Source of the DNA: a virus
Virus record (IMG/VR): IMGVR_UViG_3300009103_001698
Span: 17,937 to 81,936 of that record
Length of the DNA stretch: 64,000 nucleotides
Reading direction: 5' to 3' (one strand)
Below the pieces are notes generated by a model, which was given only the letters and a program-made list of their open reading frames with translations, made no database searches and was not told the DNA's origin. Numbering within the stretch: the stretch's first letter is position 1; each line of letters starts with the position of its first letter. Both the position numbers and the translations under genes were made by a program. This document shows, in pieces, positions 1-64,000 of the stretch.

Positions 1-309
1 AGAGCGGGCAACAGTATATCGAGCGGGTGGAGGGTACACTGTTCTGCACCTCAAGGCAGTAACTCGATGACAACGGCGCAGACAAACGAGGGTGCTGCTA
101 TCCAGTATATTGGATTGCATTGCGTTGGTGACAGCGTTTTTCACTGGGCCGGGACAAGCTCGAATTTTATTTTGCTTGGCGAGGAGGCTTATGGTGCCGC
201 GTTTGACCCAACCAAGTTGATACTGAAGTTTAGACGCTATGCTGGAGATACTCAGATTCTGAGCGTCGATTTCGTTAGGGTAATCCCCGGGGCAACCTTT
301 CCATTCTAA
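1..309 (+). CDS. C-terminal end of a virion structural protein (partial)
   Basis: The frame is open from the first base of the window to a TAA at 307-309, so this is the 3' end of a gene that begins upstream. An internal ATG at 67 has no Shine-Dalgarno and is probably not the start. The visible 102 residues are rich in Gly, Ser, Thr and aromatics and look beta-structured (for example GLHCVGDSVFHWAGTSS), as is common at the C-termini of phage tail-fibre or capsid-decoration proteins. The position at the edge of phage genes suits a structural role, but I recognise no named family. The call of 'structural' is inference from composition. Confidence 0.45.
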   Translation, partial: RAGNSISSGWRVHCSAPQGSNSMTTAQTNEGAAIQYIGLHCVGDSVFHWAGTSSNFILLGEEAYGAAFDPTKLILKFRRYAGDTQILSVDFVRVIPGATFPF

Positions 310-325
310 TAAGGACAACAAACAA

Positions 326-418
326 ATGAACTCTAAAAACCCTAAAAATACTCTATTTATCGCATCACTCTATCTTGGTTTTCTTGCGTTGGTTATCTAC
401 GCTTCTTACGTTATTTGA
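326..418 (+). CDS. 30-residue single-pass membrane miniprotein
   Basis: A short ORF of 30 codons starts at ATG 326, 10 nt after an AAGGA ribosome-binding site (311-315), and ends with TGA at 416-418. After a polar N-terminus (MNSKNPKNT) residues 10-30 form one hydrophobic stretch (LFIASLYLGFLALVIYASYV), long enough for one transmembrane helix. It fills the space between the upstream structural gene and the next gene. Function is unknown; small phage membrane proteins can act in lysis timing, superinfection exclusion or as toxins, but nothing here decides between these. The ribosome-binding site and helix are visible; translation is inferred. Confidence 0.5.
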   Translation: MNSKNPKNTLFIASLYLGFLALVIYASYVI

Positions 419-448
419 ATAAACCGCTTATAGTGCCATAGTTACTAT
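415..448 (+). promoter_or_regulatory. Promoter-like site abutting the start at 449
   Basis: TTGAAT (415-420), a 16-nt spacer, and CATAGT (437-442) lie exactly 6 nt before ATG 449. No Shine-Dalgarno is present. If used, transcription would start at or next to the start codon and give a leaderless mRNA. The arrangement is nearly the same as at 640-675. Confidence 0.4.
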
Positions 449-643
449 ATGGACGAGGAACTTCCTCCTGTTAGCGGCTCAATACTTGTTGAAAACTGTT
501 TCTATTGTCTAAACACTCGCAAAAAAAGAGTTGTTTATTACCCTGCGATGCCTTACTACTGGGTTGCCTGCCCCTACTGCGTCAGAACTCCCAACACAGC
601 CGAAGATAAAATTAGAAGATCCAGAAAAATAAAAAAAGGTTAA
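449..643 (+). CDS. Small zinc-ribbon protein
   Basis: A 64-residue protein with two CxxC knuckles, CFYC (about residues 17-20) and CPYC (about 41-44), separated by a short beta-hairpin-like segment. This is the pattern of a zinc ribbon that binds one zinc ion through four cysteines. The C-terminus is strongly basic (KIRRSRKIKKG), which would suit nucleic-acid binding. Small zinc ribbons are common in large phages and often bind nucleic acid or polymerase, but no specific partner can be named. The start lies 6 nt after a TATAGT-like -10 with no ribosome-binding site, so the mRNA may be leaderless. Confidence 0.6.
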   Translation: MDEELPPVSGSILVENCFYCLNTRKKRVVYYPAMPYYWVACPYCVRTPNTAEDKIRRSRKIKKG

Positions 644-674
644 CAACTTTCTGGTTGTATGCTATAGTTATTGT
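640..674 (+). promoter_or_regulatory. Promoter-like site abutting the start at 675
   Basis: TTAACA (640-645) and TATAGT (663-668) are separated by 17 nt, a good sigma70-type arrangement. ATG 675 begins 6 nt after the -10, where transcription would be expected to start. There is no Shine-Dalgarno. The sequence TTATTGTATG across the start recurs at the start at 12838. Confidence 0.5.
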
Positions 675-917
675 ATGGCATTTAGTGGTTCTAACATTAG
701 AAAGCAAAAAGATGTTTTTCAGATGCTCCAAAGGCTCCTGGAAAAATCAGAAATCTTAGAAGATCACATGGCTATCAGAAGGGCAGAAGGAGCAACGCCA
801 AAAGTTGATCTGGAAACAGCCAGATACTTGATTAGAGAGACCGATCTACAAAACTTAAGAGCGTGTGTTGCTACATTACGTTGGGTCGTTGGTGAACTTG
901 ACGATCTAAACTTCTGA
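675..917 (+). CDS. Hypothetical helical protein
   Basis: An 80-residue protein that I do not recognise. It is predicted to be mostly helical, with amphipathic segments at residues 10-35 (QKDVFQMLQRLLEKSEILED) and 45-75, and no membrane segment, signal peptide or metal-binding motif. It sits among other small phage genes and has its own promoter-like element but no Shine-Dalgarno. It ends at 917, and the next gene's CTATTTATT element follows within three bases, so the two are probably transcribed separately under some conditions. Confidence 0.55.
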   Translation: MAFSGSNIRKQKDVFQMLQRLLEKSEILEDHMAIRRAEGATPKVDLETARYLIRETDLQNLRACVATLRWVVGELDDLNF

Positions 918-919
918 TA

Positions 920-930
920 CTATTTATTTT
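920..930 (+). promoter_or_regulatory. Late-promoter-like element CTATTTATT
   Basis: CTATTTATT at 920-928 is two bases before the GTG start at 931, with no Shine-Dalgarno. It is a one-base variant of the CTATTTATA element at 3009, 4658, 6965 and 40138. Its position suggests a promoter used by the phage late sigma factor; this is inferred. Confidence 0.35.
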
Positions 931-1269
931 GTGAGCGAAAAGAAAACATCCGACAATAAAACTATTATCGTAGTTGCAGTAATAACCTCGCTAGCGGGTC
1001 TAGGGACGGCTGTGGTCAATCGTATCAGCCCAAACGAGCCAGCAGCCAAAGTAAGCTATGAAGTCGTCAAAGACGCTGTTGGCACCGTTGCTGACGACAT
1101 TGATAAGTTGGAAACTCGCTTGAGAGAGGCGGAAAAAGCGCTGGCAGTTCTAAAACACTCTCGTGGAAACAGAAGACCACGATCAAGAATGAGAAAGAAA
1201 AGAGAATCACTCAAAAAACGGGTCAGAATGCCAGATTATAGCACCGTACAGAGAGGAAAAAGAAGATGA
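931..1269 (+). CDS. Membrane-anchored coiled-coil protein, possible inner-membrane spanin
   Basis: A 112-residue protein with a GTG start. After a short polar N-terminus, residues 11-28 (TIIVVAVITSLAGLGTAV) form a membrane anchor. A coiled coil follows (about residues 45-80, including DDIDKLETRLREAEKALAVL), then a very basic Arg/Lys-rich tail. The next gene, a lipoprotein, overlaps it by 4 nt (ATGA). An N-anchored coiled-coil protein coupled to an outer-membrane lipoprotein is the layout of i-spanin/o-spanin pairs that fuse the two membranes at lysis. However, the basic tail and the Cys-rich partner are unusual, so an envelope or DNA-associated role is also possible. Spanin function is inferred from layout only. 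Confidence 0.45.
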   Translation: MSEKKTSDNKTIIVVAVITSLAGLGTAVVNRISPNEPAAKVSYEVVKDAVGTVADDIDKLETRLREAEKALAVLKHSRGNRRPRSRMRKKRESLKKRVRMPDYSTVQRGKRR

Positions 1270-1661
1270 AGAAAATTATTATGTTAATGGCACTTGTTTT
1301 AGCAAGTTGTACCTACGATTATAAAATTCCAATAGACACAGACGCGATCAAATACGTTGTAGAACACCCAATCGCACCATCAGAGCCAGATACGGTAGAG
1401 AAAAGTGAGAAGATCGTCGAGATCACAGGGGAAGCAGAAATCTATACTCCTCAATCTATCAATTGTCCAGCATTGGCTGGCTTTATTTCCAGCAACATTC
1501 TTTTATCAACCTATTGTAACGTCGCACAGAAAGAAAATTATAAATGTTGTAGAGTTCCATACGACGATGATAACTTAGCCTGTAAGGTTTTCTTTTGTCA
1601 CACAAATATAACGAAAGATTACACTGTTGCTTGTATGGGCTACAGTGATGAATGTGAATAA
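1266..1661 (+). CDS. Cysteine-rich lipoprotein (first of a tandem pair)
   Basis: A 131-residue protein with a lipoprotein signal peptide: basic start, hydrophobic core and lipobox LASC with the modified Cys at residue 15. The acylated protein would sit in the Gram-negative outer or inner membrane facing the periplasm. The mature part has eight or so cysteines, including CC in ENYKCC and a final DEC, in a pattern shared with the next gene (C...C-x5-ENYxCC...C-x-V-x-FC...C...DEC). The two are therefore tandem paralogues, probably stabilised by disulfides. It overlaps the upstream anchored coiled-coil gene by ATGA, suggesting a joint envelope function. Specific function unknown. Confidence 0.6.
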   Translation: MKKIIMLMALVLASCTYDYKIPIDTDAIKYVVEHPIAPSEPDTVEKSEKIVEITGEAEIYTPQSINCPALAGFISSNILLSTYCNVAQKENYKCCRVPYDDDNLACKVFFCHTNITKDYTVACMGYSDECE

Positions 1662-1664
1662 CGC

Positions 1665-1677
1665 TACTAGTTATTAT
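1665..1677 (+). promoter_or_regulatory. TACTAGTTATTAT element abutting the start at 1678
   Basis: This AT-rich element ends directly at ATG 1678 and resembles the sites at 437 and 663 (CATAGT or TATAGT followed by six bases and ATG). No clear -35 and no Shine-Dalgarno are visible. It may be another leaderless promoter-start unit; weaker than the others. Confidence 0.25.
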
Positions 1678-2007
1678 ATGCGTTATGAATTTTTATTGAT
1701 AATAATTCTACTTTTCGCCGCTTGCACGGTCAATTTAGAGGTTGATGAACTTCCAAAAGTAGAAGTAGAACATAAACTTACATTACCAGAGTCAGCTGAC
1801 GGTACAATTCCACATCAGTGTGATAATTTGGCGAACATAGAGATGAGCAAGTTCTTTGAAGCAGGACTTTGTGACGAATATCAAAGAGAAAACTATACTT
1901 GCTGCGAATTTAAGTATAATGCGACATGTACTGTGTCTTTTTGTACAATGATAAAACCTTCATACGAAAAATACTGTACAATGATCAGTGATGAATGTCA
2001 GTTTTAG
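1678..2007 (+). CDS. Cysteine-rich lipoprotein (second of a tandem pair)
   Basis: From ATG 1678 this is a 109-residue protein with a textbook lipoprotein signal: MRYEFLLIIILLFAAC, modified Cys at residue 16. An in-frame upstream ATG at 1627 would bury the signal peptide and overlap the previous gene, so 1678 is preferred. The mature domain repeats the cysteine layout of the upstream lipoprotein (ENYTCC, VSFC, final SDEC), showing a tandem duplication followed by strong divergence. Both probably sit in the periplasm anchored to a membrane. Phage lipoproteins can block receptors (superinfection immunity) or act as outer-membrane spanins; neither is proven here. Confidence 0.6.
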   Translation: MRYEFLLIIILLFAACTVNLEVDELPKVEVEHKLTLPESADGTIPHQCDNLANIEMSKFFEAGLCDEYQRENYTCCEFKYNATCTVSFCTMIKPSYEKYCTMISDECQF

Positions 2008-2270
2008 GAGAGACACATAACGCTAATAGAACGATGGCTAGAAAAACAGAAAAAGAGCAAATAAAAGAACTTAAACGACGACTGAAAAGCATAAACAAAG
2101 AGTGTGATGCGCTTAAAGATGAGAATGAATCTCTCTGGTTCCTTTTAGACGAGATGAAAGAATCAAGGATAGAGAACTTTACAGATGAGATAATGGAATT
2201 GTTGGAAGATACTCACGAAAAAATGGTAAAAATGAGAAAATCGATGGTTAGTAAAGCTTCAGAAGCGTAA
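1995..2270 (+). CDS. Coiled-coil hypothetical protein
   Basis: A strongly charged helical protein (91 residues from ATG 1995, or 78 from ATG 2034). Residues from about 15 to the end have heptad-like Leu/Ile spacing (EQIKELKRRLKSINKECDAL and following), typical of a dimeric coiled coil. The 1995 start overlaps the lipoprotein gene by 13 nt; ATG 2034 follows an AGGAG at 2006-2010 at too long a distance for a normal ribosome-binding site. I cannot choose between the two with confidence. No family recognised and no membrane segment seen. Confidence 0.5.
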   Translation: MSVLGETHNANRTMARKTEKEQIKELKRRLKSINKECDALKDENESLWFLLDEMKESRIENFTDEIMELLEDTHEKMVKMRKSMVSKASEA

Positions 2271-2273
2271 ACA

Positions 2274-2720
2274 ATGCAAGAACTCCTAGAAAAAATGAAA
2301 AAAGACGGTGACGAACCCGAAAGAAGGAAGTTCGGAGCCTGTGTTGTCATTCTCAGAGGCAATCAGTTCCTCGCATTAGAAAGATCTTCAGAGTCAGAGT
2401 TCGCACCGGACAAATGGGGCTTTCCAGGAGGTGGTTCAGACCCGGGAGAGACCCCAGAAGAGACAGCAGCAAGAGAAACTTACGAAGAAACCGGTCTTAT
2501 TGTCAACGAACTTGTGTTTTTGACAATGAAAGTGGGAAATAAAGGCAAATTTGTCTATTTTTTCGCTTGTGACGACTTCAGTGGTAAGGTTGATATGAAA
2601 AAAGTGAAAGAAGAGCACAAAGATTATGCTTGGATCGAACCTCACGAGATGAATAAGTATTCTTTTGCTGATAAAGTGGAAGGTTTTATCGATCGCTTAG
2701 TAACAGGAACAGTTTTGTGA
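2274..2720 (+). CDS. Nudix hydrolase
   Basis: A 148-residue protein with a perfect Nudix box, GX5EX7REUXEEXGU, at residues 53-75 (…PGETPEETAARETYEETGL). Nudix enzymes cleave nucleoside diphosphates linked to another group, using Mg2+ bound by the REXXEE glutamates. The length is normal for a single-domain member. Possible substrates include (d)NTPs, ADP-ribose, NAD(H) or RNA 5' caps; the box alone does not tell. It lies upstream of a protein with an NMN-adenylyltransferase-like domain, and some phages (for example KVP40) link Nudix and NMNAT activities in NAD metabolism, so an NAD-related role is possible but inferred. Confidence 0.9.
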   Translation: MQELLEKMKKDGDEPERRKFGACVVILRGNQFLALERSSESEFAPDKWGFPGGGSDPGETPEETAARETYEETGLIVNELVFLTMKVGNKGKFVYFFACDDFSGKVDMKKVKEEHKDYAWIEPHEMNKYSFADKVEGFIDRLVTGTVL

Positions 2721-2748
2721 AGAAAAATACAGGAGAGCCCATGATTCT

Positions 2749-2991
2749 ATGAAGAAAATCACATTTATTTTAATATTGCTCCTTTTTGTGCCAGTGGCAG
2801 GAGCAAAAAGCAAGAAAAAAGCAAGATTTTATGACTTTAGCGACCAACTTATCGACGGAAAGCTACGAAAACCATCAACACTCTATATGGAATCCAGAAC
2901 AAGAGCCAAATTCTCTAGATTGCTCAGTCTCAAGAAGAGTTTCCGACAAGAGCTAATGTCGTCAGGCAAAGATCCAGCCCTAAATAGGTAA
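2749..2991 (+). CDS. Small exported hypothetical protein
   Basis: An 80-residue protein with a Sec-type signal peptide (MKKITFILILLLFVPVAGA) and a likely cleavage after AGA near residue 19. The mature 60 residues are basic and polar (KSKKKARFYDFSD, later RTRAKFSRLLSLKKSF). It is expected in the periplasm. A Shine-Dalgarno AGGAGA lies about 20 nt upstream. The family and function are not recognised. Confidence 0.6.
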   Translation: MKKITFILILLLFVPVAGAKSKKKARFYDFSDQLIDGKLRKPSTLYMESRTRAKFSRLLSLKKSFRQELMSSGKDPALNR

Positions 2992-3008
2992 ATTCCTTTT
3001 TTTAGTGC

Positions 3009-3022
3009 CTATTTATAACACT
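3009..3022 (+). promoter_or_regulatory. Late-promoter-like element CTATTTATA
   Basis: CTATTTATA at 3009-3017 is followed by ACACT and ATG 3023. The same arrangement, CTATTTATA then GCACT then ATG, occurs at 6965-6981. No Shine-Dalgarno is present at either. Read as a -10-type late promoter, transcription would start at or beside the start codon. Confidence 0.5.
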
Positions 3023-3268
3023 ATGGCTAAAAAAGTAAAAATCCTCATAAAAGAACTCAATACTTCTGGAATTGACGTCAATATCTCCGGTATGAACATG
3101 CGGAGACACCGATTAGGTTCCAGATCCAAGAAAAAAGACCAAATTGATCGATTAGAAGATGATCTAGACAAAACATTGACCACATTAGAGCGTTTAGAAG
3201 AGTACGTGCGACATTTGCACCGTATGATGACCCAAATGATTAAAAAGAACCGTAAAGGGGACAAATAG
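3023..3268 (+). CDS. Basic coiled-coil hypothetical protein
   Basis: An 81-residue basic protein from ATG 3023. A GTG at 3005 would extend it by six residues, but that extension lies across the CTATTTATA promoter-like element, so 3023 is preferred. Residues from about 38 onward form a coiled-coil-like helix (KDQIDRLEDDLDKTLTTLER) ending in a Met/Lys-rich tail. No catalytic motif. It is followed after two bases by the nucleotidyltransferase gene, so the two are likely co-transcribed. Function unknown. Confidence 0.6.
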   Translation: MAKKVKILIKELNTSGIDVNISGMNMRRHRLGSRSKKKDQIDRLEDDLDKTLTTLERLEEYVRHLHRMMTQMIKKNRKGDK

Positions 3269-3270
3269 CC

Positions 3271-4011
3271 ATGATTAAGTTGAAAATCAAGGATCACGCT
3301 GGTGGATGCGGTGATCATAGCGAAGAATTAGACTTTGAACCCCAAAAAGTGCTCCAAGAGGACATTTGGGACGGTGAAGCCCTTAGATTCGAGGTAAAAG
3401 AGGCATTATTGGCTATTGTAGAGGAATTTAAGGAGTTTTTGGGTCTAGAAGAGATTATTGTCGAAGATATCCAGCTTACAGGCAGTTTAGCCAACTATAA
3501 CTACACTAGTTACAGCGATATTGACCTACATTTGCTTATTGACTTCGATAAGGTGGATGAAAACGATGATTTGGTCAAAGAATACTTCAAAAGCAAGAAA
3601 AACCTCTGGAATAACCGCCATAACATCCGAATTAAGGGCTTTGAGGTGGAAATTTACCCTCAAAACGTCGATGAAATGCACCATTCTACCGGTGTTTACA
3701 GTATTTTAGAGGATAATTGGGTAAAAACACCCAAAAAGTCCCATTTTGATGTCTGTCACAGCTGTATTAACAACAAAGTAGACGATTTTAAGCGCAAAAT
3801 CGACGAAATACCCGGTTCAGAGGACCCTTTAGAGACAATTTCGGCTCTAAAAGAGAAGATTTGGGGTATGAGAAAGGCTGGATTAGAGGAAAAAGGGGAG
3901 TTTTCAACCGAAAATCTGGCATTTAAGGTGCTCCGTAGGGCCGGTTATCTGGCTAAAATGGACGATTTTAGGCGTTTAGAGTACGATAAATCCTTTTCAT
4001 TATTGGATTAG
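3271..4011 (+). CDS. Pol-beta-fold nucleotidyltransferase
   Basis: A 246-residue protein with the nucleotidyltransferase signature hG[GS]x(9-13)Dh[DE]h: Gly71-Ser72 in LTGSLANYN, and Asp83/Asp85 in YSDIDLHLL. A third carboxylate is probably Glu125 or Glu127 in GFEVEIYP. These residues bind the two metal ions that activate NTP transfer. The fold covers CCA-adding enzymes, MNT antitoxin-type AMPylators, aminoglycoside nucleotidyltransferases and 2'-5' oligoadenylate synthetases; the C-terminal helical part does not let me choose. All core residues are present, so it is likely active. A CxxC pair (CHSC, about residues 162-165) may bind metal. Phage homologues are usually uncharacterised. Confidence 0.75.
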   Translation: MIKLKIKDHAGGCGDHSEELDFEPQKVLQEDIWDGEALRFEVKEALLAIVEEFKEFLGLEEIIVEDIQLTGSLANYNYTSYSDIDLHLLIDFDKVDENDDLVKEYFKSKKNLWNNRHNIRIKGFEVEIYPQNVDEMHHSTGVYSILEDNWVKTPKKSHFDVCHSCINNKVDDFKRKIDEIPGSEDPLETISALKEKIWGMRKAGLEEKGEFSTENLAFKVLRRAGYLAKMDDFRRLEYDKSFSLLD

Positions 4012-4023
4012 AGTGGGGAAACT

Positions 4024-4656
4024 ATGCCTGACATCGATAAAAACCTAATCGATCTTAAGAGACACATAGCAAAAAACATCCCAGGGTTCGAGATTAAAGC
4101 AAAAAACAAGAGTAAGTTTATTAAGTTCCTGTCTTTTCTGCTGTTTTTCAACAAAGGGTTCATGACAAACTACATAACTACGCTATATCCTAGGATATTC
4201 GTGCCGGATGATACTTGGGAGAAGAGAAACCCCTTATCTGCTGTAATGGTGTATGCTCACGAGTATGTACACCTAAAAGATCGCCATTTAATGGGCTGGG
4301 GCTTCAATTACCTCTATCTAACCCCTCAACTTTATTCGTTATTCGCGTTATTGGCTATTTTTGCTAGCAATTGGTGGCTATTATCTTTATTATTCTTATT
4401 ACCCATCCCTAGCCCCGGTAGAATGTGGTTAGAACTGCGAGGGTACACAATGACGATGGCTGTGGCTCATTGGTACGGATATACTGTCGTTCCCAACCAT
4501 TATATAAAGTATTTTACAAAATCGGGCTATTATTGGATGTTTCCATCTGATAGGATTATGGAATGGCTATTATGGCGAGAGTTTGAGAAGATCCGTGATA
4601 ATAATCTAAGTCCGCTGCAACAAGAAGTAAAAGAAGTGTTATTCCCAGCGAAATAA
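4024..4656 (+). CDS. Membrane-bound zinc metallopeptidase-like protein
   Basis: A 210-residue protein with HEYVH (His79, Glu80, His83), the zincin HExxH motif, followed by two hydrophobic segments (about residues 98-116 and 117-130) and then WLELRGY, whose Glu is a plausible third zinc ligand as in gluzincins. The ribosome-binding site GTGGGGA precedes ATG 4024. A membrane protease could process envelope or virion proteins, but no substrate is evident. It is one of three HExxH proteins in this window, and they differ in the rest of the sequence. Activity is inferred from motif only. Confidence 0.65.
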   Translation: MPDIDKNLIDLKRHIAKNIPGFEIKAKNKSKFIKFLSFLLFFNKGFMTNYITTLYPRIFVPDDTWEKRNPLSAVMVYAHEYVHLKDRHLMGWGFNYLYLTPQLYSLFALLAIFASNWWLLSLLFLLPIPSPGRMWLELRGYTMTMAVAHWYGYTVVPNHYIKYFTKSGYYWMFPSDRIMEWLLWREFEKIRDNNLSPLQQEVKEVLFPAK

Positions 4657-4657
4657 C

Positions 4658-4666
4658 TATTTATAA
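4658..4666 (+). promoter_or_regulatory. Late-promoter-like element CTATTTATA
   Basis: CTATTTATA lies 20 nt upstream of ATG 4687, with an AGGGG-type ribosome-binding site between, so the transcript would carry a short leader here, unlike at 3009 and 6965. It starts immediately after the stop codon of the upstream gene. Confidence 0.5.
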
Positions 4667-4686
4667 CAGACTCCAGGGGTAAAATA

Positions 4687-5892
4687 ATGTTTATTACAGA
4701 AAGACGATTATTCAAGGACACAATTGAGATCCTAGAAGAAGATAAAGAGTGGTGGCTTAAGCGACGACCACGAGATAAGAAAAATTTAAGAGTTTTGCTT
4801 GGAAAATCAGCCAAAGGCGGAAAATATACAAAAAAAGGAGCACCATTTACGAATGATCCTCCAAAATACAAAGGAAATAAAGGGGCGCCGGGATTGGGTA
4901 TGCTTCAAGAGCGATTCAGCATTAATACTCTTAAATCGTTAAAAGTTGGCGAAAGTTTATCGATAACCCCGAAAAAAGATATAAGTGGTATGATGAAGAA
5001 GGGCACAACTTATTTTATAACAAAGTCCAACGAAGATACATTTTCAATCAATCCCCCAGTAATGGGAAAAAAAGTTGTTTCTCTAAGTGATTTAGAATCT
5101 ATAGCTAATAGTATTAACCCTAATGACTTTGTGGTAAATAAAGGAAAAAGTAAAAAAGCTACAATGAAAACTGAAATTTCGCCAAATCAACAAGAAGATG
5201 TAGCAAAGAAACTAACTAAAAAACACATACCCGGAGTTTCTGGTAGTTTTATAAGTAAAGTAGGTGATTGGTTTAAAAATAGTGCTTTTATTAAAACTAT
5301 TGGTGATGTTATAAATTGGTTTAGAAAGCTTTGGAAAAAGTATACTGGCGGGAAAGAAGAAAAAGAAGTCGAGAAACAAGAGCTTGCCGCAGGTGTTACA
5401 GTTACAGATGGTAAAGGAAAGACTAGAATTGGTAAAGTAGAGGGAAAACGAGCAGTGTTTTTACCAAATGAGACTAGACTAGGCGGTACTAGAGCTTGGA
5501 GAAACAATAATCCTGGAAATCTTAGATTAACAACGGCATGGGAGTCTTATGGTGCTATTGGTCGAGAAAAAGCCGGCAGAGGCGGGTTTGCTATCTTTCC
5601 AGATGAGGCAACGGGGACTAGAGCGTTGGAAACATACATAAAAAGATTTGGCATCAATAAAGGCAAAACTATTGCTAAATTTATGAGAATGTATGCCCCC
5701 AAACAAGATAAAAATGATCCTGCTAGTTATGCCGCCAAAATAGCTAGAAAACTTAATGTAGATGTTGATACACCAATGAATACTCTACCGATTTCATCAG
5801 TTGCTATTTTTGCAAAAGCGATAAGAGGTGTAGAAGGTTGGCGGGCAGGTAGTATCGCTCAACCTTATGATTTTACAACGGCTGTTGCATAA
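4687..5892 (+). CDS. Putative virion-associated lysozyme-like protein
   Basis: A 401-residue protein. The C-terminal domain (about residues 260-401) has RNNNPGNLR (from Asn273), then GGFAIFPDEATGTRALETY and YAPKQDKNDPASYA. This NNPGN-type module is found in phage structural proteins and endolysins and is thought to be a lysozyme-like peptidoglycan hydrolase. The N-terminal 250 residues are basic and low in recognisable domains. Near the N-terminus, IEILEEDK resembles an I/L-x-E prohead-protease or targeting site, as in other proteins of this block. It follows a CTATTTATA element, supporting late expression. It could be an internal or tail-tip cell-wall enzyme used at entry, or an endolysin; no signal peptide is seen. 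Confidence 0.6.
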   Translation: MFITERRLFKDTIEILEEDKEWWLKRRPRDKKNLRVLLGKSAKGGKYTKKGAPFTNDPPKYKGNKGAPGLGMLQERFSINTLKSLKVGESLSITPKKDISGMMKKGTTYFITKSNEDTFSINPPVMGKKVVSLSDLESIANSINPNDFVVNKGKSKKATMKTEISPNQQEDVAKKLTKKHIPGVSGSFISKVGDWFKNSAFIKTIGDVINWFRKLWKKYTGGKEEKEVEKQELAAGVTVTDGKGKTRIGKVEGKRAVFLPNETRLGGTRAWRNNNPGNLRLTTAWESYGAIGREKAGRGGFAIFPDEATGTRALETYIKRFGINKGKTIAKFMRMYAPKQDKNDPASYAAKIARKLNVDVDTPMNTLPISSVAIFAKAIRGVEGWRAGSIAQPYDFTTAVA

Positions 5893-5897
5893 AATCC

Positions 5898-5926
5898 TTT
5901 ACAATCAAGCAGTTTTATAGTATAAT
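5898..5926 (+). promoter_or_regulatory. Strong sigma70-type promoter for the purA-like gene
   Basis: TTTACA (5898-5903), a 17-nt spacer, and TATAAT (5921-5926): only one mismatch from the bacterial consensus. A leader of about 25 nt follows, with AAGGAG (5946-5951) before ATG 5957. This suggests host RNA polymerase transcribes the gene early, unlike the flanking genes with CTATTTATA elements. Confidence 0.8.
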
Positions 5927-5956
5927 AGTACTATCTTTCATACACAAGGAGTTTCT

Positions 5957-6961
5957 ATGATTGCAGATGTAGTTCTTGGTCTTCAGCACGGAGACGAAGG
6001 CAAAGGGAAAATTACGCACCATTTATGTAAAACTGGTGGGTATACTCATGTTATTCGTTTTAATGGTGGCTGTAACGCTGGTCATACAATTTATCACAAA
6101 GGTAAGAAGTTTGTTACTCACCACATTCCTGTAGGAGTGTTCTTTGGGGTTAAATCTATTATTGGTCCAGGTTGCGTTCTAAATCCAATACAGTTTTTAA
6201 AGGAACGTCAAGAACTTATTGACGGTGGAATAGATTTAGACGGATTGCTTTTTGTTGCCGAAAACACACACATTATTACTAGTGAGCATTTAGAAGAGGA
6301 CGGGAAAGATACAAAGATCGGCACAACAAAGAGAGGCAATGGACCAGCTTATAGAGACAAATACAATCGTTCAGGTTACATAGCAAAAAATGTCAACATT
6401 CTACAGCCTTATCTTATTAATATGTATGAAGCACTCCATGACAACAAGGAAAAAGAAGTTAAAATCCTCTTTGAGGGTGCTCAGGGTTTTGCTCTTGATA
6501 TTGATTGGGGTGATTATCCTTTTGTAACTTCCAGTCATTGTACAGTAGGTTCTGCTCTTCTAAATGGCGTTCCTCCGCAAGCTATTCGTAATGTTTGGGG
6601 TGTTGCCAAGATCTATGAGACATATGTCGGCGCAAAGAAGTTTGAGCCAGACATTCCTATTTTTAAGAGGATTAGAGAGGTTGGCGAAGAGTTTGGAGCA
6701 ACAACAGGACGTCCAAGACAGTGTAACTGGCTAAACTTCGAAATGCTGGATAAGGCAGTTAGAGTTAACGGCGTTAATAAGCTTATTTTCAACAAAATAG
6801 ATGTTCTTGACGAAATTGGGCAGTGGGCTCTAAAAAGTGAATCAGGTTATAAAGTTTTTAGTACTGGGCAACGGATGCAGGACTGGATTATAGAACAATT
6901 CAAGCGCAATGAATTCTTGGGAATAGAAGTTATTTTCTCAGGAGACAAAAACGGCATTTAG
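5957..6961 (+). CDS. purA: Adenylosuccinate synthetase (PurA family)
   Basis: Catalyses IMP + aspartate + GTP to adenylosuccinate, the first committed step to AMP. The family motifs are in order: GLQHGDEGKGK at residues 8-18 with catalytic Asp13, NAGHT with catalytic His43, IGTTKRGNGPAYRDK, LFEGAQGFALDIDWGDYPFV, TTGRPRQCNW (IMP/aspartate-binding loop) and NKIDVLD (guanine site). At 334 residues it matches the short archaeal-type enzymes (about 340) rather than the 430-residue bacterial form. PurZ, the phage enzyme for 2-aminoadenine DNA, replaces Asp13 with Ser or similar; here Asp is kept, so the substrate is more likely IMP than dGMP. It has its own sigma70-like promoter and stands alone among virion-type genes. 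It probably boosts adenine nucleotide supply during infection. Confidence 0.88.
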   Translation: MIADVVLGLQHGDEGKGKITHHLCKTGGYTHVIRFNGGCNAGHTIYHKGKKFVTHHIPVGVFFGVKSIIGPGCVLNPIQFLKERQELIDGGIDLDGLLFVAENTHIITSEHLEEDGKDTKIGTTKRGNGPAYRDKYNRSGYIAKNVNILQPYLINMYEALHDNKEKEVKILFEGAQGFALDIDWGDYPFVTSSHCTVGSALLNGVPPQAIRNVWGVAKIYETYVGAKKFEPDIPIFKRIREVGEEFGATTGRPRQCNWLNFEMLDKAVRVNGVNKLIFNKIDVLDEIGQWALKSESGYKVFSTGQRMQDWIIEQFKRNEFLGIEVIFSGDKNGI

Positions 6962-6964
6962 CAA

Positions 6965-6978
6965 CTATTTATAGCACT
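6965..6978 (+). promoter_or_regulatory. Late-promoter-like element CTATTTATA
   Basis: CTATTTATA at 6965-6973, then GCACT, then ATG 6979. There is no Shine-Dalgarno. The site falls in the 17-nt gap after purA and would restart transcription for the virion-type genes downstream. Confidence 0.5.
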
Positions 6979-8130
6979 ATGCCTTGCTCCAAAATTACAA
7001 ACAATTCAAACTTCGAAGTAGACAAACATCAACCTATGTTTGACAGCTTCTTTCCTTATAGCCAAAAAGTTCTTGGTTTTGATAAGCCGTTTTCTTTAAA
7101 TTTTGCTTCAGATCAAGAAAATTCTGCTAATCCGTTAGGAAGGACAGCACATTATGACCCTTCCAGTTCTGAAATAACTATTTATGTAGATGGGCGGCAT
7201 ATAAAAGATATTATGCGGTCTATCTCTCACGAATTGGTTCATCACGCACAAAACTGTCGTGGTGAGTTTGATAAGGGGATTAGCACAGATGCTGGTTATG
7301 CTCAAGAAGACGGTCATCTGCGTGGAATGGAAAGAGAAGCGTATGAGAAGGGCAACTTGTGTTTTCGTGACTGGGAAGACCAGTATAAACAACTAAGGGA
7401 AAATAAAATGACTAAACTCGTTAAAAAAGAAATTAAGAAACTGTTGAAGGAGGCATATAACCCCTTGGATCCACAGTCGCGACCAGCTGCGGTGCCGTCA
7501 ATGGTTGATTCTCGCGAACAGAAGATGCTTTATGTTATTCGTAAAACTTCATGGGGTAAAAATTATACCGATGATTTTTGGAATGATTTTTCTGATAAAG
7601 AAAAACTTATGGTTTTTAAAAAAGCAAAAAAAGACTTAGCGGATCCACAGCCCAGCCCTGCTCCAAGAAAAAAGAAAAGACGCTTTCCTACTATTAGGGC
7701 GCCGATTGTTAAAGGGATACAGAGGGAACTATTAAAATTTTTTGGTGGAGTAACTGTTGGAGAATCAAAAGAATTAAATGAGCGCGATATAAGTGCGGCT
7801 GAAATCTTAGGAGGGAGAGGAAAAATCGATGGGGCACTCGGACCCACAACCTTTAAAAGCATCAAAAAAACACCTTGTGGAAAAGGTTTGTTTCTGGGTA
7901 ATCTTAAAGATGTCCTACCTAACATTCTTAAATGCTTACAAAAACAAAATGGAACAAAAGTAAAAAAACCAGTAGCTTCTAAGGCACCGGTGGATTATGG
8001 ACAATCAACACCTACAATTACATCTTTAGAAGAATCAAAAGTCGACTTCACCAATAAACATCTCGAACCGGTTAGAAAACGATTTTCAAAACTATTCGAA
8101 GCATTAGTTAAAAAAGGTAATAAAAAATGA
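6979..8130 (+). CDS. Zincin metallopeptidase-like virion protein
   Basis: A 383-residue protein. The N-terminal domain (1-150) carries HELVH (His84, Glu85, His88) within SISHELVHHAQNCRG and a downstream Glu in GMEREAYEKGN as the likely third zinc ligand. A basic helix MTKLVKKEIKKLLKEA follows, then a linker and a region near residues 270-300 (GKIDGALGPTTFKSIK) resembling part of a peptidoglycan-binding repeat. The LLKEA and SLEES sites resemble L-x-E prohead-protease sites. It overlaps the next gene by 4 nt. A role in cell-wall penetration or virion maturation is inferred. Because the internal MTKLVKK… Met begins a typical phage N-terminal helix, an old gene fusion is also possible. Confidence 0.55.
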   Translation: MPCSKITNNSNFEVDKHQPMFDSFFPYSQKVLGFDKPFSLNFASDQENSANPLGRTAHYDPSSSEITIYVDGRHIKDIMRSISHELVHHAQNCRGEFDKGISTDAGYAQEDGHLRGMEREAYEKGNLCFRDWEDQYKQLRENKMTKLVKKEIKKLLKEAYNPLDPQSRPAAVPSMVDSREQKMLYVIRKTSWGKNYTDDFWNDFSDKEKLMVFKKAKKDLADPQPSPAPRKKKRRFPTIRAPIVKGIQRELLKFFGGVTVGESKELNERDISAAEILGGRGKIDGALGPTTFKSIKKTPCGKGLFLGNLKDVLPNILKCLQKQNGTKVKKPVASKAPVDYGQSTPTITSLEESKVDFTNKHLEPVRKRFSKLFEALVKKGNKK

Positions 8131-9683
8131 GTAAAAGCTTTCATAAAGAACAAATAAAAAGATTTCTTTTAGAAGAGAAAATAGAGAAAGATGAGGAACC
8201 AGAACTTTTAAATGAAGCGTGGCCTCTGGTGGCCGCGATTGTAGCAGGTCTTGGCGCATTGGGATATGCAGGCTATGCAAATCGAGAACAATTTGACTAC
8301 AGTGCAAAATGGAAACGTAGAGTGGGGGCAGCGTACAAAAACCCAGAAGCTTTCGACAAGCTCCTAGATGACGCCTTGTTCGATAAATATACCTCTGACG
8401 CTTCAGCTAAAGCTGCCTTAGATGGAATAGCTGCTGCGATCGGCAGATGTAAACATAGTCGTACTAAAAAAGAAGGTGCTTACGACTCTTATGCTTATTG
8501 TAAACAAATAAAGAAAATTCTTAGAAAGCCCGGGAACAACCCCTTTATTGGAAACCCAGCAAAATATAGCAGAAAAAATATTGAAGATCAGTGGCACAAT
8601 GTTTCAGCAGTTCAAGACGATCTAAAAGACAAAATTTATACTGCACTGCCAAAACTTGCCAATTTTAAGCTTGGAGCACCACCGGAAGATGATGAAGATT
8701 TTGAAAAAGATGGACCAAAGGGCAGTAAAGGGCCAAGCTTTGGCAATCTGAAAAAAGCAAAAGGAGAAGTCATAGCTGTTTATGGGACGCGTTCTAAAGT
8801 TTTTGTGCCTGGGGTTTCAACTGATAGATTTGACTTGAAGCAGAGAATATTATTTAGTACCACGTTTAAAGATTCTTTTGAAGCACTAGCCAAAGGAAAG
8901 TGCGATCTTGGAAGTATGTATGATAAAAGCACAGATTCTTGTATACGCATCTCTCGTCCAGAACTGAAAATTAGTTCACACGTTGTTACAGCTCAACAAG
9001 TAGAAGGTGGAACAGAATTAATTGTTAACAAAGGAAAAAATTGGGGAATAAACATTGGAGCAAATGTCCGTTTCCCGGGAGCTTCAAGTTCATCTGGAAC
9101 CGGTAAAAGAGGCAGAACGGGCGGTGGAGTCAAATGTTCTTCTAAACTCCTAAAAAGAGGTTGTAGAGGTTCATTAGTTACAAAACTCCAAACAAGATTA
9201 AAACAATTAAATTATGATCTTGGGAAGTACGGTGTCGATGGTAAATACGGCGGAGCAACCGCCGGCGCTGTTTCAGCTTTTCAAAAAGATAGCGGTTTGG
9301 GAGTAGACGGTGTAGCAGGTAAGAATACATTAGCAGCATTGTTTAGTAAAGCGGCGACACAGAAAGCTAGCGTCCCTGCTGCTGACGTTGCTGATGCCGG
9401 ACCAAAAGCATCAAAAGTTGGAGGGGGCGTAGTTAGTCAGATTAAAGCGAAAGCAGATCGATTCATACAGACATACATTGATCGTGCCAGAAGAGAAGGA
9501 GTTTCTGATGATAAAATTTGGAACATTGTCAAAAACTATAACAAGACTAATGCTAAAGCAATCAACACTGCGCTCGAAAAAGTATCTTATCTAAAAGAAT
9601 CCAACATGAACAAGGTTCTCGCAGATCACAAAGAACAGGTTCTCGTTGAAAGGCTCGAAAAATTAACAAAAGGTCTTGTGTAG
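8127..9683 (+). CDS. Putative virion protein with a peptidoglycan-binding domain
   Basis: A 518-residue protein. It starts with a charged helix (HKEQIKRFLLEEKIEKDEE) and LLNEA near residue 30, an L-x-E-A site like those cut by T4 prohead protease. A hydrophobic stretch follows (WPLVAAIVAGLGALGYAGYA, about 31-50). Residues 346-406 match a PG_binding_1 domain (CRGSLVTKLQTRLKQL, then GVDGKYGGATAGAVSAFQKD and GVDGVAGKNTLAAL). The middle is low in recognisable domains, and the C-terminus is helical. The peptidoglycan-binding domain would anchor the protein to the cell wall during entry or lysis. It is coupled by overlap to the upstream metallopeptidase and precedes the ligase/NMNAT-like gene, suggesting a set of co-packaged proteins. 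Confidence 0.6.
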   Translation: MSKSFHKEQIKRFLLEEKIEKDEEPELLNEAWPLVAAIVAGLGALGYAGYANREQFDYSAKWKRRVGAAYKNPEAFDKLLDDALFDKYTSDASAKAALDGIAAAIGRCKHSRTKKEGAYDSYAYCKQIKKILRKPGNNPFIGNPAKYSRKNIEDQWHNVSAVQDDLKDKIYTALPKLANFKLGAPPEDDEDFEKDGPKGSKGPSFGNLKKAKGEVIAVYGTRSKVFVPGVSTDRFDLKQRILFSTTFKDSFEALAKGKCDLGSMYDKSTDSCIRISRPELKISSHVVTAQQVEGGTELIVNKGKNWGINIGANVRFPGASSSSGTGKRGRTGGGVKCSSKLLKRGCRGSLVTKLQTRLKQLNYDLGKYGVDGKYGGATAGAVSAFQKDSGLGVDGVAGKNTLAALFSKAATQKASVPAADVADAGPKASKVGGGVVSQIKAKADRFIQTYIDRARREGVSDDKIWNIVKNYNKTNAKAINTALEKVSYLKESNMNKVLADHKEQVLVERLEKLTKGLV

Positions 9684-9694
9684 AGGTCGATTAA

Positions 9695-12600
9695 ATGAAA
9701 ACAAAGTCCTTATTAAATGAAGGCGGTGTGGCAGGACATATGTCCCACCTCTATGATAATCCAGAACTCACTTTTGCGAAGATGAAAGAAATCTTTCATA
9801 AAGCCTCTGAAGGCGGATTACTTGGAACAGAAAAAACAGACGGTCAAAATCTCTTTATTACATACAACGTAAGAGAAGGCAAAGCAAAAGCAGCCAGAAA
9901 TAAAGGAAACATCAAGTCAGGTGGATTAGACGCTGCTGGTTTGGCTGCAAAGTTCAAAGATCGAGGAAACCTAGAAAAAGCATTCAACGACAGTTTCGCA
10001 GCATTCGAAGAATTCGCTTCCAGCTTAAAACCAGAAACACAAGTAAGGATCTTTGGAGAAGACGGAAACATTTATTACAACTCTGAAATCCAAGATCCTC
10101 TTTCTCCAAATGTAATACAATACGACGAAGCAACTTTGGTTATTCACGAAGTTGGACACGCCTACTTTAACAAAGAAACAGGCAGCGTAGAAGAAGTAGA
10201 CGTTACAGAAAATGCAAAAGCAATGCAGGCGGCTTTGGAAAATCGCTTTGATCCAAAAGACAGCAGATTTAGGGTTCAAAGGAATGCTATTGTTCAGCTT
10301 CAAGCTCTGTCCGATAAGGAGCCTTTGAAACGGGCATTAGCAGCCCTAGAAGCCGCTCTAAGCGCAGTAAATCTTCCCGACACATCAACAACGGGTGAAT
10401 ACCTTTTGGCGCGTTTAGAGCCCATTCTGAACGCAGAAGGTGTTTCTTTCAAAGAGGGTCAATACAAAATGCTGATCCAAAAGATTTTGGGGCACCCCGG
10501 GGTGTTTGTTCGCAATATCAAAAAGGGACACACACCGGAAGATCAGAAGAAAATTGCGGCTATGATCAAGAATGGTCCACGTTTCCTCAAAGACGCTATG
10601 CGTCCCATAGAAGAAATAGTTCATGAGTTCGCCACTGAAATGGTGAATGGTCTCCAAAGTGCTTTTGTGTTGGATAATACAAAAGAAGTTCAACGACTAA
10701 GAGGTAAACTTAAAAATGCTATTAGTGCTATTGAGGCAGCCGCTGATGAAGGAAACCTTGAAATCTTATCTCAGCAAATGGAAAAACTCAAGAACATCGA
10801 AAGTGTTGGAACAGCCGCAGAAGGTTTCGTATTCAATTTCGATGGTTATACATACAAATTTACCGGTAGTTTTGCCCCAATGAACCAAATCCTAGGTTTA
10901 TTCAAATACGGGCGAAAAGGCAAAGAAGCACTACCAGATTTATTCTTAGGTGATGACGCCACTAAGGGCGAGGCAGAGTTCCTTTACGGCGAACCTGAAC
11001 CTGAGAAACCTTATGTTAATGAGAAGCTGACAGGACCTAGTGATCATGTTACAATACTGTATCCGGGCGGTTTTAAGCCACCACACGCTGGTCATTTTGA
11101 ACTGGCAAAACGCTACGTTGAACACCCAAATGTTGAAAAAGTTATTATTATGCTTGGTCCGAAAGAAAGAACTTCGAGAGACAAGAAAGTTGTGATTGAT
11201 AAAGAAGCGTCTCTTTTCCTTTGGGGTAAATACAAAAACGCTCTCGGTGAGAAAGCCGTTATTGCTGACATGCCAGAAGAAGCAAAAGGTAATCCTATGA
11301 GGGCTGCTTATAAATGGGTTGAGAAATTCGCACAAGAAGGCGAAGTATTTGCACTTGCAGCCAGCGATAAAGACGCAGGAAGAGCAGAAGCTTTTGCTGA
11401 AGGTCATTGTCACCCATCCGGTAAATACTGTATTTCTGGTGTAGACGTTGTAGAACTGGCTGTTGAAACTCAAGCTATAGTTTATAAAAATAGAACTGAT
11501 GGTAATAATGATGCGAACATTAGTGCCTCTCAAATGAGAGAAGATTTAGCGGCTGGTGATAAAGAGAACTTCAAAACCAATTTACCACAAGAAGTCGCTG
11601 GTCAAGCCGATGCTATCTATGATTATCTCACAACTGGCGAAGAACAAGAGCCAGAAGTCCAAGATCAGAAGCCACACGATGTTATTGACCAAATGATAAA
11701 TGAAATTATTGCATGTAAAGGTTATAAAATCAAAATACATTCAGAAGAAGAACTAGAAGAGATGTCTTCTATGGCTGGTGGTTCTGTAGCAGGTTATGCC
11801 GGTGGTGGAAAGAAAAAAGGAAAAAAGCAAACTAATTACATTAGACGCGGACTCAAGGAAGATGCTATGAATTTAGAAGAACAAAAACTACGACAACTCA
11901 TTCGTAATAAACTTAAAAAGAGGGCAGTTATGCAAGAACAAGAAAAACTGGAAGAACAAAAGCTTCGTCAGCATATTCGAAAACTTATTATTCAAGAAGC
12001 TGCTGATGAAAATCCCACTCGTTCAACCGGAATTAATAAACTGGTCGGTACTCTTAAAATTATCCTCAAAACAATTGAGAGAGGTTATAAAGGATTGGCA
12101 ACAAGCTCTTCCCAGCGAGAATCTTATAAAAAGCACCTAATCAAAGCTATGATTGATACTCTTTCACCTCACGATGCTTTGATGAGTTTTAGTGCCGATG
12201 AAAGTGAAGAAGACGATTTAATGGCTGAACCTGACATGGCGTTACAAGAACTTAAAATGGATGTTGATGACGATCCTGTTGCTGATAGTCCTCTTGGCAT
12301 TGATCCAAGCGCAGCTGAAGGTGAAGAGTTAAAAACTCCTGCTGAAAAAGAAGCAGAAGCTGCCGCAGAGGAAGAAGAAGTCGCAGCTGCTGATAGAAAA
12401 AAGAAAGAAGGTTATAAAGATGTTGATGGCGGGGAACAATTGTTTCCTGAAATTCCTGGACTAGATCTTACTGGTAGAGATGAAGCCGTTGACATTTACA
12501 AAAAAGTTATTGATGCTGTGACGCGGCAATATGCCAGACTGCATGACGAAGACGATAGAAAGCATTATAAAGATTATCTCGTAACCAACCTATTGCTACA

Positions 12601-12769
12601 TTTTGACAAATGGGAAAATGATATTTCTGGAGAATTAGGCGATATCTCCACTCCAGAATACGAGAGGCAGAGCCAAGCAGCAGCTGAATATAGTCCAGGT
12701 GCTGAAGCTGAAGCTTTACAAGAAGCTATTACAAAGGCTATCATTGCCACGATTACAAAAAGTTCTTGA
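9695..12769 (+). CDS. Fusion of a ligase-like and an NMN-adenylyltransferase-like domain
   Basis: A 1024-residue protein. Residues 1-400 show motifs of covalent nucleotidyltransferases (ATP-dependent ligases): motif I as EKTDGQN with candidate nucleophile Lys47, FGED at 120-123 as motif III-like, EGFVF at 376 as motif IV and TYKF with Lys388 as motif V. A long helical insertion separates III and IV. Residues 450-650 form a HIGH-type nucleotidylyltransferase: GGFKPPHAGH (458-467) and ISASQMR (609-615), as in NMN adenylyltransferases and cytidylyltransferases. The C-terminal part has two EEQKLRQxIR repeats and a long acidic region. The N-terminal LLNEGG could be a prohead-protease site. It may act in RNA/DNA repair or NAD metabolism; both activities are inferred from motifs. 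Confidence 0.6.
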   Translation: MKTKSLLNEGGVAGHMSHLYDNPELTFAKMKEIFHKASEGGLLGTEKTDGQNLFITYNVREGKAKAARNKGNIKSGGLDAAGLAAKFKDRGNLEKAFNDSFAAFEEFASSLKPETQVRIFGEDGNIYYNSEIQDPLSPNVIQYDEATLVIHEVGHAYFNKETGSVEEVDVTENAKAMQAALENRFDPKDSRFRVQRNAIVQLQALSDKEPLKRALAALEAALSAVNLPDTSTTGEYLLARLEPILNAEGVSFKEGQYKMLIQKILGHPGVFVRNIKKGHTPEDQKKIAAMIKNGPRFLKDAMRPIEEIVHEFATEMVNGLQSAFVLDNTKEVQRLRGKLKNAISAIEAAADEGNLEILSQQMEKLKNIESVGTAAEGFVFNFDGYTYKFTGSFAPMNQILGLFKYGRKGKEALPDLFLGDDATKGEAEFLYGEPEPEKPYVNEKLTGPSDHVTILYPGGFKPPHAGHFELAKRYVEHPNVEKVIIMLGPKERTSRDKKVVIDKEASLFLWGKYKNALGEKAVIADMPEEAKGNPMRAAYKWVEKFAQEGEVFALAASDKDAGRAEAFAEGHCHPSGKYCISGVDVVELAVETQAIVYKNRTDGNNDANISASQMREDLAAGDKENFKTNLPQEVAGQADAIYDYLTTGEEQEPEVQDQKPHDVIDQMINEIIACKGYKIKIHSEEELEEMSSMAGGSVAGYAGGGKKKGKKQTNYIRRGLKEDAMNLEEQKLRQLIRNKLKKRAVMQEQEKLEEQKLRQHIRKLIIQEAADENPTRSTGINKLVGTLKIILKTIERGYKGLATSSSQRESYKKHLIKAMIDTLSPHDALMSFSADESEEDDLMAEPDMALQELKMDVDDDPVADSPLGIDPSAAEGEELKTPAEKEAEAAAEEEEVAAADRKKKEGYKDVDGGEQLFPEIPGLDLTGRDEAVDIYKKVIDAVTRQYARLHDEDDRKHYKDYLVTNLLLHFDKWENDISGELGDISTPEYERQSQAAAEYSPGAEAEALQEAITKAIIATITKSS
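11876..11979 (+). repeat. Tandem coding repeat, EEQKLRQxIR helix
   Basis: Two diverged 29-nt copies at 11876-11904 and 11951-11979 encode EEQKLRQLIR and EEQKLRQHIR, 75 nt apart and in frame. The repeated helix is followed in the second copy by IIQEA, an I-x-E-A site. Similar basic helices ending in L/I-x-E occur in the neighbouring proteins, so this may be a packaging or targeting element. Confidence 0.6.
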
Positions 12770-12794
12770 TTTTTCTTAAGATTTATGCTAAGAT
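12766..12794 (+). promoter_or_regulatory. Sigma70-type promoter with extended -10
   Basis: TTGATT (12766-12771), 17-nt spacer, TAAGAT (12789-12794), preceded by TGC at 12786-12788 (extended -10). It overlaps the stop codon of the upstream gene and directs transcription into the Fis-like gene at 12838, opening a new block of regulatory and nucleic-acid genes. Confidence 0.6.
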
Positions 12795-12837
12795 CCTAAA
12801 AGATAAGCAGTAAGCTGATAAGTTAAGTAATTATTGT

Positions 12838-13200
12838 ATGAAAGAAGTTGATTATACAAAAAAAGATATTAAATATTATAGTATATCTAAGAAATTAAAA
12901 AGAGATAAGAAGATCTCAGAAGACTTCGAAGTTATGTTAAATAACCTATCTCTAGAAGAAATTATAGCTCTTAAGTTAGAGTTAGCTTCTAAAGTAGTTA
13001 AGAATAAATTATACGGCATTAATATATATAAGACCCTACCTAGGATCTCCAAAGATGCTGCTTTAAAGTATGCTATTTCAGCTTGTAGAACTAAGTATTC
13101 AGCAGCTGCTTTTTTAGGAATTACATACAGAAGGTTAAAACAAATACAAAGGAAGTATAATATATACGGATACTTTGACGAACAGAAAGATGATTTATGA
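12838..13200 (+). CDS. Fis-like helix-turn-helix DNA-binding protein
   Basis: A 120-residue basic protein. The C-terminal 45 residues (DAALKYAISACRTKYSAAAF, then LGITYRRLKQIQRKYNI) match the Fis-type helix-turn-helix found at the ends of Fis and sigma54-activator proteins: alternating helices with A-x-x-LGI at the turn. The N-terminal part is charged and helical. It is likely a transcription or nucleoid regulator acting on phage or host DNA. It is the first gene after a sigma70-like promoter, consistent with early expression. The start codon lies in TTATTGTATG with no clear Shine-Dalgarno. The DNA target is unknown. Confidence 0.65.
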   Translation: MKEVDYTKKDIKYYSISKKLKRDKKISEDFEVMLNNLSLEEIIALKLELASKVVKNKLYGINIYKTLPRISKDAALKYAISACRTKYSAAAFLGITYRRLKQIQRKYNIYGYFDEQKDDL

Positions 13201-13600
13201 AGAAATAGCAAAAAGCATAGGAAGACTGGTAGACGAGAAGAATGCAGCATACGGCTCTTCATTCGATAAAAGCGATCAAATAGTTAAAATCTTATATCCA
13301 AATGGTGTACAACCACACCAATACAAAGATCTATTAGCAATGACAAGAGTAATAGATAAACTTTTTAGAATAGCAACTAGCAAAGATGCGATGGGAGAAG
13401 ATCCTTGGCAGGACATTGCTGGCTATGCTATTTTATCTGTGGTATCAAATAAAAAAAATAAAACAGAACCGTATTATAAACATAAAACATATATGCCTAA
13501 TTTCAATCCCTCTGTGCAAGAGAGAGACAGAAATAGAGAAAAGGATATTACAACCGCTAGCGGACAAGAGGAAATCGAAGACAAGAAGCTTCTTTATTAA
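13190..13600 (+). CDS. MazG/Nmad1-like (DUF1599-type) protein
   Basis: A 136-residue protein from ATG 13190, overlapping the end of the Fis-like gene by 11 nt; a TTG at 13175 is a less likely start. The pattern DEKNAAYGSSF, then TRVIDKLFRIAT and DPWQDIAGYAILSVV, fits the all-alpha MazG-like fold, in particular the DUF1599/Nmad1 ('nucleotide modification associated domain 1') group. Such proteins are predicted to hydrolyse (d)NTPs or act with DNA-modifying enzymes in phages. With a phage PurA homologue also present, a role in adjusting the dNTP pool is possible, but the substrate cannot be inferred. The C-terminal 45 residues are charged and probably flexible. Confidence 0.6.
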   Translation: MIYEEIAKSIGRLVDEKNAAYGSSFDKSDQIVKILYPNGVQPHQYKDLLAMTRVIDKLFRIATSKDAMGEDPWQDIAGYAILSVVSNKKNKTEPYYKHKTYMPNFNPSVQERDRNREKDITTASGQEEIEDKKLLY

Positions 13601-13628
13601 TGAAACTAGTTATTACAAGTGATATAAT
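13600..13628 (+). promoter_or_regulatory. Weak sigma70-type promoter candidate
   Basis: TATAAT at 13623-13628 is a perfect -10, but the -35 at 13600-13605 (ATGAAA) is weak at a 17-nt spacing. AAAGGAG follows and overlaps the expected start of transcription, just upstream of ATG 13641 of the ClpP-like gene. Confidence 0.35.
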
Positions 13629-13640
13629 AAAGGAGTTAGA

Positions 13641-14327
13641 ATGCGAAAAAATAAAAGGTATTATTGGGCTAGCCAAGAAGAGATAAAGGGAGTAGAGCAA
13701 GAAGAGGGGTTTGAGGAGTTAACTCCGTCACAACAAGTTATGCTTTTGGACACAATAGGTGCCCAGCTTAATGCACCTCCTACCCCGAAAGATGATTTTA
13801 TAGAAGTTTCCAATAATAGAATTTATTTTTATTCCAGCATCCAAAGACGGAAGGTGATGGTTCTTAATAAAACTCTTCGTGAACTTTCTACAGACATCCG
13901 CCACAGTGCCACTATTTTAGAATCAACCCCAGCTAGTATTTTTCTTCACATCAACAGTCATGGTGGAGATTTGTTTACCGGTTTAGCAGCAGTTGACGAG
14001 ATTATCAAATGTGATGTTCCAATCACCTCTATTGTTGATGGTTGTGCTGCTTCTGCTGCTACTCTTATGAGTATTGTTGCCGATCATCGTCAAATTAATA
14101 AACACGCTTATATGCTAATACACCAGCTTTCTTCTGGAATGTGGGGTAAATACAGCGAGTTAAAAGACGAGATTGAAAATCTAGATAGATTAATGGAAAT
14201 GATTAAAAGCATTTATACAGAATACACAAAACTTCCACTAGACAAATTAGAGAAGATTTTGGAACATGACATTTGGTTTGATGCTGAAACTTGTCTTAAG
14301 TATGGGCTGGTTGATGAAATCATTTAA
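13641..14327 (+). CDS. ClpP-like serine protease
   Basis: A 228-residue member of the ClpP/S14 family with the catalytic triad: Ser138 in GCAASAATLM, His161 in MLIHQLSSG and Asp210 in HDIWFDAE, followed by YGLVDEII as in bacterial ClpP. The N-terminal 50 residues are extra compared with host ClpP, and the oxyanion-region glycines (HINSHGGDLFTG) are conserved. ClpP needs an AAA+ partner such as ClpX or ClpA to degrade folded proteins; none is seen in the window. Phage ClpP-like proteins may act as prohead proteases or in host protein turnover. It lies far from the virion genes here, so regulated proteolysis is as likely. A strong AAAGGAG precedes the start. Confidence 0.85.
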   Translation: MRKNKRYYWASQEEIKGVEQEEGFEELTPSQQVMLLDTIGAQLNAPPTPKDDFIEVSNNRIYFYSSIQRRKVMVLNKTLRELSTDIRHSATILESTPASIFLHINSHGGDLFTGLAAVDEIIKCDVPITSIVDGCAASAATLMSIVADHRQINKHAYMLIHQLSSGMWGKYSELKDEIENLDRLMEMIKSIYTEYTKLPLDKLEKILEHDIWFDAETCLKYGLVDEII

Positions 14328-14342
14328 CTGAGTGAACAAAAA

Positions 14343-15677
14343 ATGGCAAAGAAAACTTATGTTTTAGACACAAACGTTTATTTAACTGACTCATCGGCAA
14401 TAACTTCATACGGCTACAATGACATCGTAGTTCCAATAAAAGTTCTAGAAGAGATAGATAAACACAAGAAGCGACAAGATAGCGTCGGTGCTAATGCTCG
14501 TCGTGTTATTCGTTTTTTGGATGACCTTCGCGCAAAAGGAAATCTTCATAAAGGTGTCCGTATTGGAAAAGGAAAAGGAATAATCAAGGCAAGAAGCTTT
14601 GATCCAGAGATTCTTCCACCCGGGTATAATAAAGATGATCCAGATAACCAGATTTTAAGCACTGCTCTTACTGAAAAGGGCGATAACCCAAAAAGAAAAG
14701 TTGTTGTTGTTTCAAGAGACATTAACATGCGTGTCAAGTGTGATGCTCTGGGATTAGCCGGCGAGGATTACATTGTTGAAAAGCTTGTTAGCAGCCGCTC
14801 TGACATCTTTACCGGCGTCACCAAACACTTGGTCGACGATCAGATCATTGATCAATTTTATTCTGGTGAGGGTATCCTTTTAGATAAGGAAGAAGTTCGA
14901 TTGTGCCCAAACCAGTTCATAATGTTAATTTCTAACTCTAACGAAAAGAAAACAGCATTAGCTAGATTTCATAGTTATATGAAGCCGCTAACAAAGATAG
15001 TTGAATGTTATGATAATCGTTTCAAAATAAAGCCGAGAAACAAAGAACAAGAATTTGCCCTCAATCTTCTATTTGATCCAAAGGTTCAAGTAGTTACGCT
15101 CGTTGGAGCAGCTGGAACAGGAAAAACATTAATTGCTCTTTATTCTGGAATGTGTCAAACGTTAGATAACTGGAAAGGTGTAATACCAAAACAAGCAGAA
15201 TACGAAAGAATGATTATTTCTCGTCCTATTCAGCCGATGGGAAAGGATTTAGGTTATCTTCCAGGCTCATTAGAAGAAAAGATGTCTCCGTGGTTGTCAC
15301 CGATCAAAGATAATCTTCGTTTTTTGATGAACAATAAAAAAGATCAGTTAAAAGAATACGTAGAACAAGGCATAATAGAGGTAGAAGCACTTACATATAT
15401 TCGTGGAAGATCTGTTAATAACGCTTTCATTATTATTGATGAGATCCAAAACATGACCGTTCATGAATTAAAGACAGTTGTCACACGCGTTGGCGAAGGA
15501 TCGAAGATAGTTCTTATGGGTGATGTTGAGCAGATTGATAATGTTTATTTAGACGAGACAACCAATGGGTTAACCTACGCTGTAGAAAAATTCAAAACAC
15601 ATAACATTACAGGTCATGTTACATTAAAAAGAGGAGAAAGGTCAAAGGTCGCAACGTTGGCAGCCAAAATACTTTAG
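14343..15677 (+). CDS. PIN domain-PhoH ATPase fusion (PhoH2-like)
   Basis: A 444-residue two-domain protein. The N-terminal PIN domain begins YVLDTNVYLTD with further acidic residues in LEEIDKHKK and later DPDNQILS and SRDINMR, giving the usual cluster of metal-binding Asp/Glu of PIN ribonucleases. The C-terminal PhoH ATPase has Walker A GAAGTGKT (residues 255-262) and Walker B AFIIIDEIQNM with Asp366. PIN-PhoH proteins (PhoH2) from bacteria unwind and cut RNA using ATP. Most phage PhoH proteins have only the ATPase domain, so the full fusion is notable. It probably acts in RNA turnover during infection. The length matches bacterial PhoH2. Confidence 0.88.
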   Translation: MAKKTYVLDTNVYLTDSSAITSYGYNDIVVPIKVLEEIDKHKKRQDSVGANARRVIRFLDDLRAKGNLHKGVRIGKGKGIIKARSFDPEILPPGYNKDDPDNQILSTALTEKGDNPKRKVVVVSRDINMRVKCDALGLAGEDYIVEKLVSSRSDIFTGVTKHLVDDQIIDQFYSGEGILLDKEEVRLCPNQFIMLISNSNEKKTALARFHSYMKPLTKIVECYDNRFKIKPRNKEQEFALNLLFDPKVQVVTLVGAAGTGKTLIALYSGMCQTLDNWKGVIPKQAEYERMIISRPIQPMGKDLGYLPGSLEEKMSPWLSPIKDNLRFLMNNKKDQLKEYVEQGIIEVEALTYIRGRSVNNAFIIIDEIQNMTVHELKTVVTRVGEGSKIVLMGDVEQIDNVYLDETTNGLTYAVEKFKTHNITGHVTLKRGERSKVATLAAKIL

Positions 15678-15683
15678 GAGAGA

Positions 15684-15905
15684 ATGATGAAAGAGTGGTT
15701 AACAAACTATGTTGGAGAAGCAGTAAGCCCAGAGGACGAAAACGTAACTGTTGAGATGATAGTAGAGGTAATGGCTAAAGAATTTCCAGAGTTTTTACTA
15801 GTGGTGGCTGAAGAGAACTTTATTCGTGGCTATGAACAAGCATTAGACGACGTAAGGGAGATTAAAAAGAAGTATGCACAACCTGAAGTTAACAAACTAT
15901 ATTAA
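15684..15905 (+). CDS. Small acidic hypothetical protein
   Basis: A 73-residue acidic helical protein. TAGGAGAG lies just before tandem ATG codons (15684 and 15687); the second gives better ribosome-binding spacing. No motif or family recognised. Its last 32 nt overlap the next gene's start region. It lies between the PIN-PhoH and metallopeptidase genes and is probably in the same operon. Confidence 0.6.
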   Translation: MMKEWLTNYVGEAVSPEDENVTVEMIVEVMAKEFPEFLLVVAEENFIRGYEQALDDVREIKKKYAQPEVNKLY

Positions 15906-16614
15906 AAAAAGTAGTACTGTTATACCAAATAAGAAAGAAACCCTTTTCTTTAAGGATGTGGTCGTTTATATAAAAGACCCCTTACCAGAGGAAGTTTCAT
16001 TAAAAGCGGTTCTTTCAAAAATAGAAGAAATAATCCCAAAACATTTAGCAACAAATGTAGAGGCAATTTATGTTGGCAAATTTGAACATTTAGAAAGTCG
16101 AGAAGTTAACGCAGCATATTTAGAAGGCGCACTATATATTAGCAACGATCAGGACGACGAAGAAGATTTACTGGACGATATCGTTCACGAACTAGCCCAT
16201 TCTGTTGAAGAACAATATGGGCTACAAATTTATGGTGACGGTTCTTTGGAAAAGGAATTTGTCAGAAAAAGAAAAAAACTTTATAACCTTCTAAGGTCTT
16301 ACGACTATAATGTATCAAGAGCGGCATTTCTCAGTGTTGATTTTTCAGAAGATTTTGATACGCTGTTGTACAAAGACATCGGGTATGACAAATTGGAACA
16401 TTTTACAATGGGCCTCTTCCCATCTAACTATTCTGTTACCTCTCTGCGAGAGTACTTCGCAATTGGCTTTGAATCTTATTTCCTAAATGACCGACAAGAG
16501 CTATTAAAGGTGAGCCCGGAACTATTTAGTACTGTTGAACAACTAGTTTCAACGGGAGAAGAAGATGAAGAAGAAATTTGGCTCAATAGTGAACAACATC
16601 ACACGTCATATTGA
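15874..16614 (+). CDS. Zincin metallopeptidase-like protein
   Basis: A 246-residue protein with IVHELAHSVEEQYG: HExxH at His105-Glu106-His109, and a downstream helix LREYFAIGFESYF whose Glu residues could supply the third zinc ligand. This layout recalls M-family peptidases related to phage and anthrax lethal-factor-like proteins that keep an E-x-FA-x-x-x-ESY helix. There is no signal peptide or membrane segment, so it probably acts in the cytoplasm or is packaged. It overlaps both neighbours (32 nt upstream, 50 nt downstream). It is the third HExxH protein in the window, with little similarity to the others outside the motif. Confidence 0.65.
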   Translation: MHNLKLTNYIKKSSTVIPNKKETLFFKDVVVYIKDPLPEEVSLKAVLSKIEEIIPKHLATNVEAIYVGKFEHLESREVNAAYLEGALYISNDQDDEEDLLDDIVHELAHSVEEQYGLQIYGDGSLEKEFVRKRKKLYNLLRSYDYNVSRAAFLSVDFSEDFDTLLYKDIGYDKLEHFTMGLFPSNYSVTSLREYFAIGFESYFLNDRQELLKVSPELFSTVEQLVSTGEEDEEEIWLNSEQHHTSY

Positions 16615-16849
16615 CTCGTTTCGTGAAACAGTAGCACAAGCTCAGAAGAAGGCAGAAGAGGTAAAAAAAGAAGAACCTCCGAAAGAAGAGCCAAAGCCAG
16701 AGCAGCCTCCCGAAGAAGAAATAGTTGACATTTATACCTTAATGAGTTATAATGAACTTCGGAACTTAGCAAAACAATATGGTATCAGTACATACCGGGT
16801 CAAAAAAGAAGATTTGATAGTTGAGCTAAAAAAACACGAAGAGGAATAA
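16565..16849 (+). CDS. SAP/Rho-N-like DNA-binding protein
   Basis: A 94-residue protein in three parts: a helical N-terminus, a Pro/Glu/Lys-rich linker (residues 35-55, KKEEPPKEEPKPEQPPEEE), and a C-terminal helix-extended loop-helix (LMSYNELRNLAKQYGIS, then VKKEDLIVELKKHEE). The C-terminal domain fits the SAP or Rho N-terminal fold, which binds DNA or RNA. The gene begins inside the metallopeptidase gene, 5 nt after GGAGA, and ends directly before the nuclease gene. It may help a partner nuclease or transcription factor reach DNA; this is inferred from neighbours. Confidence 0.6.
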   Translation: MKKKFGSIVNNITRHIDSFRETVAQAQKKAEEVKKEEPPKEEPKPEQPPEEEIVDIYTLMSYNELRNLAKQYGISTYRVKKEDLIVELKKHEEE

Positions 16850-17611
16850 ATGGCAAATGGCCACATTAGTTATTCAGAATTCAAGATTTGGAGTGAGTGT
16901 CCCTGGCGACATAAGCTCAGTTATTTAGATAAATTATCAACATTTAACGGAAATGAGTTTACAGCGTTTGGAACAGCTGTCCATGAAGTTTGTGAAAGAA
17001 CTGTCAAGGACGAAGAAGATCAAACTCCTGAAGCATTCCAAGCAGCATTTTCAAAAGAATTAAAAAAATTAACTGTCGATCTAAATAAAAAGTTAGTCGT
17101 TGAAATGAATGTACAGGGCAAAGCAATGCTTCCTGAGATCTTTCCAGCACTTAAAGAATATTTTGGAGAATACGAAATTGTTGAAGCAGAAGAGAGACTC
17201 TATGAACCAATAGAAGATAGCGAGCTACTTTTCAAAGGTTTCATAGATCTAGTGTTAAAAACAAAAGACGGTAAGTATCACATTATCGATTGGAAAACTT
17301 GTAGCTGGGGTTGGGATGCTAGAAAAAAATCAGATAAATTGATCACTTATCAGCTAACTCTTTATAAAAACTACTATGTACAGAAGCACAATTTAGATCC
17401 AAAAAACGTAGAAACACACTTCGCTCTCTTAAAAAGAACGGCGAAAAAAGATAGAGTGGAAATCTTCCGTGTAACCAGCGGAGAAAGAAAAACAAAAAAT
17501 GCACTTAAAGCTTTGAACTATTCCCTCTATAATATAAAAAAATCACGCTTTATTAAGAACCGTCTTTCTTGTAAATACTGTGAATTTTATCAAACAAAGC
17601 ATTGTCCATAA
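16850..17611 (+). CDS. Cas4/RecB-like Fe-S exonuclease
   Basis: A 253-residue PD-(D/E)XK nuclease. Motifs are SYSEFKIWSECPWRHKL at the N-terminus, GTAVHEVCE (His of the RecB-family motif), FKGFIDLVL (Asp) and HIIDWKTCS (the D-x-K core), then YQLTLY (the Q-x3-Y motif). Four cysteines, one at the N-terminus (ECPW) and three in CKYCEFYQTKHCP at the end, match the [4Fe-4S] site of Cas4 and AddB. The family digests single-stranded DNA ends. In phages, Cas4-like proteins serve recombination, replication or host DNA degradation. There are no cas1/cas2 genes or repeats nearby, so a CRISPR role is unlikely. Confidence 0.85.
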   Translation: MANGHISYSEFKIWSECPWRHKLSYLDKLSTFNGNEFTAFGTAVHEVCERTVKDEEDQTPEAFQAAFSKELKKLTVDLNKKLVVEMNVQGKAMLPEIFPALKEYFGEYEIVEAEERLYEPIEDSELLFKGFIDLVLKTKDGKYHIIDWKTCSWGWDARKKSDKLITYQLTLYKNYYVQKHNLDPKNVETHFALLKRTAKKDRVEIFRVTSGERKTKNALKALNYSLYNIKKSRFIKNRLSCKYCEFYQTKHCP

Positions 17612-17612
17612 G

Positions 17613-17732
17613 AAAAAAAGAACTAAAAAATTGATGGATGCCGGTTATAATGTTATTATCATTTGGGAAAATGATTATTTAGAAAATAAACAAGTTGTAA
17701 TAGAACAACTTTTGGAGAGGTTAAATGAATAA
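17613..17732 (+). pseudogene. Possible remnant of a Vsr-like homing endonuclease
   Basis: In the frame ending at TAA 17730-17732, about 40 residues read KKKRTKKLMDAGYNV, then IIIWENDYLENK. The 'R-x-K-x-L-x-x-x-GY-x-V-x-x-IWE-x-D' pattern resembles the C-terminal end of Vsr/DUF559-type endonucleases, which include intron-associated homing enzymes such as the I-Bth0305I type. No catalytic N-terminal part exists: the same frame hits a stop at 17535-17537 within the nuclease gene. An ATG at 17634 could still give a 32-residue peptide. Its position immediately upstream of a group I intron-split gene supports a decayed homing gene. Assignment by pattern only. Confidence 0.35.
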
Positions 17733-19270
17733 GGAAAAAATGAACGAAGAAAAGATCAAAATCTTTACGATTTCAGATATGCCGTTAGTGACTTAGCGGC
17801 AGTAAAATTGGGTGAATTGCTGGAAACCCCTCAGAGTCAAATAAACCACAACATAATTGGAAACGATAAGTGTGAAGGTTAGAAAATTATTTGAATTGGA
17901 CAATCAGCAGCCAAGCTCCTGTTTAGAAATAATGGAGAAGGTTCAGAGACTACGGTAAGCCTAAGTTGTTAATATGGTGATAATCCGACAGCGCCCAACA
18001 CTCATGAGAGTGATGATATAGTCCGACTGTTTATGAAAGTAAATAGGTTTTTGTAAGTCCATCTGGAGTAGGCACCCAGACTCGATACGTTATTGAAGGT
18101 TTGTTGAAGACCGGTAAATACAAATTTGTTTCTCTAGGAGGGGCAATCAAACACCAACAATACCAACCAGTCAAAACAGAAGAGTGGGGAGATGATTGGG
18201 TTATTTATCCAGTTGATGGGTTTGGAAACCCAGATGTTATTAGATCTATTATCAGAAATGAAAAACCAGCACTTCTTTGGTTTATGACAGATCCTCGCTT
18301 TTATGAATGGCTCTGGGCGATAGAAGATGAGATTCGACCATTGATGCCAATGGTTTATTATCACGTTTGGGACAACTATCCTTATCCAGTTTTCAATCGT
18401 AAGTTTTATCTTTCCAATGATTTCATAGCCACTATTTCAAAGGTTACAGACGACTTTGTAAAAACAGTAGCACCAGAGGTTGAACGAGAATATGTTCCAC
18501 ACGCTGTCGACTCAGAAGTTTTTAAACGCCTAACAGACGAAGAAATGTTACATTATAAAGGTAAACACTTTGGAGCCGGCGATAAAAAAGTTACTTTCTT
18601 CTGGAATAATAGAAACGCTCGTAGGAAACAAAGTGGATCATTAGTTTGGTGGTTCAAAGAATTTCTTGATCAAGTCGGACACGACAAAGCAAGACTGATT
18701 ATGCATACTGATCCAAAGGATCCTAATGGACCAGATTTGGAAGCGTATGTACATGAACTTGGGCTTACCAATGGTGAGATTATGTTTTCAAAAGCAAAAG
18801 TTCAACCACAAGATCTGGCTGTGATGTATAACATCGCTGACTGCGTTATTAACATTTCAGACGCAGAAGGCTTTGGACTTGCTACTTTGGAAGCATTGTC
18901 TTGTGAGACACCTATTATTGTTAGTATGACCGGCGGACTTCAAGAGCAGGTTACTGATGGCAAAGATTGGTTTGGTGTTGGTCTTGAACCAGCTAGTAAA
19001 GCTGTAATCGGTTCACAACAAGTTCCCTTCATTTATGAGGACAGGGTTGCCAAAGAGGATTTCCTTGCTGCGATGCATAAAATCTACAAGATGACCGACA
19101 AACAACGTCATAAACTTGGAAAGAAGGGTCGTAAGCATGTAGAAAAGAATTACAACTTTGAGAACTTTCACAAGTCTTGGAATCGTATTATTGCTAAAAC
19201 ACTAGAAAAGCACGGCTCTTGGAGCACTCGTAAGGAACACAAGGCATGGACGCTTAAGGAGGCAGCATGA
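17725..19270 (+). CDS. GT4-family glycosyltransferase, split by a group I intron
   Basis: The gene is join(17725..17785, 18054..19270), giving 425 residues after splicing. Exon 1 encodes 20 residues ending ISDMP plus one base; exon 2 resumes LSPSGVGTQTRYVIEGL, restoring the Gly-rich N-terminal motif of GT-B glycosyltransferases. The C-terminal half has EGFGLATLEA (E-x7-E), the donor-sugar phosphate-binding signature of GT4. The unspliced frame stops after 23 codons (TAG at 17794-17796). A ribosome-binding site GGAGAGG (17714-17720) precedes ATG 17725. It transfers sugars from nucleotide donors, probably to a surface glycan, and it heads the 21-kb glycan cluster. The next gene overlaps by ATGA. 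Confidence 0.9.
17786..18053 (+). ncRNA. Group I self-splicing intron, 268 nt, no internal ORF
   Basis: The core is visible. P1 pairs exon TGCCGT (17780-17785) with guide GCGGCA (17796-17801), ending in the required U-G pair at the 5' splice site. P10 pairs exon 2 TAAG (18054-18057) with CTTA (17792-17795) directly next to the guide. The intron ends in G (18053). P4 pairs TGCTG (17818-17822) with CAGCA (17905-17909); P6 CTCC (17916-17919) with GGAG (17934-17937); P7 GACTA (17948-17952) with TAGTC (18019-18023); and a P8-like hairpin CACTC-ATGA-GAGTG spans 17999-18012. GATATAGTCC is a hallmark of T4-type group I introns. Splicing restores the glycosyltransferase frame exactly. With no homing gene inside, mobility would need help in trans. 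Confidence 0.93.
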
Positions 19271-20526
19271 AAAAGAAAGTATTGATTCAGGGACCAATTC
19301 TAACACAATCTGGTTACGGCGAACACGCTCGTTTAGTTTATAGAGCACTTAAATCCAAAGAAGATCTATTTGAGGTTTATGTAAACCCTATTAACTGGGG
19401 TAAAACATCTTGGCTTTGGGAAGACACACAAGAACGAAGAGACATCGACGCCTGTATTGCTAAAACACAGATTTATGGACAACAGAGGGGTCAATTTGAT
19501 ATTGCTATGCTTGTAACTATTCCAACTGAATGGGAGCAATACAGAGCAGCCCCAATCAATATTGGCGTTACGGCAGGAATTGAGTCAAATAAGGTTGCTC
19601 CGAAATGGCTGGAAGCAGCTAATCGTTTTGTTGATAAAATTATTGTACCATCAGAATTTGCGAAGAAAACATACGGTGACACAACTTATCAAGGTAAGGA
19701 TCAAAATGGTAATGATGCTATTTTGAAGCTGGAAAAGACAATCGATGTTGTAAACTACCCAATCAAAAAACTCGAAGAAGTAGATCTAGGAATCAAACTA
19801 GACTATGATTTTAACTTTCTAACAGTCGCTCAATGGGGACCAAGAAAGAATGTTGAGAACACTATTCGCTGGTTTGTGGAAGAATTTATTGATCAAGAAA
19901 TTGGTTTGGTTCTCAAAATCAACAGAGCAAATAACTCCATTATTGATAAAGAAGCAGTTGAAAACGGTGTCAATGCTCTTCTCAAAGAATACCCAAATCG
20001 AAAATGTAAGGTCTATGTTCTTCACGGCTACATGACTGAATCTGAATTACATTCACTTTATAAACATCAACAAGTCAAATGTCTATTATCGTTAACACAC
20101 GGAGAAGGCTTTGGCTTACCTTTGTTCGAAGCAGCTTACAGCGGGCTTCCTATCATTACTCACGACTGGGGCGGACAAACTGATTTCTTGTTACACGAGG
20201 TCAAAAACAAAAAGAAGACAAGAACAAGAATGCTCTGTGGCAAAGTTGACTACGATCTTAATCCAATCCAGAAAGAAGCTGTCTGGGACGGAGTACTTCA
20301 AGCAGACAGTCTTTGGGCTTTTCCTAAACAGGGTAGCTGCAAAATGAAGATGCGAGAGATGGTTAAGGACTATGGTCGCTACTGGGCTCAAGCGAAGAAG
20401 CTAAAGAATATGCTGGAAGAGGATTTCTCAGAAGAAAAGATTTATGAGAAGATGGCTGAAACTCTTAGTCCATATGTTCAAGTCGATGAAGAAATAGAGA
20501 AGTTGTTTAATGAAATTACCTTATGA
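19267..20526 (+). CDS. GT4-family glycosyltransferase
   Basis: A 419-residue GT-B fold enzyme. The N-terminus IQGPILTQSGYGEHARLVY has the Gly-rich acceptor-side motif. The C-terminal domain has WGPRKNVENTIRWFVEEF (domain-start motif) and HGEGFGLPLFEAAYSGLP (E-x7-E nucleotide-sugar site). The length is normal for the family. It starts on ATGA overlapping the previous glycosyltransferase, and the next gene overlaps it again, so the three are translationally coupled. The sugar donor is not predictable. It probably acts in the cytoplasm on a glycan intermediate or protein acceptor. Confidence 0.88.
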   Translation: MKKKVLIQGPILTQSGYGEHARLVYRALKSKEDLFEVYVNPINWGKTSWLWEDTQERRDIDACIAKTQIYGQQRGQFDIAMLVTIPTEWEQYRAAPINIGVTAGIESNKVAPKWLEAANRFVDKIIVPSEFAKKTYGDTTYQGKDQNGNDAILKLEKTIDVVNYPIKKLEEVDLGIKLDYDFNFLTVAQWGPRKNVENTIRWFVEEFIDQEIGLVLKINRANNSIIDKEAVENGVNALLKEYPNRKCKVYVLHGYMTESELHSLYKHQQVKCLLSLTHGEGFGLPLFEAAYSGLPIITHDWGGQTDFLLHEVKNKKKTRTRMLCGKVDYDLNPIQKEAVWDGVLQADSLWAFPKQGSCKMKMREMVKDYGRYWAQAKKLKNMLEEDFSEEKIYEKMAETLSPYVQVDEEIEKLFNEITL

Positions 20527-22118
20527 TAGTATTTGTTAGTGATTATTTTTCTAACCAAATAACTGGCGGCGCCGAACTAACCTCTGATGCTTTATTGGAA
20601 GCCAGATTATCACCAGTTATTTGTATTAATTCTCAGAATATTGCTTCACAAACAATAAATCAGTTTAAAGACAGCCGGTGGATACTTGGTAACTTCTCTA
20701 TGATACCTGATAATTTTCTATTAGAGATCATTAAAAATGTTAAAGATTATTCTGTAATAGAATACGACTACAAGTATTGTAAATACCGTTCAACTCACAA
20801 ACACATAGAAGCAGAGGGTATCTGCGAATGTGAAAAATCCAGCCATGGCAAGTTGATTTCTATTTTGATGGCAAAAGCTAGGAATGTATTTTGGATGTCT
20901 GAAAAACAAAAGAATGAGTATATTAAAGTACTTCCTTTTCTTAACAAAGCTAATAATGTAGTGTTGAGTTCTTCTTTCTCAAAAGAAAGCCTATTATACA
21001 TTAAATCTTTAGATGTGTCAAATAAAAATAATAAATTTTTAATTTTAGAGTCTGGTTCGTGGATAAAAGGAACACAAGATTGCGTATCCCACGCACAAGA
21101 ACACAATTTAGAATACGAATTGATTTCTGGCTTATCACATAAAGATTTGTTGAATAAGCTAGCAGAATCGAAGGGTCTTATTTTTCTCCCAAAAGGGTTA
21201 GACACCTGCCCCAGAATTGTAATAGAAGCAAAGATGTTGGGCTGTGAATTGATTTTAAATGATAATGTACAACACAAAGATGAAAAATGGTTTCATGAAA
21301 ACATACCTGAGTTTGTGGAGAAACAAAAGAAATTGTTTTTTGATAAATGCCTCGATCTAAAATATATTGATAAAAAGAAAGATGAAGAAACTAAATTTCA
21401 TTTTATTGTCCCGGCTTATAATGCTGAACAGTTTATCAATACAACCTTAAGAAGCATTAAATGGCAAGATTATGAAAATTTTAAAGTAACAGTTGTAGAT
21501 GATCTGTCCTCTGACAGAACCTATGATGTAGTAAAAACGGAAACAGATCCTAGATTTAGTGTAATAAAACCTAAAGAAAAGAATTATGCCCTCAAAAACA
21601 TTTGTTTAGCAATTGACAAAATCCAACCAGATGATGAAGATGTAATGTTGGTTGTGGATGGAGATGACTGGTTAGCATCAACGGATGTGTTGAATTATCT
21701 AAATAAAATCTATTCTGAAGAGGACGTCCTTTTGACGTATGGCAGCTATGAAGAAAATACAACTGGAAGAAGAGGGGTAGAACCATCAGAATATCCGCAA
21801 GAGGTTATTCGAACAAACACGTTTCGCAAAGATAGGTGGAGGGCATCTCACTTGAGAACCTTTAAATACAAACTTTGGAAAGAGATCAACCAAGAAGATT
21901 TTTTAGATGAAGATGATAACTTTTATACATCAGCATACGATCAGGCGATAATGTTACCTATGCTTGAAATGGCAGGATCTAAAACTAAGTTCATTCCTGA
22001 AATTCTTCATGTCTACAACAAGGGAAACCCACTCCATCACAGCGGAGAGAAAGAAAAACGTCAATACGAAACAATGTTGAGAATAAGAAAGAAATCCCCC
22101 TATGAACGGAAATTTTAA
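20523..22118 (+). CDS. Two-domain glycosyltransferase (GT-B-like plus GT2)
   Basis: A 531-residue protein. Residues 1-280 resemble a GT-B enzyme (start MIVFVSDYFSNQITGGAELT; later FLPKGLDTCPRIVIEAKMLG in place of the E-x7-E loop). From about residue 292 a GT2 (GT-A) domain begins: HFIVPAYNAEQFINTTLRSI, TVVDDLSSDRT and VVDGDDW near 378-383, the D-x-D metal site. The C-terminal part (SAYDQAIMLPMLE) fits the GT2 acceptor region. Two fused transferases could add two sugars in turn. The first domain lacks a clear first Glu of E-x7-E and may be weak or have a different donor. Confidence 0.8.
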   Translation: MIVFVSDYFSNQITGGAELTSDALLEARLSPVICINSQNIASQTINQFKDSRWILGNFSMIPDNFLLEIIKNVKDYSVIEYDYKYCKYRSTHKHIEAEGICECEKSSHGKLISILMAKARNVFWMSEKQKNEYIKVLPFLNKANNVVLSSSFSKESLLYIKSLDVSNKNNKFLILESGSWIKGTQDCVSHAQEHNLEYELISGLSHKDLLNKLAESKGLIFLPKGLDTCPRIVIEAKMLGCELILNDNVQHKDEKWFHENIPEFVEKQKKLFFDKCLDLKYIDKKKDEETKFHFIVPAYNAEQFINTTLRSIKWQDYENFKVTVVDDLSSDRTYDVVKTETDPRFSVIKPKEKNYALKNICLAIDKIQPDDEDVMLVVDGDDWLASTDVLNYLNKIYSEEDVLLTYGSYEENTTGRRGVEPSEYPQEVIRTNTFRKDRWRASHLRTFKYKLWKEINQEDFLDEDDNFYTSAYDQAIMLPMLEMAGSKTKFIPEILHVYNKGNPLHHSGEKEKRQYETMLRIRKKSPYERKF

Positions 22119-22999
22119 TGAAAATAAGATTAGAAAATGTTAATTTGAACAGCAGTTCTGGTCCAAACTCTTTCGCGCAAAAGCTGGTCAAATACCTTCA
22201 AAAGAATGAGCACAGCTTGGTTCAAGAGAGTTATGATGCTGTGCTGTGTTTTATCGAAGCACATAATAATTTGGACAACAGTAAATTATTTCAGAGATTG
22301 GATGGCATTTATTTTAATACTGATTTCGATTATAAAGCACAGAACAGCAACATTCTTAACACTTATAAACGAGCAAAAGGTGTAATTTTCCAATCAGAGT
22401 TCAACAAAGAACTGACGTTTCGTTATTTTGGGGAGCATAAAAATTATGCCATTATTCATAATGGTTCTGATCTGGAGCTAATAGGGGACATTAAACCTAC
22501 ATCAAACGAGCTTCTAAATAAATACGAAAACGTTTGGAGTTGTGCTTCGTCTTGGAGATCACATAAAAGATTAAAAGATAATGTAAGGTACTTTTTAGAA
22601 CACCAAGGCCCAAACGATTGTTTTGTTATAGCAGGAAATCCAGATTATCACGTTAAAGAACCAAACATATTTTATGTTGGAGAATTGGATTATAACAAGC
22701 TTATTTCGCTCTACAAACGAAGTAAATTTTTTATTCATCTATCTTGGTTGGATCACTGTCCTAACGTTGTAGTCGACGCTAGAGCCTCTGGCTGTCAAAT
22801 TATTTGTAGTAGCGCCGGCGGTACCAAAGAAATCGCTGGATTAGACGCTGTAGTAATTCAAGAACCAGAATGGAACTTTGAACCTACTAGATTATACGAT
22901 CCACCTCCAATGGATTTTTCCAATAAGGTTAAAAATAACCATGACTCATGTTATGATATGGTGGCAGTATCAAAAAAATACATTGAGTTTATGAGATGA
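22118..22999 (+). CDS. GT-B-like glycosyltransferase (short)
   Basis: A 293-residue protein with glycosyltransferase features: start IRLENVNLNSSSGPNSFAQK (Gly/Ser-rich acceptor motif), GVIFQSEFNKEL and NGSDLELIG between domains, CASSWRSHKRL at the second domain start, and DHCPNVVVDARASGCQIICS near the nucleotide-sugar site. Asp replaces the second Glu of E-x7-E. It is shorter than typical GT4 enzymes (about 370), as is its relative at 25614. Gene overlaps on both sides are consistent with an operon. Confidence 0.75.
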   Translation: MKIRLENVNLNSSSGPNSFAQKLVKYLQKNEHSLVQESYDAVLCFIEAHNNLDNSKLFQRLDGIYFNTDFDYKAQNSNILNTYKRAKGVIFQSEFNKELTFRYFGEHKNYAIIHNGSDLELIGDIKPTSNELLNKYENVWSCASSWRSHKRLKDNVRYFLEHQGPNDCFVIAGNPDYHVKEPNIFYVGELDYNKLISLYKRSKFFIHLSWLDHCPNVVVDARASGCQIICSSAGGTKEIAGLDAVVIQEPEWNFEPTRLYDPPPMDFSNKVKNNHDSCYDMVAVSKKYIEFMR

Positions 23000-23913
23000 A
23001 ATTTTATTTATCCGTCGCAAACGAAAATTGGATTTGTGACCGGCTGGCGAGAGAGTGGAGTGAGAATTCTACAACTGTAGGCAGCCCGTCAGATGCAGAT
23101 ATTATTTGGATTTTTAGTCCATATATCTGGAGGAGTATTCCCACTAGCTTATTAGATAGTAAAGTGGTTTGTCTGACGATACATCACATCACGCCGTGGA
23201 AATTTACAAGAGATTCTATAAGAGAGTTTTTAGAGAGAGATAAGTATGTTAATTTTTATCATGTTCCCTGTGAAAAAACCAAAACAATTGTTAATAAAAT
23301 GACAAAGAAACCAATTTTTGTTCAACCTTTTTGGGTAAATCAAAACCTTTGGCAAGATCTTGACAAAGATGAAACCAGAGAACAACTCAACATACCAAAG
23401 GAATTATTTTTGGTCGGTTCATTTCAGCGAGACACAGAGGGTCACGATCTAAAATCACCAAAATTAGAAAAAGGCCCGGACATTTTTTGTGATATAGTGG
23501 AAAAACTTTATGAAACAAACAAGAACTTGAAAGTAGTTTTATCGGGACTAAGAAGACAATACGTAAAACAAAGACTTGAAAACGCTGGAATAGAATACAT
23601 TTATTATGAATTAACAGATTTTGAAACATTGAATAAGTTGTATAACGTGTTGGATCTTTATATTGTTTCTTCTAGATGTGAGGGTGGACCTCAAGCAATT
23701 GTCGAAGCTGCAATTACAAAAACCCCCATTGTGTCGACCGACGTTGGGATAGCATCACAGATTTTGTCCAGTGACAGCATCTATCAAGACCTTGATGATT
23801 TCTTTGATAGTAAAGCAGACGTAGATTATGCCTTCGAGGAGATTCAGAAATACTTAATTCCTCAAGGATTAGAGAGTTTCAGAAAGGAGTTTACAGGTGT
23901 TAACAAAGTCTGA
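22996..23913 (+). CDS. GT-B-family glycosyltransferase
   Basis: A 305-residue protein whose C-terminal half carries the GT4 signature RCEGGPQAIVEAAITKTPIV (E-x7-E), preceded by LVGSFQRDTEG (domain start) and NVLDLYIVSSR. The N-terminal domain is compact (SPSDADIIWIFSPYIW, LTIHHITPWK). It overlaps both neighbours. Acceptor and donor are unknown; it presumably acts in series with the preceding transferases on one glycan. Confidence 0.8.
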   Translation: MKFYLSVANENWICDRLAREWSENSTTVGSPSDADIIWIFSPYIWRSIPTSLLDSKVVCLTIHHITPWKFTRDSIREFLERDKYVNFYHVPCEKTKTIVNKMTKKPIFVQPFWVNQNLWQDLDKDETREQLNIPKELFLVGSFQRDTEGHDLKSPKLEKGPDIFCDIVEKLYETNKNLKVVLSGLRRQYVKQRLENAGIEYIYYELTDFETLNKLYNVLDLYIVSSRCEGGPQAIVEAAITKTPIVSTDVGIASQILSSDSIYQDLDDFFDSKADVDYAFEEIQKYLIPQGLESFRKEFTGVNKV

Positions 23914-24610
23914 AAAATTTTATTTTGATGGTTATGGTATAGGATCTTTTAACAAAGGGAAGAGCTTAGAACAATTGGTTAAAGTTACTAATGAAATCTA
24001 TAGAGAGGATACTAAAGTTAATTTTTCTTTAAAGGAGAAATACCCATTCAGCAAAGACTTACGACCAAACGTATATGAATACGATGATTCATTCATTGAC
24101 ATACTTTTTGACAATGAACTACCAAAAAAGTTTAAAGAAACGTTAGGATACGATTTATACCTAGCCCACATTCAGTGTAGAATAGTTTCTCCCAGTACAA
24201 GCAATAGCTATATGCAGTGGCACAGAGACACACACTACTATAATAAAAAGCTGGGTGGAAATGCCCCACCAGTTTATAAAATTATTTATTACCCGTCAGT
24301 TAATAATATACCAGAACCTTGCTTACAAGTAGCTAAAGGTACTCATCTAAGAATGTACACAAATCAAGAACAAGATTTTTCTCAACTTTATAGTAGTGAA
24401 ATAGATACAGTGGCTTCGTCAGATGAAAGATATGTTTTTTTTAATACATCTATTATGCATTTTCCTGTTATTCCCACAGTGGCTCAAGGAAATTTAAGAG
24501 TGGTGTATAGTTTTTGCCACGAATTTCAACTTGAAAAATACCCAGATCAAAAAGAACTACACGAGATTTATAAGCAAAAATTAGAAAAATATAAACGAGG
24601 TGAAAAATGA
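23897..24610 (+). CDS. Fe(II)/2-oxoglutarate dioxygenase, PhyH-like
   Basis: A 237-residue protein with a GTG start and a strong AAAGGAG (23883-23889). The jelly-roll motifs are WHRDTHYY (His109 and Asp111), a distal His188 in SIMHFPV, and Arg201 in NLRVVYSF, which binds 2-oxoglutarate. This fits the phytanoyl-CoA dioxygenase (PhyH) superfamily, which hydroxylates small molecules or sugars. Within this cluster it probably hydroxylates a nucleotide sugar, glycan or lipid part. Phages also use such enzymes on DNA bases, but the neighbours favour a glycan substrate. It overlaps the upstream and downstream genes. Confidence 0.75.
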   Translation: MLTKSEKFYFDGYGIGSFNKGKSLEQLVKVTNEIYREDTKVNFSLKEKYPFSKDLRPNVYEYDDSFIDILFDNELPKKFKETLGYDLYLAHIQCRIVSPSTSNSYMQWHRDTHYYNKKLGGNAPPVYKIIYYPSVNNIPEPCLQVAKGTHLRMYTNQEQDFSQLYSSEIDTVASSDERYVFFNTSIMHFPVIPTVAQGNLRVVYSFCHEFQLEKYPDQKELHEIYKQKLEKYKRGEK

Positions 24611-25617
24611 TTAGATTATGTTTAGTGGGCGCTGGAAAGCGAATGCAGCAAATGAACTTACCTATTTTAAAACAACTCAATTCCCGAGTTGAAATAGTGG
24701 GAGTTACTACGAGGAGAGGAGAAGTCGACACCGAATCTATAGGTCTGGGTAAAATTCCAGTATTTAATTCACTTGACAAAATGTATGAAGAAGTTAAACC
24801 TGATTTAGTTTTGATTTCTATACCGTATGCTCAAGTGTTTGATGTTTTAAAAAATGTAATTCCAAAGAAGGTACCAATATTGGTTGAAACTCCCATTAGT
24901 TTTGATTTAACACAGACTAACTTGATAAGACAAATGTCTATAGAATATAATTGTTTGTTGGGGGTTATTGAAGACTGGCCATTCTTACCAATGGAGTGCT
25001 TTAAAAAGGTACTTATTAAAAGTGGAGCGCTTGGTGGTGTGATGACCGTTGAAAATGATTATAGAACTTATGATTACCATGGAATAGCTCAATTAAGAAG
25101 TTATTTACCAAAAAATGTCTTTGCCACTAGTATTAAACAAGAACAATCAGCGTACAACGTCAACGAGAAATCAGATCATTGGAAAATAACCACAGCAAGA
25201 TTCAATAATGGTTCTCTATTCGTAAACAAATACTCTAGTCTTTATAAGAAAGTTGATTTTAGGATTAGAAAAGAACTACGAGTCTACGGGACAAAAGGAA
25301 CAATTATGTCTGGTTGTCTATTAGATTCTCATTGTTTAATAAGTGTTCTGGACGACAAAGGATGTTCTCATGACTTAAAAGTAAAAAGGGATTATAACGA
25401 AAATAACATTAAAAGCATCAGTACAGTTTTAAATACAGGGGAGAAAGTTGAGTGGAAAAATCCTTTTTCATCGATGGATTTGACAGAAGCCCAGAATGGA
25501 ATTATGTATAATTTGGAAAAAATGCTTCAAAATGTAGAAAAAAATCAAAAAACTGTATTGTATGGTGCTGATAATTTTTATAACGATCTAAAGATGTTTT
25601 ATGGTGTGACTCAATGA
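24607..25617 (+). CDS. Gfo/Idh/MocA-family oxidoreductase
   Basis: A 336-residue protein. The N-terminal Rossmann fold begins IRLCLVGAGKRMQQMNLPIL, and KPDLVLISIPYAQ and VPILVETPIS follow; the last corresponds to the E-K-P motif of the family with Thr in place of Lys. The C-terminal half forms the substrate domain (ALGGVMTVENDYRTYDYHG). Such enzymes oxidise or reduce sugars with NAD(P), often in nucleotide-sugar routes. Loss of the catalytic-motif Lys may change activity. It is coupled to neighbours by ATGA overlaps. Confidence 0.75.
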   Translation: MIRLCLVGAGKRMQQMNLPILKQLNSRVEIVGVTTRRGEVDTESIGLGKIPVFNSLDKMYEEVKPDLVLISIPYAQVFDVLKNVIPKKVPILVETPISFDLTQTNLIRQMSIEYNCLLGVIEDWPFLPMECFKKVLIKSGALGGVMTVENDYRTYDYHGIAQLRSYLPKNVFATSIKQEQSAYNVNEKSDHWKITTARFNNGSLFVNKYSSLYKKVDFRIRKELRVYGTKGTIMSGCLLDSHCLISVLDDKGCSHDLKVKRDYNENNIKSISTVLNTGEKVEWKNPFSSMDLTEAQNGIMYNLEKMLQNVEKNQKTVLYGADNFYNDLKMFYGVTQ

Positions 25618-26525
25618 AAATAAACATTGTATATGACATTGTTGAACATCCATATGGCGGCGCAAATCAATTTTTGCGAAACATAAAAAATAAATTTGTT
25701 GATTGGGGCACATACACAGATAATATAGGCGATGCGGAAATAGTTTTGTTTAATGCGCACCATAAAATCGAAGATGTTTATAAACATAAAGCAGCCTATC
25801 CAGATAAACATTTTGTACATAGATTGGATGGTCTCTATAAATTATACAATGATCTGTCAGACAGAAGACAAGACTTGGCATTTTTGGTAAGTAATCGATG
25901 CGCCAATGCTGTAATTTTTCAATCTAATTGGGCAAGAGACAAGCATGGCGAGTCGGGATTTAGATTTAATAAACCATTTGGAGTAATACAAAATTGTGCT
26001 AATGAGAAGTATTTCAATTCAGATTATGTTAAACAAAAGGCAGATAAAATACGATTAATCTGCACCAGCTGGTCGACTAATAAAAACAAGGGATTTGAAT
26101 TGTATAATTTTTTAGATGACAATTTAGATTTTTCTAAATATTCCTTCTCGTATGTAGGAAAAGATCCCGGAATAACATTCAAAAACATTATTAAACATGG
26201 CCCGGTTACAACAGAGTTGTTATCTAATTTTATTAAAGAAAACGATATATTTATAACTGCCTCTAAAAATGATTGTTGTTCAAATTCCCTTCTTGAAGCT
26301 ATGTCCTGTAATTTACCTGCAATTGCATTAAACAGTGGCGGTAACCCGGAAATTGTTAAACAGGGTGGCTTATTATTTGAAGGTAAAGAAGACGTCATAG
26401 AGAAGATAGAGGAAGTCGCCAATAATTTGAATAAATTTCAAGATAAAATAGATGTTATGACCACCGACGAAGTTGCAAAGAAATACATGACCTTCTTTGA
26501 AAAGAGTAAAAATGCACAAAGTTAA
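25614..26525 (+). CDS. GT-B-like glycosyltransferase (short)
   Basis: A 303-residue protein similar in layout to the one at 22118: start INIVYDIVEHPYGGANQFL (Gly-rich motif), HRLDGLYKL, AVIFQSNWARDKHG, CTSWSTNKNKGFEL and NDCCSNSLLEAMSCNLPAIA near the donor site. The first Glu of E-x7-E is replaced by Cys. Shared phrases (RLDGxY, VIFQSxW/F) suggest the two genes are paralogues from duplication within the cluster. It probably transfers a sugar in the cytoplasm. Confidence 0.75.
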   Translation: MKINIVYDIVEHPYGGANQFLRNIKNKFVDWGTYTDNIGDAEIVLFNAHHKIEDVYKHKAAYPDKHFVHRLDGLYKLYNDLSDRRQDLAFLVSNRCANAVIFQSNWARDKHGESGFRFNKPFGVIQNCANEKYFNSDYVKQKADKIRLICTSWSTNKNKGFELYNFLDDNLDFSKYSFSYVGKDPGITFKNIIKHGPVTTELLSNFIKENDIFITASKNDCCSNSLLEAMSCNLPAIALNSGGNPEIVKQGGLLFEGKEDVIEKIEEVANNLNKFQDKIDVMTTDEVAKKYMTFFEKSKNAQS

Positions 26526-27213
26526 TATTAGTATAGATGATATAACCCCACATCCCTTGTCATCAACCAAGGTACTTCAAAGATGTGAAGAAATGATCGA
26601 GGAATTCAATGACATAAAATTTACTTTATTTATCCCAGTGGCATATTGGAGAACTCAATCTCATGCTACAGAAAAACCACTTCTTATAAGTAATCACATA
26701 GATTTTTGCAATGAAATTTCTGCACTTCCAAAAGAAAATTATGAAATAGCCTATCATGGATACTATCATGGAATCCCATTCAGGTCTAATAATGATGAAT
26801 TTCAACATCTTGATTATGAAGAGGCTGTTGAAATATTTCTTAAAATGTTTAATGTTGTAAAGAAGTTGGGACTTAGAGAGCGCTTTTCTCCAATTTTCAG
26901 ACCCCCAGCTTGGAGAATGTCGCCTGAAGCGATCAGGGCAGCAAAAGCAACAGGCATAGAAATACTGGCACTATCTCCAAAAGCGTATGCTAAAGAAACT
27001 TATAAAGGTGGCGAAGAGGAATTTGAAAATGTTATTTATTATAATGTTAACCCCCCTTTTGAACCTTTGGAACTTTATGAACAAACAGAGATAGTTTATC
27101 ATGCGTGTGAATGGGATAAAAATTACTTAGATAAAAATAAAACAAAAAATTTAATTAATTTTCTTAAACCAAATAGAGATAAGATTGATTTTTGTTTTAT
27201 GAAAGATTTTTAG
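26512..27213 (+). CDS. Polysaccharide deacetylase-like protein
   Basis: From ATG 26512 (a TTG at 26497 is less likely) this is a 233-residue NodB-type fold. Motif 1 is ISIDDI (Asp9-Asp10), motif 2 is AYHGYYHG (His82-x3-His86, metal ligands) and motif 3 is FRPPAWRMS. These support a CE4/DUF2334-like metal-dependent deacetylase removing N- or O-acetyl groups from sugars. Terminal motifs (EIVYHACEW) may supply the catalytic His. It overlaps the upstream glycosyltransferase by 14 nt. Its substrate may be an N-acetylated sugar made in this cluster. Confidence 0.8.
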   Translation: MHKVNISIDDITPHPLSSTKVLQRCEEMIEEFNDIKFTLFIPVAYWRTQSHATEKPLLISNHIDFCNEISALPKENYEIAYHGYYHGIPFRSNNDEFQHLDYEEAVEIFLKMFNVVKKLGLRERFSPIFRPPAWRMSPEAIRAAKATGIEILALSPKAYAKETYKGGEEEFENVIYYNVNPPFEPLELYEQTEIVYHACEWDKNYLDKNKTKNLINFLKPNRDKIDFCFMKDF

Positions 27214-27214
27214 T

Positions 27215-27826
27215 ATGGGCAGATCTGATGCGATACTTTATAGCCCCGGCGGGCTGTATACTTCGGTAGAACCAACCGGGGAAGTAGCATTATTGGGATT
27301 TCCAAACAACAACTACTTTCAAGGAGATTGCTATGATCAACAGCTGGGAAATTGGGAAATCAACTCAGAGTGGAAATTAAATAAAAGATATGATACTATT
27401 ATTTGTCTACGAACAGCATACTTTTCAAAAAACCCTAAAGATTTTATTGAGAGATGTTATGATCACTTAAACAAGAATGGTGTTTTGTATGTTGATTGGG
27501 GATTAGGTGACCATTGGAGGTTTGACGATTATAAAATTGGTTGGGTTAAAAGCGGAAAACAGGAATATGCTTATGGCGAAACCAATTATTTATGGTCAAC
27601 TGTATGGGACGATAGTTTTTTAAAGAATCAACAATTTAAGATTTATTCAAAACTTGTTAAGAAATTTGGGTATCACGATATAAAGCGGGCAATTTACGAT
27701 GAAGTTCCTTCCGTTCTAGAGTTAGAACAGATTAAAAACTATTTTAATATATCGTATAATATATTTGCATTATGGGAACAACAACCCCAGATTTATTTTT
27801 TTATTAAAGGAGAGAAAAATGGCTGA
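27215..27826 (+). CDS. Methyltransferase-like protein
   Basis: A 203-residue protein with a Rossmann-like segment DTIICLRTAYFSKNPKDFIE and CYDHLNKNGVLYVDWGLGDH, matching motifs IV-VI of class I SAM-dependent methyltransferases. The SAM-binding Gly-rich loop is not clearly visible (LGFPNNNYFQGD is a possible match), so it may be divergent or bind something else. It is likely a sugar methyltransferase given the neighbours. It starts right after the deacetylase stop and ends overlapping the next gene. Confidence 0.55.
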   Translation: MGRSDAILYSPGGLYTSVEPTGEVALLGFPNNNYFQGDCYDQQLGNWEINSEWKLNKRYDTIICLRTAYFSKNPKDFIERCYDHLNKNGVLYVDWGLGDHWRFDDYKIGWVKSGKQEYAYGETNYLWSTVWDDSFLKNQQFKIYSKLVKKFGYHDIKRAIYDEVPSVLELEQIKNYFNISYNIFALWEQQPQIYFFIKGEKNG

Positions 27827-28817
27827 CAGAATACTAATAACAGGAGGCGCCGGTTTTATTGGTCATCATGTTATCGAAGAACTATTAAGAAAAACGGATT
27901 ATGATATTGTTTCCCTTGATCGCTTAGATCTCTCCGGAAATTTAAACCGCCTAGGCGAAGTCCTGGAAGAAAAACCAGAATGGAAATCTAGGTTGAACAT
28001 TGTTTGGCATGATTTAAAGGCTCCGATTAATGACATGGTGGCAAAGAAAATTGGAACAATTAACTATGTTTTACATTTAGCTGCTGGGTCACATGTGGAT
28101 CGTAGCATTGAATATCCAATGGAATTTGTGATGGATAATGTAGTTGGTACTACCAACATTTTGGATTTCGCTCGCTTACACTTGAAAAACTCGTTAAAAC
28201 TATTTCTTTATTTCAGTACTGACGAAGTGTTTGGTCCAGCACCTCCGGGAATTTTTTATGAAGAAGACGATCGATATCGATCTGGTAACCCGTATGCTGC
28301 TTCAAAAGCTGGAGCGGAAGAGCTTTGTATTGCTTACGAAAATACGTATAAGATGCCAATAATTGTAACACATACAATGAATGTGTTCGGCTTACGACAG
28401 CATCCTGAAAAATTCATTCCTATGATCGTTAAGAGAGTTAGAGACGGTGAAAAGATTTATGTACACGCAAATTCAGATTGTACTAAGGCTGGTTCTCGGC
28501 ACTATATTCACGCCGCCGATGTTGCAAATGCAGTATTTTTTCTGCTTGAAAATGGTGAATCTGGTCAAAAATATAACGTTGCTGGTTTAAATGAAACTGA
28601 CAATGAAGAATTAGTTAATATGATAGCAGATGTAATGAACAAAAAAGCGAATTATGAATTAATTGACTTTCACTCTGCCCGACCCGGCCATGATCTGCGG
28701 TATGCTTTATCTTCGGAAAAGATGAAAAATTTGGGATGGGTGCCACAGAAACCACTTCGTGAAAGAATAAAAGAAGTGGTTGATTGGACATTAGAGAATA
28801 ATAGGTGGCTCCTGTGA
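27819..28817 (+). CDS. dTDP-glucose 4,6-dehydratase-like (extended SDR)
   Basis: From ATG 27819, behind AAAGGAG (27806-27812), this is a 332-residue protein. It has TGGAGFIG (NAD loop, residues 8-15), LHLAAGSHVDRSI, YFSTDEVFG (catalytic Thr-Asp-Glu of 4,6-dehydratases) and YAASK (Tyr159, Lys163). These are the RmlB-type signatures for turning an NDP-glucose into the 4-keto-6-deoxy sugar. The substrate could be dTDP-glucose or a UDP/GDP sugar. It supplies a key intermediate for deoxy- and amino-sugars made by other enzymes in the cluster. Confidence 0.9.
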   Translation: MADRILITGGAGFIGHHVIEELLRKTDYDIVSLDRLDLSGNLNRLGEVLEEKPEWKSRLNIVWHDLKAPINDMVAKKIGTINYVLHLAAGSHVDRSIEYPMEFVMDNVVGTTNILDFARLHLKNSLKLFLYFSTDEVFGPAPPGIFYEEDDRYRSGNPYAASKAGAEELCIAYENTYKMPIIVTHTMNVFGLRQHPEKFIPMIVKRVRDGEKIYVHANSDCTKAGSRHYIHAADVANAVFFLLENGESGQKYNVAGLNETDNEELVNMIADVMNKKANYELIDFHSARPGHDLRYALSSEKMKNLGWVPQKPLRERIKEVVDWTLENNRWLL

Positions 28818-29572
28818 CGAATATTGATTTTATTGTCCCTTCCTACCACTCAAAGGCTCTAACTTCATTATGCATTAGTTCTTTTGAACAACATAAGGGC
28901 GATTTTAATTTTAGATATATTGTGGTAGAAAATTCGGATGATACTTCATACAAATCCGACATTCTAAAATTATCAGAAAATATAAAATGGGTACAAAATC
29001 CAATTCGTTTTCGTAATTCCGAAGCAAATGCTTCAGCTATTGTTACTGCTTTGGAACATATAGAGAGTGAATACGTTTTTATTTGTCATAATGACGTAGT
29101 TGCTTGTCATCCTGATTGGATGAAGCATTTGTTTTCAAAACTTAGTGAACAATGTCCTGTCGTCGGTACAGTGTTGGATAACATTAGAATTAATGCCGTA
29201 CACATTTCAGGATTACTTACATACACAAAAATTGCTAAAGAGGTTGAAATGTTTCCAATCTATGAAGATGGGAGACAGGTAGCCGATGTTGGTGATATGT
29301 TTACAGATTATTGTCGCAATAATAATTTAGATTATTATTGTTGTGAAAACACGCACAACAAGCCAGAACTAGAAAAGTCTTGCAAAATTCCTTACAATGA
29401 GTTATCATATGTAGATAGAGCTTTCGATGATGATGGAAAAATAGTTTTTCTTCACCTAGGAAGGGGATCCCCAAAGACGTTTGGTACATACAATAAAGAT
29501 AATCGTATGAAACTACATGGTTGGGTAGAGTTTATAGAAAGGAATATATTTAATGGTAGGAAGATTTTCTAA
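28814..29572 (+). CDS. GT2-like glycosyltransferase
   Basis: A 252-residue protein starting at GTG 28814 (GTGA overlap with the previous stop) or in-frame GTG 28805. The N-terminus IDFIVPSYHSKALTSLCISS and FRYIVVENSDD are GT2 nucleotide-binding motifs, and VFICHNDVVACHPDWMKHLF includes the D-x-D-like NDV site. It lacks the C-terminal membrane helices of polysaccharide synthases, so it is a soluble transferase. It continues the operon. Confidence 0.75.
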   Translation: MTNIDFIVPSYHSKALTSLCISSFEQHKGDFNFRYIVVENSDDTSYKSDILKLSENIKWVQNPIRFRNSEANASAIVTALEHIESEYVFICHNDVVACHPDWMKHLFSKLSEQCPVVGTVLDNIRINAVHISGLLTYTKIAKEVEMFPIYEDGRQVADVGDMFTDYCRNNNLDYYCCENTHNKPELEKSCKIPYNELSYVDRAFDDDGKIVFLHLGRGSPKTFGTYNKDNRMKLHGWVEFIERNIFNGRKIF

Positions 29573-31292
29573 GTTAATTAAGATAGGGGGTAATGAAAAG
29601 ATTGTCCCCATCCATCCTAGCGTTTTAATAACCAACCCTAAACATGACGAACTAAATGGACTAAAGGTAACGTTCATAAATATGCCTCTTAGGGAAAGTG
29701 CTGCGCCAAACACTCCGCCCGAAGGTCCGGCAATACTATCTTCAATTTTGAGACAGTACGGAGCAGAACCAAGTATCATTGACTTAAATGGTTATCGCAT
29801 TAAAGATGAAGATTCAAAAAAGAGGGGTTTACCAAACGGTCGACACCTAACTTACCGCGAAGCAAAAGAAATGATTGAAGCTCACTTAAACCAGAAGGGA
29901 GATCAGGATTTAATTGCTTTCTCTGGTAAGATTACTACACTTAAGTGGCAAGAAGAAATAGCAAAAATCGTAAGAAAACTTCAACCAACCTGCTTTTTGG
30001 TAACCGGTGGAGGATTGGCTACAGAAATTAAATCAGGTCTTTTCAACTGGATTCCAGAACTTGATGCGATTGGACGCTCAGAAGGCGATGACATAATTCT
30101 ACTGATAGCGAGAGATGTTAAAATCATCAAACAAAAGGGGTTGGAAAACGCAGTGAAGTCGAATGAAATTAGTCCGTATTATGTTGGTGAATTTTTAAAC
30201 AAGCACCGGTTTATTTATGAGGGCAACCGACCAAAAGATTTAGATTCAATACCCTATCCAGCATGGGATTTGTTAGAAAACGATCCATATGGTTATAATC
30301 TTTTGGAGGATTATATAAACATACCTGTTTGGGGTGTTGCGGCTAATAATAGCTCTGCTGCTCCATTTAAAATGAAGAGAAGTTTGACAACTGTCAGTAG
30401 TCGTGGCTGTCCATACTCATGTGCTTTTTGTTATAGAGGGGCACAAGGCGAAAAGAAGTATGGAGTGCGGTCCCTACACCATATAGCAGAACAAGTAAGG
30501 GGTTATGTAGATAAGTACAATCTAGACTTCATTGGTTTTCCAGACGACAACTTCGCAGTTAGTAAAAAAAGAATTCAAAAAATACCAGAGGTTTTTAAAG
30601 AATACGGACTAGATGAAATTAAATGGGGAACTCACACTCGTATGGATGAAGCAGATGAACGAGCTTTTCACATGGCAGAGGGAGGGTGTGTTTACATAGG
30701 ATTCGGGGCGGAATCAGCAGATCCTCATACTCTCACACATATGCAGAAAGGTGGCTTTATTCTAAAAAATGGACTGACTGAAAAAAAGGTTAATGGCACT
30801 AAATACAACTTTCCGACTACCATGGTCACTGCCGTACAGAATTGTAAATCCGCCGGCATTCATGCTAATTGTACTTGGATCATGGCATATCCCGGAGAAG
30901 AATTACAACATCTTAAGACCAGTGTTGCTTTTATACTTTGGCAACAAAGATTTTGGACAAAACACTTGACAACAGGAACAGAACAGTATAAAATAGCTAA
31001 GGACTCAGTGAATAGAAAGATGTTTACTGCGACTGCTTATCCTGGAACTACAATGTGGAAAGTTGTTAAAAAAGAACTACAAGAACATTTTGATATATCA
31101 TACAATAGTATGGCAGAACCAATTTGTGATGAAAAGTTTCACAAATATGTTTTAGAATTAGATGACGCCACAAAAGTTTTAAATAACAAAGATGGAGATC
31201 CAGTTAATTTTGGTGGCATGCCGATGGATACATTTTTACAAGCTAGGGAACACATCGACAGTGATCAGATTGAGAAAATACTTGAGATGTAA
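29553..31292 (+). CDS. B12-binding-type radical SAM enzyme
   Basis: A 579-residue protein. An N-terminal Rossmann-like domain (VTFINMPLRESAAPNTPPEG and DLIAFSGKITTLKWQEEI, VTGGGLATEI) resembles cobalamin-binding domains. The radical SAM core has the cluster motif RGCPYSCAFCYRG, CX3CX2C at Cys286, Cys290 and Cys293, which binds the [4Fe-4S] that cleaves SAM. Later parts include GFPDDNFAVSKKR and YIGFGAESADP. Class B radical SAM enzymes methylate unactivated carbons or rearrange carbon skeletons, often in antibiotic or glycan synthesis. The classic DxHxxG B12 motif is not clear here, so cobalamin use is uncertain. Rare in phages. Confidence 0.85.
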   Translation: MVGRFSKLIKIGGNEKIVPIHPSVLITNPKHDELNGLKVTFINMPLRESAAPNTPPEGPAILSSILRQYGAEPSIIDLNGYRIKDEDSKKRGLPNGRHLTYREAKEMIEAHLNQKGDQDLIAFSGKITTLKWQEEIAKIVRKLQPTCFLVTGGGLATEIKSGLFNWIPELDAIGRSEGDDIILLIARDVKIIKQKGLENAVKSNEISPYYVGEFLNKHRFIYEGNRPKDLDSIPYPAWDLLENDPYGYNLLEDYINIPVWGVAANNSSAAPFKMKRSLTTVSSRGCPYSCAFCYRGAQGEKKYGVRSLHHIAEQVRGYVDKYNLDFIGFPDDNFAVSKKRIQKIPEVFKEYGLDEIKWGTHTRMDEADERAFHMAEGGCVYIGFGAESADPHTLTHMQKGGFILKNGLTEKKVNGTKYNFPTTMVTAVQNCKSAGIHANCTWIMAYPGEELQHLKTSVAFILWQQRFWTKHLTTGTEQYKIAKDSVNRKMFTATAYPGTTMWKVVKKELQEHFDISYNSMAEPICDEKFHKYVLELDDATKVLNNKDGDPVNFGGMPMDTFLQAREHIDSDQIEKILEM

Positions 31293-31309
31293 CAAACAGG
31301 GGGGAACTA

Positions 31310-32146
31310 ATGAGTACATTTATAATTGCAGAAATAGGAATTAATCACAATGGTGATATGGGAATTGTGAAGAAATTAATCGATGCTGCCGCCGATAGTG
31401 GCTGTGACGCGGTAAAATTTCAAAAAAGAACAATTGACGTGGTATACACAAAGAAAGATTTGGATCGTCCCCGGGAAAGCCCATGGGGAACAACTAACCG
31501 AGAACAAAAAAATGGGTTGGAATTTACCGCAAGTCAGTATGATGAAATTGATAGCTATTGTCGAGAAAGGGGAATTGAATGGTTTGCCTCTGCTTGGGAC
31601 TTAGAAAGTCAGGAGTTTTTGAAAAAATACGATCTAAAGTATAACAAAGTTGCTTCTGCTCTTCTTACCCACAAAGAACTTCTAAAAAGTATTGCTTCTG
31701 AACACAGATATACTTTTATATCAACCGGTATGAGTACGTTGCAACAAATTGAAGAAGCTGTAAAAATCTTCAAAGATGTGGGCTGTCCCTATGAATTGAT
31801 GCATTGTAACAGTACCTATCCGATGCCTCCCGAATATGCGAACCTTAATACTATGGCTACGCTTCGTGATAAGTTTAATTGCAAAGTCGGTTATAGTGGA
31901 CATGAATCAGGTATTATTATTAGCTGCGCAGCTGCTGCTTTGGGCGCCAGTTCTTTGGAAAGACATATAACGCTGGATAGAGCAATGTATGGTTCGGATC
32001 AAGCTGCATCTTTAGAAATTACTGGTCTTAAAAGGTTGGTTGATTATGTTCGAGAAATTCAAGTTGCCCTGGGTGACGGTGAAAAGAGAGTAACCGAAAC
32101 AGAAAAAGCTATAGCAAAGAAACTTAGAAGGGTTGACTCTCTATAA
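31310..32146 (+). CDS. neuB: NeuB-type nonulosonic acid synthase (no SAF domain)
   Basis: A 278-residue protein with the NeuB barrel signatures: FIIAEIGINHNGDMG at the start, DAVKFQKR, ASALLTHKELL (metal/substrate region), YELMHCNSTYPMPP, VGYSGHESG and LERHITLDRAMYGSDQAASL. NeuB enzymes condense phosphoenolpyruvate with an N-acetylated six-carbon sugar to give sialic, legionaminic or pseudaminic acid. Typical NeuB has about 345 residues because of a C-terminal SAF (antifreeze-like) domain that covers the neighbouring active site; that domain is absent. It lies three genes from the CMP-transferase homologue. Substrate not predictable. Confidence 0.88.
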   Translation: MSTFIIAEIGINHNGDMGIVKKLIDAAADSGCDAVKFQKRTIDVVYTKKDLDRPRESPWGTTNREQKNGLEFTASQYDEIDSYCRERGIEWFASAWDLESQEFLKKYDLKYNKVASALLTHKELLKSIASEHRYTFISTGMSTLQQIEEAVKIFKDVGCPYELMHCNSTYPMPPEYANLNTMATLRDKFNCKVGYSGHESGIIISCAAAALGASSLERHITLDRAMYGSDQAASLEITGLKRLVDYVREIQVALGDGEKRVTETEKAIAKKLRRVDSL

Positions 32147-32147
32147 A

Positions 32148-33116
32148 ATGAATGATATCATACTAGAACAAGTTGGTCTTTCTCATTATGATAGCATCGA
32201 CTTTTTCCCTAGGAAAATTAAGTTACGAAAAGGAAAGGAAACAATCCTTTGGGTACATCAACCATCTGGCCACGGGGTCTTAGATTCAGAAAATTGGCCA
32301 ACGGAAGCTTATTATGAAGAAGAATATCGAGAAGAATTTAGCGCCAACTCGGATGGAAGAAAAATAGAGACAGACAAACACTTTGAAATATTCAAAAAGA
32401 TAAATAAAAAACAATTTGAAGTTTTTTCTGGGTTAATAAACCCCGAAACAAAATTCTTAGAGATCGGACCATCTCACGGAGGAATCATAGAACATGTTTC
32501 GAAATCTAGTGTTAAGTGTTATCACGCAGTCGAACCAAACAAAGAAGATGCTTTTTATTTAAAGAAAAAATACCCAGAACTTAAAATTTATAATTCTCTC
32601 TTGGAGAAAATAGAACTTACAGAAGATTATTATGATACAGTGGTAAGTTTTGAAGTTTTGGAACATACTTTATCCCCGGTAAAATTTCTTAATATTTTAA
32701 ATCGTAGTATGAATAATAAAGCTAATCTTGTTCTGGAAGTTCCAAACCACGACGACGTTTTATTGAGTTGTTATAACGAAGACATTACATATAAAGATTT
32801 TTATTATCACAAGGCCCATATACATTACTTCACAAAAACATCCCTAAAAGAGATGTGTGAACAGTGTGGTTTTACCGGAAATGTCACAAGTTTTTTAATG
32901 TACCCATTCTTTAATCACGTATATTGGGTTCAAAATTCGGGTCCACAAGCAACAGCGGCGCTAGCCCTTTCCCTACCGAAGTCAACATCATTATCTACTA
33001 ACATACAAAAAAAGATAAATAATTTTTATCAAGATGTAGAAGAACAATATGAACAGCTAATAAATTCTAACGGTGTTGGTGATTGTTTAATTTTTAAGGG
33101 TATAAAAAATGGATAA
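32148..33116 (+). CDS. Class I SAM-dependent methyltransferase
   Basis: From ATG 32148 (a TTG at 32133 is less likely), 322 residues. The SAM-binding loop is FLEIGPSHGG, followed by YHAVEPNKED (acidic loop), YDTVVSFEVLEHTLSPVKFL and LVLEVPNHDD: the Methyltransf_23 layout found in sugar C- and O-methyltransferases. Extra N- and C-terminal parts flank the fold. It overlaps the NeuA gene by 8 nt. It probably methylates a sugar intermediate or the finished glycan. Confidence 0.8.
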   Translation: MNDIILEQVGLSHYDSIDFFPRKIKLRKGKETILWVHQPSGHGVLDSENWPTEAYYEEEYREEFSANSDGRKIETDKHFEIFKKINKKQFEVFSGLINPETKFLEIGPSHGGIIEHVSKSSVKCYHAVEPNKEDAFYLKKKYPELKIYNSLLEKIELTEDYYDTVVSFEVLEHTLSPVKFLNILNRSMNNKANLVLEVPNHDDVLLSCYNEDITYKDFYYHKAHIHYFTKTSLKEMCEQCGFTGNVTSFLMYPFFNHVYWVQNSGPQATAALALSLPKSTSLSTNIQKKINNFYQDVEEQYEQLINSNGVGDCLIFKGIKNG

Positions 33117-33834
33117 AATTACTGCCATCATTCCGGCTAGAGGTGGTAGTAAAGGAGTACCAGGAAAGAATATAAAAACACTAAATGGGTTTCCATTAAT
33201 AGCTTATTCTATTATCGCATGCAAAAAATGTGAAGCAATAAACAGAGTGATTGTTTCTACCGACAGTAAAGAAATAGCAGCAATTGCGGAACAGTATGGT
33301 GCAGAGGTACCATTTCTTAGACCGTCAGAATATGCTCAAGACAATTCTAAAGATTATGATGTTATAAAGCACTTTTTTGAACAGGTAAGTGTTAATGAAG
33401 TAGCCTATTTGAGACCAACGACACCTCTTAGAGAACCTAAAAAGATGACAGAGTATGTAAAATTCTTTCTTGAGAACCGGGAAAAGATGTCTGGGCTTAG
33501 GTCGATGCATGAACTGCCAGAACCACCATACAAGGTGTTTAAAATAGAAGATGGGTATTGTAGAGGGTTTTTTAAAGATTATAAAGGAATTAAGGATTAT
33601 ACAAACCTACCAAGACAAACCTTCCCAAAGGGTTACCAACCAAATGGTTATTTGGATATTTCTAAAAGAGAACAAGTAGAAACTAGCGATAGTGCTTTTG
33701 GTGTAGAAATAATGCCAGTTATAACCGATCACGTAACAGAGATTGATATGGAATATGAATTTAAATTATTGGAATTTCAAATTTCATTAGGAAACAATGT
33801 TTTATTAGAGGAACTAAAGAGGGAATTTAAATGA
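33109..33834 (+). CDS. neuA: CMP-nonulosonic acid cytidylyltransferase (NeuA-like)
   Basis: A 241-residue protein with the CMP-sialic acid synthetase signature IIPARGGSKGVPGKNIK (residues 7-23), IVSTDSKEIAAIAEQYG, AYLRPTTPLREP and RQTFPKGYQPNGYLDI. NeuA activates a nonulosonic acid with CTP, giving the CMP-sugar used by sialyltransferases. Length matches the bacterial single-domain form. With NeuB two genes upstream, it supports synthesis and activation of an acidic nine-carbon sugar. It overlaps the next gene by ATGA. Confidence 0.9.
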   Translation: MDKITAIIPARGGSKGVPGKNIKTLNGFPLIAYSIIACKKCEAINRVIVSTDSKEIAAIAEQYGAEVPFLRPSEYAQDNSKDYDVIKHFFEQVSVNEVAYLRPTTPLREPKKMTEYVKFFLENREKMSGLRSMHELPEPPYKVFKIEDGYCRGFFKDYKGIKDYTNLPRQTFPKGYQPNGYLDISKREQVETSDSAFGVEIMPVITDHVTEIDMEYEFKLLEFQISLGNNVLLEELKREFK

Positions 33835-35087
33835 TAAATACGGAACACAGAACAATATATGATGATTTTCAACTAGATGAAGATTTAACACAAATACATC
33901 CCAGTAAGTATGAATCAAACAATTTGAGATCACAGCTACCAATTGAGTGGCATAGAGCAAAAGATTTTAATGTATATGATGAACGAGGAAATAAGTGGAT
34001 TGATTTAACAGCGGGTATTTTTGCGACAAACACAGGTCACTCAAATCCTGTAATAAATGATGCAATCAAAAAACAATTGGACTCAGATTTGTCATTTTCT
34101 TTTCTGTATCCAACAAAGATAAGAAGAGAGTTCGCCAAAACGCTGCTGGATGCCTCTCCCGATCACTTTGAGAAGGTGGCAATTTTAAATACTGGTAGTG
34201 AAGCAACGGACATTGCGTATAAGGCAATTAAGAGATGGGCTCGAAAAAATAATAAAAAATACATTATCTGTTATGAGCGTAGCTACCATGGTAGGGTTCT
34301 TAGTTCTGATTTAATCTGTGGTGACGCAGAGAGTAGTGAATGGTCAAATGTTGTTGATGACGACGTTTTCTTTATTAAATTCCCATACAAAGAGGACGAT
34401 CAATTTGATCCAAGTATTCTTCCGCCGGCTGATCAAATTGCTGCATTCTTTTTAGAGACGTACCAAGGCTGGGGAGCTTGGATGTATCCAAAACAATATA
34501 TTGATGATCTGTATGCCTTCACCAAAGAGAACAACATTCTAACTTGCTTCGATGAAATCCAGGCGGGATTGTATAGAATGGGGGCAATGTACGGTTACAT
34601 GACCTATGGTGAACAAATCAAGCCAGACATTATTTGTCTAGCAAAGGCGTTGTCTTCGCCCCTTCCTCTGTCCGTGGTGATGAGTACTAAAGAAATTTTA
34701 GATGATACTCCAAAGATCGGCGGAACTCATGCCGGCAATCCACTTTGTTGTGCGGCATCAATTGCAAACATTAAATTCTTAACTGATGACGACTTTCAAA
34801 AAGAGTTGAAAGTAAAGTATGAAATTTTTGAAACGCGGTTAAAAGATTTAGAAAGGTATAGTATAATTGAGACCATTAATGTTAGGGGTATGGTAGCGGG
34901 ACTTATTTTTAACGAGGTACCTGATGCTACCAAAACAGTGTTGGAGTGTATCAAAAGAGGAGTAATGCCGGTAAATACTTGGTCCACGTCTATTAAAATT
35001 GGTCCACCACTGACAATAAGCATCTCTGCTTTAAATGAAGCGATTGATGTAATAGAAAGTATTATTAGCGAAATAAACAACAATTAG
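33831..35087 (+). CDS. Class III PLP-dependent aminotransferase
   Basis: A 418-residue protein of the glutamate-1-semialdehyde/ornithine aminotransferase type. It shows LTAGIFATNTGHSNP, LNTGSEATDIAYKAIK (PLP phosphate-binding), SYHGR, CFDEIQAGLYRMG (the PLP-ring Asp) and CLAKALSSPLPLS with Lys272 as the likely Schiff-base residue. Most nucleotide-sugar aminotransferases are DegT-type, so the class III fold is unusual here; it may amine a keto sugar or a small precursor. It lies directly after NeuA. Confidence 0.88.
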   Translation: MINTEHRTIYDDFQLDEDLTQIHPSKYESNNLRSQLPIEWHRAKDFNVYDERGNKWIDLTAGIFATNTGHSNPVINDAIKKQLDSDLSFSFLYPTKIRREFAKTLLDASPDHFEKVAILNTGSEATDIAYKAIKRWARKNNKKYIICYERSYHGRVLSSDLICGDAESSEWSNVVDDDVFFIKFPYKEDDQFDPSILPPADQIAAFFLETYQGWGAWMYPKQYIDDLYAFTKENNILTCFDEIQAGLYRMGAMYGYMTYGEQIKPDIICLAKALSSPLPLSVVMSTKEILDDTPKIGGTHAGNPLCCAASIANIKFLTDDDFQKELKVKYEIFETRLKDLERYSIIETINVRGMVAGLIFNEVPDATKTVLECIKRGVMPVNTWSTSIKIGPPLTISISALNEAIDVIESIISEINNN

Positions 35088-35096
35088 GAGGATACT

Positions 35097-35534
35097 ATGG
35101 CTGCAAACATTAGGCACATAGGGCTTACTGTAAGCAATTTAGATGAAGCTTTAAAGTTTTATGTTGATGTATTGGGTTTTGAGATTTATAAAACAGCGGA
35201 AGAGGGAGGAAAATGTTTAGACAACTTTTCTTCTCTTGCAGATGTGAATGTAACGACAGTAAAAATGTCAGATAAAAATAATAATGTATTGGAACTTTTG
35301 CATTATAAATCACACCCGGAAAAGCCATATAATAATAGAGAGCGTAGAATAAGTGAGATAGGGTGTTCTCATTTTGCTTTAACGGTAGATGATTTGGATA
35401 ATTTATACGAAACACTAGTTAATCGCGGAATAAAATTTAATTACCCAGTTCAAATATCTCCCGATGGTAATGTTAAAGTTGCTTTTTGTAGAGACCCAGA
35501 TGGTACTCTTATTGAAATGGTTGAGGAACTATAA
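35097..35534 (+). CDS. VOC/glyoxalase-fold protein
   Basis: A 145-residue protein with a strong AGGAGG and two beta-alpha-beta-beta-beta modules: IRHIGLTVSNLDEALKFYVD at the start and CSHFALTVDDLDNLYETLVN in the middle, with FCRDPDGTLIEMVEE at the end. The metal-ligand positions (His in RHIGL, Glu in VLELLHY, His in SHFAL, Glu in IEMVE) appear complete, as in glyoxalase I and methylmalonyl-CoA epimerases. An isomerase or epimerase role for a sugar-route intermediate is plausible. Confidence 0.8.
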   Translation: MAANIRHIGLTVSNLDEALKFYVDVLGFEIYKTAEEGGKCLDNFSSLADVNVTTVKMSDKNNNVLELLHYKSHPEKPYNNRERRISEIGCSHFALTVDDLDNLYETLVNRGIKFNYPVQISPDGNVKVAFCRDPDGTLIEMVEEL

Positions 35535-36298
35535 TGACATATGTTGAAGAGATGTTCTCTTTGAAGAATAAAAAAGCTATAGTAACCGGCGCCAAAAGAG
35601 GCATAGGAAATGCTATAGCCACAGCACTTTATAAAGCCGGCGCTGAAGTTCTTGCCGTCGACAAATTGGAAATCTTAGATGAACCCTTTGACAGTTATAA
35701 ATGTAATGTTAAAAGCAAAGAAGATATATACGAACTAATCAAATATTGTAAAGATAAATTTGACACAATTGATATTCTAGTTAATAATGCTGGTGTTGGG
35801 TTTGGTCATAGTTTTTTAGATTATCCGCTTGAGGATTGGGATACAACTTACAAGGTGAATTTACTGGCTCCTTTTCTTCTCACACAAGGTTTGGCACCAC
35901 TCTTAATAAAAAATAAAAAAGGATCTATTATAAACATAACAAGCCTAAACGCAGAGATGGCATTTCCAGATAACCCTGCTTATCCGGCTACCAAAGGTGG
36001 ACTTAAAATGTTAACAAAATCTTTTGCTTATGAACTTGGAAAACACAACATTCGAGTTAATAACATTGGCCCCGGGTATTTTAAGACAGAATTTCATAAA
36101 CAAGATGGTCGCTTACAAAAGCTTAATTGGGAGGACTCCACGGTACTAAGCGAGAGATCTGCTAAAACGTTATTGGGGCGCTGGGGTGAGCCAAAAGATA
36201 TTGCTGGTCTAGCTGTGTTCTTATGTTCAAATTGTTCAGATTACATTACCGGACAGGACATTTATGTTGATGGCGGTTGGCTGACCAAAGGTCTATAA
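35534..36298 (+). CDS. Short-chain dehydrogenase/reductase
   Basis: A 254-residue classical SDR: TGAKRGIGNAIA (NAD(P) loop), DILVNNAGVG, Ser137 in ITSLNAEM, Tyr150 and Lys154 in AYPATKGG, and a typical end GQDIYVDGGWLTKG. It reduces or oxidises a hydroxyl or keto group with NAD(P)H. It resembles gluconate-5-dehydrogenase- or FabG-like enzymes. In this cluster it likely acts on a keto sugar. Overlaps the previous gene by one base. Confidence 0.9.
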   Translation: MTYVEEMFSLKNKKAIVTGAKRGIGNAIATALYKAGAEVLAVDKLEILDEPFDSYKCNVKSKEDIYELIKYCKDKFDTIDILVNNAGVGFGHSFLDYPLEDWDTTYKVNLLAPFLLTQGLAPLLIKNKKGSIINITSLNAEMAFPDNPAYPATKGGLKMLTKSFAYELGKHNIRVNNIGPGYFKTEFHKQDGRLQKLNWEDSTVLSERSAKTLLGRWGEPKDIAGLAVFLCSNCSDYITGQDIYVDGGWLTKGL

Positions 36299-36300
36299 AC

Positions 36301-36906
36301 ATGTACAACAAAAAACCCGAAAGATATGATTGGATTCAATGGTTAATAGAAAATAATAATTATAAGAAGTTTTTAGAAATTGGTTGCCATGAAGGAAAAA
36401 CTTTTAGAAGAATAACCTGTGATGTAAAGCATTCAGTCGACCCTGCTACAAGAACTCGCCACGGGCGCAAGCCAATTCCGGCAACTCATAGAATGACATC
36501 AGATGAATTTTTCAAAAATTTGGGTTCTAAGGATAAATATGATATTATTTTTATTGATGGATTACACACAGAAGAGCAGGCCACAAAAGACACTGAAAAT
36601 GCATTAAAACATTTAACCCCGAAAGGAATCATTCTTTTTCATGATGTCGATCCCCCTGATAAAAGAAGTTGCAATTCAGATACGTGTTGGAGATCGTTTG
36701 TCAAATTAAGGACAAGAAAGGATTTAGATACATGTGTGTACCCCTTCAGGGAAATAACAGAATCTGTTGGATTTTTAAAAGTACGTAAAAATTCTAATTT
36801 GCTTACTGCGAAATTGAAAAGTTTAGAATGGAAAGATTTGAAGAAAAATAGAGAAAAATGGTTAAACTTTAAACAAGAAGATGAAATAAAAAAATGGTCG
36901 GAATGA
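36301..36906 (+). CDS. Class I methyltransferase (Methyltransf_24-like)
   Basis: A 201-residue protein from ATG 36301; a TTG at 36277 within the previous gene is less likely. KFLEIGCHEGKTF is the SAM-binding loop, and YDIIFIDGLHTEEQATKDTE is characteristic of the Methyltransf_24 family of O-methyltransferases found in surface-glycan clusters; GIILFHDVDPPDKRSC follows. The C-terminal part is basic and helical. Probably O-methylates a sugar. Confidence 0.8.
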   Translation: MYNKKPERYDWIQWLIENNNYKKFLEIGCHEGKTFRRITCDVKHSVDPATRTRHGRKPIPATHRMTSDEFFKNLGSKDKYDIIFIDGLHTEEQATKDTENALKHLTPKGIILFHDVDPPDKRSCNSDTCWRSFVKLRTRKDLDTCVYPFREITESVGFLKVRKNSNLLTAKLKSLEWKDLKKNREKWLNFKQEDEIKKWSE

Positions 36907-37244
36907 AACACGTCGAAAAAGGATGGGGATACGAGAAATGGATCGTTAATTGCGAAAAATACTGTGGTAAACTCTTATTTTTTAACAAAGATAAGCGATG
37001 CTCTTGGCACTATCACAAAATAAAAGACGAAGTGTTTTATCTACAATCAGGACTAATGAAAGTTTATTATTCAGAGGATGATGACTTAGAAAATGCTAAG
37101 GAACTGATCTTAACTCCTGGTCAAAACTTTCATGTTTATGTTGGCTTACGCCATCAAATGATTGCTTTAGAGGACAGTGAGCTTTTTGAGTTTTCAACTC
37201 AACATTTTGACAGCGACAGCTATAGGATAGTGAAGGGAGATTAA
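36903..37244 (+). CDS. Cupin-fold sugar isomerase-like protein
   Basis: A 113-residue single cupin from ATG 36903 (ATGA overlap with the previous stop); ATG 36894 is also possible. Motif 1 is CSWHYHKIKDEVFYLQSG (metal His/Glu ligands) and motif 2 is PGQNFHVYVGLRHQMIAL. It resembles mannose-6-phosphate isomerase/WxcM-like cupins in surface-sugar loci. It may isomerise a nucleotide sugar or bind one. Confidence 0.75.
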   Translation: MKHVEKGWGYEKWIVNCEKYCGKLLFFNKDKRCSWHYHKIKDEVFYLQSGLMKVYYSEDDDLENAKELILTPGQNFHVYVGLRHQMIALEDSELFEFSTQHFDSDSYRIVKGD

Positions 37245-38377
37245 TGAAAGAATCTTATGATGTAGTAATGTATTTTTATTGGGCACACCCACACATTGTC
37301 CATAAATACTTATCTTTACATAATAAGCTATTAGAAAATAATTGTTCTGTCATGACCATTTTAGGTAAAGGTGAATTTGGTATTGATGAAGAACACTTTC
37401 TTCACTTTGACGAAAAGTACCGCAAAGATGTTTACTTGCAGAGTATGGAAGATGCACTAGAGACACTACAAAAAGTGGATTATAAGGTGGCTGTGTTGAG
37501 TTCTAACGGCAGAAAAGGCTTTGTTAATGAAGATGGACATGAACCACCACCTTTGGGCGCTAGGGCGCCAAACATCGGCAAAGATGTTAAGATAGCAAAA
37601 GACAAGGGCGCGAAAACAATACAGATTAGTGAAATGATAACAGACTTTTATTATGCCGGCGCAGACATAGCTAGTTTAGTTAGCCCGCACATGAGAGAAT
37701 TACACATAAATTCAAAACACTATAGTTTGTATCATAGGTATCAGTGGCGCCCATTTAACGCAAATCCAGAACCTGAATACATATATTCGAATTGTTTGTT
37801 GTGGGACAATACAGACGATTGTCTTCCTCCGATGCCAAAAGAAGAATTTTGTGAGAAGTATGATCTAGATCCTAATAAGGAAATCTTTGTATGGCTGCCC
37901 ACAATGCCACAGTCGATGTCGCAAGAGGCTTATAAAAAAGTATGTCAATTGGATAATGTTATTATTAAGCTTCACCCTAATGAATATCGAAGGCTGGCAG
38001 CGAATAGGCACGACCATAAGTGGTCTTATGAAATTTGTGGAATTGAAAACCCTAGAATTTTAGACCCAATTGATACACACTGGTGTTATAAATATGCTGC
38101 CTGTGTTATAGGCTGTAAGACCAGCGCTAGCATTGAAATGCCGCTATACAATACTCCATTTTTATACGTTGGCAGCCGAGGCTTTACTTGGAGTAATTTA
38201 TTTCATAAATTTGGCCACCGGTGCGATATATCGGAGTTAGACGAATTTATCAGACAAAAGAAATATAATAATAAAATTTCAGAAATAGAAGATTATTACT
38301 ATAAAAGGATTTTGATGGATCCAGATAAATCATCAGCAGAACTATTAACAGAACAAATAACAGGATTTATAAAATGA
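37244..38377 (+). CDS. Surface-carbohydrate transferase-like protein
   Basis: A 377-residue protein with a two-lobed GT-B-like outline. The C-terminal half shows EIFVWLPTMPQSMSQEAYKK, IIKLHPNEYRR and CVIGCKTSASIEMPLYNTPF, similar to CDP-glycerol glycerophosphotransferase and 'surface carbohydrate biosynthesis' proteins (KxHP-x and TS-x-x-E motifs). It probably transfers a sugar or polyol phosphate onto the glycan. The N-terminal half is less clear. Confidence 0.65.
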   Translation: MKESYDVVMYFYWAHPHIVHKYLSLHNKLLENNCSVMTILGKGEFGIDEEHFLHFDEKYRKDVYLQSMEDALETLQKVDYKVAVLSSNGRKGFVNEDGHEPPPLGARAPNIGKDVKIAKDKGAKTIQISEMITDFYYAGADIASLVSPHMRELHINSKHYSLYHRYQWRPFNANPEPEYIYSNCLLWDNTDDCLPPMPKEEFCEKYDLDPNKEIFVWLPTMPQSMSQEAYKKVCQLDNVIIKLHPNEYRRLAANRHDHKWSYEICGIENPRILDPIDTHWCYKYAACVIGCKTSASIEMPLYNTPFLYVGSRGFTWSNLFHKFGHRCDISELDEFIRQKKYNNKISEIEDYYYKRILMDPDKSSAELLTEQITGFIK

Positions 38378-38691
38378 TTATTTATGTAGACATCGATGAA
38401 ACGATTTGTGTAACGCCTAAAAACAGAAATTATGCAGCCGCAAAGCCAATCAAAGAAAACATTAAAAAAATTAATGAATTGTATGATAATGGTGATACAA
38501 TAGTTTATTGGACTGCCAGGGGATCCGGCAGTGGCAAAAATTGGCTTGCCGTAACAAAAAATCAATTGAACAGTTGGGGTGTTAAATATCACGATTGTAA
38601 AGTTGGTAAACCAATGTACGACTTATTTATTTGTGACAAGGCAATCAACTCACTAACATACTTCAAGGAGAAACAAAATGAAACTAAGTAA
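38374..38691 (+). CDS. Small HAD-family phosphatase
   Basis: A 105-residue HAD core without a cap domain: YVDIDETI with Asp6 and Asp8 (nucleophile and acid/base), TIVYWTARGS (motif II region) and LFICDKAIN (motif IV Asp). This resembles small phosphatases in capsule and LPS loci. It likely dephosphorylates a sugar phosphate. Last gene of the glycan cluster. Confidence 0.8.
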   Translation: MIIYVDIDETICVTPKNRNYAAAKPIKENIKKINELYDNGDTIVYWTARGSGSGKNWLAVTKNQLNSWGVKYHDCKVGKPMYDLFICDKAINSLTYFKEKQNETK

Positions 38692-38869
38692 CCAAGCACT
38701 AGGAGCACTAATGATGACACTACAAAAGTGTCTTCTAGAACAAACTGACATTACACAAAGTCTAAGAGATTTTGATTTTGTCAACACAGATGAAGGACTT
38801 TGGATTAAAAATCCGCCTATCGTCAAATTCAGTCGTAACGAAGAAGGTCTGGCTGAAGAGGAGGAATAA
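38678..38869 (+). CDS. Small conserved-type phage protein
   Basis: A 63-residue protein with a good ribosome-binding site (AAGGAG). The start (MKLSNQALGALMMTLQKCLL) and the later IVKFSRNEEG recall small proteins encoded near late regulatory genes in T4-like cyanophages and large myoviruses. Acidic C-terminus. No known function. It overlaps the HAD gene end and touches the zinc-ribbon gene. Confidence 0.65.
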   Translation: MKLSNQALGALMMTLQKCLLEQTDITQSLRDFDFVNTDEGLWIKNPPIVKFSRNEEGLAEEEE

Positions 38870-39132
38870 TGCCTCTTTACGTTTATAAATGTGGAGCTTG
38901 TGGCGGAGAATTCCCCATTATGCACTCTATGAGAGTTAATGTAAATGTTTGCTCTTTATGTAAAGCTAGTGATAATCTCAGTCGAATACCTCAAACAGTT
39001 AGTTTTGGTAAACAAGAAACTACCGATGATGGTAAAAAGACAGGTGAAGTCGTTAAAGAGCATATAGAGCAAACACAAAAAGAAGTCAAAGAAGAAAAAG
39101 AGAAACTTAAATCTGAGGATTATAAACCATGA
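38869..39132 (+). CDS. FmdB-like zinc-ribbon protein
   Basis: An 87-residue protein with a CxxC…CxxC ribbon: YVYKCGACGGEFPI and VCSLCKASDNL, as in the FmdB family of putative regulatory proteins. The second half is a charged helix (EHIEQTQKEVKEEKEKLKSE). FmdB-like ribbons occur in phages and are often near late transcription genes. It starts on TAATG overlapping the previous stop, just upstream of the sigma gene block. Confidence 0.75.
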   Translation: MPLYVYKCGACGGEFPIMHSMRVNVNVCSLCKASDNLSRIPQTVSFGKQETTDDGKKTGEVVKEHIEQTQKEVKEEKEKLKSEDYKP

Positions 39133-39446
39133 CGGTATTAATAGTCATAGCAGTGGTGATTATAATCTTATTTGTGAGTTTATCACTCACTCTAAACGTT
39201 TTGTTTCTTCGAAGGTTATTGGGGGTCTCGGACAATATGGACGAACTTCTCGAAGTACTAACGAGTTATACAAATCATTTAGAAGATGTTTATGGAATGG
39301 AAACATTTTATGGTGACAGCACTTTAAATGATCTATTACAACATTCAAAAGAAGTCGTGGATGACGTAAAATCATTTAACGATACATACGGAGGACGTCC
39401 TGGTGACAGCAGTGAAACCGAAACGCAAACGTCGCAAAAGGACTAA
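39129..39446 (+). CDS. Membrane-anchored hypothetical protein
   Basis: A 105-residue protein with an N-terminal transmembrane helix (residues 3-27, VLIVIAVVIIILFVSLSLTL) and a helical, acidic soluble domain (LLEVLTSYTNHLEDVYGME) that may face the cytoplasm or periplasm. No family recognised. It overlaps the sigma gene start by 44 nt. Confidence 0.65.
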   Translation: MTVLIVIAVVIIILFVSLSLTLNVLFLRRLLGVSDNMDELLEVLTSYTNHLEDVYGMETFYGDSTLNDLLQHSKEVVDDVKSFNDTYGGRPGDSSETETQTSQKD

Positions 39447-40122
39447 AAATTATTATTTTACCCACATTCACGAGGAAGCGATAGTTGCGTATACTAAAAC
39501 AGAAGATAACACAGTAAGAACAAAACTTTATGTAGAACTAATCCAACCAGCTTTTAGCGAGATGGTTGATAAGATTACTTATACTTATAAATTTACAACC
39601 TTACCAAATATTGATTCATTACGAGAAGAGTGCAAGATCTGGCTTACAACGATCTTGGGCAAATACGATCCAAATAAAGGATCCAAAGCATTCTCTTATT
39701 TCAGTGTGATTACAAAGAACTGGTTCATTCACAAAGTGAAAAAGAATGGACAGAAGCGTCGTAGGGAGATTCACCTTGACGACGTTGCCAAAATAGTTGA
39801 GCAACAATACATCTCAACTAAACACGAATATGAACATAAGCGTGAGAAGGAAGAGTTTTGGAGCTTCTTGCTAGACCAATTAGCCGATTGGCAAGTAATA
39901 GAAGAAGAAAACAATCTGCTATCAAATGAAGTCAGGGTGATCAAAGCAATCCGCGAACTTCTCTCAGATCCCAAAGAGGTGGAGATCCTTAATAAAAAAG
40001 CAATCTACCTCTATCTCAGAGAGATTACTGGTCTCAATACAAAGCAGATTGCAAACTGTCTTAAAAAATTTAGAGTCAGATACGCTGTGTTCAAAAAGGA
40101 TTGGAACAAAGGTTTGCTTTAA
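39403..40122 (+). CDS. gp55-like late-transcription sigma factor
   Basis: A 239-residue protein with a GTG start and GGAGG (39391-39395). The basic N-terminus is followed by a region 2-like segment, ILGKYDPNKGSKAFSYFSVI and TKNWFIHKVKKNG, the hallmark of gp55-type sigma factors of T4-like phages ('F-x-P-x-KGSKAFSYF'). gp55 directs host RNA polymerase to late promoters of the form TATAAATA and works with gp33 and the sliding clamp. Here it lies just upstream of the baseplate genes, and its promoter may be the CTATTTATA element seen in this window. Confidence 0.85.
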   Translation: MTAVKPKRKRRKRTKNYYFTHIHEEAIVAYTKTEDNTVRTKLYVELIQPAFSEMVDKITYTYKFTTLPNIDSLREECKIWLTTILGKYDPNKGSKAFSYFSVITKNWFIHKVKKNGQKRRREIHLDDVAKIVEQQYISTKHEYEHKREKEEFWSFLLDQLADWQVIEEENNLLSNEVRVIKAIRELLSDPKEVEILNKKAIYLYLREITGLNTKQIANCLKKFRVRYAVFKKDWNKGLL

Positions 40123-40137
40123 TTTTTGTTTAGAAAT

Positions 40138-40146
40138 CTATTTATA
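40138..40146 (+). promoter_or_regulatory. Late-promoter-like element CTATTTATA
   Basis: CTATTTATA lies 24 nt upstream of ATG 40171, with an AAAAAAGG purine-rich ribosome-binding site between. It follows directly after the sigma gene and would start transcription of the virion module. Confidence 0.5.
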
Positions 40147-40170
40147 GAGACGAAAAAAGGATTTCTACCA

Positions 40171-40458
40171 ATGGACAAAGACAAACTTATTACCGAAGCC
40201 CTCGACAACATCCGAGAAGACCGCAAGAAGACCGAAAAACTCTTAACCGAACTCCAAGGTGAGTTTGCTACTGGGGAAGCCACACACGCCCGGGCAGGCG
40301 TCGTAGCGGCGAAGTATCTTGAGACACTACAAAGGTCCAACGAGCAACTCGTCAAAATCATTGCACAAATCAAAAAGAACAAAGACCAAGACGAAGATCT
40401 AACTCTCTCAAATGAGGAGACAGAGAATATCTTTGAGATGATTAAGGATACTGCGTAA
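40171..40458 (+). CDS. Helical hypothetical protein at the start of the virion module
   Basis: From ATG 40171 (a TTG at 40126 would start before the promoter element), 95 residues, all predicted helical and highly charged (LITEALDNIREDRKKTEKLL, LSNEETENIFEMIKD). Its position after the late sigma gene might suggest a gp33-type coactivator, but no clear clamp-binding motif is seen. It could equally be a baseplate or scaffold protein. It overlaps the next gene by one base. Confidence 0.5.
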   Translation: MDKDKLITEALDNIREDRKKTEKLLTELQGEFATGEATHARAGVVAAKYLETLQRSNEQLVKIIAQIKKNKDQDEDLTLSNEETENIFEMIKDTA

Positions 40459-41123
40459 TGGCTGGAGTTAATCTTTTATATGTTTTACGAGAAATAGCAA
40501 CAGACTATCTTGCTAAGGGTAAAATTAGACCAACCGACTTCATTGGTTCGGTGGCTCGAATTATTACAGAAAGTGATAAGTCTTATAGCAATAAAGATCC
40601 ATTCTACGATCAGGAGATAGATGAACAAAGAATATTTAAAGGTGGTCATATTAAGGACGGCAAAAAAGCCAAGATAGCACACATACAAATACCAGACTTT
40701 TTTAGCGCCCCAGAATTAACTCTTAAATCAACACAAGATAAAAAACCTTTTAATGAGATAAACTCTTTGACATTATTGAAGGTCAATGTAACGGAAGTAA
40801 AAAACATACAGCGAGGTGACGGAGTAGTTGTCTCTTTTAAAGATCCGGGTAAATATGAAAAACCACACATCACAAAAAGAATTCCAGAAAAAGATGTAAT
40901 GGAATACCGAGTGAGAATACCGAAAGAAAAAAATAAGTTAATAAAAAAGAAAAAAGAATGTGGCTATGGCGATTTCATAAAGATTTTTTATAAAAATAAG
41001 AAGAAGGATTTCTTATCAGACTGGGATAAACAAACGACTGAGGTGTGGGAGGATACTAAAGCTTCCGGCGCAGAAGCAAAAGAAAAGACATATGATGAAT
41101 TTAAAAGGAAGTTCTGGGGTTAG
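40458..41123 (+). CDS. Hypothetical virion-module protein
   Basis: A 221-residue protein with a basic, beta-rich middle (FSAPELTLKSTQDKKPFNEIN, VVVSFKDPGKYEKPHITKRI) and a helical C-terminus. No motif recognised. Position at the start of the baseplate run and co-transcription with structural genes suggest a structural or baseplate-assembly role. Confidence 0.55.
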   Translation: MAGVNLLYVLREIATDYLAKGKIRPTDFIGSVARIITESDKSYSNKDPFYDQEIDEQRIFKGGHIKDGKKAKIAHIQIPDFFSAPELTLKSTQDKKPFNEINSLTLLKVNVTEVKNIQRGDGVVVSFKDPGKYEKPHITKRIPEKDVMEYRVRIPKEKNKLIKKKKECGYGDFIKIFYKNKKKDFLSDWDKQTTEVWEDTKASGAEAKEKTYDEFKRKFWG

Positions 41124-41132
41124 GTAAAAACT

Positions 41133-42131
41133 ATGGCAATAGTAAAAAGAAGAGACAAACCGCGACTTTCAGAAGATCTTCAAAGACAACAAAAGGATCA
41201 CATAGAGCGCGGACAACATATTTATTCCAGAACTGGTATTTTGGGAGACGTCGGCTATAGAACTAAGCCGGTTTTCGTTGATAAGCCCAGCCGAAAAATA
41301 ATTGATGGGGTCGACAATGCAGCAGTAATTATCATCGACAATGACCCAACCTACTCAGCCGCCGGCGGTGATTTTGCTTCCAGAATACAAATTGTTGCGG
41401 GAGTGTCGGGTTCTCATTTAAGAGCAGACGAAACTGTTGATGATTTAACTCCGCTTCACGACGCCGCTGGAATTTACATCTCACAAAAGGGTGATCCTCA
41501 AATGATTTTCGGTGATGCTTCCCCTTTGGCTAATCCTGCATATGCTTTATTTGGTAATGCAGAGGATTTACCGGCAGAAGTAATCACCGATACTGTTAAA
41601 TCACATGTTACAACATGTGCCGATACAATTCAAATAATTGGTAAAAACGGCGGTGTTAACATTTATGCTGGCGGCGTTGGAGCAAAACTATCTACAGGAA
41701 TTCCGAATAGAGAATATATGGGTGTTAATTTAATTTATGGCAACAAAGCAGATTATGCTTATTCAGATTCTCCCTATAGTTTACAACCTTTGGTTAAGGG
41801 TCACAATTTAGAGAAGGCTCTTAGTGCTATTATAGAAAGAGTAGATGATTTAAACAATACTGTATTTGGCTTAATGTTAACAGTTGCTCAGCTGGAAATA
41901 AATGCTGCATTACATACGCATGTGGTCGTGGCTCCCCCTATTCTTCCGGTACCAATTGGATTAGCTGTTCCTTCTATTGAGATGGTTGTCGGCTCTGCCA
42001 TAAGAGCGCCCCAGCATGTGAAAACAGTATTGAAAAATATAACAACAGCAGTAAACAATGTGATTAGCGAAGTCAATCAATCTTCTCTAACCACAGCAGG
42101 AATTAATAGTAGATTTAATAAAACAAATTAG
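41133..42131 (+). CDS. Virion structural protein
   Basis: A 332-residue protein. The middle has a beta-rich segment with TCADTIQIIGKNGGVNIYAG, reminiscent of repeated strands in baseplate hub or spike-type proteins, and the C-terminal third is helical and hydrophobic. It lies three genes upstream of the gp25-like gene. A baseplate hub or plug role is plausible, but I recognise no definite family. Confidence 0.55.
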   Translation: MAIVKRRDKPRLSEDLQRQQKDHIERGQHIYSRTGILGDVGYRTKPVFVDKPSRKIIDGVDNAAVIIIDNDPTYSAAGGDFASRIQIVAGVSGSHLRADETVDDLTPLHDAAGIYISQKGDPQMIFGDASPLANPAYALFGNAEDLPAEVITDTVKSHVTTCADTIQIIGKNGGVNIYAGGVGAKLSTGIPNREYMGVNLIYGNKADYAYSDSPYSLQPLVKGHNLEKALSAIIERVDDLNNTVFGLMLTVAQLEINAALHTHVVVAPPILPVPIGLAVPSIEMVVGSAIRAPQHVKTVLKNITTAVNNVISEVNQSSLTTAGINSRFNKTN

Positions 42132-42142
42132 GTAACAAACAG

Positions 42143-43951
42143 ATGGCGAAGAAACCTACAGACGAACAAAAATTAAAAGAAAAAGAACAAAAGATAGAGT
42201 GCCAAGAAGAGTATGAGAAATTTCTTACTAATACAGTAGAAGTTGCCGAAGACATTTCAGACGTTGCCAAAACTGCTTATTCTACAGTTGCCACAGCATA
42301 TGCTGTTGGTGTTGATGTTGTTTCTGTATACAACAAAATAGCAAGCAGCCTTAATCAGGAAAAACCCCTCTGCTCGCCGGGAGACACTACTGGAGCGGAA
42401 GAACAAGGAGACTTTTTTGATTTATCGGATGAGATCAAGCGATGTTTAGGAAACCCATCAGGAGAATTCAACGGACAACCAACTGGCTGCCAATCAGAAA
42501 TTTGGGCATCAATAAAGGGCGCCGAATTTGATCTCGCCTCGATTTTGGATATTCTAGGACAACTAACCAAATCTAGAAGCATAACTCAATGTATTAGTCC
42601 TTATTACGACCGGTTTTTTAATCTTGTTCCATATCAATTTTATATCTCAAGAATGATCGAGGATACACTAGGCTCTACACTTAAAACCCTTATTGCCGCC
42701 CTGCCAGATGAGAACGATCCTTTTTATAAAGACATTCCGTGTGGCAGAGAGGAAATGATGAGGATTTTAAACGCAGGAATGGGTCCTGATCTCCCCCCTT
42801 TCCCTGAAATCCCAGCACTTCCTCCTATTCCATATATAAAAATACCAAGCCTTTTACAAATAATAAGAAACATTTTTATTGATTTTTTGTGCTGGTCTAT
42901 GTGTTGCCTGCTGAGTAACTTATTAAAAGCTAGCGTTTTAAAGATGAACGAGTTGGATAAATATCTTGTTGAGTTGGGAGATTTTGGTAGTGATACCATC
43001 GATCCCTCATTTTCCATAGATAAAAGATTTGGAAATCTGAAGAAAGTTAATTTAAATGATTTCGTCGACGATGAACTTCTAGAGGAAGCAAGACAAAATA
43101 GATACATTTCATCTTCTGCTACAATCTCTGAAATTAGGGATTATCTAGCGGTTGTTTCGAGCGAAGATACAAAAATAATTGAACAGAAGCATGTTATTTA
43201 TTTGTTAATGGGAGAAGCAGATTGTAAGAGAATGAATTTCTTATTGAGTCTGGATCCTTTGCATCCAACGCTTGAACTGAAAACAGATCAGCGTATTATA
43301 AACTTTTTTAAACTTTTAGGTCGAAGAATAAACATGTTTGATTTTATTGAACAATCGCAAGACGGTCTGTGCCGCCCAGATTTCTGTGTAGAGATGGATG
43401 CTGATATGATTGATAAATTTCAAAACTCTTTAAAAGATTTGTGCAATTTGATGAATCCAGAGTTTACAATGCCAGAAGTTCCATTGTTGTTGTTAATAAA
43501 AGCAACAGAAGCAGACAAAGCAATTATTGGCTCGATTGAAACCCAATCAGAAATGTTGTTTGAGCAAGCAAAAAGCGCTGTCGGCGTAGGCTCAAATAAT
43601 GTGGTAGCGAGATATCTATACCCTAATCCTAAAGATCCCAACGAAAAAAATGTCAATGCGGTTGAAATAGAAATATTAAAACAGTCTCCCGGAATTGTTA
43701 TAGAAGAAGAAAATGGAGAGGAATTTTTTAGAAATCGAACTTCTAAAGACGTTATAACGAAACTTTTTAAATCCAAAATCGCCGGCAAAACCTTAAAGGA
43801 TGTTGAAGATACTAATAATATGTTTTTGACAAAAAAAAGAATGATATCTTCTTCATATTTACGGGATCTTGAAGGAATTTATGAAGATGAAAAGATAAAA
43901 TTTCTAGAAACAAAAAAGAAGGATGCGCAAGATAATATAAAGGCGCCTTAA
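42143..43951 (+). CDS. Large virion structural protein
   Basis: A 602-residue protein with a charged N-terminus, a Cys-containing section (QNKCLG-like CLGNPSGEFNGQPTGC region near residue 100) and a hydrophobic helical middle (LLQIIRNIFIDFLCWSMCCL, about residues 233-252) that could insert in a membrane. No enzyme motif. Neighbours indicate a baseplate or tail-tip protein; the hydrophobic segment could suit membrane contact at DNA ejection. Function inferred from context only. Confidence 0.5.
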   Translation: MAKKPTDEQKLKEKEQKIECQEEYEKFLTNTVEVAEDISDVAKTAYSTVATAYAVGVDVVSVYNKIASSLNQEKPLCSPGDTTGAEEQGDFFDLSDEIKRCLGNPSGEFNGQPTGCQSEIWASIKGAEFDLASILDILGQLTKSRSITQCISPYYDRFFNLVPYQFYISRMIEDTLGSTLKTLIAALPDENDPFYKDIPCGREEMMRILNAGMGPDLPPFPEIPALPPIPYIKIPSLLQIIRNIFIDFLCWSMCCLLSNLLKASVLKMNELDKYLVELGDFGSDTIDPSFSIDKRFGNLKKVNLNDFVDDELLEEARQNRYISSSATISEIRDYLAVVSSEDTKIIEQKHVIYLLMGEADCKRMNFLLSLDPLHPTLELKTDQRIINFFKLLGRRINMFDFIEQSQDGLCRPDFCVEMDADMIDKFQNSLKDLCNLMNPEFTMPEVPLLLLIKATEADKAIIGSIETQSEMLFEQAKSAVGVGSNNVVARYLYPNPKDPNEKNVNAVEIEILKQSPGIVIEEENGEEFFRNRTSKDVITKLFKSKIAGKTLKDVEDTNNMFLTKKRMISSSYLRDLEGIYEDEKIKFLETKKKDAQDNIKAP

Positions 43952-43960
43952 GGTCAACCC

Positions 43961-45079
43961 ATGATAGCATATGATATCTATTTAAAAACTGCATTTGAAC
44001 TTTTGATCAAAGAAAGAGTTCGCTCCTATTTGTTCCGGCTACCCGCCCTTGCGGCGCCGCCTAAAACAGTAGAAGAAATGTTTGAGTCTGTAGGACTCAT
44101 TTCAGAGGTACCACTAAAACCTAAAGACTGGAAAGAAGATTACGAAAAAGATATTAACAATGTAAAAGAATTTGCAGAAAATTATTATAACTCAATCATT
44201 GTACATCAAGATGCTGAACAAGATTTTTTAGAATGGAAGGAAATTTTAACTGAACAACAGAAATCCGCAAAGAAAATACCAACTAGTGGAGTTTCCAAAG
44301 ATGTTCCTGCCTCGGGATTGTCAATCAACATCGATCATTTCTCAGACTTTTACAATGCTGCCAGGAAAATATGGAATGATCAGATTTTAGGTTGGACATG
44401 GGATGACGATTTGGTAGAGTTGTATAGCAAGCTCATTTGGGGAAATAGCAAGATTGATGCAGATGATGAGGATACTAAACACACGGGTCAAATAGTAGAT
44501 CTTAAGCATTGTAGCATGAATTGGTATGCTGAAAATTTACCTACTGGTCATCTCACGGGAATTAGCACCGATAGTGAAGAAAAAAGGACTTTAAGACAGT
44601 GGATAGATGAAGAGGTGCAAGATGACCCACAAACTGTGTTCACAAATCATAGAAAAAAATTCAAAACCAAGTGTGACGCTAAAAAGAATAAAGCAGAAAA
44701 TTTTATGCTCTTTAAAGCTGTACAGATGAATCACAATGAGGCTTATTATAAATATGCAGCATGGCATCACAAAGTGTTAGTTACTGATGGATTTATTAAT
44801 AGTTTAATAGAAAGGAAAAGTTTAGATTTGTATTTATTCGCTGCCTACTGTCTTAAAACAGATTTTTCTATTTTTGACGAAGAGAAAACAAAAGAGCAGC
44901 TACAAAAGCAAGGAAAACACCACTTAAAAACTATGTTTAAACAAATTTATGAAGAAGACATGAAACAACTAATTACCAATACAACGGAACTTAACCCTGC
45001 TGTAATACCGAAATTAAAGGAATTTGATAATTTGATAGACTTCTCAATCTTCTCATTAATCAACGAGATGGACAAATAA
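43961..45079 (+). CDS. Virion structural protein
   Basis: A 372-residue helical protein without a recognised motif, directly upstream of the gp25-like gene and 2 nt from it. Patterns such as NDQILGWTWDDDLVELYSKL and WHHKVLVTDGFINSLIERK are not diagnostic. Probably a baseplate component. Confidence 0.55.
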   Translation: MIAYDIYLKTAFELLIKERVRSYLFRLPALAAPPKTVEEMFESVGLISEVPLKPKDWKEDYEKDINNVKEFAENYYNSIIVHQDAEQDFLEWKEILTEQQKSAKKIPTSGVSKDVPASGLSINIDHFSDFYNAARKIWNDQILGWTWDDDLVELYSKLIWGNSKIDADDEDTKHTGQIVDLKHCSMNWYAENLPTGHLTGISTDSEEKRTLRQWIDEEVQDDPQTVFTNHRKKFKTKCDAKKNKAENFMLFKAVQMNHNEAYYKYAAWHHKVLVTDGFINSLIERKSLDLYLFAAYCLKTDFSIFDEEKTKEQLQKQGKHHLKTMFKQIYEEDMKQLITNTTELNPAVIPKLKEFDNLIDFSIFSLINEMDK

Positions 45080-45081
45080 CG

Positions 45082-45456
45082 ATGACAACGGGATACTCAG
45101 TAAAACTACCATTAACTTACGACGAAGAGGACGGACCTTATCGTTTAACAAAAACCCTACCAGAGACGGTAAAACAAAACTTTCGTAATTTGGTACTAAC
45201 AGTGCCAGGGGAGAAGGTTATGGATCCTGATTTTGGCGTTGGAATCCATAGACTATTGTTTGAAAATGAAAGCTCACAAGCAATCGCCATTTTTAAAGAA
45301 AGACTTTATGATCAAGTTAGTAGATATTTATCTTTTATTAAGATAATTACTGTTGACACGAGTATGGTTAATAACACATTACAAATATCAATTGAATATT
45401 ACATTTCCTCTCTCGGTGTTAATGACGCATTGTCTTTGAATGTGGATAAGGAATAA
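45082..45456 (+). CDS. gp25-like baseplate wedge protein
   Basis: A 124-residue member of the GPW/gp25 family: VPGEKVMDPDFGVGIHRLLF carries the conserved P-G-E-x-x-x-x-P-x-F-G core, followed by SQAIAIFKERLYDQVSRYL. In T4, gp25 connects the baseplate wedge (with gp6) to the sheath and is needed for contraction. The next gene is the gp6/J homologue, the usual order. Confidence 0.9.
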   Translation: MTTGYSVKLPLTYDEEDGPYRLTKTLPETVKQNFRNLVLTVPGEKVMDPDFGVGIHRLLFENESSQAIAIFKERLYDQVSRYLSFIKIITVDTSMVNNTLQISIEYYISSLGVNDALSLNVDKE

Positions 45457-45461
45457 AATAA

Positions 45462-47246
45462 ATGGCAAAGAAGACCCCACCGATCAATTACACAAGCAGA
45501 GATTTTGAAAGTATAAAAAACGATCTAATCAATTACGCAAAAGTATATTACCCAGAAACCTATAAGGATTTTAATGAAGCTTCTTTTGGTTCTTTGCTAT
45601 TTGATATGGTAGCGTATGTAGGTGACATTATTTCATTTTACACCGACTATCAAGTTAACGAAACCTTTATTGATTCAGCGATCGAAACGAAAAACATTTT
45701 AAGATTGGCAAAACAATTAGGCTACAAATACCCAGGCTCAGCATCGTCCAGTGGAATTTGTGCCTTCTATGTTGCTGTGCCGGCATCAGCTGGAACACCT
45801 GATACAACAGCGGTCCCAGTCTTAAAACAAGGAACTACGCTCTCATCAGACAGCGGGGCATCATTTATTCTTAATGAGGATATTGATTTCTCATCTTCGG
45901 ATACGCAAGTAGTAGTTGGAGAAGTTGATGCCAGTGGAACACCAACTAGTTTTGCTTATAAGGCTTATGGAGAAGTTATTTCTGGTCAATATGAAACAGA
46001 GTTTCTTACAATCGGTGAGTTCGAGAAGTTTATGAGAATTAAGCTCGGCGCTGACGATATTACTGAGATAGTTTCAGTTTTTGATGTCGACGGACATGAA
46101 TATTATGAGGTAGATTATCTATCGCAAAACATTGTTTATAAATCAGTTCGCAACAGGGTGAGCGGAGATAAAGAAAACGCTCCATACATCCTTCGTGAAA
46201 AAGTAGTTCCACGAAGGTTCACTGTCGAACACACGATAACTGGTGAAACTTATTTACAATTTGGCTATGGTTCCAACGAACAACTTCGTTCTGATGATTT
46301 TCCAGAGCCTTCAACTGCCGTCTTGGACATGCATGCCAAGAAATATTACAGCGATAGCTCTTTTGATCCCAACTTACTAATGAAGACAGAAAAGTTTGGA
46401 ATTGTTCCACCACCCGGCGCAATGGTCGTAACCTTTAGAAAGAATTCCACTTCAGACGTTAACGTTGCTATAGGGGCTATTGCCAACATTTCAAACCCAA
46501 TACTTGATTTCCCTTCTGGTATTATACCATCTACTGTCGTATCAATGAGGGATTCAATTGAGGTAAGCAACGAAGAGCCTATAACAGGACAAACAAAGGC
46601 AATAACTGTTGATGAATTAAGAGTTAGGGCAGTTGATGCATATGCCTCCCAAAACAGAGCAGTAACTAAACAAGATTATCTAAGTTTAATTTATAGGATG
46701 CCCGCTAGTTTTGGTTCAATCAAGCGAGCCAATATAGTTCAAGACAAAAACTCTTTCAAGAGAAATTTGAATTTATTTATAATTTCCGAAGACGAAAACG
46801 GCTTTTTAGCAGAAGCCTCACAGTCGCTAAAAGAGAACCTTAAAACTTGGCTAAACAAATATAAAATGATCAATGATACAATTGACATTTTAGATGGAAA
46901 AATAGCCAACATTGGTATTGAATTTGAGGTTGTAGGAAATCTAGATAAAAGTAAGATAGAGGTTTTAACAAGGGCAACAAACGCACTTAAGGTAGAATAT
47001 TCAAAGAGTTTTGCTTTTGGAACCCCGTTCTACGTTTCGGACGTTTATAGGGTTTTAAATGAACTACCAGAGGTTATAGACACTACCTCGGTTAAAATTG
47101 TTAATAAAAGAGGGACAGGTTATAGTACAACAAGTTATGATGTGTCAGCGAACACAACAGGCGATAAGAGGTTTATTAGAGTACCAGAAGATGTGGTTCT
47201 GGAAATAAGGTATCCCGATCAAGATATAATTGGAGCAGTGGTATAA
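45462..47246 (+). CDS. gp6/J-like baseplate wedge protein
   Basis: A 594-residue protein of the baseplate J/gp6 family. The N-terminus has DFNEASFGSLLFDMVAYVGD and FYTDYQVNETFIDSAIE, typical of gp6-like proteins, and the C-terminal half has ANIGIEFEVVGNLDKSKIEV with the final RVPEDVVLEIRYPD. It forms the ring that joins baseplate wedges and triggers sheath contraction. Adjacent to gp25, as in T4. Confidence 0.88.
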   Translation: MAKKTPPINYTSRDFESIKNDLINYAKVYYPETYKDFNEASFGSLLFDMVAYVGDIISFYTDYQVNETFIDSAIETKNILRLAKQLGYKYPGSASSSGICAFYVAVPASAGTPDTTAVPVLKQGTTLSSDSGASFILNEDIDFSSSDTQVVVGEVDASGTPTSFAYKAYGEVISGQYETEFLTIGEFEKFMRIKLGADDITEIVSVFDVDGHEYYEVDYLSQNIVYKSVRNRVSGDKENAPYILREKVVPRRFTVEHTITGETYLQFGYGSNEQLRSDDFPEPSTAVLDMHAKKYYSDSSFDPNLLMKTEKFGIVPPPGAMVVTFRKNSTSDVNVAIGAIANISNPILDFPSGIIPSTVVSMRDSIEVSNEEPITGQTKAITVDELRVRAVDAYASQNRAVTKQDYLSLIYRMPASFGSIKRANIVQDKNSFKRNLNLFIISEDENGFLAEASQSLKENLKTWLNKYKMINDTIDILDGKIANIGIEFEVVGNLDKSKIEVLTRATNALKVEYSKSFAFGTPFYVSDVYRVLNELPEVIDTTSVKIVNKRGTGYSTTSYDVSANTTGDKRFIRVPEDVVLEIRYPDQDIIGAVV

Positions 47247-48673
47247 TGGGAATTAAAAGATTTGTAGCAAACAAAGATACAACAATTACAAATGCTTATA
47301 AGGACGGCTTAACTATCGCCGCTAGTTCTTCTAATATGGGCGCCTCTGATATTTTGGAGGTATTCACAATTTACGCTCAAGCAAACACCGCTTCGAGAGA
47401 AGAAACCAGAACGTTGCTTGACTTTCCAATTTCTGACATTGCAACAGCAAGAACAGCAGAAGAAATTCCTGCTTCTGGGAGTGTTAGTTTTTATTTGAGA
47501 ATGTTTAACGCCGAACATGATATGACTCTTCCGACAGACTACACCCTCCAGATCGCACCGATTACGAAAAGTTGGGACGAAGGTTACGGACTAGACATGG
47601 ATAATTACACCGACTTGGGATATCCGTCAGGCATCGGGGCGTCTTGGACTTATGCTGCTTCTGGCTCAACTTGGGAAACAGCCGGCGGCGACATCAACGA
47701 CGGCACATTTAATTTTACTGCAAGTATCGGCGCAGACGGTACAGACGACGTGGAGGTGGACATCACTACACTAGTGGAGGCTTGGGTGGCATATGCTACT
47801 TCGGATCCCGCCGCACCACTTTCATTAGCTAATAATGGATTAGCTGTGAGATTTCCGCCACTGACTTCTTCCTTGAATCGCTCTTATTATACAAAGAGAT
47901 ACTTCGCCCGTGGAAGCGAGTTTTATCATAAGCGACCTATTGTTGAGGCAAGATGGGATAGCTCTACAAAAGATAATGCCGGCAATTTTTATGCTAGCAG
48001 TTCAATGATCGCAGACAATACAAACAAACTATATCTCTATAATGTTTTTAAGGGACAAAAACAAAACATCCCATATGTTGGTACAGGTGTGCTTGATATA
48101 AACCTTTATGCAAATCTAGGAAGCGCTTCTCTGGCATCAGCAACAGCTGGCTACGTTTCCACTGGTGTTTATTCAGCGTCAATCACCTTAGATAATACAG
48201 CCAGCGCAGTTTATGCAGTTTGGTCGACTGGAAGTACACAATTTCATACAAGTTCAGCTATTACGGTTAATGCACACAGTGCTTCAAATTATAATCCTAA
48301 TGAAACTTATGTTTCAAAGATAACAAATCTTAAATCAACTTATACTCACGCTGAGACAGCCCGGTTCAGAGTTTACGCTCGCCAAAAAGATTGGAGTCCA
48401 ACTATTTATACGGTAGCATCTGCCAACGTTGAAACTTCAATTGTAGAAGATGCCTATTTCAAAGTAGTAAGGTCTGCTGACGACTATGAGGTGATAGGGT
48501 TTGGGACAGGAAGCATTCAATACACTCTTATGTCATATGACTCACAGGGCAACTACTTTGACTTGGATATGTCAATGTTTCAGAAAGACTACGCATACGA
48601 AATTGTTTTAGCCTACCGGGTTAACGATAAGATCGTAGAACAGAAAGAAACATTCAAATTCAGGGTAGAGTAA
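47246..48673 (+). CDS. DNRLRE-type beta-rich structural protein
   Basis: A 475-residue protein. The N-terminal 200 residues fit a DNRLRE-like jelly-roll: FVANKDTTITNAYKDGLT, ASSSNMGASDILEVF, TRTLLDFPISDI and PITKSWDEGYG. This fold occurs in extracellular adhesins and some phage tail/baseplate proteins. The rest is Ser/Thr/Ala-rich beta-structure (TASSVYAVWSTGS-type repeats). TAATG overlap with the J gene places it in the baseplate run. It could bind surface polysaccharide or bridge to tail fibres. Confidence 0.7.
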   Translation: MGIKRFVANKDTTITNAYKDGLTIAASSSNMGASDILEVFTIYAQANTASREETRTLLDFPISDIATARTAEEIPASGSVSFYLRMFNAEHDMTLPTDYTLQIAPITKSWDEGYGLDMDNYTDLGYPSGIGASWTYAASGSTWETAGGDINDGTFNFTASIGADGTDDVEVDITTLVEAWVAYATSDPAAPLSLANNGLAVRFPPLTSSLNRSYYTKRYFARGSEFYHKRPIVEARWDSSTKDNAGNFYASSSMIADNTNKLYLYNVFKGQKQNIPYVGTGVLDINLYANLGSASLASATAGYVSTGVYSASITLDNTASAVYAVWSTGSTQFHTSSAITVNAHSASNYNPNETYVSKITNLKSTYTHAETARFRVYARQKDWSPTIYTVASANVETSIVEDAYFKVVRSADDYEVIGFGTGSIQYTLMSYDSQGNYFDLDMSMFQKDYAYEIVLAYRVNDKIVEQKETFKFRVE

Positions 48674-51600
48674 TGAGCATCAAAAAATACTTTGATAAAC
48701 AAAAAGAGCAAACATCAGGTCTAAGAGGCTTGACGAAATCTACTGTTCAACAACTAACAGAAAGTGTTGAGTCAGAAGCTTATGTCAAAGAATTTACTAA
48801 AGGTAAAAACGAATTTATTCCAAACGTTGATTATAGCGATCCAGCTAATTTTGTAAAATTCGGTTCAGCTACAAAATATTATGAAGATGCTATAAAGAGA
48901 ATCTACAGTCAATATCCTTATGATGGCTCAGCGGCTGAGCAATTAGCGTTTTATAACGAATTGACACCGCTAGAAAAACACATCTTTGATAATCTTTATC
49001 CGACGTCGACTGGTTATGTTAACTTTGATGGATCATCTTATGTGACTTTTAATGCCGGCCCTCACGTCGGTAATGTTTATAACACAGCAAGTAATCAAGG
49101 AAATAATCTGAAGTTTGATTCCGACGTTGGAAATACGATTGAATTTTGGATGAAAAAGACTGATCTTACTGCCGATACGGAAGTCATCTTTACAGCAACG
49201 GCTAGCCTAAACTACTTTCAGATAAATTACACCGGCTCAGTTGCAGGAACACTTTCAGCTTCCTTCGACGGGACTACTGTAAGTCTAGACACCGGTTTAA
49301 CAACCATAGCAGATGCTAAGTGGCATCATTACGCTTTAGTATTTGATGGTTCTGCTTCTTTGTACGTCGACCGAGTTCGAACAGACAAAAAAACATATAC
49401 AGGATTCGCTAGTGCTGTTGATATGACAACCGGTTATGTTGCCGCAAACTCATCTGGTACCAGCTTATTGTCCGCTTCGCTTGATGATTTTCGTTTTTGG
49501 AAAACGACAAGAACGGCAAAACAAATTGGCAGAAATTATCTAGCACCGGTTAACGGCGGGACAAATACCGACACAAACAAATACTATTATACTAGCAGTA
49601 TAGATAATAACTCAGCGGATCTTGGAGTCTATTATAAATTCAACGAGGGGATCACTGGTAATTCAGCAGCAGATGCTCTCGTACTTGATTATTCTGGACG
49701 AGTGTCCAATGGTACTTTTGTTGGATATTCTACAACATCCAGACATACAGGATCCGCAATGGTCCTTTCGACCATCACTAAAAAAGAGAAACCAGATCCT
49801 ATTTTATACAGCACCCACCCAGAGGTTGTTACGCTTTCTACTAATTTAGCTGCCACAGGTGCATTTTATGACGAAGTTAACAACGGTAGTCTTTATAATT
49901 CAATCCCGCAGTGGATCCGCGAAGAGGATGAAGACACTCAGAATATATCAAAATTAACTCAAATTATGGGTAGCTATTTGGACACCTTATATGGTCAAGT
50001 GGGTGAGATTAATAAACTACAAGATACCTCTTATACTTCTGGTTCTGGAGCTAAGCCGACAGTTTTTGGTAAAAGACTATTACAATCTAAAGGCTTCGAT
50101 GCTCCGGAGTTGTTCGTCGATGGCGATGTACTAGAAGAGATCTTTTCGAGAGATGAAAAAAGAGTTTATGAAGAAAAACTTTACAACCTTAAAAACTTGA
50201 TCTATAAGAACATTTATAATAATTTATCTTACATCAACAAATCCAAAGGAACGGAAAAAGCATTCCGAAATTTATTTCGATGTTACGGAGTAGATGATAA
50301 TTTATTTAGAATTAACATTTATGGGAATGATGTAGAGCATACGCTCAGGGATACACACGAATCAACTACAACTAAGACGAATGCCGTTGACTTTTCAGGT
50401 ATTAAAAGAGCGTTAGATAGGGAAGCAACAGTATTTCAGTACCCCTCTTCTTCTACAGATTATGGCTATGTCAGCGCTTCTACTGGAGACTTGGATATAC
50501 CGTTTACCGCAGAAGCAGAAATTCTTTTCCCCAAAGTCCCAGACATTGCTAGTTTAAGCAGCCTAGAGACGCTTGTAACGGCTTCCTTGTTTGGGTGCTA
50601 CGGAGCAACTGGAACTCCAAGTTCTATCGACCTGACGACGTACAACCCCGATTTCCAAGTATATTCTGTTAAAGATACTGCTACCAATAGAACTCACTTT
50701 AAGGTGACTTCTTCGACTGGGCATTTTCCAACGATTACCTCACCCAATTTTCATGATGTATACGAAGATTCTAAGTGGAACTTGGCAATAAGAGTAAGAC
50801 CACAAGAACATCCATTTTCTTCTTACGTGACAGCCTCATCATTGGCTTCTTTTGAATTTTATGGGGTTAATGTCGATCACGGGACGATAGTTAATGAGTT
50901 TTCTCTTTCTCAATCTATGTCAGCGACTTCAGCTAGTTTGTTTACAACTGTAACGAATAAAAGGTTTTATGCCGGTGCATTACGCCAGAACTTCTCAGGT
51001 ACTCTGACAACAAAATCAGATATCAGACTTTCTAGTCTGCGTTGTTGGGGGGATTATCTAACTGATCTAGAAATACAATACCACGCAAAAGACCCATCAA
51101 ACTATGGACGGCTTAGTCCAGATCAGAATAGTTTTGTATGGGAAGGAAATATAGGTTTTCTACACGTCCCCCGAATTGATACTTTGGCATTAAATTGGGA
51201 TTTCACAACAGTAACGTCCAGTGATGCTTCGGGTAGATTCTCAATTCAAGACCTGTCCTCTGGATCAGCTGCAATGCATTCTAGATATCCCGCAGGACAC
51301 TACTCAGCATTCGTTAAAAATAACCACACTGGTCGAGGTCAGTTTTTTGAGGAAAGTAGTCAAAATGTGGTTTCTATTGAATTTATTCCAACATCAAAAC
51401 AGCTAGGACCAGAAAACCTGCATTCTTCTGATTTAATAGAAATTTTAACTTTTGATGATACTACATTTGTCAGAGAGACTCGCCCAACAAAACATTACTT
51501 CGCAATTGAAGCCAGTATGTATGATTTAGTGTCGACTAGTATGATGAATTTCTTTGCTTCTATCGAAGATTTTAATAATCAAATTGGCGAACCAATTTAT

Positions 51601-54600
51601 ATGTACCGCGACAAATACAAGGGGATGGATAAACTTAGAAACTTGTTCTTCGAAAGAGTTAATAATATTCCCGACGTCGACAAATTTGTAAAATTGTACA
51701 AATGGTTGGACCAAGCTTTAGATTCGGTAGTTGCCAATTTAGTACCTCTATCAGCAAATATTTCAGGTGAAGTTCGAACAATCATAGAAAGCCACATTCT
51801 GGAGAGAAATAAATATCGCCACAAATACCACACTATCAAGGATTATGTTCGAGTTGACAACGATGTCCAATTACGTGCAACTGAAGAAGCAGAAGCCTTG
51901 CCAGAATATGATATGACTGCTATCAGTGCTCAGCCAACAGATGTTGTCGCTGTTCCCGCACCTTTAACTGCGGCTCCAATGAAGAGGGTTCAGATGTCTT
52001 GGGATCGCCCACCGCTTGATCTGACAGACGAATCAGAAGCTGCTAGTTGGTGGAAAAACCGCGCCGAACAAGACAAGGGTCATCTAGTTAGCTCCGACAC
52101 AGAAGCAAACACCTCTAGAGCACAATTGAGAGCTAATCGTTTTCGAGGGAAACAACAAGAGAATTTTGGCCCGGTTACAATTAGTGCTAAAAAGACGACG
52201 CTTTTTTCGGGACCAAACATTCCCAACAAAAGGTGGGATAACTATAAAGGTAAAATAACGGAGGGAGATACTTCTACTGATGGAATGGTTGCGGAGTTCG
52301 ACGACGCCACAGCTAATAAAACAGGGGAACCTTATGTCTATGATCAATCCTTAACGGGAAGCAAGAGAAGAGTTCCAATGAAAGTCAAGAACTCTTCTGA
52401 TAATGCTTATCATCTGGGTCAAGAAAGCCTCCCCTTTACAGTAATGAGTTCTTCCGTCCAAACCGGATATCAGTCTGCACTTTCTGGAATGGACCAAGCA
52501 GTAGCAATAGAAGAAATACATCACGACATTTATGGTCCACATTTTGAAACTACAATGCAAGGACCATTTCCTGAAGAAAATGTAGGTGGTTCAGATTATA
52601 GGCACGGCCAGCTTTTTGATTCTTCTTCGCAAAGAAAAGAAGGTTTCATTATTGAAGTTAATGGAACAGACACTCTTAATGTTTTTGGTCCACGCCATAA
52701 TGACACCAACAAATCTTATGGAACTTACTACAGAGACGAAGTAGCAAAACGACCGGTTGTGATTAAAAACGTGAAACAAACTGGTTCATCTGATTACATT
52801 GCCACAGCTTATGTAAGAAATTCAAATTATCAAAAAGACTATGAAATTGTTCACACTTTCGGTAGAAGAGAAAACAACAAATACCTTAAATCGGTTGATG
52901 GAGTCCTCCCAGTTTCTGCTTCCTCTTCTTATGTTAGTTGGTCACCCGGAGCCCCGGTTTATGATTTCCCTTTACCAGAACGTCCAGCTAATGAACACAT
53001 TATTGTCAATAGATTCTCCAATAGAACGGGCCTTGAGGGAGAGTCAGAAGGTTATTTGGATAGAGAATCAGCAGAATATTCTGTTTATAATGCCAATCCT
53101 TATCAAGCTTTAACTGTGAAAGAAAGTTTAAATGAGTTGAGTTCGAGATTTAATGATACTCACGGTCAAGATCCTTTTTATGGATCACCAATTCAATCGT
53201 TTCACAAAACTCATAGAAATACAATTATCAGACCACATACGGATTCTGCCTCTATTTCATTGGTAGCAGAGGAATTCCGCGACAACCTCTTTGTCCAACA
53301 TCAGATCCCAAGATCAGACATAAATTATAAGTGGATTAATGATTCTTGGATTGTGCAAAGAAGCGGATCTGGTGTTGATGGTTTCGTTGCTTCTTATGGG
53401 CATGACATCAGCAGCATTACAGCCAGCGACTATCTGCCATTAATGGGATTTGAATATTCAGCAGATAATTTAAGATTTGTTAGCCAGAGCGAAGTCGGTA
53501 CTTTTATCACGTCAGCGGTATATAACAGTGCTTCTCCCGGCGCCACCGCAACTTATGTAACTCAAAGCTCACGATTTTTTGGCACCACTTGGGATAATTT
53601 AAACGCTTTTGGGTTTATACCTGTTGATTTTGTAGGAATGAATCATGGCATCTATGAACCGGTATCATCTTCCACTAACACTTTGGGTTATCGAGGAATT
53701 GCAAGCTTAGTGGTCGATTCTGTGACAAGCAGTGCAGATGCTCTGGTTCTAGTTGAGGCAAATTATGTTAATCGGAACTTTGTTAAAGGTTTGCGATCTG
53801 GTTATCTATATCCTCAACCTCACTATTTTCATGAAGAAACTTTTCAGTCTAGCTCTCTCCCGGGAGTTACTTTCCTTCTGAATGCGATTAATCTTCACCG
53901 TAACGGCCCTTACGGCTATCCAACTTGGAAGCAAGTTCGAACCGGACAACATCCAGTTGCCCGATATCATAAAAATAATAACATTTATGAATCACACAAG
54001 AAAGTTTATGATCCTGCGACAGATGTTGTTAAAGATAAAATAACCAGAATCATACAATCACCAGTGACAATTAAACATAAACCAATTAAACATAATTTGG
54101 AAGATCATATGATTCAATATGAATTTGGTAACGATTATCATCATTATGGTACAACTTACGACTCAAGTAAAAAAGAAATAAAAGATTATAATAGTGAATT
54201 TAACTCCAATGTAGAATTTTATAATAATTCAACTTTATTTAAAATGAATAGAAATGATGGATTGGAGTGGTCTTCCTTCCGCTATTCAGAAACTATTTGG
54301 CCCAAAGATGAAAATGTTTATAGAAGTGTTATCCGAGATAAACCTTTTTATGTAACAATTTGGAATGATGACATTAAATACCGTGTTGAAAATGCCCAAT
54401 ATAAGAAATCAAGTCAAAGTGATCTTTACAACTCCTTTGTAAGTTATTGGCCAATGGATGCCTATCCCAACACTGATGATATGCATGACCCCGGCGGCGG
54501 TGTGAGCGGAGAGGATTTCGACATTTCCGGTGAGTTGATGAGTTATGATAACGAGTATTTTATTCTCAACCACGCACACATCGATGGCGGCTCCTTCAGT

Positions 54601-57378
54601 GGCGATGCGGCTTTTTATGCTCGTGTTAGTTATGGGAGGAATTATAGCGGCACACGTCCAAGAAACTTTCTACACTCTCAGGCTGGAACAGGAGCATTTT
54701 ATAATTCGTATGATGAATTCGCAACAGACATCCGGCCCATGGGCAAGGATTATTCATTATTGCCTCAATTTTCGATATCTGACTACGTTAAAACAATTGG
54801 AACAGAACATAATTTTGATTTCTATCAAGACATATATGATCTAGAGTTAGCTGGTGTAACTGGTTCAGATCACAACACGCGAGTTTGGTATTCATCGGGT
54901 TTCAATATAGTTACTATTCCCGGGTTTTCAAAGGAAAAATTTCATGAAACTTATGTTAATTCTGAAATAGTAACACACCTAGACGAATTAAAAGAAGAGT
55001 TCGGAGAACCACAGACAATTTCTATTAAAATGGATGGCATTTTGAAATTACTACCACTGGAAGGTTTTTATCCAATGCAAAGAACAGTGCAAATGGCAAC
55101 ACAATTTTCACAATCTTATGGACTCTCTTCTGCTGGTTCTACTACACACGCCGGCGCCCTTGAAACTATTTGGCAAACAACTTTGAAACCATTCTTTGCG
55201 CCCGGGATCATGTATAATTCAATCAAATCCGGTATGGCGGTTGACTACCCAGTCATAGATAAGGAAACGTATGATTTGACGGTGGGAGATAATTATGATC
55301 TATATTACCCTTCTGGTTCTACTGGTTCATACACGAAGCGTCTACCCTTTGAGACAATTGTTGAACCTGAATTTTATTGTAAATTAATGAGAGGTACAGC
55401 GGAAATTAGTAGTTCCGACAATATAACGTTTTATGATCATGATCCCGATATGCCAACAATAGTTTCAACTGGCACATTGGGTCAAACTGATGGCGTCTAT
55501 GAAAACATGTCACACAACTTTTTTGCGGAAGTTCCTAATTTCTTTTTAAAGGATCTAACAAGTTTTAAATCAAAGCCAGTGAACGAGTGGAAATTTGACG
55601 GTCCTTTATCTTCTAGCACTGGAATAAAAAAATGGGCTATGGATGTCAAGGTAGTTAAAACAGACAATTTTACAATGCATAATAACCCGGGTTATTTTGG
55701 ACATTCTCCCTATACCCATCACACGCCACCTTATTACGCTCTCAGAGACAGCACAAAATCTTATTGGAAACTCGCCAGCAGCGGATCAGCGCTCGTCGGC
55801 TCTGCTTCCTATTATGTGTCAAGCAGTCACGGTGGAATACCACCAGCCGCTGCGCACTATAGAAATACTGCTATAGCAACAATTGTCTTTGATCCTTCTA
55901 AAATAGCTGATGAGGATCCAATAAAGTTTAATAGTGGCAAGTTTTCATATGAAGACATTGTGTCAAATACAACAATTACTTATAAAAATGAAGATCTGCA
56001 AGCGCAGTATGCTGCTTCCCCAACTGCTTTTTCGGGAACCATTGATAATAAATTTATGAAATTAGACGCCAGTGTTAATATGTTTAATAAAACACAAGAT
56101 AATAGATGGGTGGTTGGTACCAAATGGGAAACACCAGTTTTAAATTTTGCTAACGTGTCAGCAACTAGTTCGGCGGGAACAAATTCGACATTACAAGCCA
56201 ATCGCTCGTATGCATACGCTGGTATGTGGCACCAATATGGACAAACTTGTGCCGGCAGCGAGGGTTTGTTTATGACTGTTACCACTCCTAGGTTAAGCCC
56301 TACAGAAAAAACTCTAACTGGGTCTTTGGCCACAGCATGTGGGTTCTCGACCAAACAAAAACGCATCGGAGACATAAAACTTCAGAAAGAAATCCGGGAA
56401 GCTGTTTGTGCTATTCCGTTTTACATTGATTCCGCAGGACAAGAAAAGTTCTTCGATATTCCTTTGGACTCATTCGAGCAGGCGTTTAGCGATCTACAAC
56501 AAGCCAAGGAAGCGGCTAAAACTGTAAAGAAGAAAGGTGAAGATTTTGTCCTCGCCTTGGAAAACTCTATATCAGATATGATTCATAAAATGTCGAAGTA
56601 TATTGTAATGCCGCAATATGATTTTGCAAAAGTCCGCAGTAGAAAAGGAGCACCAATCTTTTCTAAAAATGAATACACACCAGCACTACCTCCATTTGCT
56701 ATGTACATATTTGAGTTTTCAACATTGTTGAAATATGACGATTTAAAGAAGATTTGGCAGGGAGTTATGCCAGAAATAGCTGTAACAGCGGAAACGCAAG
56801 ATATTACAATCAGTCACCCGATTCAAGACAAAGAGCTTATAAGTCCTCTAAGTCTTAAAGAATTAGAACTTAATGAAATACCATCTGACATTCGCTGGAA
56901 GATCTTCAAGATCAAAAGAAGGGCTCATAACGATTATTATACTATGCTTGAGGAGCAGTTTGATCTACCTGCGAACGCTTACACAAGACATGATGATACT
57001 CTAAGTTCCGATTTCGGACACAACTGGCCTTATGATTATTGTTCGCTGGTCGAAATGGGCAAGATGGAAGTATCTTTTGATTTCAAGAAAGAAATCAAAG
57101 AAGAAAAGAAAGTTACTAAAGAAAGAGAAGAAGCAGTAAGAGAAATTACTATTGCCAGAAAAGATATTGTGGAAGAACTAAGTCGACCTTCACAACGAGT
57201 TCCTCGTCGAAGGCAACCAAAAACTAGAGAAGCCCGCGTATCACAAGAACCTAAACCACAAATAAGGACCCCACAAGACTTGAGAGCGGCAGTAGAGAGA
57301 CCAAAAAGAAAGAAAATTGAAGAAGAGGAAGTTGCTGAACCAAGAACGAGATCCCGAAAGAGAGAAGAGGAACGATAA
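48673..57378 (+). CDS. Giant tail/baseplate protein with LamG domain
   Basis: A 2901-residue protein. Residues about 105-300 fit a laminin-G-like/concanavalin fold (GYVNFDGSSYVTFNAGPHVG, NTIEFWMKKTDLT, KWHHYALVFDGSASLYVD, SLDDFRFWKTTRT), a carbohydrate-binding module. Next comes a baseplate/tail-I-like part (YINKSKGTEKAFRNLFRCYG). A second LamG-like region lies near 830-870. A long Tyr/Ser/His-rich central part follows, then a charged coiled C-terminus with PRRRQPKTRE. It may act like T4 gp7 or a receptor-binding baseplate arm. No frameshift seen over 8.7 kb. The LamG region suggests glycan binding on the host surface. Confidence 0.7.
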   Translation: MSIKKYFDKQKEQTSGLRGLTKSTVQQLTESVESEAYVKEFTKGKNEFIPNVDYSDPANFVKFGSATKYYEDAIKRIYSQYPYDGSAAEQLAFYNELTPLEKHIFDNLYPTSTGYVNFDGSSYVTFNAGPHVGNVYNTASNQGNNLKFDSDVGNTIEFWMKKTDLTADTEVIFTATASLNYFQINYTGSVAGTLSASFDGTTVSLDTGLTTIADAKWHHYALVFDGSASLYVDRVRTDKKTYTGFASAVDMTTGYVAANSSGTSLLSASLDDFRFWKTTRTAKQIGRNYLAPVNGGTNTDTNKYYYTSSIDNNSADLGVYYKFNEGITGNSAADALVLDYSGRVSNGTFVGYSTTSRHTGSAMVLSTITKKEKPDPILYSTHPEVVTLSTNLAATGAFYDEVNNGSLYNSIPQWIREEDEDTQNISKLTQIMGSYLDTLYGQVGEINKLQDTSYTSGSGAKPTVFGKRLLQSKGFDAPELFVDGDVLEEIFSRDEKRVYEEKLYNLKNLIYKNIYNNLSYINKSKGTEKAFRNLFRCYGVDDNLFRINIYGNDVEHTLRDTHESTTTKTNAVDFSGIKRALDREATVFQYPSSSTDYGYVSASTGDLDIPFTAEAEILFPKVPDIASLSSLETLVTASLFGCYGATGTPSSIDLTTYNPDFQVYSVKDTATNRTHFKVTSSTGHFPTITSPNFHDVYEDSKWNLAIRVRPQEHPFSSYVTASSLASFEFYGVNVDHGTIVNEFSLSQSMSATSASLFTTVTNKRFYAGALRQNFSGTLTTKSDIRLSSLRCWGDYLTDLEIQYHAKDPSNYGRLSPDQNSFVWEGNIGFLHVPRIDTLALNWDFTTVTSSDASGRFSIQDLSSGSAAMHSRYPAGHYSAFVKNNHTGRGQFFEESSQNVVSIEFIPTSKQLGPENLHSSDLIEILTFDDTTFVRETRPTKHYFAIEASMYDLVSTSMMNFFASIEDFNNQIGEPIYMYRDKYKGMDKLRNLFFERVNNIPDVDKFVKLYKWLDQALDSVVANLVPLSANISGEVRTIIESHILERNKYRHKYHTIKDYVRVDNDVQLRATEEAEALPEYDMTAISAQPTDVVAVPAPLTAAPMKRVQMSWDRPPLDLTDESEAASWWKNRAEQDKGHLVSSDTEANTSRAQLRANRFRGKQQENFGPVTISAKKTTLFSGPNIPNKRWDNYKGKITEGDTSTDGMVAEFDDATANKTGEPYVYDQSLTGSKRRVPMKVKNSSDNAYHLGQESLPFTVMSSSVQTGYQSALSGMDQAVAIEEIHHDIYGPHFETTMQGPFPEENVGGSDYRHGQLFDSSSQRKEGFIIEVNGTDTLNVFGPRHNDTNKSYGTYYRDEVAKRPVVIKNVKQTGSSDYIATAYVRNSNYQKDYEIVHTFGRRENNKYLKSVDGVLPVSASSSYVSWSPGAPVYDFPLPERPANEHIIVNRFSNRTGLEGESEGYLDRESAEYSVYNANPYQALTVKESLNELSSRFNDTHGQDPFYGSPIQSFHKTHRNTIIRPHTDSASISLVAEEFRDNLFVQHQIPRSDINYKWINDSWIVQRSGSGVDGFVASYGHDISSITASDYLPLMGFEYSADNLRFVSQSEVGTFITSAVYNSASPGATATYVTQSSRFFGTTWDNLNAFGFIPVDFVGMNHGIYEPVSSSTNTLGYRGIASLVVDSVTSSADALVLVEANYVNRNFVKGLRSGYLYPQPHYFHEETFQSSSLPGVTFLLNAINLHRNGPYGYPTWKQVRTGQHPVARYHKNNNIYESHKKVYDPATDVVKDKITRIIQSPVTIKHKPIKHNLEDHMIQYEFGNDYHHYGTTYDSSKKEIKDYNSEFNSNVEFYNNSTLFKMNRNDGLEWSSFRYSETIWPKDENVYRSVIRDKPFYVTIWNDDIKYRVENAQYKKSSQSDLYNSFVSYWPMDAYPNTDDMHDPGGGVSGEDFDISGELMSYDNEYFILNHAHIDGGSFSGDAAFYARVSYGRNYSGTRPRNFLHSQAGTGAFYNSYDEFATDIRPMGKDYSLLPQFSISDYVKTIGTEHNFDFYQDIYDLELAGVTGSDHNTRVWYSSGFNIVTIPGFSKEKFHETYVNSEIVTHLDELKEEFGEPQTISIKMDGILKLLPLEGFYPMQRTVQMATQFSQSYGLSSAGSTTHAGALETIWQTTLKPFFAPGIMYNSIKSGMAVDYPVIDKETYDLTVGDNYDLYYPSGSTGSYTKRLPFETIVEPEFYCKLMRGTAEISSSDNITFYDHDPDMPTIVSTGTLGQTDGVYENMSHNFFAEVPNFFLKDLTSFKSKPVNEWKFDGPLSSSTGIKKWAMDVKVVKTDNFTMHNNPGYFGHSPYTHHTPPYYALRDSTKSYWKLASSGSALVGSASYYVSSSHGGIPPAAAHYRNTAIATIVFDPSKIADEDPIKFNSGKFSYEDIVSNTTITYKNEDLQAQYAASPTAFSGTIDNKFMKLDASVNMFNKTQDNRWVVGTKWETPVLNFANVSATSSAGTNSTLQANRSYAYAGMWHQYGQTCAGSEGLFMTVTTPRLSPTEKTLTGSLATACGFSTKQKRIGDIKLQKEIREAVCAIPFYIDSAGQEKFFDIPLDSFEQAFSDLQQAKEAAKTVKKKGEDFVLALENSISDMIHKMSKYIVMPQYDFAKVRSRKGAPIFSKNEYTPALPPFAMYIFEFSTLLKYDDLKKIWQGVMPEIAVTAETQDITISHPIQDKELISPLSLKELELNEIPSDIRWKIFKIKRRAHNDYYTMLEEQFDLPANAYTRHDDTLSSDFGHNWPYDYCSLVEMGKMEVSFDFKKEIKEEKKVTKEREEAVREITIARKDIVEELSRPSQRVPRRRQPKTREARVSQEPKPQIRTPQDLRAAVERPKRKKIEEEEVAEPRTRSRKREEER

Positions 57379-57384
57379 AGAATA

Positions 57385-58443
57385 ATGGCATTTTTTGATA
57401 AAAAAGAAGAAGTATTAGATTTGGTCCTTACAAGGCGAGGTCGAGAATTATTGGCTGAAGGTAATCTTAAACCAACCTATTATGATTTCTTTGATGATGA
57501 AATTATCTATGATCATAAGTATGTTACGACCAGTAGCACCGAAACTCAAAATGAAATTGTTCCACGAATTAAAGATGCTGTAAGCTTAAAGAACCAAAAT
57601 GGCTGGCACGAAGCTGTAAAAGAATCAGCAAATAGAAGAAAAATACCACTACTGTTTAAGCCATTAGCCAAGGCGTCCAGCTTTGATGAAAATAAACCTG
57701 CTTGGGAAATTAATGTCAACGAAGGTTATGTTAATGGTGCAGTCGGAATGACACCAATTGAATATTCTAGTGGAAAATTACAAACGTATATGGAGGATCA
57801 TATCCCTCAAGTAGAGGTGTTGTGTGAATACTCTGCTTCTTTTGTGGTCGATATGCTCAAAGATCCAGAGTTAATACAAATGTGGTTGTCAAGAACTTCT
57901 GATGATCTATTGTTGGATGTGGAAGAACATAATGCTGACGACACAGAAGACAATTTTACTCTGGAAGTTTTCAAATATGTGTATTCAGGTTCTGTGATAC
58001 TTGATATTGAACCAATGAAATTTTCAGAAGATGAACATAATCCAGAAATAGTAGAATACTTTTTTAATATTTTAACAGATTCAGACGTTGATGAAGAACT
58101 TACAATTAAATATATTGATGAAGATATTGAAAAACAATTTGATAGTGATGATAAATGTGCTGCTGATAATTCTTGTGCAAATGAGAAGATAGAACAACTT
58201 AGGAAAGAAATTACGAAACTGAACTCTGAACTCATTGATGTTGCCATAGATCAAGGCTCCTTTGATGTGGAATTATCCTTTTCTGAGCAGGAATGTCGGA
58301 AAGCTTATAAGTGTATTAAATGTACTTATTCACAGGGGACTGCTTATTGGCAAGCAGGAGATGATGAGCAGGCTGACTTCTGGGTTAAAACCTGTAAAGA
58401 GATAGAAGCAGCTGGTGGTAAAGCAGAGGTTATTAAAAAATGA
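57385..58443 (+). CDS. Virion structural protein with a duplicated-type N-terminus
   Basis: A 352-residue acidic protein. The N-terminus DKKEEVLDLVLTRRGRELLA followed by DFFDDEI matches a phage structural family whose other member starts at 63918 (SGDIILDAVLTEAGRQRLAK). The middle is acidic, and the C-terminal part has Cys pairs (CAADNSC, CRKAYKCIKC). It lies between the giant protein and the 1481-residue protein. Likely a baseplate or tail-fibre linker. Confidence 0.65.
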   Translation: MAFFDKKEEVLDLVLTRRGRELLAEGNLKPTYYDFFDDEIIYDHKYVTTSSTETQNEIVPRIKDAVSLKNQNGWHEAVKESANRRKIPLLFKPLAKASSFDENKPAWEINVNEGYVNGAVGMTPIEYSSGKLQTYMEDHIPQVEVLCEYSASFVVDMLKDPELIQMWLSRTSDDLLLDVEEHNADDTEDNFTLEVFKYVYSGSVILDIEPMKFSEDEHNPEIVEYFFNILTDSDVDEELTIKYIDEDIEKQFDSDDKCAADNSCANEKIEQLRKEITKLNSELIDVAIDQGSFDVELSFSEQECRKAYKCIKCTYSQGTAYWQAGDDEQADFWVKTCKEIEAAGGKAEVIKK

Positions 58444-59405
58444 CGATGATACCAACATTTTATAAAAAGAAAAAACCAGATATAAGCAGCTTGCTTAATC
58501 AAAAGGACAATCTTTATTTTTCTAAATTTCATCACACCTTTGATGAAGACGGCAATCTTCGCTTCTTTTTCGTGTGCGATTATGATAATCTAAAAAACCA
58601 ATTGGGTGTTATTACAGCAAGAGTTATGAGATATAGAGTAGAAAATCCATCGGGAGATTATAAAGAAGCAAAAGAAATAGAATTAGCAGCAGTTTCGGAT
58701 TTCTCCACAGGGAATGACAAGGGCTTTGTTTACTTTACCGGAACTGATTCTGATTTTAATAAGCAAGCTCGTTACGACTATAAAGTTACTTTATTCATAC
58801 TTTCGAAAAATACTAGTCCCGATAGAACACCATTGGCAGTCGACACTATGCAGTTTAACTCTGGTAATGTCCCTTCCGGACTGATTGAACTTAATAATGT
58901 TTTTCCAACAGTACAATACGAAAAAGGGCAACAAATACCCTTAAATTTAACAGAGCAAGGTTTGGGTTGTAAAATGGCAACAATACAAGATGTAAAAATC
59001 TTACACTCAACAAATGCTCTTATCACTCACGAAGAAAAGAATAATTTTTTGAAAAGACCATTGTTGAAAAAGGTAGAGAACTTTGTAAAATTTAAAACTG
59101 TTTCAAAAAAAGCTGATTTGGGGGGCTTTAATATTGGAACAACCACAAATTTAGCAGCAAAACAAAAAGATGATAGTCCCAATAATTATCTAGAAATCAA
59201 CTCAATTGAATCGTCAGAACCCATTAAAATGGAGTATTTGTCTATTTATAACACGATGATTATGGATAAATCTAATTCAGTTACTTTGGAAAATTGGCAA
59301 CCAATAACACACGAAGTTTTGGATAATTTAGCTGGTAAAAAGATTTTAGTACGAATAAACACACCCGAAACAGTGACAAATAAGTACTTTTTCGTGCAGG
59401 AGTAA
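58440..59405 (+). CDS. Virion structural protein
   Basis: A 321-residue protein with a beta-rich N-terminus (DEDGNLRFFFVCDYDN, GVITARVMRYRVENPSGDYK) similar to immunoglobulin-like tail domains; C-terminal strands are less clear. It overlaps the previous gene by ATGA. Probably a baseplate or tail component; no named family recognised. Confidence 0.55.
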   Translation: MTMIPTFYKKKKPDISSLLNQKDNLYFSKFHHTFDEDGNLRFFFVCDYDNLKNQLGVITARVMRYRVENPSGDYKEAKEIELAAVSDFSTGNDKGFVYFTGTDSDFNKQARYDYKVTLFILSKNTSPDRTPLAVDTMQFNSGNVPSGLIELNNVFPTVQYEKGQQIPLNLTEQGLGCKMATIQDVKILHSTNALITHEEKNNFLKRPLLKKVENFVKFKTVSKKADLGGFNIGTTTNLAAKQKDDSPNNYLEINSIESSEPIKMEYLSIYNTMIMDKSNSVTLENWQPITHEVLDNLAGKKILVRINTPETVTNKYFFVQE

Positions 59406-59413
59406 AATAAGAA

Positions 59414-62400
59414 ATGGGTTGGTTTTCTAAAAGTTTTCAACAGGCAGCAAAATCCTTTAATAAGACTCTATCAGATACAGCTGAAGCAGCTGCTGATGTT
59501 GGTAAAAAAGCAGCTGAAACCGCCAAGAAAGCTGCTGACAACGCAAAAAAAGAAATTCAAGAAGCCAAGAAGGAAGCAGCTGAAAAGAAACAACCGATAC
59601 CACTATCAGTGCTAGCGGCAGTAATGACTGCTCCCCCGCTACCGCCAAAACATTTTGCAGTCACAGACCTCAGAGCAAAATTAACAGTAACAGCAATTAC
59701 AGAGTTATCAGATGATGAACACGAAATACACATAACTGCTACAAATGTAGGGATGTCTACTTGGGAAGGAGAGAAGCAGGTTAAATTAAAGCCAGTCTTG
59801 GCGACAGACGCAGATGAATTTCTTATAGCTGGCTTTACTTCTTCTAAAAAGAAATTACATCAAAAGAAAGAATGGGTTGAATTACCCTCTTCATTATCAA
59901 TTCCTAGTGGCAAAGATCATACATTTAAGTTTATTGTTAAAACCCCACCGAAACCTAAAAAAACAGAATCCACTAGCAAACCATCAATAGGACCTACTTC
60001 AACTCCTGGTTTTGGTGATGCAGGCATCGGTGCTAGTGCAGGAGCCACTGGTGGTGGGCTCTATGATTCCAGCACCACAACAACATCAACAACCAAGATC
60101 CCGATGCTAAACTTCTATTTGGAATGGGTTTCTGAGCAAATAACTTTTACAGATTCAGAGTTTAAAGATTTTCAATTAAAAACAACGGATCCTAAATTAG
60201 CCGAACAACTTCACAAGATGGAAGTTGAATCTACAAAAAAACAACAAACCTTAGCTGACGTTGGAGTAGACTCTGCCAGCGGACTAGGTATGGCAAAAGC
60301 AAAAGAAGCTGATTATAAATCTTTATTGGAGAAAATCCCGGAAGTTGCCCCAAAGGTTCAAGAAGTTGCAAATGCAATTGCTACTTTAAAAGCAAAGAAG
60401 CTCAATGCACAAGCGAAATTAAAACAATTCACAGCCACATCTGCATATGACTATTTCTTTGATGAGAACAACTACATTTCTTCCACAGGATTCCCAGATT
60501 TAAATAAAGCCGATAAATTCAGATTGATGATAAATCGTCTTTGGTCTGTTGCTGACGATTCAAAAGAAGAAAATTTTACAACTAGTTTTTCTTATGGTTC
60601 ACCAAAGTTTAGTGTATCACTAACAGCATCTCATAAAGCGTGGAAAGATTCTAAAACATCTCAAGACTTTAAATCGTACCATCTATCTAAGTTGTTAAAA
60701 AATCCAGCCTATAAAAATTTCCCCATAGCTCAATTATTTCACTTTGTTATTATTGACGCAATTTCTTCTACTGCAAAACTCAGTATAGAACCAGACACTA
60801 CAAAGGAGTGGTCAGAAAAGATAGAGGAGAAAGGATTTTATACTCCTTGTGAGGAAACTTACCACTGTTCAAAGGGAGAAAAATGTGAAAAAGAAACGGG
60901 CAAATGTAAATCAATACGGGGACATGGCTACCAATCGGTTCGAATTGATTTCGAAAAGAAATATGGCAAGAAATTCGGACCAGGACACGCAGTCTATGAT
61001 GCTATAGAAGAATTCGCAGACTCTAATTACGAACATTTTACATTAGATTATATAAAAGATATTGTAGCGGGATTAGAAAATGACATAGGAAATGGAAAAG
61101 AATTTGAAGATCATAGCTTTAGAATAAGATCTTATTCTCGTGAAGAACAGAATTCAAAATTACACTTTAACGTCATAACGGATTATAATTTTTCTACTGA
61201 AGAAAGTTTGAATGTGGCAATGGATAAGCATGAAAGATCACTGCCATTCGCTTATAGCGGCTCAGTTATGCCAAAACCAGAAAATTTAGGTTATAATACA
61301 AGCCTTAAGGATCAACCAACTTTAAAAACAGTTTTATTTGATAGGACAATTTTAGCGACTAGAAATACAGAACTTTTTAAAGAATATGGAAAAGATCCAT
61401 ACCAGATTAAAATTACTTTACCAGCAGTAACAGAATTTTCTAAGGAATCCGTTGTCACAAGTAGAGACACTGAAGTTGTTACAAGAAAATTTGTCAACTT
61501 ATTGCAAGATGACAAAACACCATCGAAAACTATGTTCCGCGCAGGCCCGGGGTTTAATAACTTAGAGTCTTATAAAAACGCAGATATAAGTACTTTCGAA
61601 AAACTACCGGTAGATGTCAAGACCCCACATGCTGTTGGAGGAGAAGTTTCAAGTTATCCGAAAGAGATTAACGCTAAAACTTCTCTCACAGATCAAGAAC
61701 TCACCTATGCGGATATTATAAATGGCAAATTATCTAAAGTTGAAATGATCGGATACAAAATAACAAAACATAAACAACAAGAGCCAGTCCAGACATTTTA
61801 TGTTCCTTACGAACAAAACAACTCCCCTATAAAACTAATGGATTCTCAAATCAAATATGGTGAAGAATATACTTATACGCCATCCGCCTTGATGTTGATT
61901 AATGGACTAAAGTATCAGTATGATTACGATATACAAGTTACAGAGAACGATATCGTTGTTCCTGCTACACCGCCTGATTTATCAATTAAAGATGTCAAAA
62001 AACAGGTCACTAATAAATGCATAGCAGAGATGTCCTCTTTTGCTTCTACGCCCACTAAAGCAGCCTGCACAAAGATTTTAAAGTGTGATAAATCTGACAC
62101 AGAGTGTCTTTTGGGACAAATACCACAAATTCTAACTGACTATAAAAAATGTAATTACAAGGGGTGTTATAAATCTGCCACGATACCAACAGCAACAAAG
62201 AAGAAAGTCTTCGCAGAAGAAGTTCTAGAATCGGTATTTCAGCAAGAACCAAAGTTCGACGGAATGGTACCAGGACTAGCTTATCGGGTTAAATCAAAAC
62301 CAGATCTTAAGATGATCGAGGTTCCCCTTTTGGGCAATGGTGAGGAAATGTCTCACCGTGTTATGGTGGAACCCCCAATGCCTCCAATAACCACAATAAA

Positions 62401-63859
62401 TCCTTATTACGGAGTTAGTAATAAATTATTATTTTTATTGGAAAAAGGCATAGGTGCAGTTAAGCTAGCGATCACACATCCAGAAAGCAATTGGGAAAAA
62501 ATCAAAGCGTCTCAGATTTCTTCTGATTCTAGATTGGGTGACGCAAAAATAAAGAGAACTAATTTAAAAGAAAATGAGTTTATTTTCACCGGTATTGGAA
62601 AAATTGATACTTTTTTAGTTTATCGCTTGGAGAACGAACCAACCAGTTTGAATGATTTTATTGCCCCAGGACCACATGCAGTAATTGATATTGCTGATAG
62701 TTTTTTAATCGACGATGTAGAGCCAAATAAAAAGTATTATTATGTTACGAAGGCAATTAATGTTCACGGGGACATATCATATATGTCGGACATTTTAAGA
62801 GTTGAACTAGTCGATGAAGGGGGAGTGGTTTTCCCAGTAATTGAACCCTATAAAATTCCCAAGATTGATAACACTTCCACTTCAATGCAATTCAAGAAAG
62901 CGTTGAGAATCAGACCAGCCTTTTTACAAAAAGCGCCAAATAAGAAACTTAAAGATCTTGGATTTGAAAAAGAATCTGTTTTTAACGATAGAAACCTTTT
63001 TAAATTTCGAATTACTTCGAACAAAACTAAGAGAAAGATTGATGTTAATGTTAAATTTAAGAAGAAAACAATACAGGAAGCATTAAGTACCCCCCCGAAC
63101 AAGGGCGATAAAATCTTAGAGTGGAGAGAAGCTGAATCTACTTTTACACCGGTAATTCAAATAAAGCCTGATTTTTCATTAATTAGTAGTCTAGGATCAA
63201 TACCCTTGGCAACATGTAAAGTCGACTCTGAATGCATTATGTCGGGGTATAAATGTAAATATGGCAAGTGTATTAAAGATCGAAGAGCAAGACTACAAGA
63301 AATTGGTGTAGCAGGAACTGCCGAAGAGATAAAAGAAAAGGGCTTTTATACTCCTTGTGAAAAGGATTTTCAGTGTCCTTCGGGAGAGAAGTGTTACAGT
63401 GGAAAGTGTATGAAATCAGGACCAGACGTTAAGGTAGATGAACTTGGGTTTATAAAAGTGATACCCCAAGAACCCAGCAAAGGGTTATTGACAAACTCAG
63501 AAAAAACCAACTTAGACAACAAGGCGAAGAGTTTCTTTTCTACACAACCAAGTGGATTTAAAGTGTGGGTTGATACTTATACACAAGAGACTATAACTGA
63601 AACAGCAAAGATTCTTACTAAAAAATCTCTGCAAATGGGCAAACTATTTGAACTTACAAAGTGTGAACAGCTACCGGTAGATTTAATTAAAGAGAATAAA
63701 ACAATTATTTCTAACTTATACCTCCTTCAGAAGATGAAAGAGATAAATACCGCCAGAGCACATCCCAATATTATTTTTTATAAGAATGGATACGATTATA
63801 CCTTCAAAGAAAGTGATAATAAATTAATTTGCCTCAGACAAATGATAGGAGAACTATAA
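59414..63859 (+). CDS. Large tail protein with three Cys-rich modules
   Basis: A 1481-residue protein. It starts with an Ala/Lys-rich helix (AAADVGKKAAETAKKAADNA), then beta-domains (TAITELSDDEHEIHITATNV). Three Cys modules follow the pattern C-x5-C-x(2-4)-GEK/GYK-C-x(2-5)-GKC at about residues 479-501, 1268-1288 and 1315-1337, two of them in a GFYTPCEE/KD context. They resemble small disulfide modules of secreted bacterial proteins. A further Cys-rich part lies near 860-920. Between these are fibronectin-like strands. It probably faces outside the virion as a tail or fibre component; the modules would need oxidation after lysis. Confidence 0.6.
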   Translation: MGWFSKSFQQAAKSFNKTLSDTAEAAADVGKKAAETAKKAADNAKKEIQEAKKEAAEKKQPIPLSVLAAVMTAPPLPPKHFAVTDLRAKLTVTAITELSDDEHEIHITATNVGMSTWEGEKQVKLKPVLATDADEFLIAGFTSSKKKLHQKKEWVELPSSLSIPSGKDHTFKFIVKTPPKPKKTESTSKPSIGPTSTPGFGDAGIGASAGATGGGLYDSSTTTTSTTKIPMLNFYLEWVSEQITFTDSEFKDFQLKTTDPKLAEQLHKMEVESTKKQQTLADVGVDSASGLGMAKAKEADYKSLLEKIPEVAPKVQEVANAIATLKAKKLNAQAKLKQFTATSAYDYFFDENNYISSTGFPDLNKADKFRLMINRLWSVADDSKEENFTTSFSYGSPKFSVSLTASHKAWKDSKTSQDFKSYHLSKLLKNPAYKNFPIAQLFHFVIIDAISSTAKLSIEPDTTKEWSEKIEEKGFYTPCEETYHCSKGEKCEKETGKCKSIRGHGYQSVRIDFEKKYGKKFGPGHAVYDAIEEFADSNYEHFTLDYIKDIVAGLENDIGNGKEFEDHSFRIRSYSREEQNSKLHFNVITDYNFSTEESLNVAMDKHERSLPFAYSGSVMPKPENLGYNTSLKDQPTLKTVLFDRTILATRNTELFKEYGKDPYQIKITLPAVTEFSKESVVTSRDTEVVTRKFVNLLQDDKTPSKTMFRAGPGFNNLESYKNADISTFEKLPVDVKTPHAVGGEVSSYPKEINAKTSLTDQELTYADIINGKLSKVEMIGYKITKHKQQEPVQTFYVPYEQNNSPIKLMDSQIKYGEEYTYTPSALMLINGLKYQYDYDIQVTENDIVVPATPPDLSIKDVKKQVTNKCIAEMSSFASTPTKAACTKILKCDKSDTECLLGQIPQILTDYKKCNYKGCYKSATIPTATKKKVFAEEVLESVFQQEPKFDGMVPGLAYRVKSKPDLKMIEVPLLGNGEEMSHRVMVEPPMPPITTINPYYGVSNKLLFLLEKGIGAVKLAITHPESNWEKIKASQISSDSRLGDAKIKRTNLKENEFIFTGIGKIDTFLVYRLENEPTSLNDFIAPGPHAVIDIADSFLIDDVEPNKKYYYVTKAINVHGDISYMSDILRVELVDEGGVVFPVIEPYKIPKIDNTSTSMQFKKALRIRPAFLQKAPNKKLKDLGFEKESVFNDRNLFKFRITSNKTKRKIDVNVKFKKKTIQEALSTPPNKGDKILEWREAESTFTPVIQIKPDFSLISSLGSIPLATCKVDSECIMSGYKCKYGKCIKDRRARLQEIGVAGTAEEIKEKGFYTPCEKDFQCPSGEKCYSGKCMKSGPDVKVDELGFIKVIPQEPSKGLLTNSEKTNLDNKAKSFFSTQPSGFKVWVDTYTQETITETAKILTKKSLQMGKLFELTKCEQLPVDLIKENKTIISNLYLLQKMKEINTARAHPNIIFYKNGYDYTFKESDNKLICLRQMIGEL

Positions 63860-63917
63860 AAGACTTTTTGTTTAAAAAGACTAATTATAGTGACGTATTC
63901 TACAATGGGAGATGATA

Positions 63918-64000
63918 ATGAGTAGTTTTTTAAATAATAGCGGTGACATTATTCTAGACGCTGTTTTAACAGAGGCTGGTCGACAACGATTGGCAAAGGG
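63918..64000 (+). CDS. Virion structural protein (partial, cut by window end)
   Basis: An ORF from ATG 63918 (GGGAGATG upstream) runs off the window: 27 complete codons, with NNSGDIILDAVLTEAGRQRL visible. The start matches the N-terminus of the gene at 57385 (EEVLDLVLTRRGRELLAEG), showing that the two are paralogues. The family occurs repeatedly in large phages as virion structural proteins of unknown role. Confidence 0.7.
   Translation, partial: MSSFLNNSGDIILDAVLTEAGRQRLAK

What the first reader, a model, noticed from the sequence alone, without database searches (positions are those of the whole stretch)
9695..12769. One phage protein joining a ligase-like and an NMNAT-like domain
Residues 1-400 show an ordered set of covalent nucleotidyltransferase motifs (K47-TDG, FGED, E376-G, K388) with a 250-residue insertion, and residues 450-650 carry GGFKPPHAGH and ISASQMR of an NMN-adenylyltransferase-like domain. 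NMNAT-type enzymes make NAD and dinucleotides; ligases form AMP intermediates. Together they could repair RNA, modify RNA 5' ends with NAD, or work as a NAD-linked ligase. A possible prohead-protease site near the N-terminus suggests it is packaged and injected.
Basis: partly seen in the sequence, partly recalled or inferred. Interest (0 to 1): 0.75.

Follow-up and report, generated by a model that had tools for sequence, protein, structure and literature searches.

The report
Phage head enzyme: ligase-like plus adenylyltransferase
A phage gene joins an RNA-ligase-like enzyme to a second enzyme of the NAD/CoA-making type, apparently as cargo of the virus head that is cut free by the head protease; the same undescribed pair occurs in hundreds of marine and freshwater phages, so a large orphan family gets a testable function.

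Summary
The two-domain protein is real. Residues ~10-410 fold as a covalent nucleotidyltransferase (model pLDDT 93); nearly all credible PDB matches are RNA/DNA ligases or capping enzymes. K47, D49, G50, R68, E376 and K388 are invariant in 59 non-redundant relatives. Residues ~450-650 are a HIGH-superfamily adenylyltransferase, equally close to PPAT, NadD and NadM, so 'NMNAT' is not established. At least 581 viral-contig stretches encode the ligase-like domain. It is fused before or after the second domain, or encoded next to it; only a few relatives carry it alone. A remote counterpart is the cyanophage pair DUF6267 (T4-GC71) + 'cytidylyltransferase' (T4-GC190), adjacent in 143/144 loci, fused in S-PM2; T4-GC190 has been detected in virions. 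A T4-gp21-type cleavage site ([LI]-x-E|GG) precedes the ligase-like domain at the N-terminus and also internally in the reversed fusions; 17/24 related records encode that protease. Best reading: head-packaged, protease-released, injected nucleotidyltransferases, most likely for RNA-end repair. NAD-linked function is weakened by lack of NadV in 22/23 records. Chemistry is untested; motif V lacks its second lysine.

The parts
9695..9721 (+). Residues 1-9, leader MKTKSLLNE ending in a T4-gp21-type site (L-N-E|G)
   Evidence: [LI]xE directly before GG in 37 of 45 non-redundant relatives that have residues upstream; background 1.2% per position; residues 1-10 have pLDDT <50
9722..10924 (+). Ligase-like covalent nucleotidyltransferase domain, residues 10-410
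   Evidence: AlphaFold model pLDDT 93.3, pTM 0.90; best PDB matches are ligases/capping enzymes; 59-sequence alignment
9737..9748 (+). H15-x-x-H18, family-specific motif, also in DUF6267 (HLEH)
   Evidence: invariant; H..H(22-45)K.DG in 85/85 family members, 105/105 DUF6267 and 2/3372 other ORFs
9830..9844 (+). Motif I, E46-K47-T-D49-G50 (K47 = predicted AMP-accepting lysine)
   Evidence: E46, K47, D49, G50 in 59/59
9896..9898 (+). R68, invariant arginine after motif I (ARNKG)
   Evidence: 59/59
10085..10087 (+). E131, motif-III-type glutamate (corrects FGED)
   Evidence: 58/59 (Asp once); on strand 126-133
10205..10789 (+). Mostly helical insertion between motifs III and IV, residues ~171-365
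   Evidence: DSSP of the model
10820..10831 (+). Motif IV, E376-G-F-V379
   Evidence: E376 and V379 59/59; G377 55/59
10856..10858 (+). Motif V lysine K388 (YKFTG; the second Lys of K-x-K is T390)
   Evidence: K388 59/59; position 390 T 54, A 4, V 1
10925..11044 (+). Low-confidence linker with VNE443; many relatives have an [LIV]xE tripeptide here
   Evidence: pLDDT <50 for residues 416-449; linker list
11045..11644 (+). HIGH-superfamily adenylyltransferase (NMNAT/PPAT-like) domain, residues 451-650
   Evidence: VIA Z 13.8 PPAT, 13.0 NadD, 12.6 NadM; Foldseek 2qjo NadM E 4e-4; Pfam PF01467 below cut-off, E 0.0046; phrog_395 E 4e-6
11063..11095 (+). PGGFKPPHAGH, HIGH-type nucleotide-binding motif
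   Evidence: GxFxP element in every ligase-first fusion examined
11519..11539 (+). ISASQMR, second signature of the HIGH-superfamily domain
   Evidence: [ILMV]S[AG][ST]xxR-type match in most relatives
11762..12766 (+). C-terminal module, residues 690-1024 (MSSMAGG element, then helical/acidic region)
   Evidence: separate gene directly downstream in about a dozen relatives, fused in others; L-E-E|M and I-Q-E|A tripeptides
8127..9683 (+). Upstream 518-aa peptidoglycan-binding-domain protein, also with an L-N-E|A site at residue 30
   Evidence: PG_binding_1 E 2e-16; N-terminus
6979..8130 (+). Conserved upstream neighbour of unknown function
   Evidence: its cluster is found upstream in 15 of 31 ligase-first loci

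Best explanation
The gene encodes cargo for the phage head: a short capsid-targeting-type leader, an RNA-ligase-like covalent nucleotidyltransferase, a HIGH-superfamily adenylyltransferase and a C-terminal helical module. The gp21-type prohead protease probably cuts after [LI]-x-E, removing the leader (mature N-terminus GGVAGHM...) and possibly separating the enzymes inside the head; they are then ejected with the DNA. In the cell the first enzyme would take AMP onto K47 from ATP (or a dinucleotide) and pass it to a 5'-phosphate, most likely to seal RNA broken by host anticodon nucleases at the start of infection. The second enzyme would adenylylate a phosphorylated small molecule. Shown computationally: folds, invariant active-site residues, the association of the domains, conserved cleavage-type sites, protease in relatives. 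Published: virion presence of the cyanophage counterpart of the second domain. Inferred: packaging and cleavage in this phage, ejection, and RNA as the substrate.
For: Folds. Invariant catalytic residues. Weak Pfam RNA_ligase (PF09414) match in two members, E 3.6e-4 (L037) and 9e-3 (L033). Association: ligase-first fusions, reversed fusions in Mel-JY01, LR756508 and many contigs, adjacent genes in LR756500 and in the cyanophage DUF6267 + GC190 pair (143/144), fused in S-PM2. Packaging: [LI]xE|GG before the ligase-like domain, terminal or internal; PF03420 protease in 17/24 records, 0/14 controls; [LI]xE[AGS] within the first 25 residues of 81/90 cyanophage adenylyltransferases vs 15/223 control ORFs; terminase and T4-type portal genes downstream in reversed-fusion loci; T4-GC190 detected in S-SM1 virions (PMC3037559) and a cytidylyltransferase in S-CREM2 virions (PMC10665884); gp21 motif L/I-X-E (PMC9026906); Alt cut at ITE and LTE (PMC5694885). 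A Zeta/AAA_33 P-loop kinase with its own LNE|G leader lies directly upstream in 5 reversed-fusion loci.
Against: No biochemistry exists. Motif V has K-x-T instead of the ligase K-x-K, and the fold ends about 20 residues after it, so no separate RNA-binding C-terminal domain is evident. Structural scores to PDB ligases are moderate (VIA Z up to 9.2; Foldseek E 0.01). Substrate (RNA, DNA, protein) is unassigned. In 14 ligase-first or ligase-only relatives the protein starts directly at MGG without a leader, so the N-terminal signal is not universal. The window contig itself has no PF03420 match, but it is an 82-kb fragment.
Confidence: 0.45

Rival explanations
1. NAD module: the second domain makes NAD+ from NMN and the ligase-like domain uses NAD+ as AMP donor (releasing NMN that is recycled), or the protein simply restores NAD+ after host NADase defence.
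For: The second domain has the NMNAT/PPAT fold; weak NMNAT matches in NCBIfam, far below cut-off; NAD salvage is common in large phages (PMC9503650).
Against: Phage NadM always co-occurs with NadV (PMC9503650), but NadV was found in 1 of 23 related records. PPAT fits as well as NMNAT. At least one relative on a 211-kb contig carries the ligase-like domain with no PF01467 match on that contig, so the domains are not obligately coupled. No NAD-ligase Ia domain was recognised.
Confidence: 0.15
2. 5'-end capping: the protein modifies RNA 5' ends, either leaving AppRNA as product or joining NMN or another phosphorylated cofactor to an adenylylated end.
For: RNA ligases form AppRNA; NMNATs have been proposed, without proof, as NAD-capping enzymes (PMC8131947). 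A capping-enzyme structure is among the matches (1ckm). Lack of the second motif V lysine could fit arrested or different chemistry (inference).
Against: E. coli NadD and NadR showed no RNA capping or decapping in tests reported in PMC8131947. No RNA-triphosphate-specific feature was found. RNA ligases match better than capping enzymes.
Confidence: 0.12
3. Morphogenesis or scaffold role: the ligase fold serves virion assembly, as T4 Rnl1 (gp63) also promotes tail-fibre attachment, and the enzymes are passengers.
For: Structural-gene neighbourhood; C-terminal helical/acidic module; BFVD matches include RnlA-type 'RNA ligase and tail fiber attachment' proteins.
Against: All predicted catalytic residues are invariant in 59 diverse relatives, and the HIGH motif is widely kept.
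Confidence: 0.12
4. Nucleotidylation of a host protein or sealing of DNA ends of the injected genome rather than RNA.
For: DNA ligases are among the PDB matches, and injected head proteins of T4 such as Alt modify host proteins (PMC9503650).
Against: RNA ligases score above DNA ligases (Z 9.2-8.2 vs about 7 or lower); no OB fold or DNA-binding domain was recognised.
Confidence: 0.12

Closest known systems
Cyanophage pair T4-GC71 (DUF6267, PF19782) and T4-GC190 ('cytitidyltransferase'); fused as S-PM2d138 (CFW42325.1)
   Same: Ligase-motif protein (HLEH, KWDG, EGFV, K) directly before a HIGH-superfamily domain; fused in the same order in S-PM2. Foldseek against viral models puts a 591-aa S-PM2 'Cytidyltransferase-like' protein (A0A0M6VVW4; length equal to S-PM2d138) at E 4.7e-5 to the ligase-like domain.
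   Different: Whole-profile comparison is weak (hhalign E 0.024; motif IV-V region alone E 4e-4); the first gene has no LxE leader (2/105); no C-terminal module recognised.
RNA ligases: Naegleria Rnl, T4 Rnl1, TbREL1, T4 Rnl2
   Same: Fold core and motif I, III and IV residues plus one motif V lysine; VIA Z 9.2, 8.5, 8.4, 8.2.
   Different: About 195-residue helical insertion between motifs III and IV; K-x-T in motif V; no additional C-terminal domain; family-specific GGxxGHxxH start; fused HIGH domain.
NadM, NadD, PPAT (HIGH-superfamily adenylyltransferases); phage NatV/NadM
   Same: Fold and HIGH and SxxxxR signatures.
   Different: Partner is ligase-like rather than Nudix or kinase; NadV rarely present; substrate unknown.
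T4 internal head proteins (IPI-III, Alt) with capsid targeting sequence
   Same: Short N-terminal leader ending in L/I-x-E|G (MKTKSLLNE|GG), gp21-type protease in relatives, late-gene setting.
   Different: Virion presence of this protein untested; enzyme fusion with possible internal cleavage sites has no T4 counterpart that I know of.
Microcystis phage Mel-JY01 WWT39297.1
   Same: Isolated phage with both domains, 639 aa, annotated only as cytidylyltransferase.
   Different: Reversed domain order; cleavage-type site (IAE|GG) lies inside, between the domains.

Membership tests
Covalent nucleotidyltransferase superfamily (ligases, capping enzymes) | Motif I K-x-D-G with invariant lysine | tested here: met
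   59/59
Covalent nucleotidyltransferase superfamily (ligases, capping enzymes) | Motif III glutamate | tested here: met
   E131, 58/59, on a strand after motif I
Covalent nucleotidyltransferase superfamily (ligases, capping enzymes) | Motif IV E-G-x-V | tested here: met
   E376 and V379 59/59
Covalent nucleotidyltransferase superfamily (ligases, capping enzymes) | Motif V K-x-K | tested here: not met
   First Lys K388 59/59; the second is T390 (T 54, A 4, V 1)
Covalent nucleotidyltransferase superfamily (ligases, capping enzymes) | Nucleotidyltransferase fold | tested here: met
   Model pLDDT 93; nearly all credible PDB matches are ligases or capping enzymes; VIA Z up to 9.2, moderate
Covalent nucleotidyltransferase superfamily (ligases, capping enzymes) | Lysyl-AMP or lysyl-GMP formation | not testable with these tools
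   Needs an adenylylation assay with a K47A control
RNA ligase Rnl2-type (PF09414) | Match to the family model above its cut-off | tested here: not met
   No match for the window protein; sub-threshold matches in L037 (E 3.6e-4) and L033 (E 9e-3)
RNA ligase Rnl2-type (PF09414) | Sealing of 5'-P/3'-OH RNA | not testable with these tools
   Assay needed
HIGH-superfamily adenylyltransferase | Fold plus (H/T)xGH-type and SxxxxR signatures | tested here: met
   Z 13.8-12.5 to PPAT/NadD/NadM; motifs
NMN adenylyltransferase (NadM/NadR/NadD) | NMN specificity or equivalog-level model match | tested here: inconclusive
   Only partial NCBIfam matches, 16-18 bits vs cut-offs of 112-240; PPAT equally close
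gp21-processed internal head protein (T4 CTS type) | N-terminal L/I-x-E cleavage site, conserved | tested here: met
   LNE|GG here; [LI]xE in 37/45 relatives with upstream residues
gp21-processed internal head protein (T4 CTS type) | Gp21-type protease encoded by the phage | tested here: inconclusive
   17/24 related records yes; the window contig (fragment) no
gp21-processed internal head protein (T4 CTS type) | Presence in the virion | not testable with these tools
   Reported for cyanophage T4-GC190 (PMC3037559, PMC10665884), not for this protein
DUF6267 (T4-GC71) | Match to PF19782 | tested here: not met
   No match of the window protein to PF19782 at E<=1
DUF6267 (T4-GC71) | Shared HxxH...KxDG start, EG-V/K end and HIGH-domain partner | tested here: met
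   Pattern 85/85, 105/105 vs 2/3372 others; 143/144 next to HIGH gene; remote relation, profile score weak

The most novel reading that the evidence does not exclude
The two domains act in sequence as a head-delivered RNA 5'-end modifying system: the HIGH domain makes a dinucleotide or uses an adenylylated RNA end, and the ligase-like domain with its altered motif V transfers rather than seals, giving a dedicated post-transcriptional cofactor-capping enzyme; cyanophage core genes GC71 (DUF6267) and GC190 would be the same system.
Probability: 0.07. Interest if true: 0.95.

Novelty: new variant of a known kind. Interest (0 to 1): 0.62.

Why it matters
A family with at least 581 viral-contig matches, and probably the cyanophage core genes T4-GC71 and T4-GC190 (T4-GC71 homologues in 470 phage records), has been annotated only as 'cytidylyltransferase' or 'hypothetical'. 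Recognising it as a conserved ligase-like plus adenylyltransferase pair with head-protease sites gives a testable function to virion cargo of abundant marine phages, and would extend head-delivered enzymes beyond T4 Alt. Cultured phages (S-PM2, Mel-JY01) carry it, so the question can be tested directly.

Tried and rejected
FGED as motif III: rejected, E122 not conserved. PDB sequence searches with the protein and with the 4-row profile found no relatives; the low-E coiled-coil and LRR matches are spurious. 'NMNAT' as an assignment: not accepted, PPAT/NadD/NadM tie. NAD salvage with NadV: NadV in 1/23 records. HMMER profile of the family against cyanophage neighbours gave nothing significant, and hhalign against DUF6267 was weak, so that link rests on synteny, fusion in S-PM2, the HxxH...KxDG pattern and a Foldseek viral match. 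T4 late promoter TATAAATA: 10 found vs 6 expected, none upstream of the ORF on its strand. Cellular origin: a scan of the genome collection gave 8 relatives, all in metagenome-assembled genomes and mostly on short contigs, plausibly phage DNA. Pattern scan with the window protein alone found one close relative only. Library searches for Mel-JY01 and DUF6267 found no paper.
Full report
1. Observation. The 1024-aa frame at 9695-12769 is intact, on an 82-kb virus fragment. Pfam sees only a sub-threshold cytidylyltransferase-like match and PHROGs a weak match to phrog_395; the ligase-like half of the window protein matches no Pfam or PHROG model.

2. Family. tblastn on phage records found the ligase-like half in Mel-JY01 and two huge-phage genomes, and the second half in Lak phages. 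A profile scan of viral contigs gave at least 581 related stretches; the best 80 loci were kept. All 85 proteins examined have the predicted active-site motifs. Among 59 non-redundant ones E46, K47, D49, G50, R68, E376, V379, F380, K388, G391, N397 and Q398 are invariant; E131 is conserved in 58.

3. Architecture. In ligase-first proteins the HIGH-superfamily domain follows. In the others the order is reversed, as in Mel-JY01 and LR756508. In LR756500 the domains are adjacent genes. A few relatives have the ligase-like domain without a fused partner; for one of them, on a 211-kb contig, no PF01467 match was found anywhere on the contig. Fusion in both orders plus adjacency is strong evidence of functional linkage, although not obligatory linkage. 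The window protein has a third, separable C-terminal module that is the next gene in about a dozen relatives.

4. Structure. Model of 1-660: pLDDT 84; model of the ligase-like domain with 56 sequences: pLDDT 93.3, pTM 0.90. The second domain matches PPAT (Z 13.8), NadD (13.0) and NadM (12.6); these are close enough that the substrate is open. The ligase-like domain matches RNA ligases best (Naegleria Rnl Z 9.2, T4 Rnl1 8.5, TbREL1 8.4, T4 Rnl2 8.2), then tRNA ligases, archaeal RNA ligases, DNA ligases and capping enzymes. The scores are moderate, but the credible matches are of one superfamily and the motifs fall in the expected order. Differences: a helical insertion at 171-365, K-x-T in motif V, and no further C-terminal domain.

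5. Remote relatives in cultured phages. Foldseek against viral models returned a 591-aa S-PM2 'cytidyltransferase-like' protein (A0A0M6VVW4). S-PM2d138, also 591 aa, is DUF6267 (residues 4-401) fused to a HIGH domain (407-589). In cyanophages DUF6267 (T4-GC71) lies immediately before the HIGH-domain gene (T4-GC190) in 143 of 144 loci. DUF6267 shares H..H(22-45)K.DG with our family (105/105 and 85/85; 2 of 3372 other ORFs) and an EG-V/K end, but whole-profile comparison is weak. I treat DUF6267 as a probable remote member, not as proven. Stenotrophomonas phage Moby shows a further KMDG...EGVI protein directly before a HIGH-domain gene.

6. Packaging. T4 gp21 cleaves after L/I-x-E (PMC9026906); Alt is cut at ITE and LTE (PMC5694885). 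Here MKTKSLLNE|GG fits, and [LI]xE sits exactly before GG in 37 of 45 relatives with upstream residues (background 1.2% per position), including 23 in which the site is internal, between the two enzymes. The remaining N-terminal cases mostly start directly at MGG. In L067, L081 and L085 the E is replaced by M preceded by an AAGGAG- or AAAGGGG-type sequence that could allow internal initiation. The free GG start therefore seems to be kept by different routes (inference). Gp21-type protease (PF03420) is in 17/24 related records and none of 14 control genomes. In cyanophages 81/90 HIGH-domain proteins have [LI]xE[AGS] within 25 residues vs 15/223 control ORFs. T4-GC190 was detected in S-SM1 virions (PMC3037559) and a cytidylyltransferase in S-CREM2 virions (PMC10665884), whose authors caution that carry-over is possible.

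7. Function. RNA-end repair on entry is my preferred reading: RNA-ligase-like fold, injected setting, known need of phages to repair cleaved tRNAs (PMC7824862, PMC9503650), and a P-loop kinase of the Zeta/AAA_33 type with its own LNE|G leader directly upstream in five reversed-fusion loci. NAD-linked schemes are weaker because NadV is absent from 22/23 records. The altered motif V is a genuine caution: the domain might transfer AMP without sealing.

8. Verdict. A real, conserved, unrecognised family; architecture and folds are well supported, head packaging is likely, chemistry is unknown.

Noticed in passing
window 5957-6961: Adenylosuccinate-synthetase-like protein (Pfam E 7e-84); closer to PurA models than to PurZ (NCBIfam 285 vs 120 bits, all below cut-off), so not clearly a Z-genome enzyme.
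   Followed up: partly
window 31310-35087: Nonulosonic-acid-type cluster: NeuB/PseI-like synthase, PseF-like cytidylyltransferase and an aminotransferase; glycosyltransferases at 18101-23913.
   Followed up: partly
window 13641-15677: ClpP-like protease followed by a PIN-PhoH protein; also found downstream in several ligase-first loci.
   Followed up: partly
L003 4480-7227: The LR756508 fusion carries an N-terminal ParB_N-like domain before the HIGH and ligase-like domains; Moby has a small ParB-like gene near its pair.
   Followed up: no
window 11741-11800 and 13 relatives: Conserved [LIVM][ED]E-[MVILA]S[SAG]... element (LEEMSSMAGGSVAGYAGG) after the HIGH domain, possibly another cleavage site.
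   Followed up: partly
L067, L081, L085: M-GG in place of E-GG before the ligase-like domain with Shine-Dalgarno-like sequence upstream: possible internal translation start.
   Followed up: partly
L056 8394-11129: Terminase large-subunit ORF with intein/Hint and LAGLIDADG-like matches.
   Followed up: no
L005 5986-6609: Lak megaphages encode a standalone HIGH-domain protein related to this one.
   Followed up: no
L261 1399-2313 and L262 1026-2805: In older annotations DUF6267 (T4-GC71) is split or truncated (S-MbCM6, S-PM2), whereas the S-PM2d record has one 591-aa frame joining DUF6267 to the HIGH domain.
   Followed up: partly

Follow-up and report, generated by a model that had tools for sequence, protein, structure and literature searches.

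A group I intron of 268 nt splits a GT4 glycosyltransferase (GT) gene at positions 17786-18053 of the window, the 64,000-nt stretch of viral DNA analyzed here. Together with a nuclease gene directly upstream of the first exon, the intron probably makes up a mobile unit of the collaborative homing type, the nuclease half of which has decayed in this phage. The assignment as a group I intron with exact boundaries inside a GT4 gene is strongly supported by pairing, covariation and uninterrupted copies of the gene in relatives.

The intron and its host gene

A cmscan search places a match to the Rfam group I intron model (RF00028) at 17776-18045 on the plus strand, covering the whole model length with 87 bits (E 8.5e-21) against a gathering cut-off of 50 bits, and this is the sole group I intron in the window and in the 81,936-base record. 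The preliminary description had proposed the same 268-nt element together with a P1 closed by U-G at the splice site, P10, P4, P6, P7 and a terminal G, all of which pair or are present as described, and P3, P6a, P8 and P9 pair in the window copy as well. The intron contains no long open frame. The features of the locus are as follows.

16850-17611, plus strand: upstream neighbor, a 253-aa protein (ORF); its stop is the left border of the nuclease-remnant insert
17610-17732, plus strand: remnant of a Vsr/EDxHD-type free-standing homing endonuclease, last 40 codons and stop, without the catalytic segment
17725-17785, plus strand: GT4 exon 1, starting at ATG 17725 or at ATG 17740, the latter preceded by AAGGA at 17731-17735 (frame, alignment to contig L002)
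17780-17801, plus strand: P1, exon 1 UGCCGU (17780-17785) with guide GCGGCA (17796-17801), U.G at the 5′ splice site (pairing; compensatory exon and guide changes across relatives)
17786-18053, plus strand: group I intron, 268 nt, no ORF, last base G 18053 (RF00028, helices, covariation)
17792-17795, plus strand: P10 guide strand CUUA, with UAAG opening exon 2 at 18054-18057 (pairing; three of four pairs changed on both sides)
17808-17998, plus strand: P3, 17808-17814 with 17992-17998, around P4, the P5 domain, P6 and P6a (pairing, covariation)
Within P3, plus strand: P4, 17817-17822 with 17905-17910; P6, 17911-17912 with 17940-17941; P6a, 17916-17919 with 17934-17937 (pairing)
17948-18023, plus strand: P7, the guanosine-binding helix, 17948-17952 with 18019-18023 (pairing, covariation)
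Between P7 and P3, plus strand: P7.1/P7.2-type pairings, 17953-17955 with 17985-17987 and 17959-17961 with 17976-17978 (covariation)
Within 17948-18023, plus strand: P8, 17999-18003 with 18008-18012 (pairing, covariation)
18028-18045, plus strand: P9 hairpin, 18028-18034 with 18039-18045 (RF00028 match, pairing)
18054-19270, plus strand: GT4 exon 2, Glycos_transf_1 (ORF; Pfam PF00534, E 4.4e-14)

Two extra pairings of the IA type connect the region of the P7 5′ strand with that of the P3 3′ strand: CGG with CCG in all 16 introns compared, and RCC with GGY, which is seen as GC, GU and AU among the same introns. Such P7.1/P7.2 pairings between P7 and P3 are taken here to be the mark of group I subgroup IA, and the sequence fits an IA-type assignment.

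When 17785 is joined to 18054, a GT4 frame of 425 codons stays open and reads ISDMPLSPSGVGTQT at the splice point, in agreement with the earlier proposal that splicing restores ISDMP-LSPSGVG, and the unspliced frame reaches stops at once. The insertion point is the Leu codon immediately before the SPSGVG motif. ATG 17740 appears more likely than ATG 17725 to be the start, because it aligns with the GT start in L002, the closest relative. The longest unspliced ORF begins within exon 2, at 18101, and gene callers will consequently shorten the gene. It is extremely improbable that the intron of the window is dead, with splicing lost and the GT gene left broken: the 40-codon nuclease remnant does attest to decay at the locus, but the core helices all pair, the RF00028 score lies far above the cut-off, and the spliced frame is intact and 94% identical in amino acids to the GT of L002.

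By eye, the upstream neighbor resembles a PD-(D/E)XK-like nuclease, and it is likewise present in the intron-bearing contigs L313, L315, L316, L319, L266, L321, L279, L285 and L236. The gene content, which includes a late sigma factor, baseplate proteins, PhoH and ClpP, reads as that of a T4-like phage. About 20 kb of glycosyltransferase and sugar-nucleotide genes, as read from ORFs, follow the intron-bearing gene at 18054-38377, and a 120-aa ORF at 12838-13200 gives a weak HTH_28 match (E 0.003) that falls under its cut-off. The preliminary description considered a surface-sugar gene an unusual intron host, a fair view in that a 2025 survey found split phage genes to be mostly genes of nucleotide and DNA metabolism (PMC11878797), but capsid and tail genes are also known hosts of phage introns (PMC3706429). 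A literature search of partial coverage found no paper on a group I intron in a phage glycosyltransferase gene.

Empty and filled sites in related viral contigs

The site is empty in the closest relative, L002, which has 94% amino acid and about 86% DNA identity, lacks the intron and reads MPLSPSGVG uninterrupted over the join. Its alignment to the window holds at 86% DNA identity as far as about 17617. A further insert in the window, about 120 nt long and situated between the stop of the upstream gene (17611) and the ribosome-binding site of the GT gene, is likewise missing from L002. The best 80 relatives, L002 and 79 others, are all intronless and contiguous at the same point. A sub-threshold RF00028 match of 17.4 bits in the record of L002 (L082) was rejected as spurious, since it falls within an unbroken GT ORF.

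The site is filled in 19 loci besides the window, found via the P3-P4 pattern plus the P7-P3 signature of the window intron; in each, an intron interrupts a GT homolog (37-66% identical) and exon 2 restarts at the same residue. These introns measure 253-286 nt and none has its own ORF. The 17 loci with both intron ends have a P1 of 6-7 bp closed by U.G, a P10 of at least 3 bp and a G as last base, and their predicted spliced peptides are clean, with DHPL followed two residues on by SGV. As some of the contigs are near-copies (L313/L316/L319; L314/L315; L220/L279; L318/L323; L322/L325), the independent same-site lineages number roughly a dozen. An initial same-site pattern scan yielded, among the matches listed, no locus that fitted the intron or the GT gene, and the intron signature had 0 exact matches in bacterial and archaeal genomes.

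Covariation was assessed on 16 aligned introns with exon ends and a 59-pair structure, in which 94.1% of cells are paired and 29 of the 59 pairs are altered on both sides. Cells changed on both sides number 134, compared with 40.8 ± 5.9 in shuffled sets and at most 25 with slid partners. Among the relatives, the exon-guide pairs of P1 show A-U in place of G-C, and the covariation of P10 supports the 3′ splice site independently, as this helix is not part of the Rfam model.

Introns with the same P3-P4 stretch were also seen elsewhere: adjoining a terminase exon in L225 (Terminase_6N, E 1.2e-5), beside a weak AAA match in L277, and beside a gene without a Pfam match in L218, L274 and L233. The intron-bearing relative L321 carries seven tRNA genes at 8080-11175 on the minus strand.

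The upstream nuclease gene and its link to the intron

Every intron-bearing locus with upstream DNA has a Vsr-type nuclease gene, or the remains of one, between the neighbor gene and exon 1. In the window, 17610-17732 encodes KKKRTKKLMDAGYNVIIIWENDYLENKQVVIEQLLERLNE followed by a stop. This remnant matches residues 313-348 of the 353 of phrog_22677 (E 4.7e-7) and, under that model's cut-off, MTES_1575 (E 1.2e-4); it shares 49% identity with the C-terminal end of the nuclease in L316, and among annotated phage proteins it comes closest to the Vsr-type endonuclease of Aeromonas phages. The locus is the sole match in its own record (E 4.7e-6), with no other copy there, and no GIY-YIG or HNH_3 homing nuclease was matched in the record. 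Used alone as a query against viral contigs, the remnant gave nothing confirmed. An ATAAG/AATAAG pentamer is present at both borders of the remnant insert (17607-17611 and 17728-17732), possibly as an insertion repeat or by chance.

The nuclease is apparently intact, at about 290-350 aa, in L313/L316/L319, L315, L318, L321, L322, L323 and L285, that of L316 having 288 aa; its frame is open to the contig end in L317, L314, L325 and L220; and truncated copies occur in L279, L236, L288 and the window. The intact proteins combine CxxC zinc-finger-like motifs with a C-terminal ADI..IEFNGxYWH segment, and two members of the family match NUMOD3. In a profile search the best PDB matches are to Vsr (E about 0.006). 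For an AlphaFold model (pLDDT 82, pTM 0.43), Foldseek ranks Vsr 1vsr first among PDB structures (probability 1.00, E 0.0035) and gives a match to the catalytic domain of I-Bth0305I, 3r3p, as well (probability 1.00, E 0.023, 18% identity), with none of the PDB matches reaching E 0.001. A Vsr-like nuclease domain with its catalytic segment is found in the intact relatives and the complete protein is not found in the window, where the nuclease, judged by its sequence, is reduced to its last 40 codons and cannot work.

The nuclease frame was also seen to continue across GT exon 1, out of frame with it, and then through 71-98 nt of intron before its stop, as in the following frames, given in GT orientation.

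L285, 582-1637: nuclease frame overlapping exon 1 and intron
L279, 2321-2641: nuclease frame overlapping exon 1 and intron
L236, 2816-3124: nuclease frame overlapping exon 1 and intron
L220, 1-168: nuclease frame overlapping exon 1 and intron

In L266 the nuclease gene is split by a gene of about 354 aa at about 1070-2583 (reverse-complement coordinates), which by eye resembles GDP-mannose 4,6-dehydratase.

Intron and nuclease are present together and absent together, with few independent contrasts: four are well supported and all are concordant (p 0.125). L406 and L407 carry both elements, and L408-L411, at 90% amino acid identity to them, carry neither. Each of the seven full-length matches from a search that started with the nuclease lies immediately upstream of a GT gene with the intron, and two of these loci, L431 and L433, were new. 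Among intronless GT loci with enough upstream DNA, all sampled from the nearer GT clade only, the nuclease lies beside the gene in 0 of 96. These figures bear on an alternative in which the nuclease homes alone by cutting elsewhere, in a flanking gene or intergenic DNA, and the intron is co-converted or has had its own nuclease purged and replaced. This account is unlikely, although it fits a nuclease gene that lies about 50-100 nt away from the splice site and not within the intron, and turnover of homing endonuclease genes (HEGs) is raised as an alternative for such loci in one report (PMC10448857); the absence of same-site introns with their own ORF and of nucleases kept at intronless loci both speak against it.

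On the GT tree, intron presence needs at least six changes, four of them forced by well-supported branches. A test of the intron tree against the deep GT split gave no rejection (p-AU 0.47). Since co-descent is not rejected, the tree was set aside as a proof that the intron moved from one deep GT lineage to another; co-descent over the long term may link the deep clades, alongside gains and losses inside them. The preliminary description had suggested that splicing could be coupled to production of the glycan enzyme, an idea that finds no support here. In its fuller form, retention of the intron for splicing-based control of GT output, for instance via guanosine level or translation, which would tie glycan synthesis to infection state, is very improbable. 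Splicing-dependent control has been proposed for phage introns in nucleotide-metabolism genes (PMC11878797), but here close relatives manage without the intron (L002 compared with the window, and L408-L411 with L406/L407), its presence is patchy on the GT tree, and it is tied to a homing nuclease. The patchy distribution, an insertion point that recurs exactly and a neighboring nuclease that has often decayed together argue for a mobile element that is tolerated by the gene.

Proposed collaborative homing and known systems

In the proposed collaborative homing, the intron would leave the GT4 mRNA by two guanosine-initiated transesterifications, most likely by self-splicing, with P1 setting the 5′ splice site and P10 and the terminal G setting the 3′ site. 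It would be paired, in a mobile unit of two parts, with the Vsr/EDxHD-type nuclease gene upstream of exon 1. During co-infection the nuclease may cut GT alleles that lack the intron, at the insertion point or close to it, and repair from the intron-bearing genome would then copy nuclease and intron jointly, after which the intron would shield the resident GT gene from cutting. In this phage the intron appears to have outlasted its partner, and it is proposed to persist because splicing makes it nearly harmless.

Whether phage introns are switches, weapons or followers of indispensable genes is debated (PMC11878797). A role of nuclease and intron as a weapon between co-infecting T4-like phages, directed at the intronless GT genes of rivals, is doubtful; were it to hold, the phage's own copy of the neighboring glycan region would be drawn into rivals, and a homing element would shape the spread of surface-sugar genes among phages in the wild. 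That a sugar gene outside DNA metabolism was entered repeatedly at the same codon, that empty and filled sites occur as pairs, and that the linked nuclease is seen intact, broken or nearly lost, favors the idea of introns following conserved nuclease targets. The GT locus also offers a natural series in which collaborative homing can be examined along with the phase of decay in the homing cycle.

According to reviews, trans-acting nucleases mobilize ORF-less introns (PMC3984707, PMC2988022), and F-CphI with the psbA intron of cyanophage S-PM2 is a case of collaborative homing (PMC6083498). The layout met in the relatives of the window, in which the HEG is vestigial, is similar, with an intron of the ORF-less type and a free-standing HEG adjoining the host gene. 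The two systems differ in that S-PM2 pairs psbA with the Endo VII-type F-CphI, for which cleavage was demonstrated (PMC6083498), whereas here a GT4 gene is paired with a Vsr/EDxHD-like nuclease directly upstream of exon 1, for which cleavage is proposed. Phage terminase introns likewise have the HEG outside the intron, beside the N-terminal exon, but the host gene is a terminase and the nuclease, as far as the accessible part of that report goes, is apparently other than Vsr type (PMC10448857).

Related introns of the phages DW2 and CF5 (Staphylococcus), 2050HW (Serratia), LPJP1 (Listeria) and 1.232.O (Vibrio) are 73-80% identical in DNA to about half of the window intron, have the P3-P6 domain in common with it, and sit in or beside other genes, such as a tail-tip hydrolase in DW2 and the RNA polymerase beta subunit in 2050HW. 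The Vsr-type endonuclease of Aeromonas phages Aes508 and Aes512 has the same C-terminal nuclease domain as the partner nuclease, but lies between split-intein DNA polymerase halves and not by an intron-bearing GT gene. I-Bth0305I (3r3p) is alike in its catalytic domain and differs in its accessory domains, which in the partner nuclease carry zinc-finger motifs. New in the present system are a sugar gene as host, a partner of the Vsr type, and a range of partner states, from intact through broken to vestigial, all at a single site.
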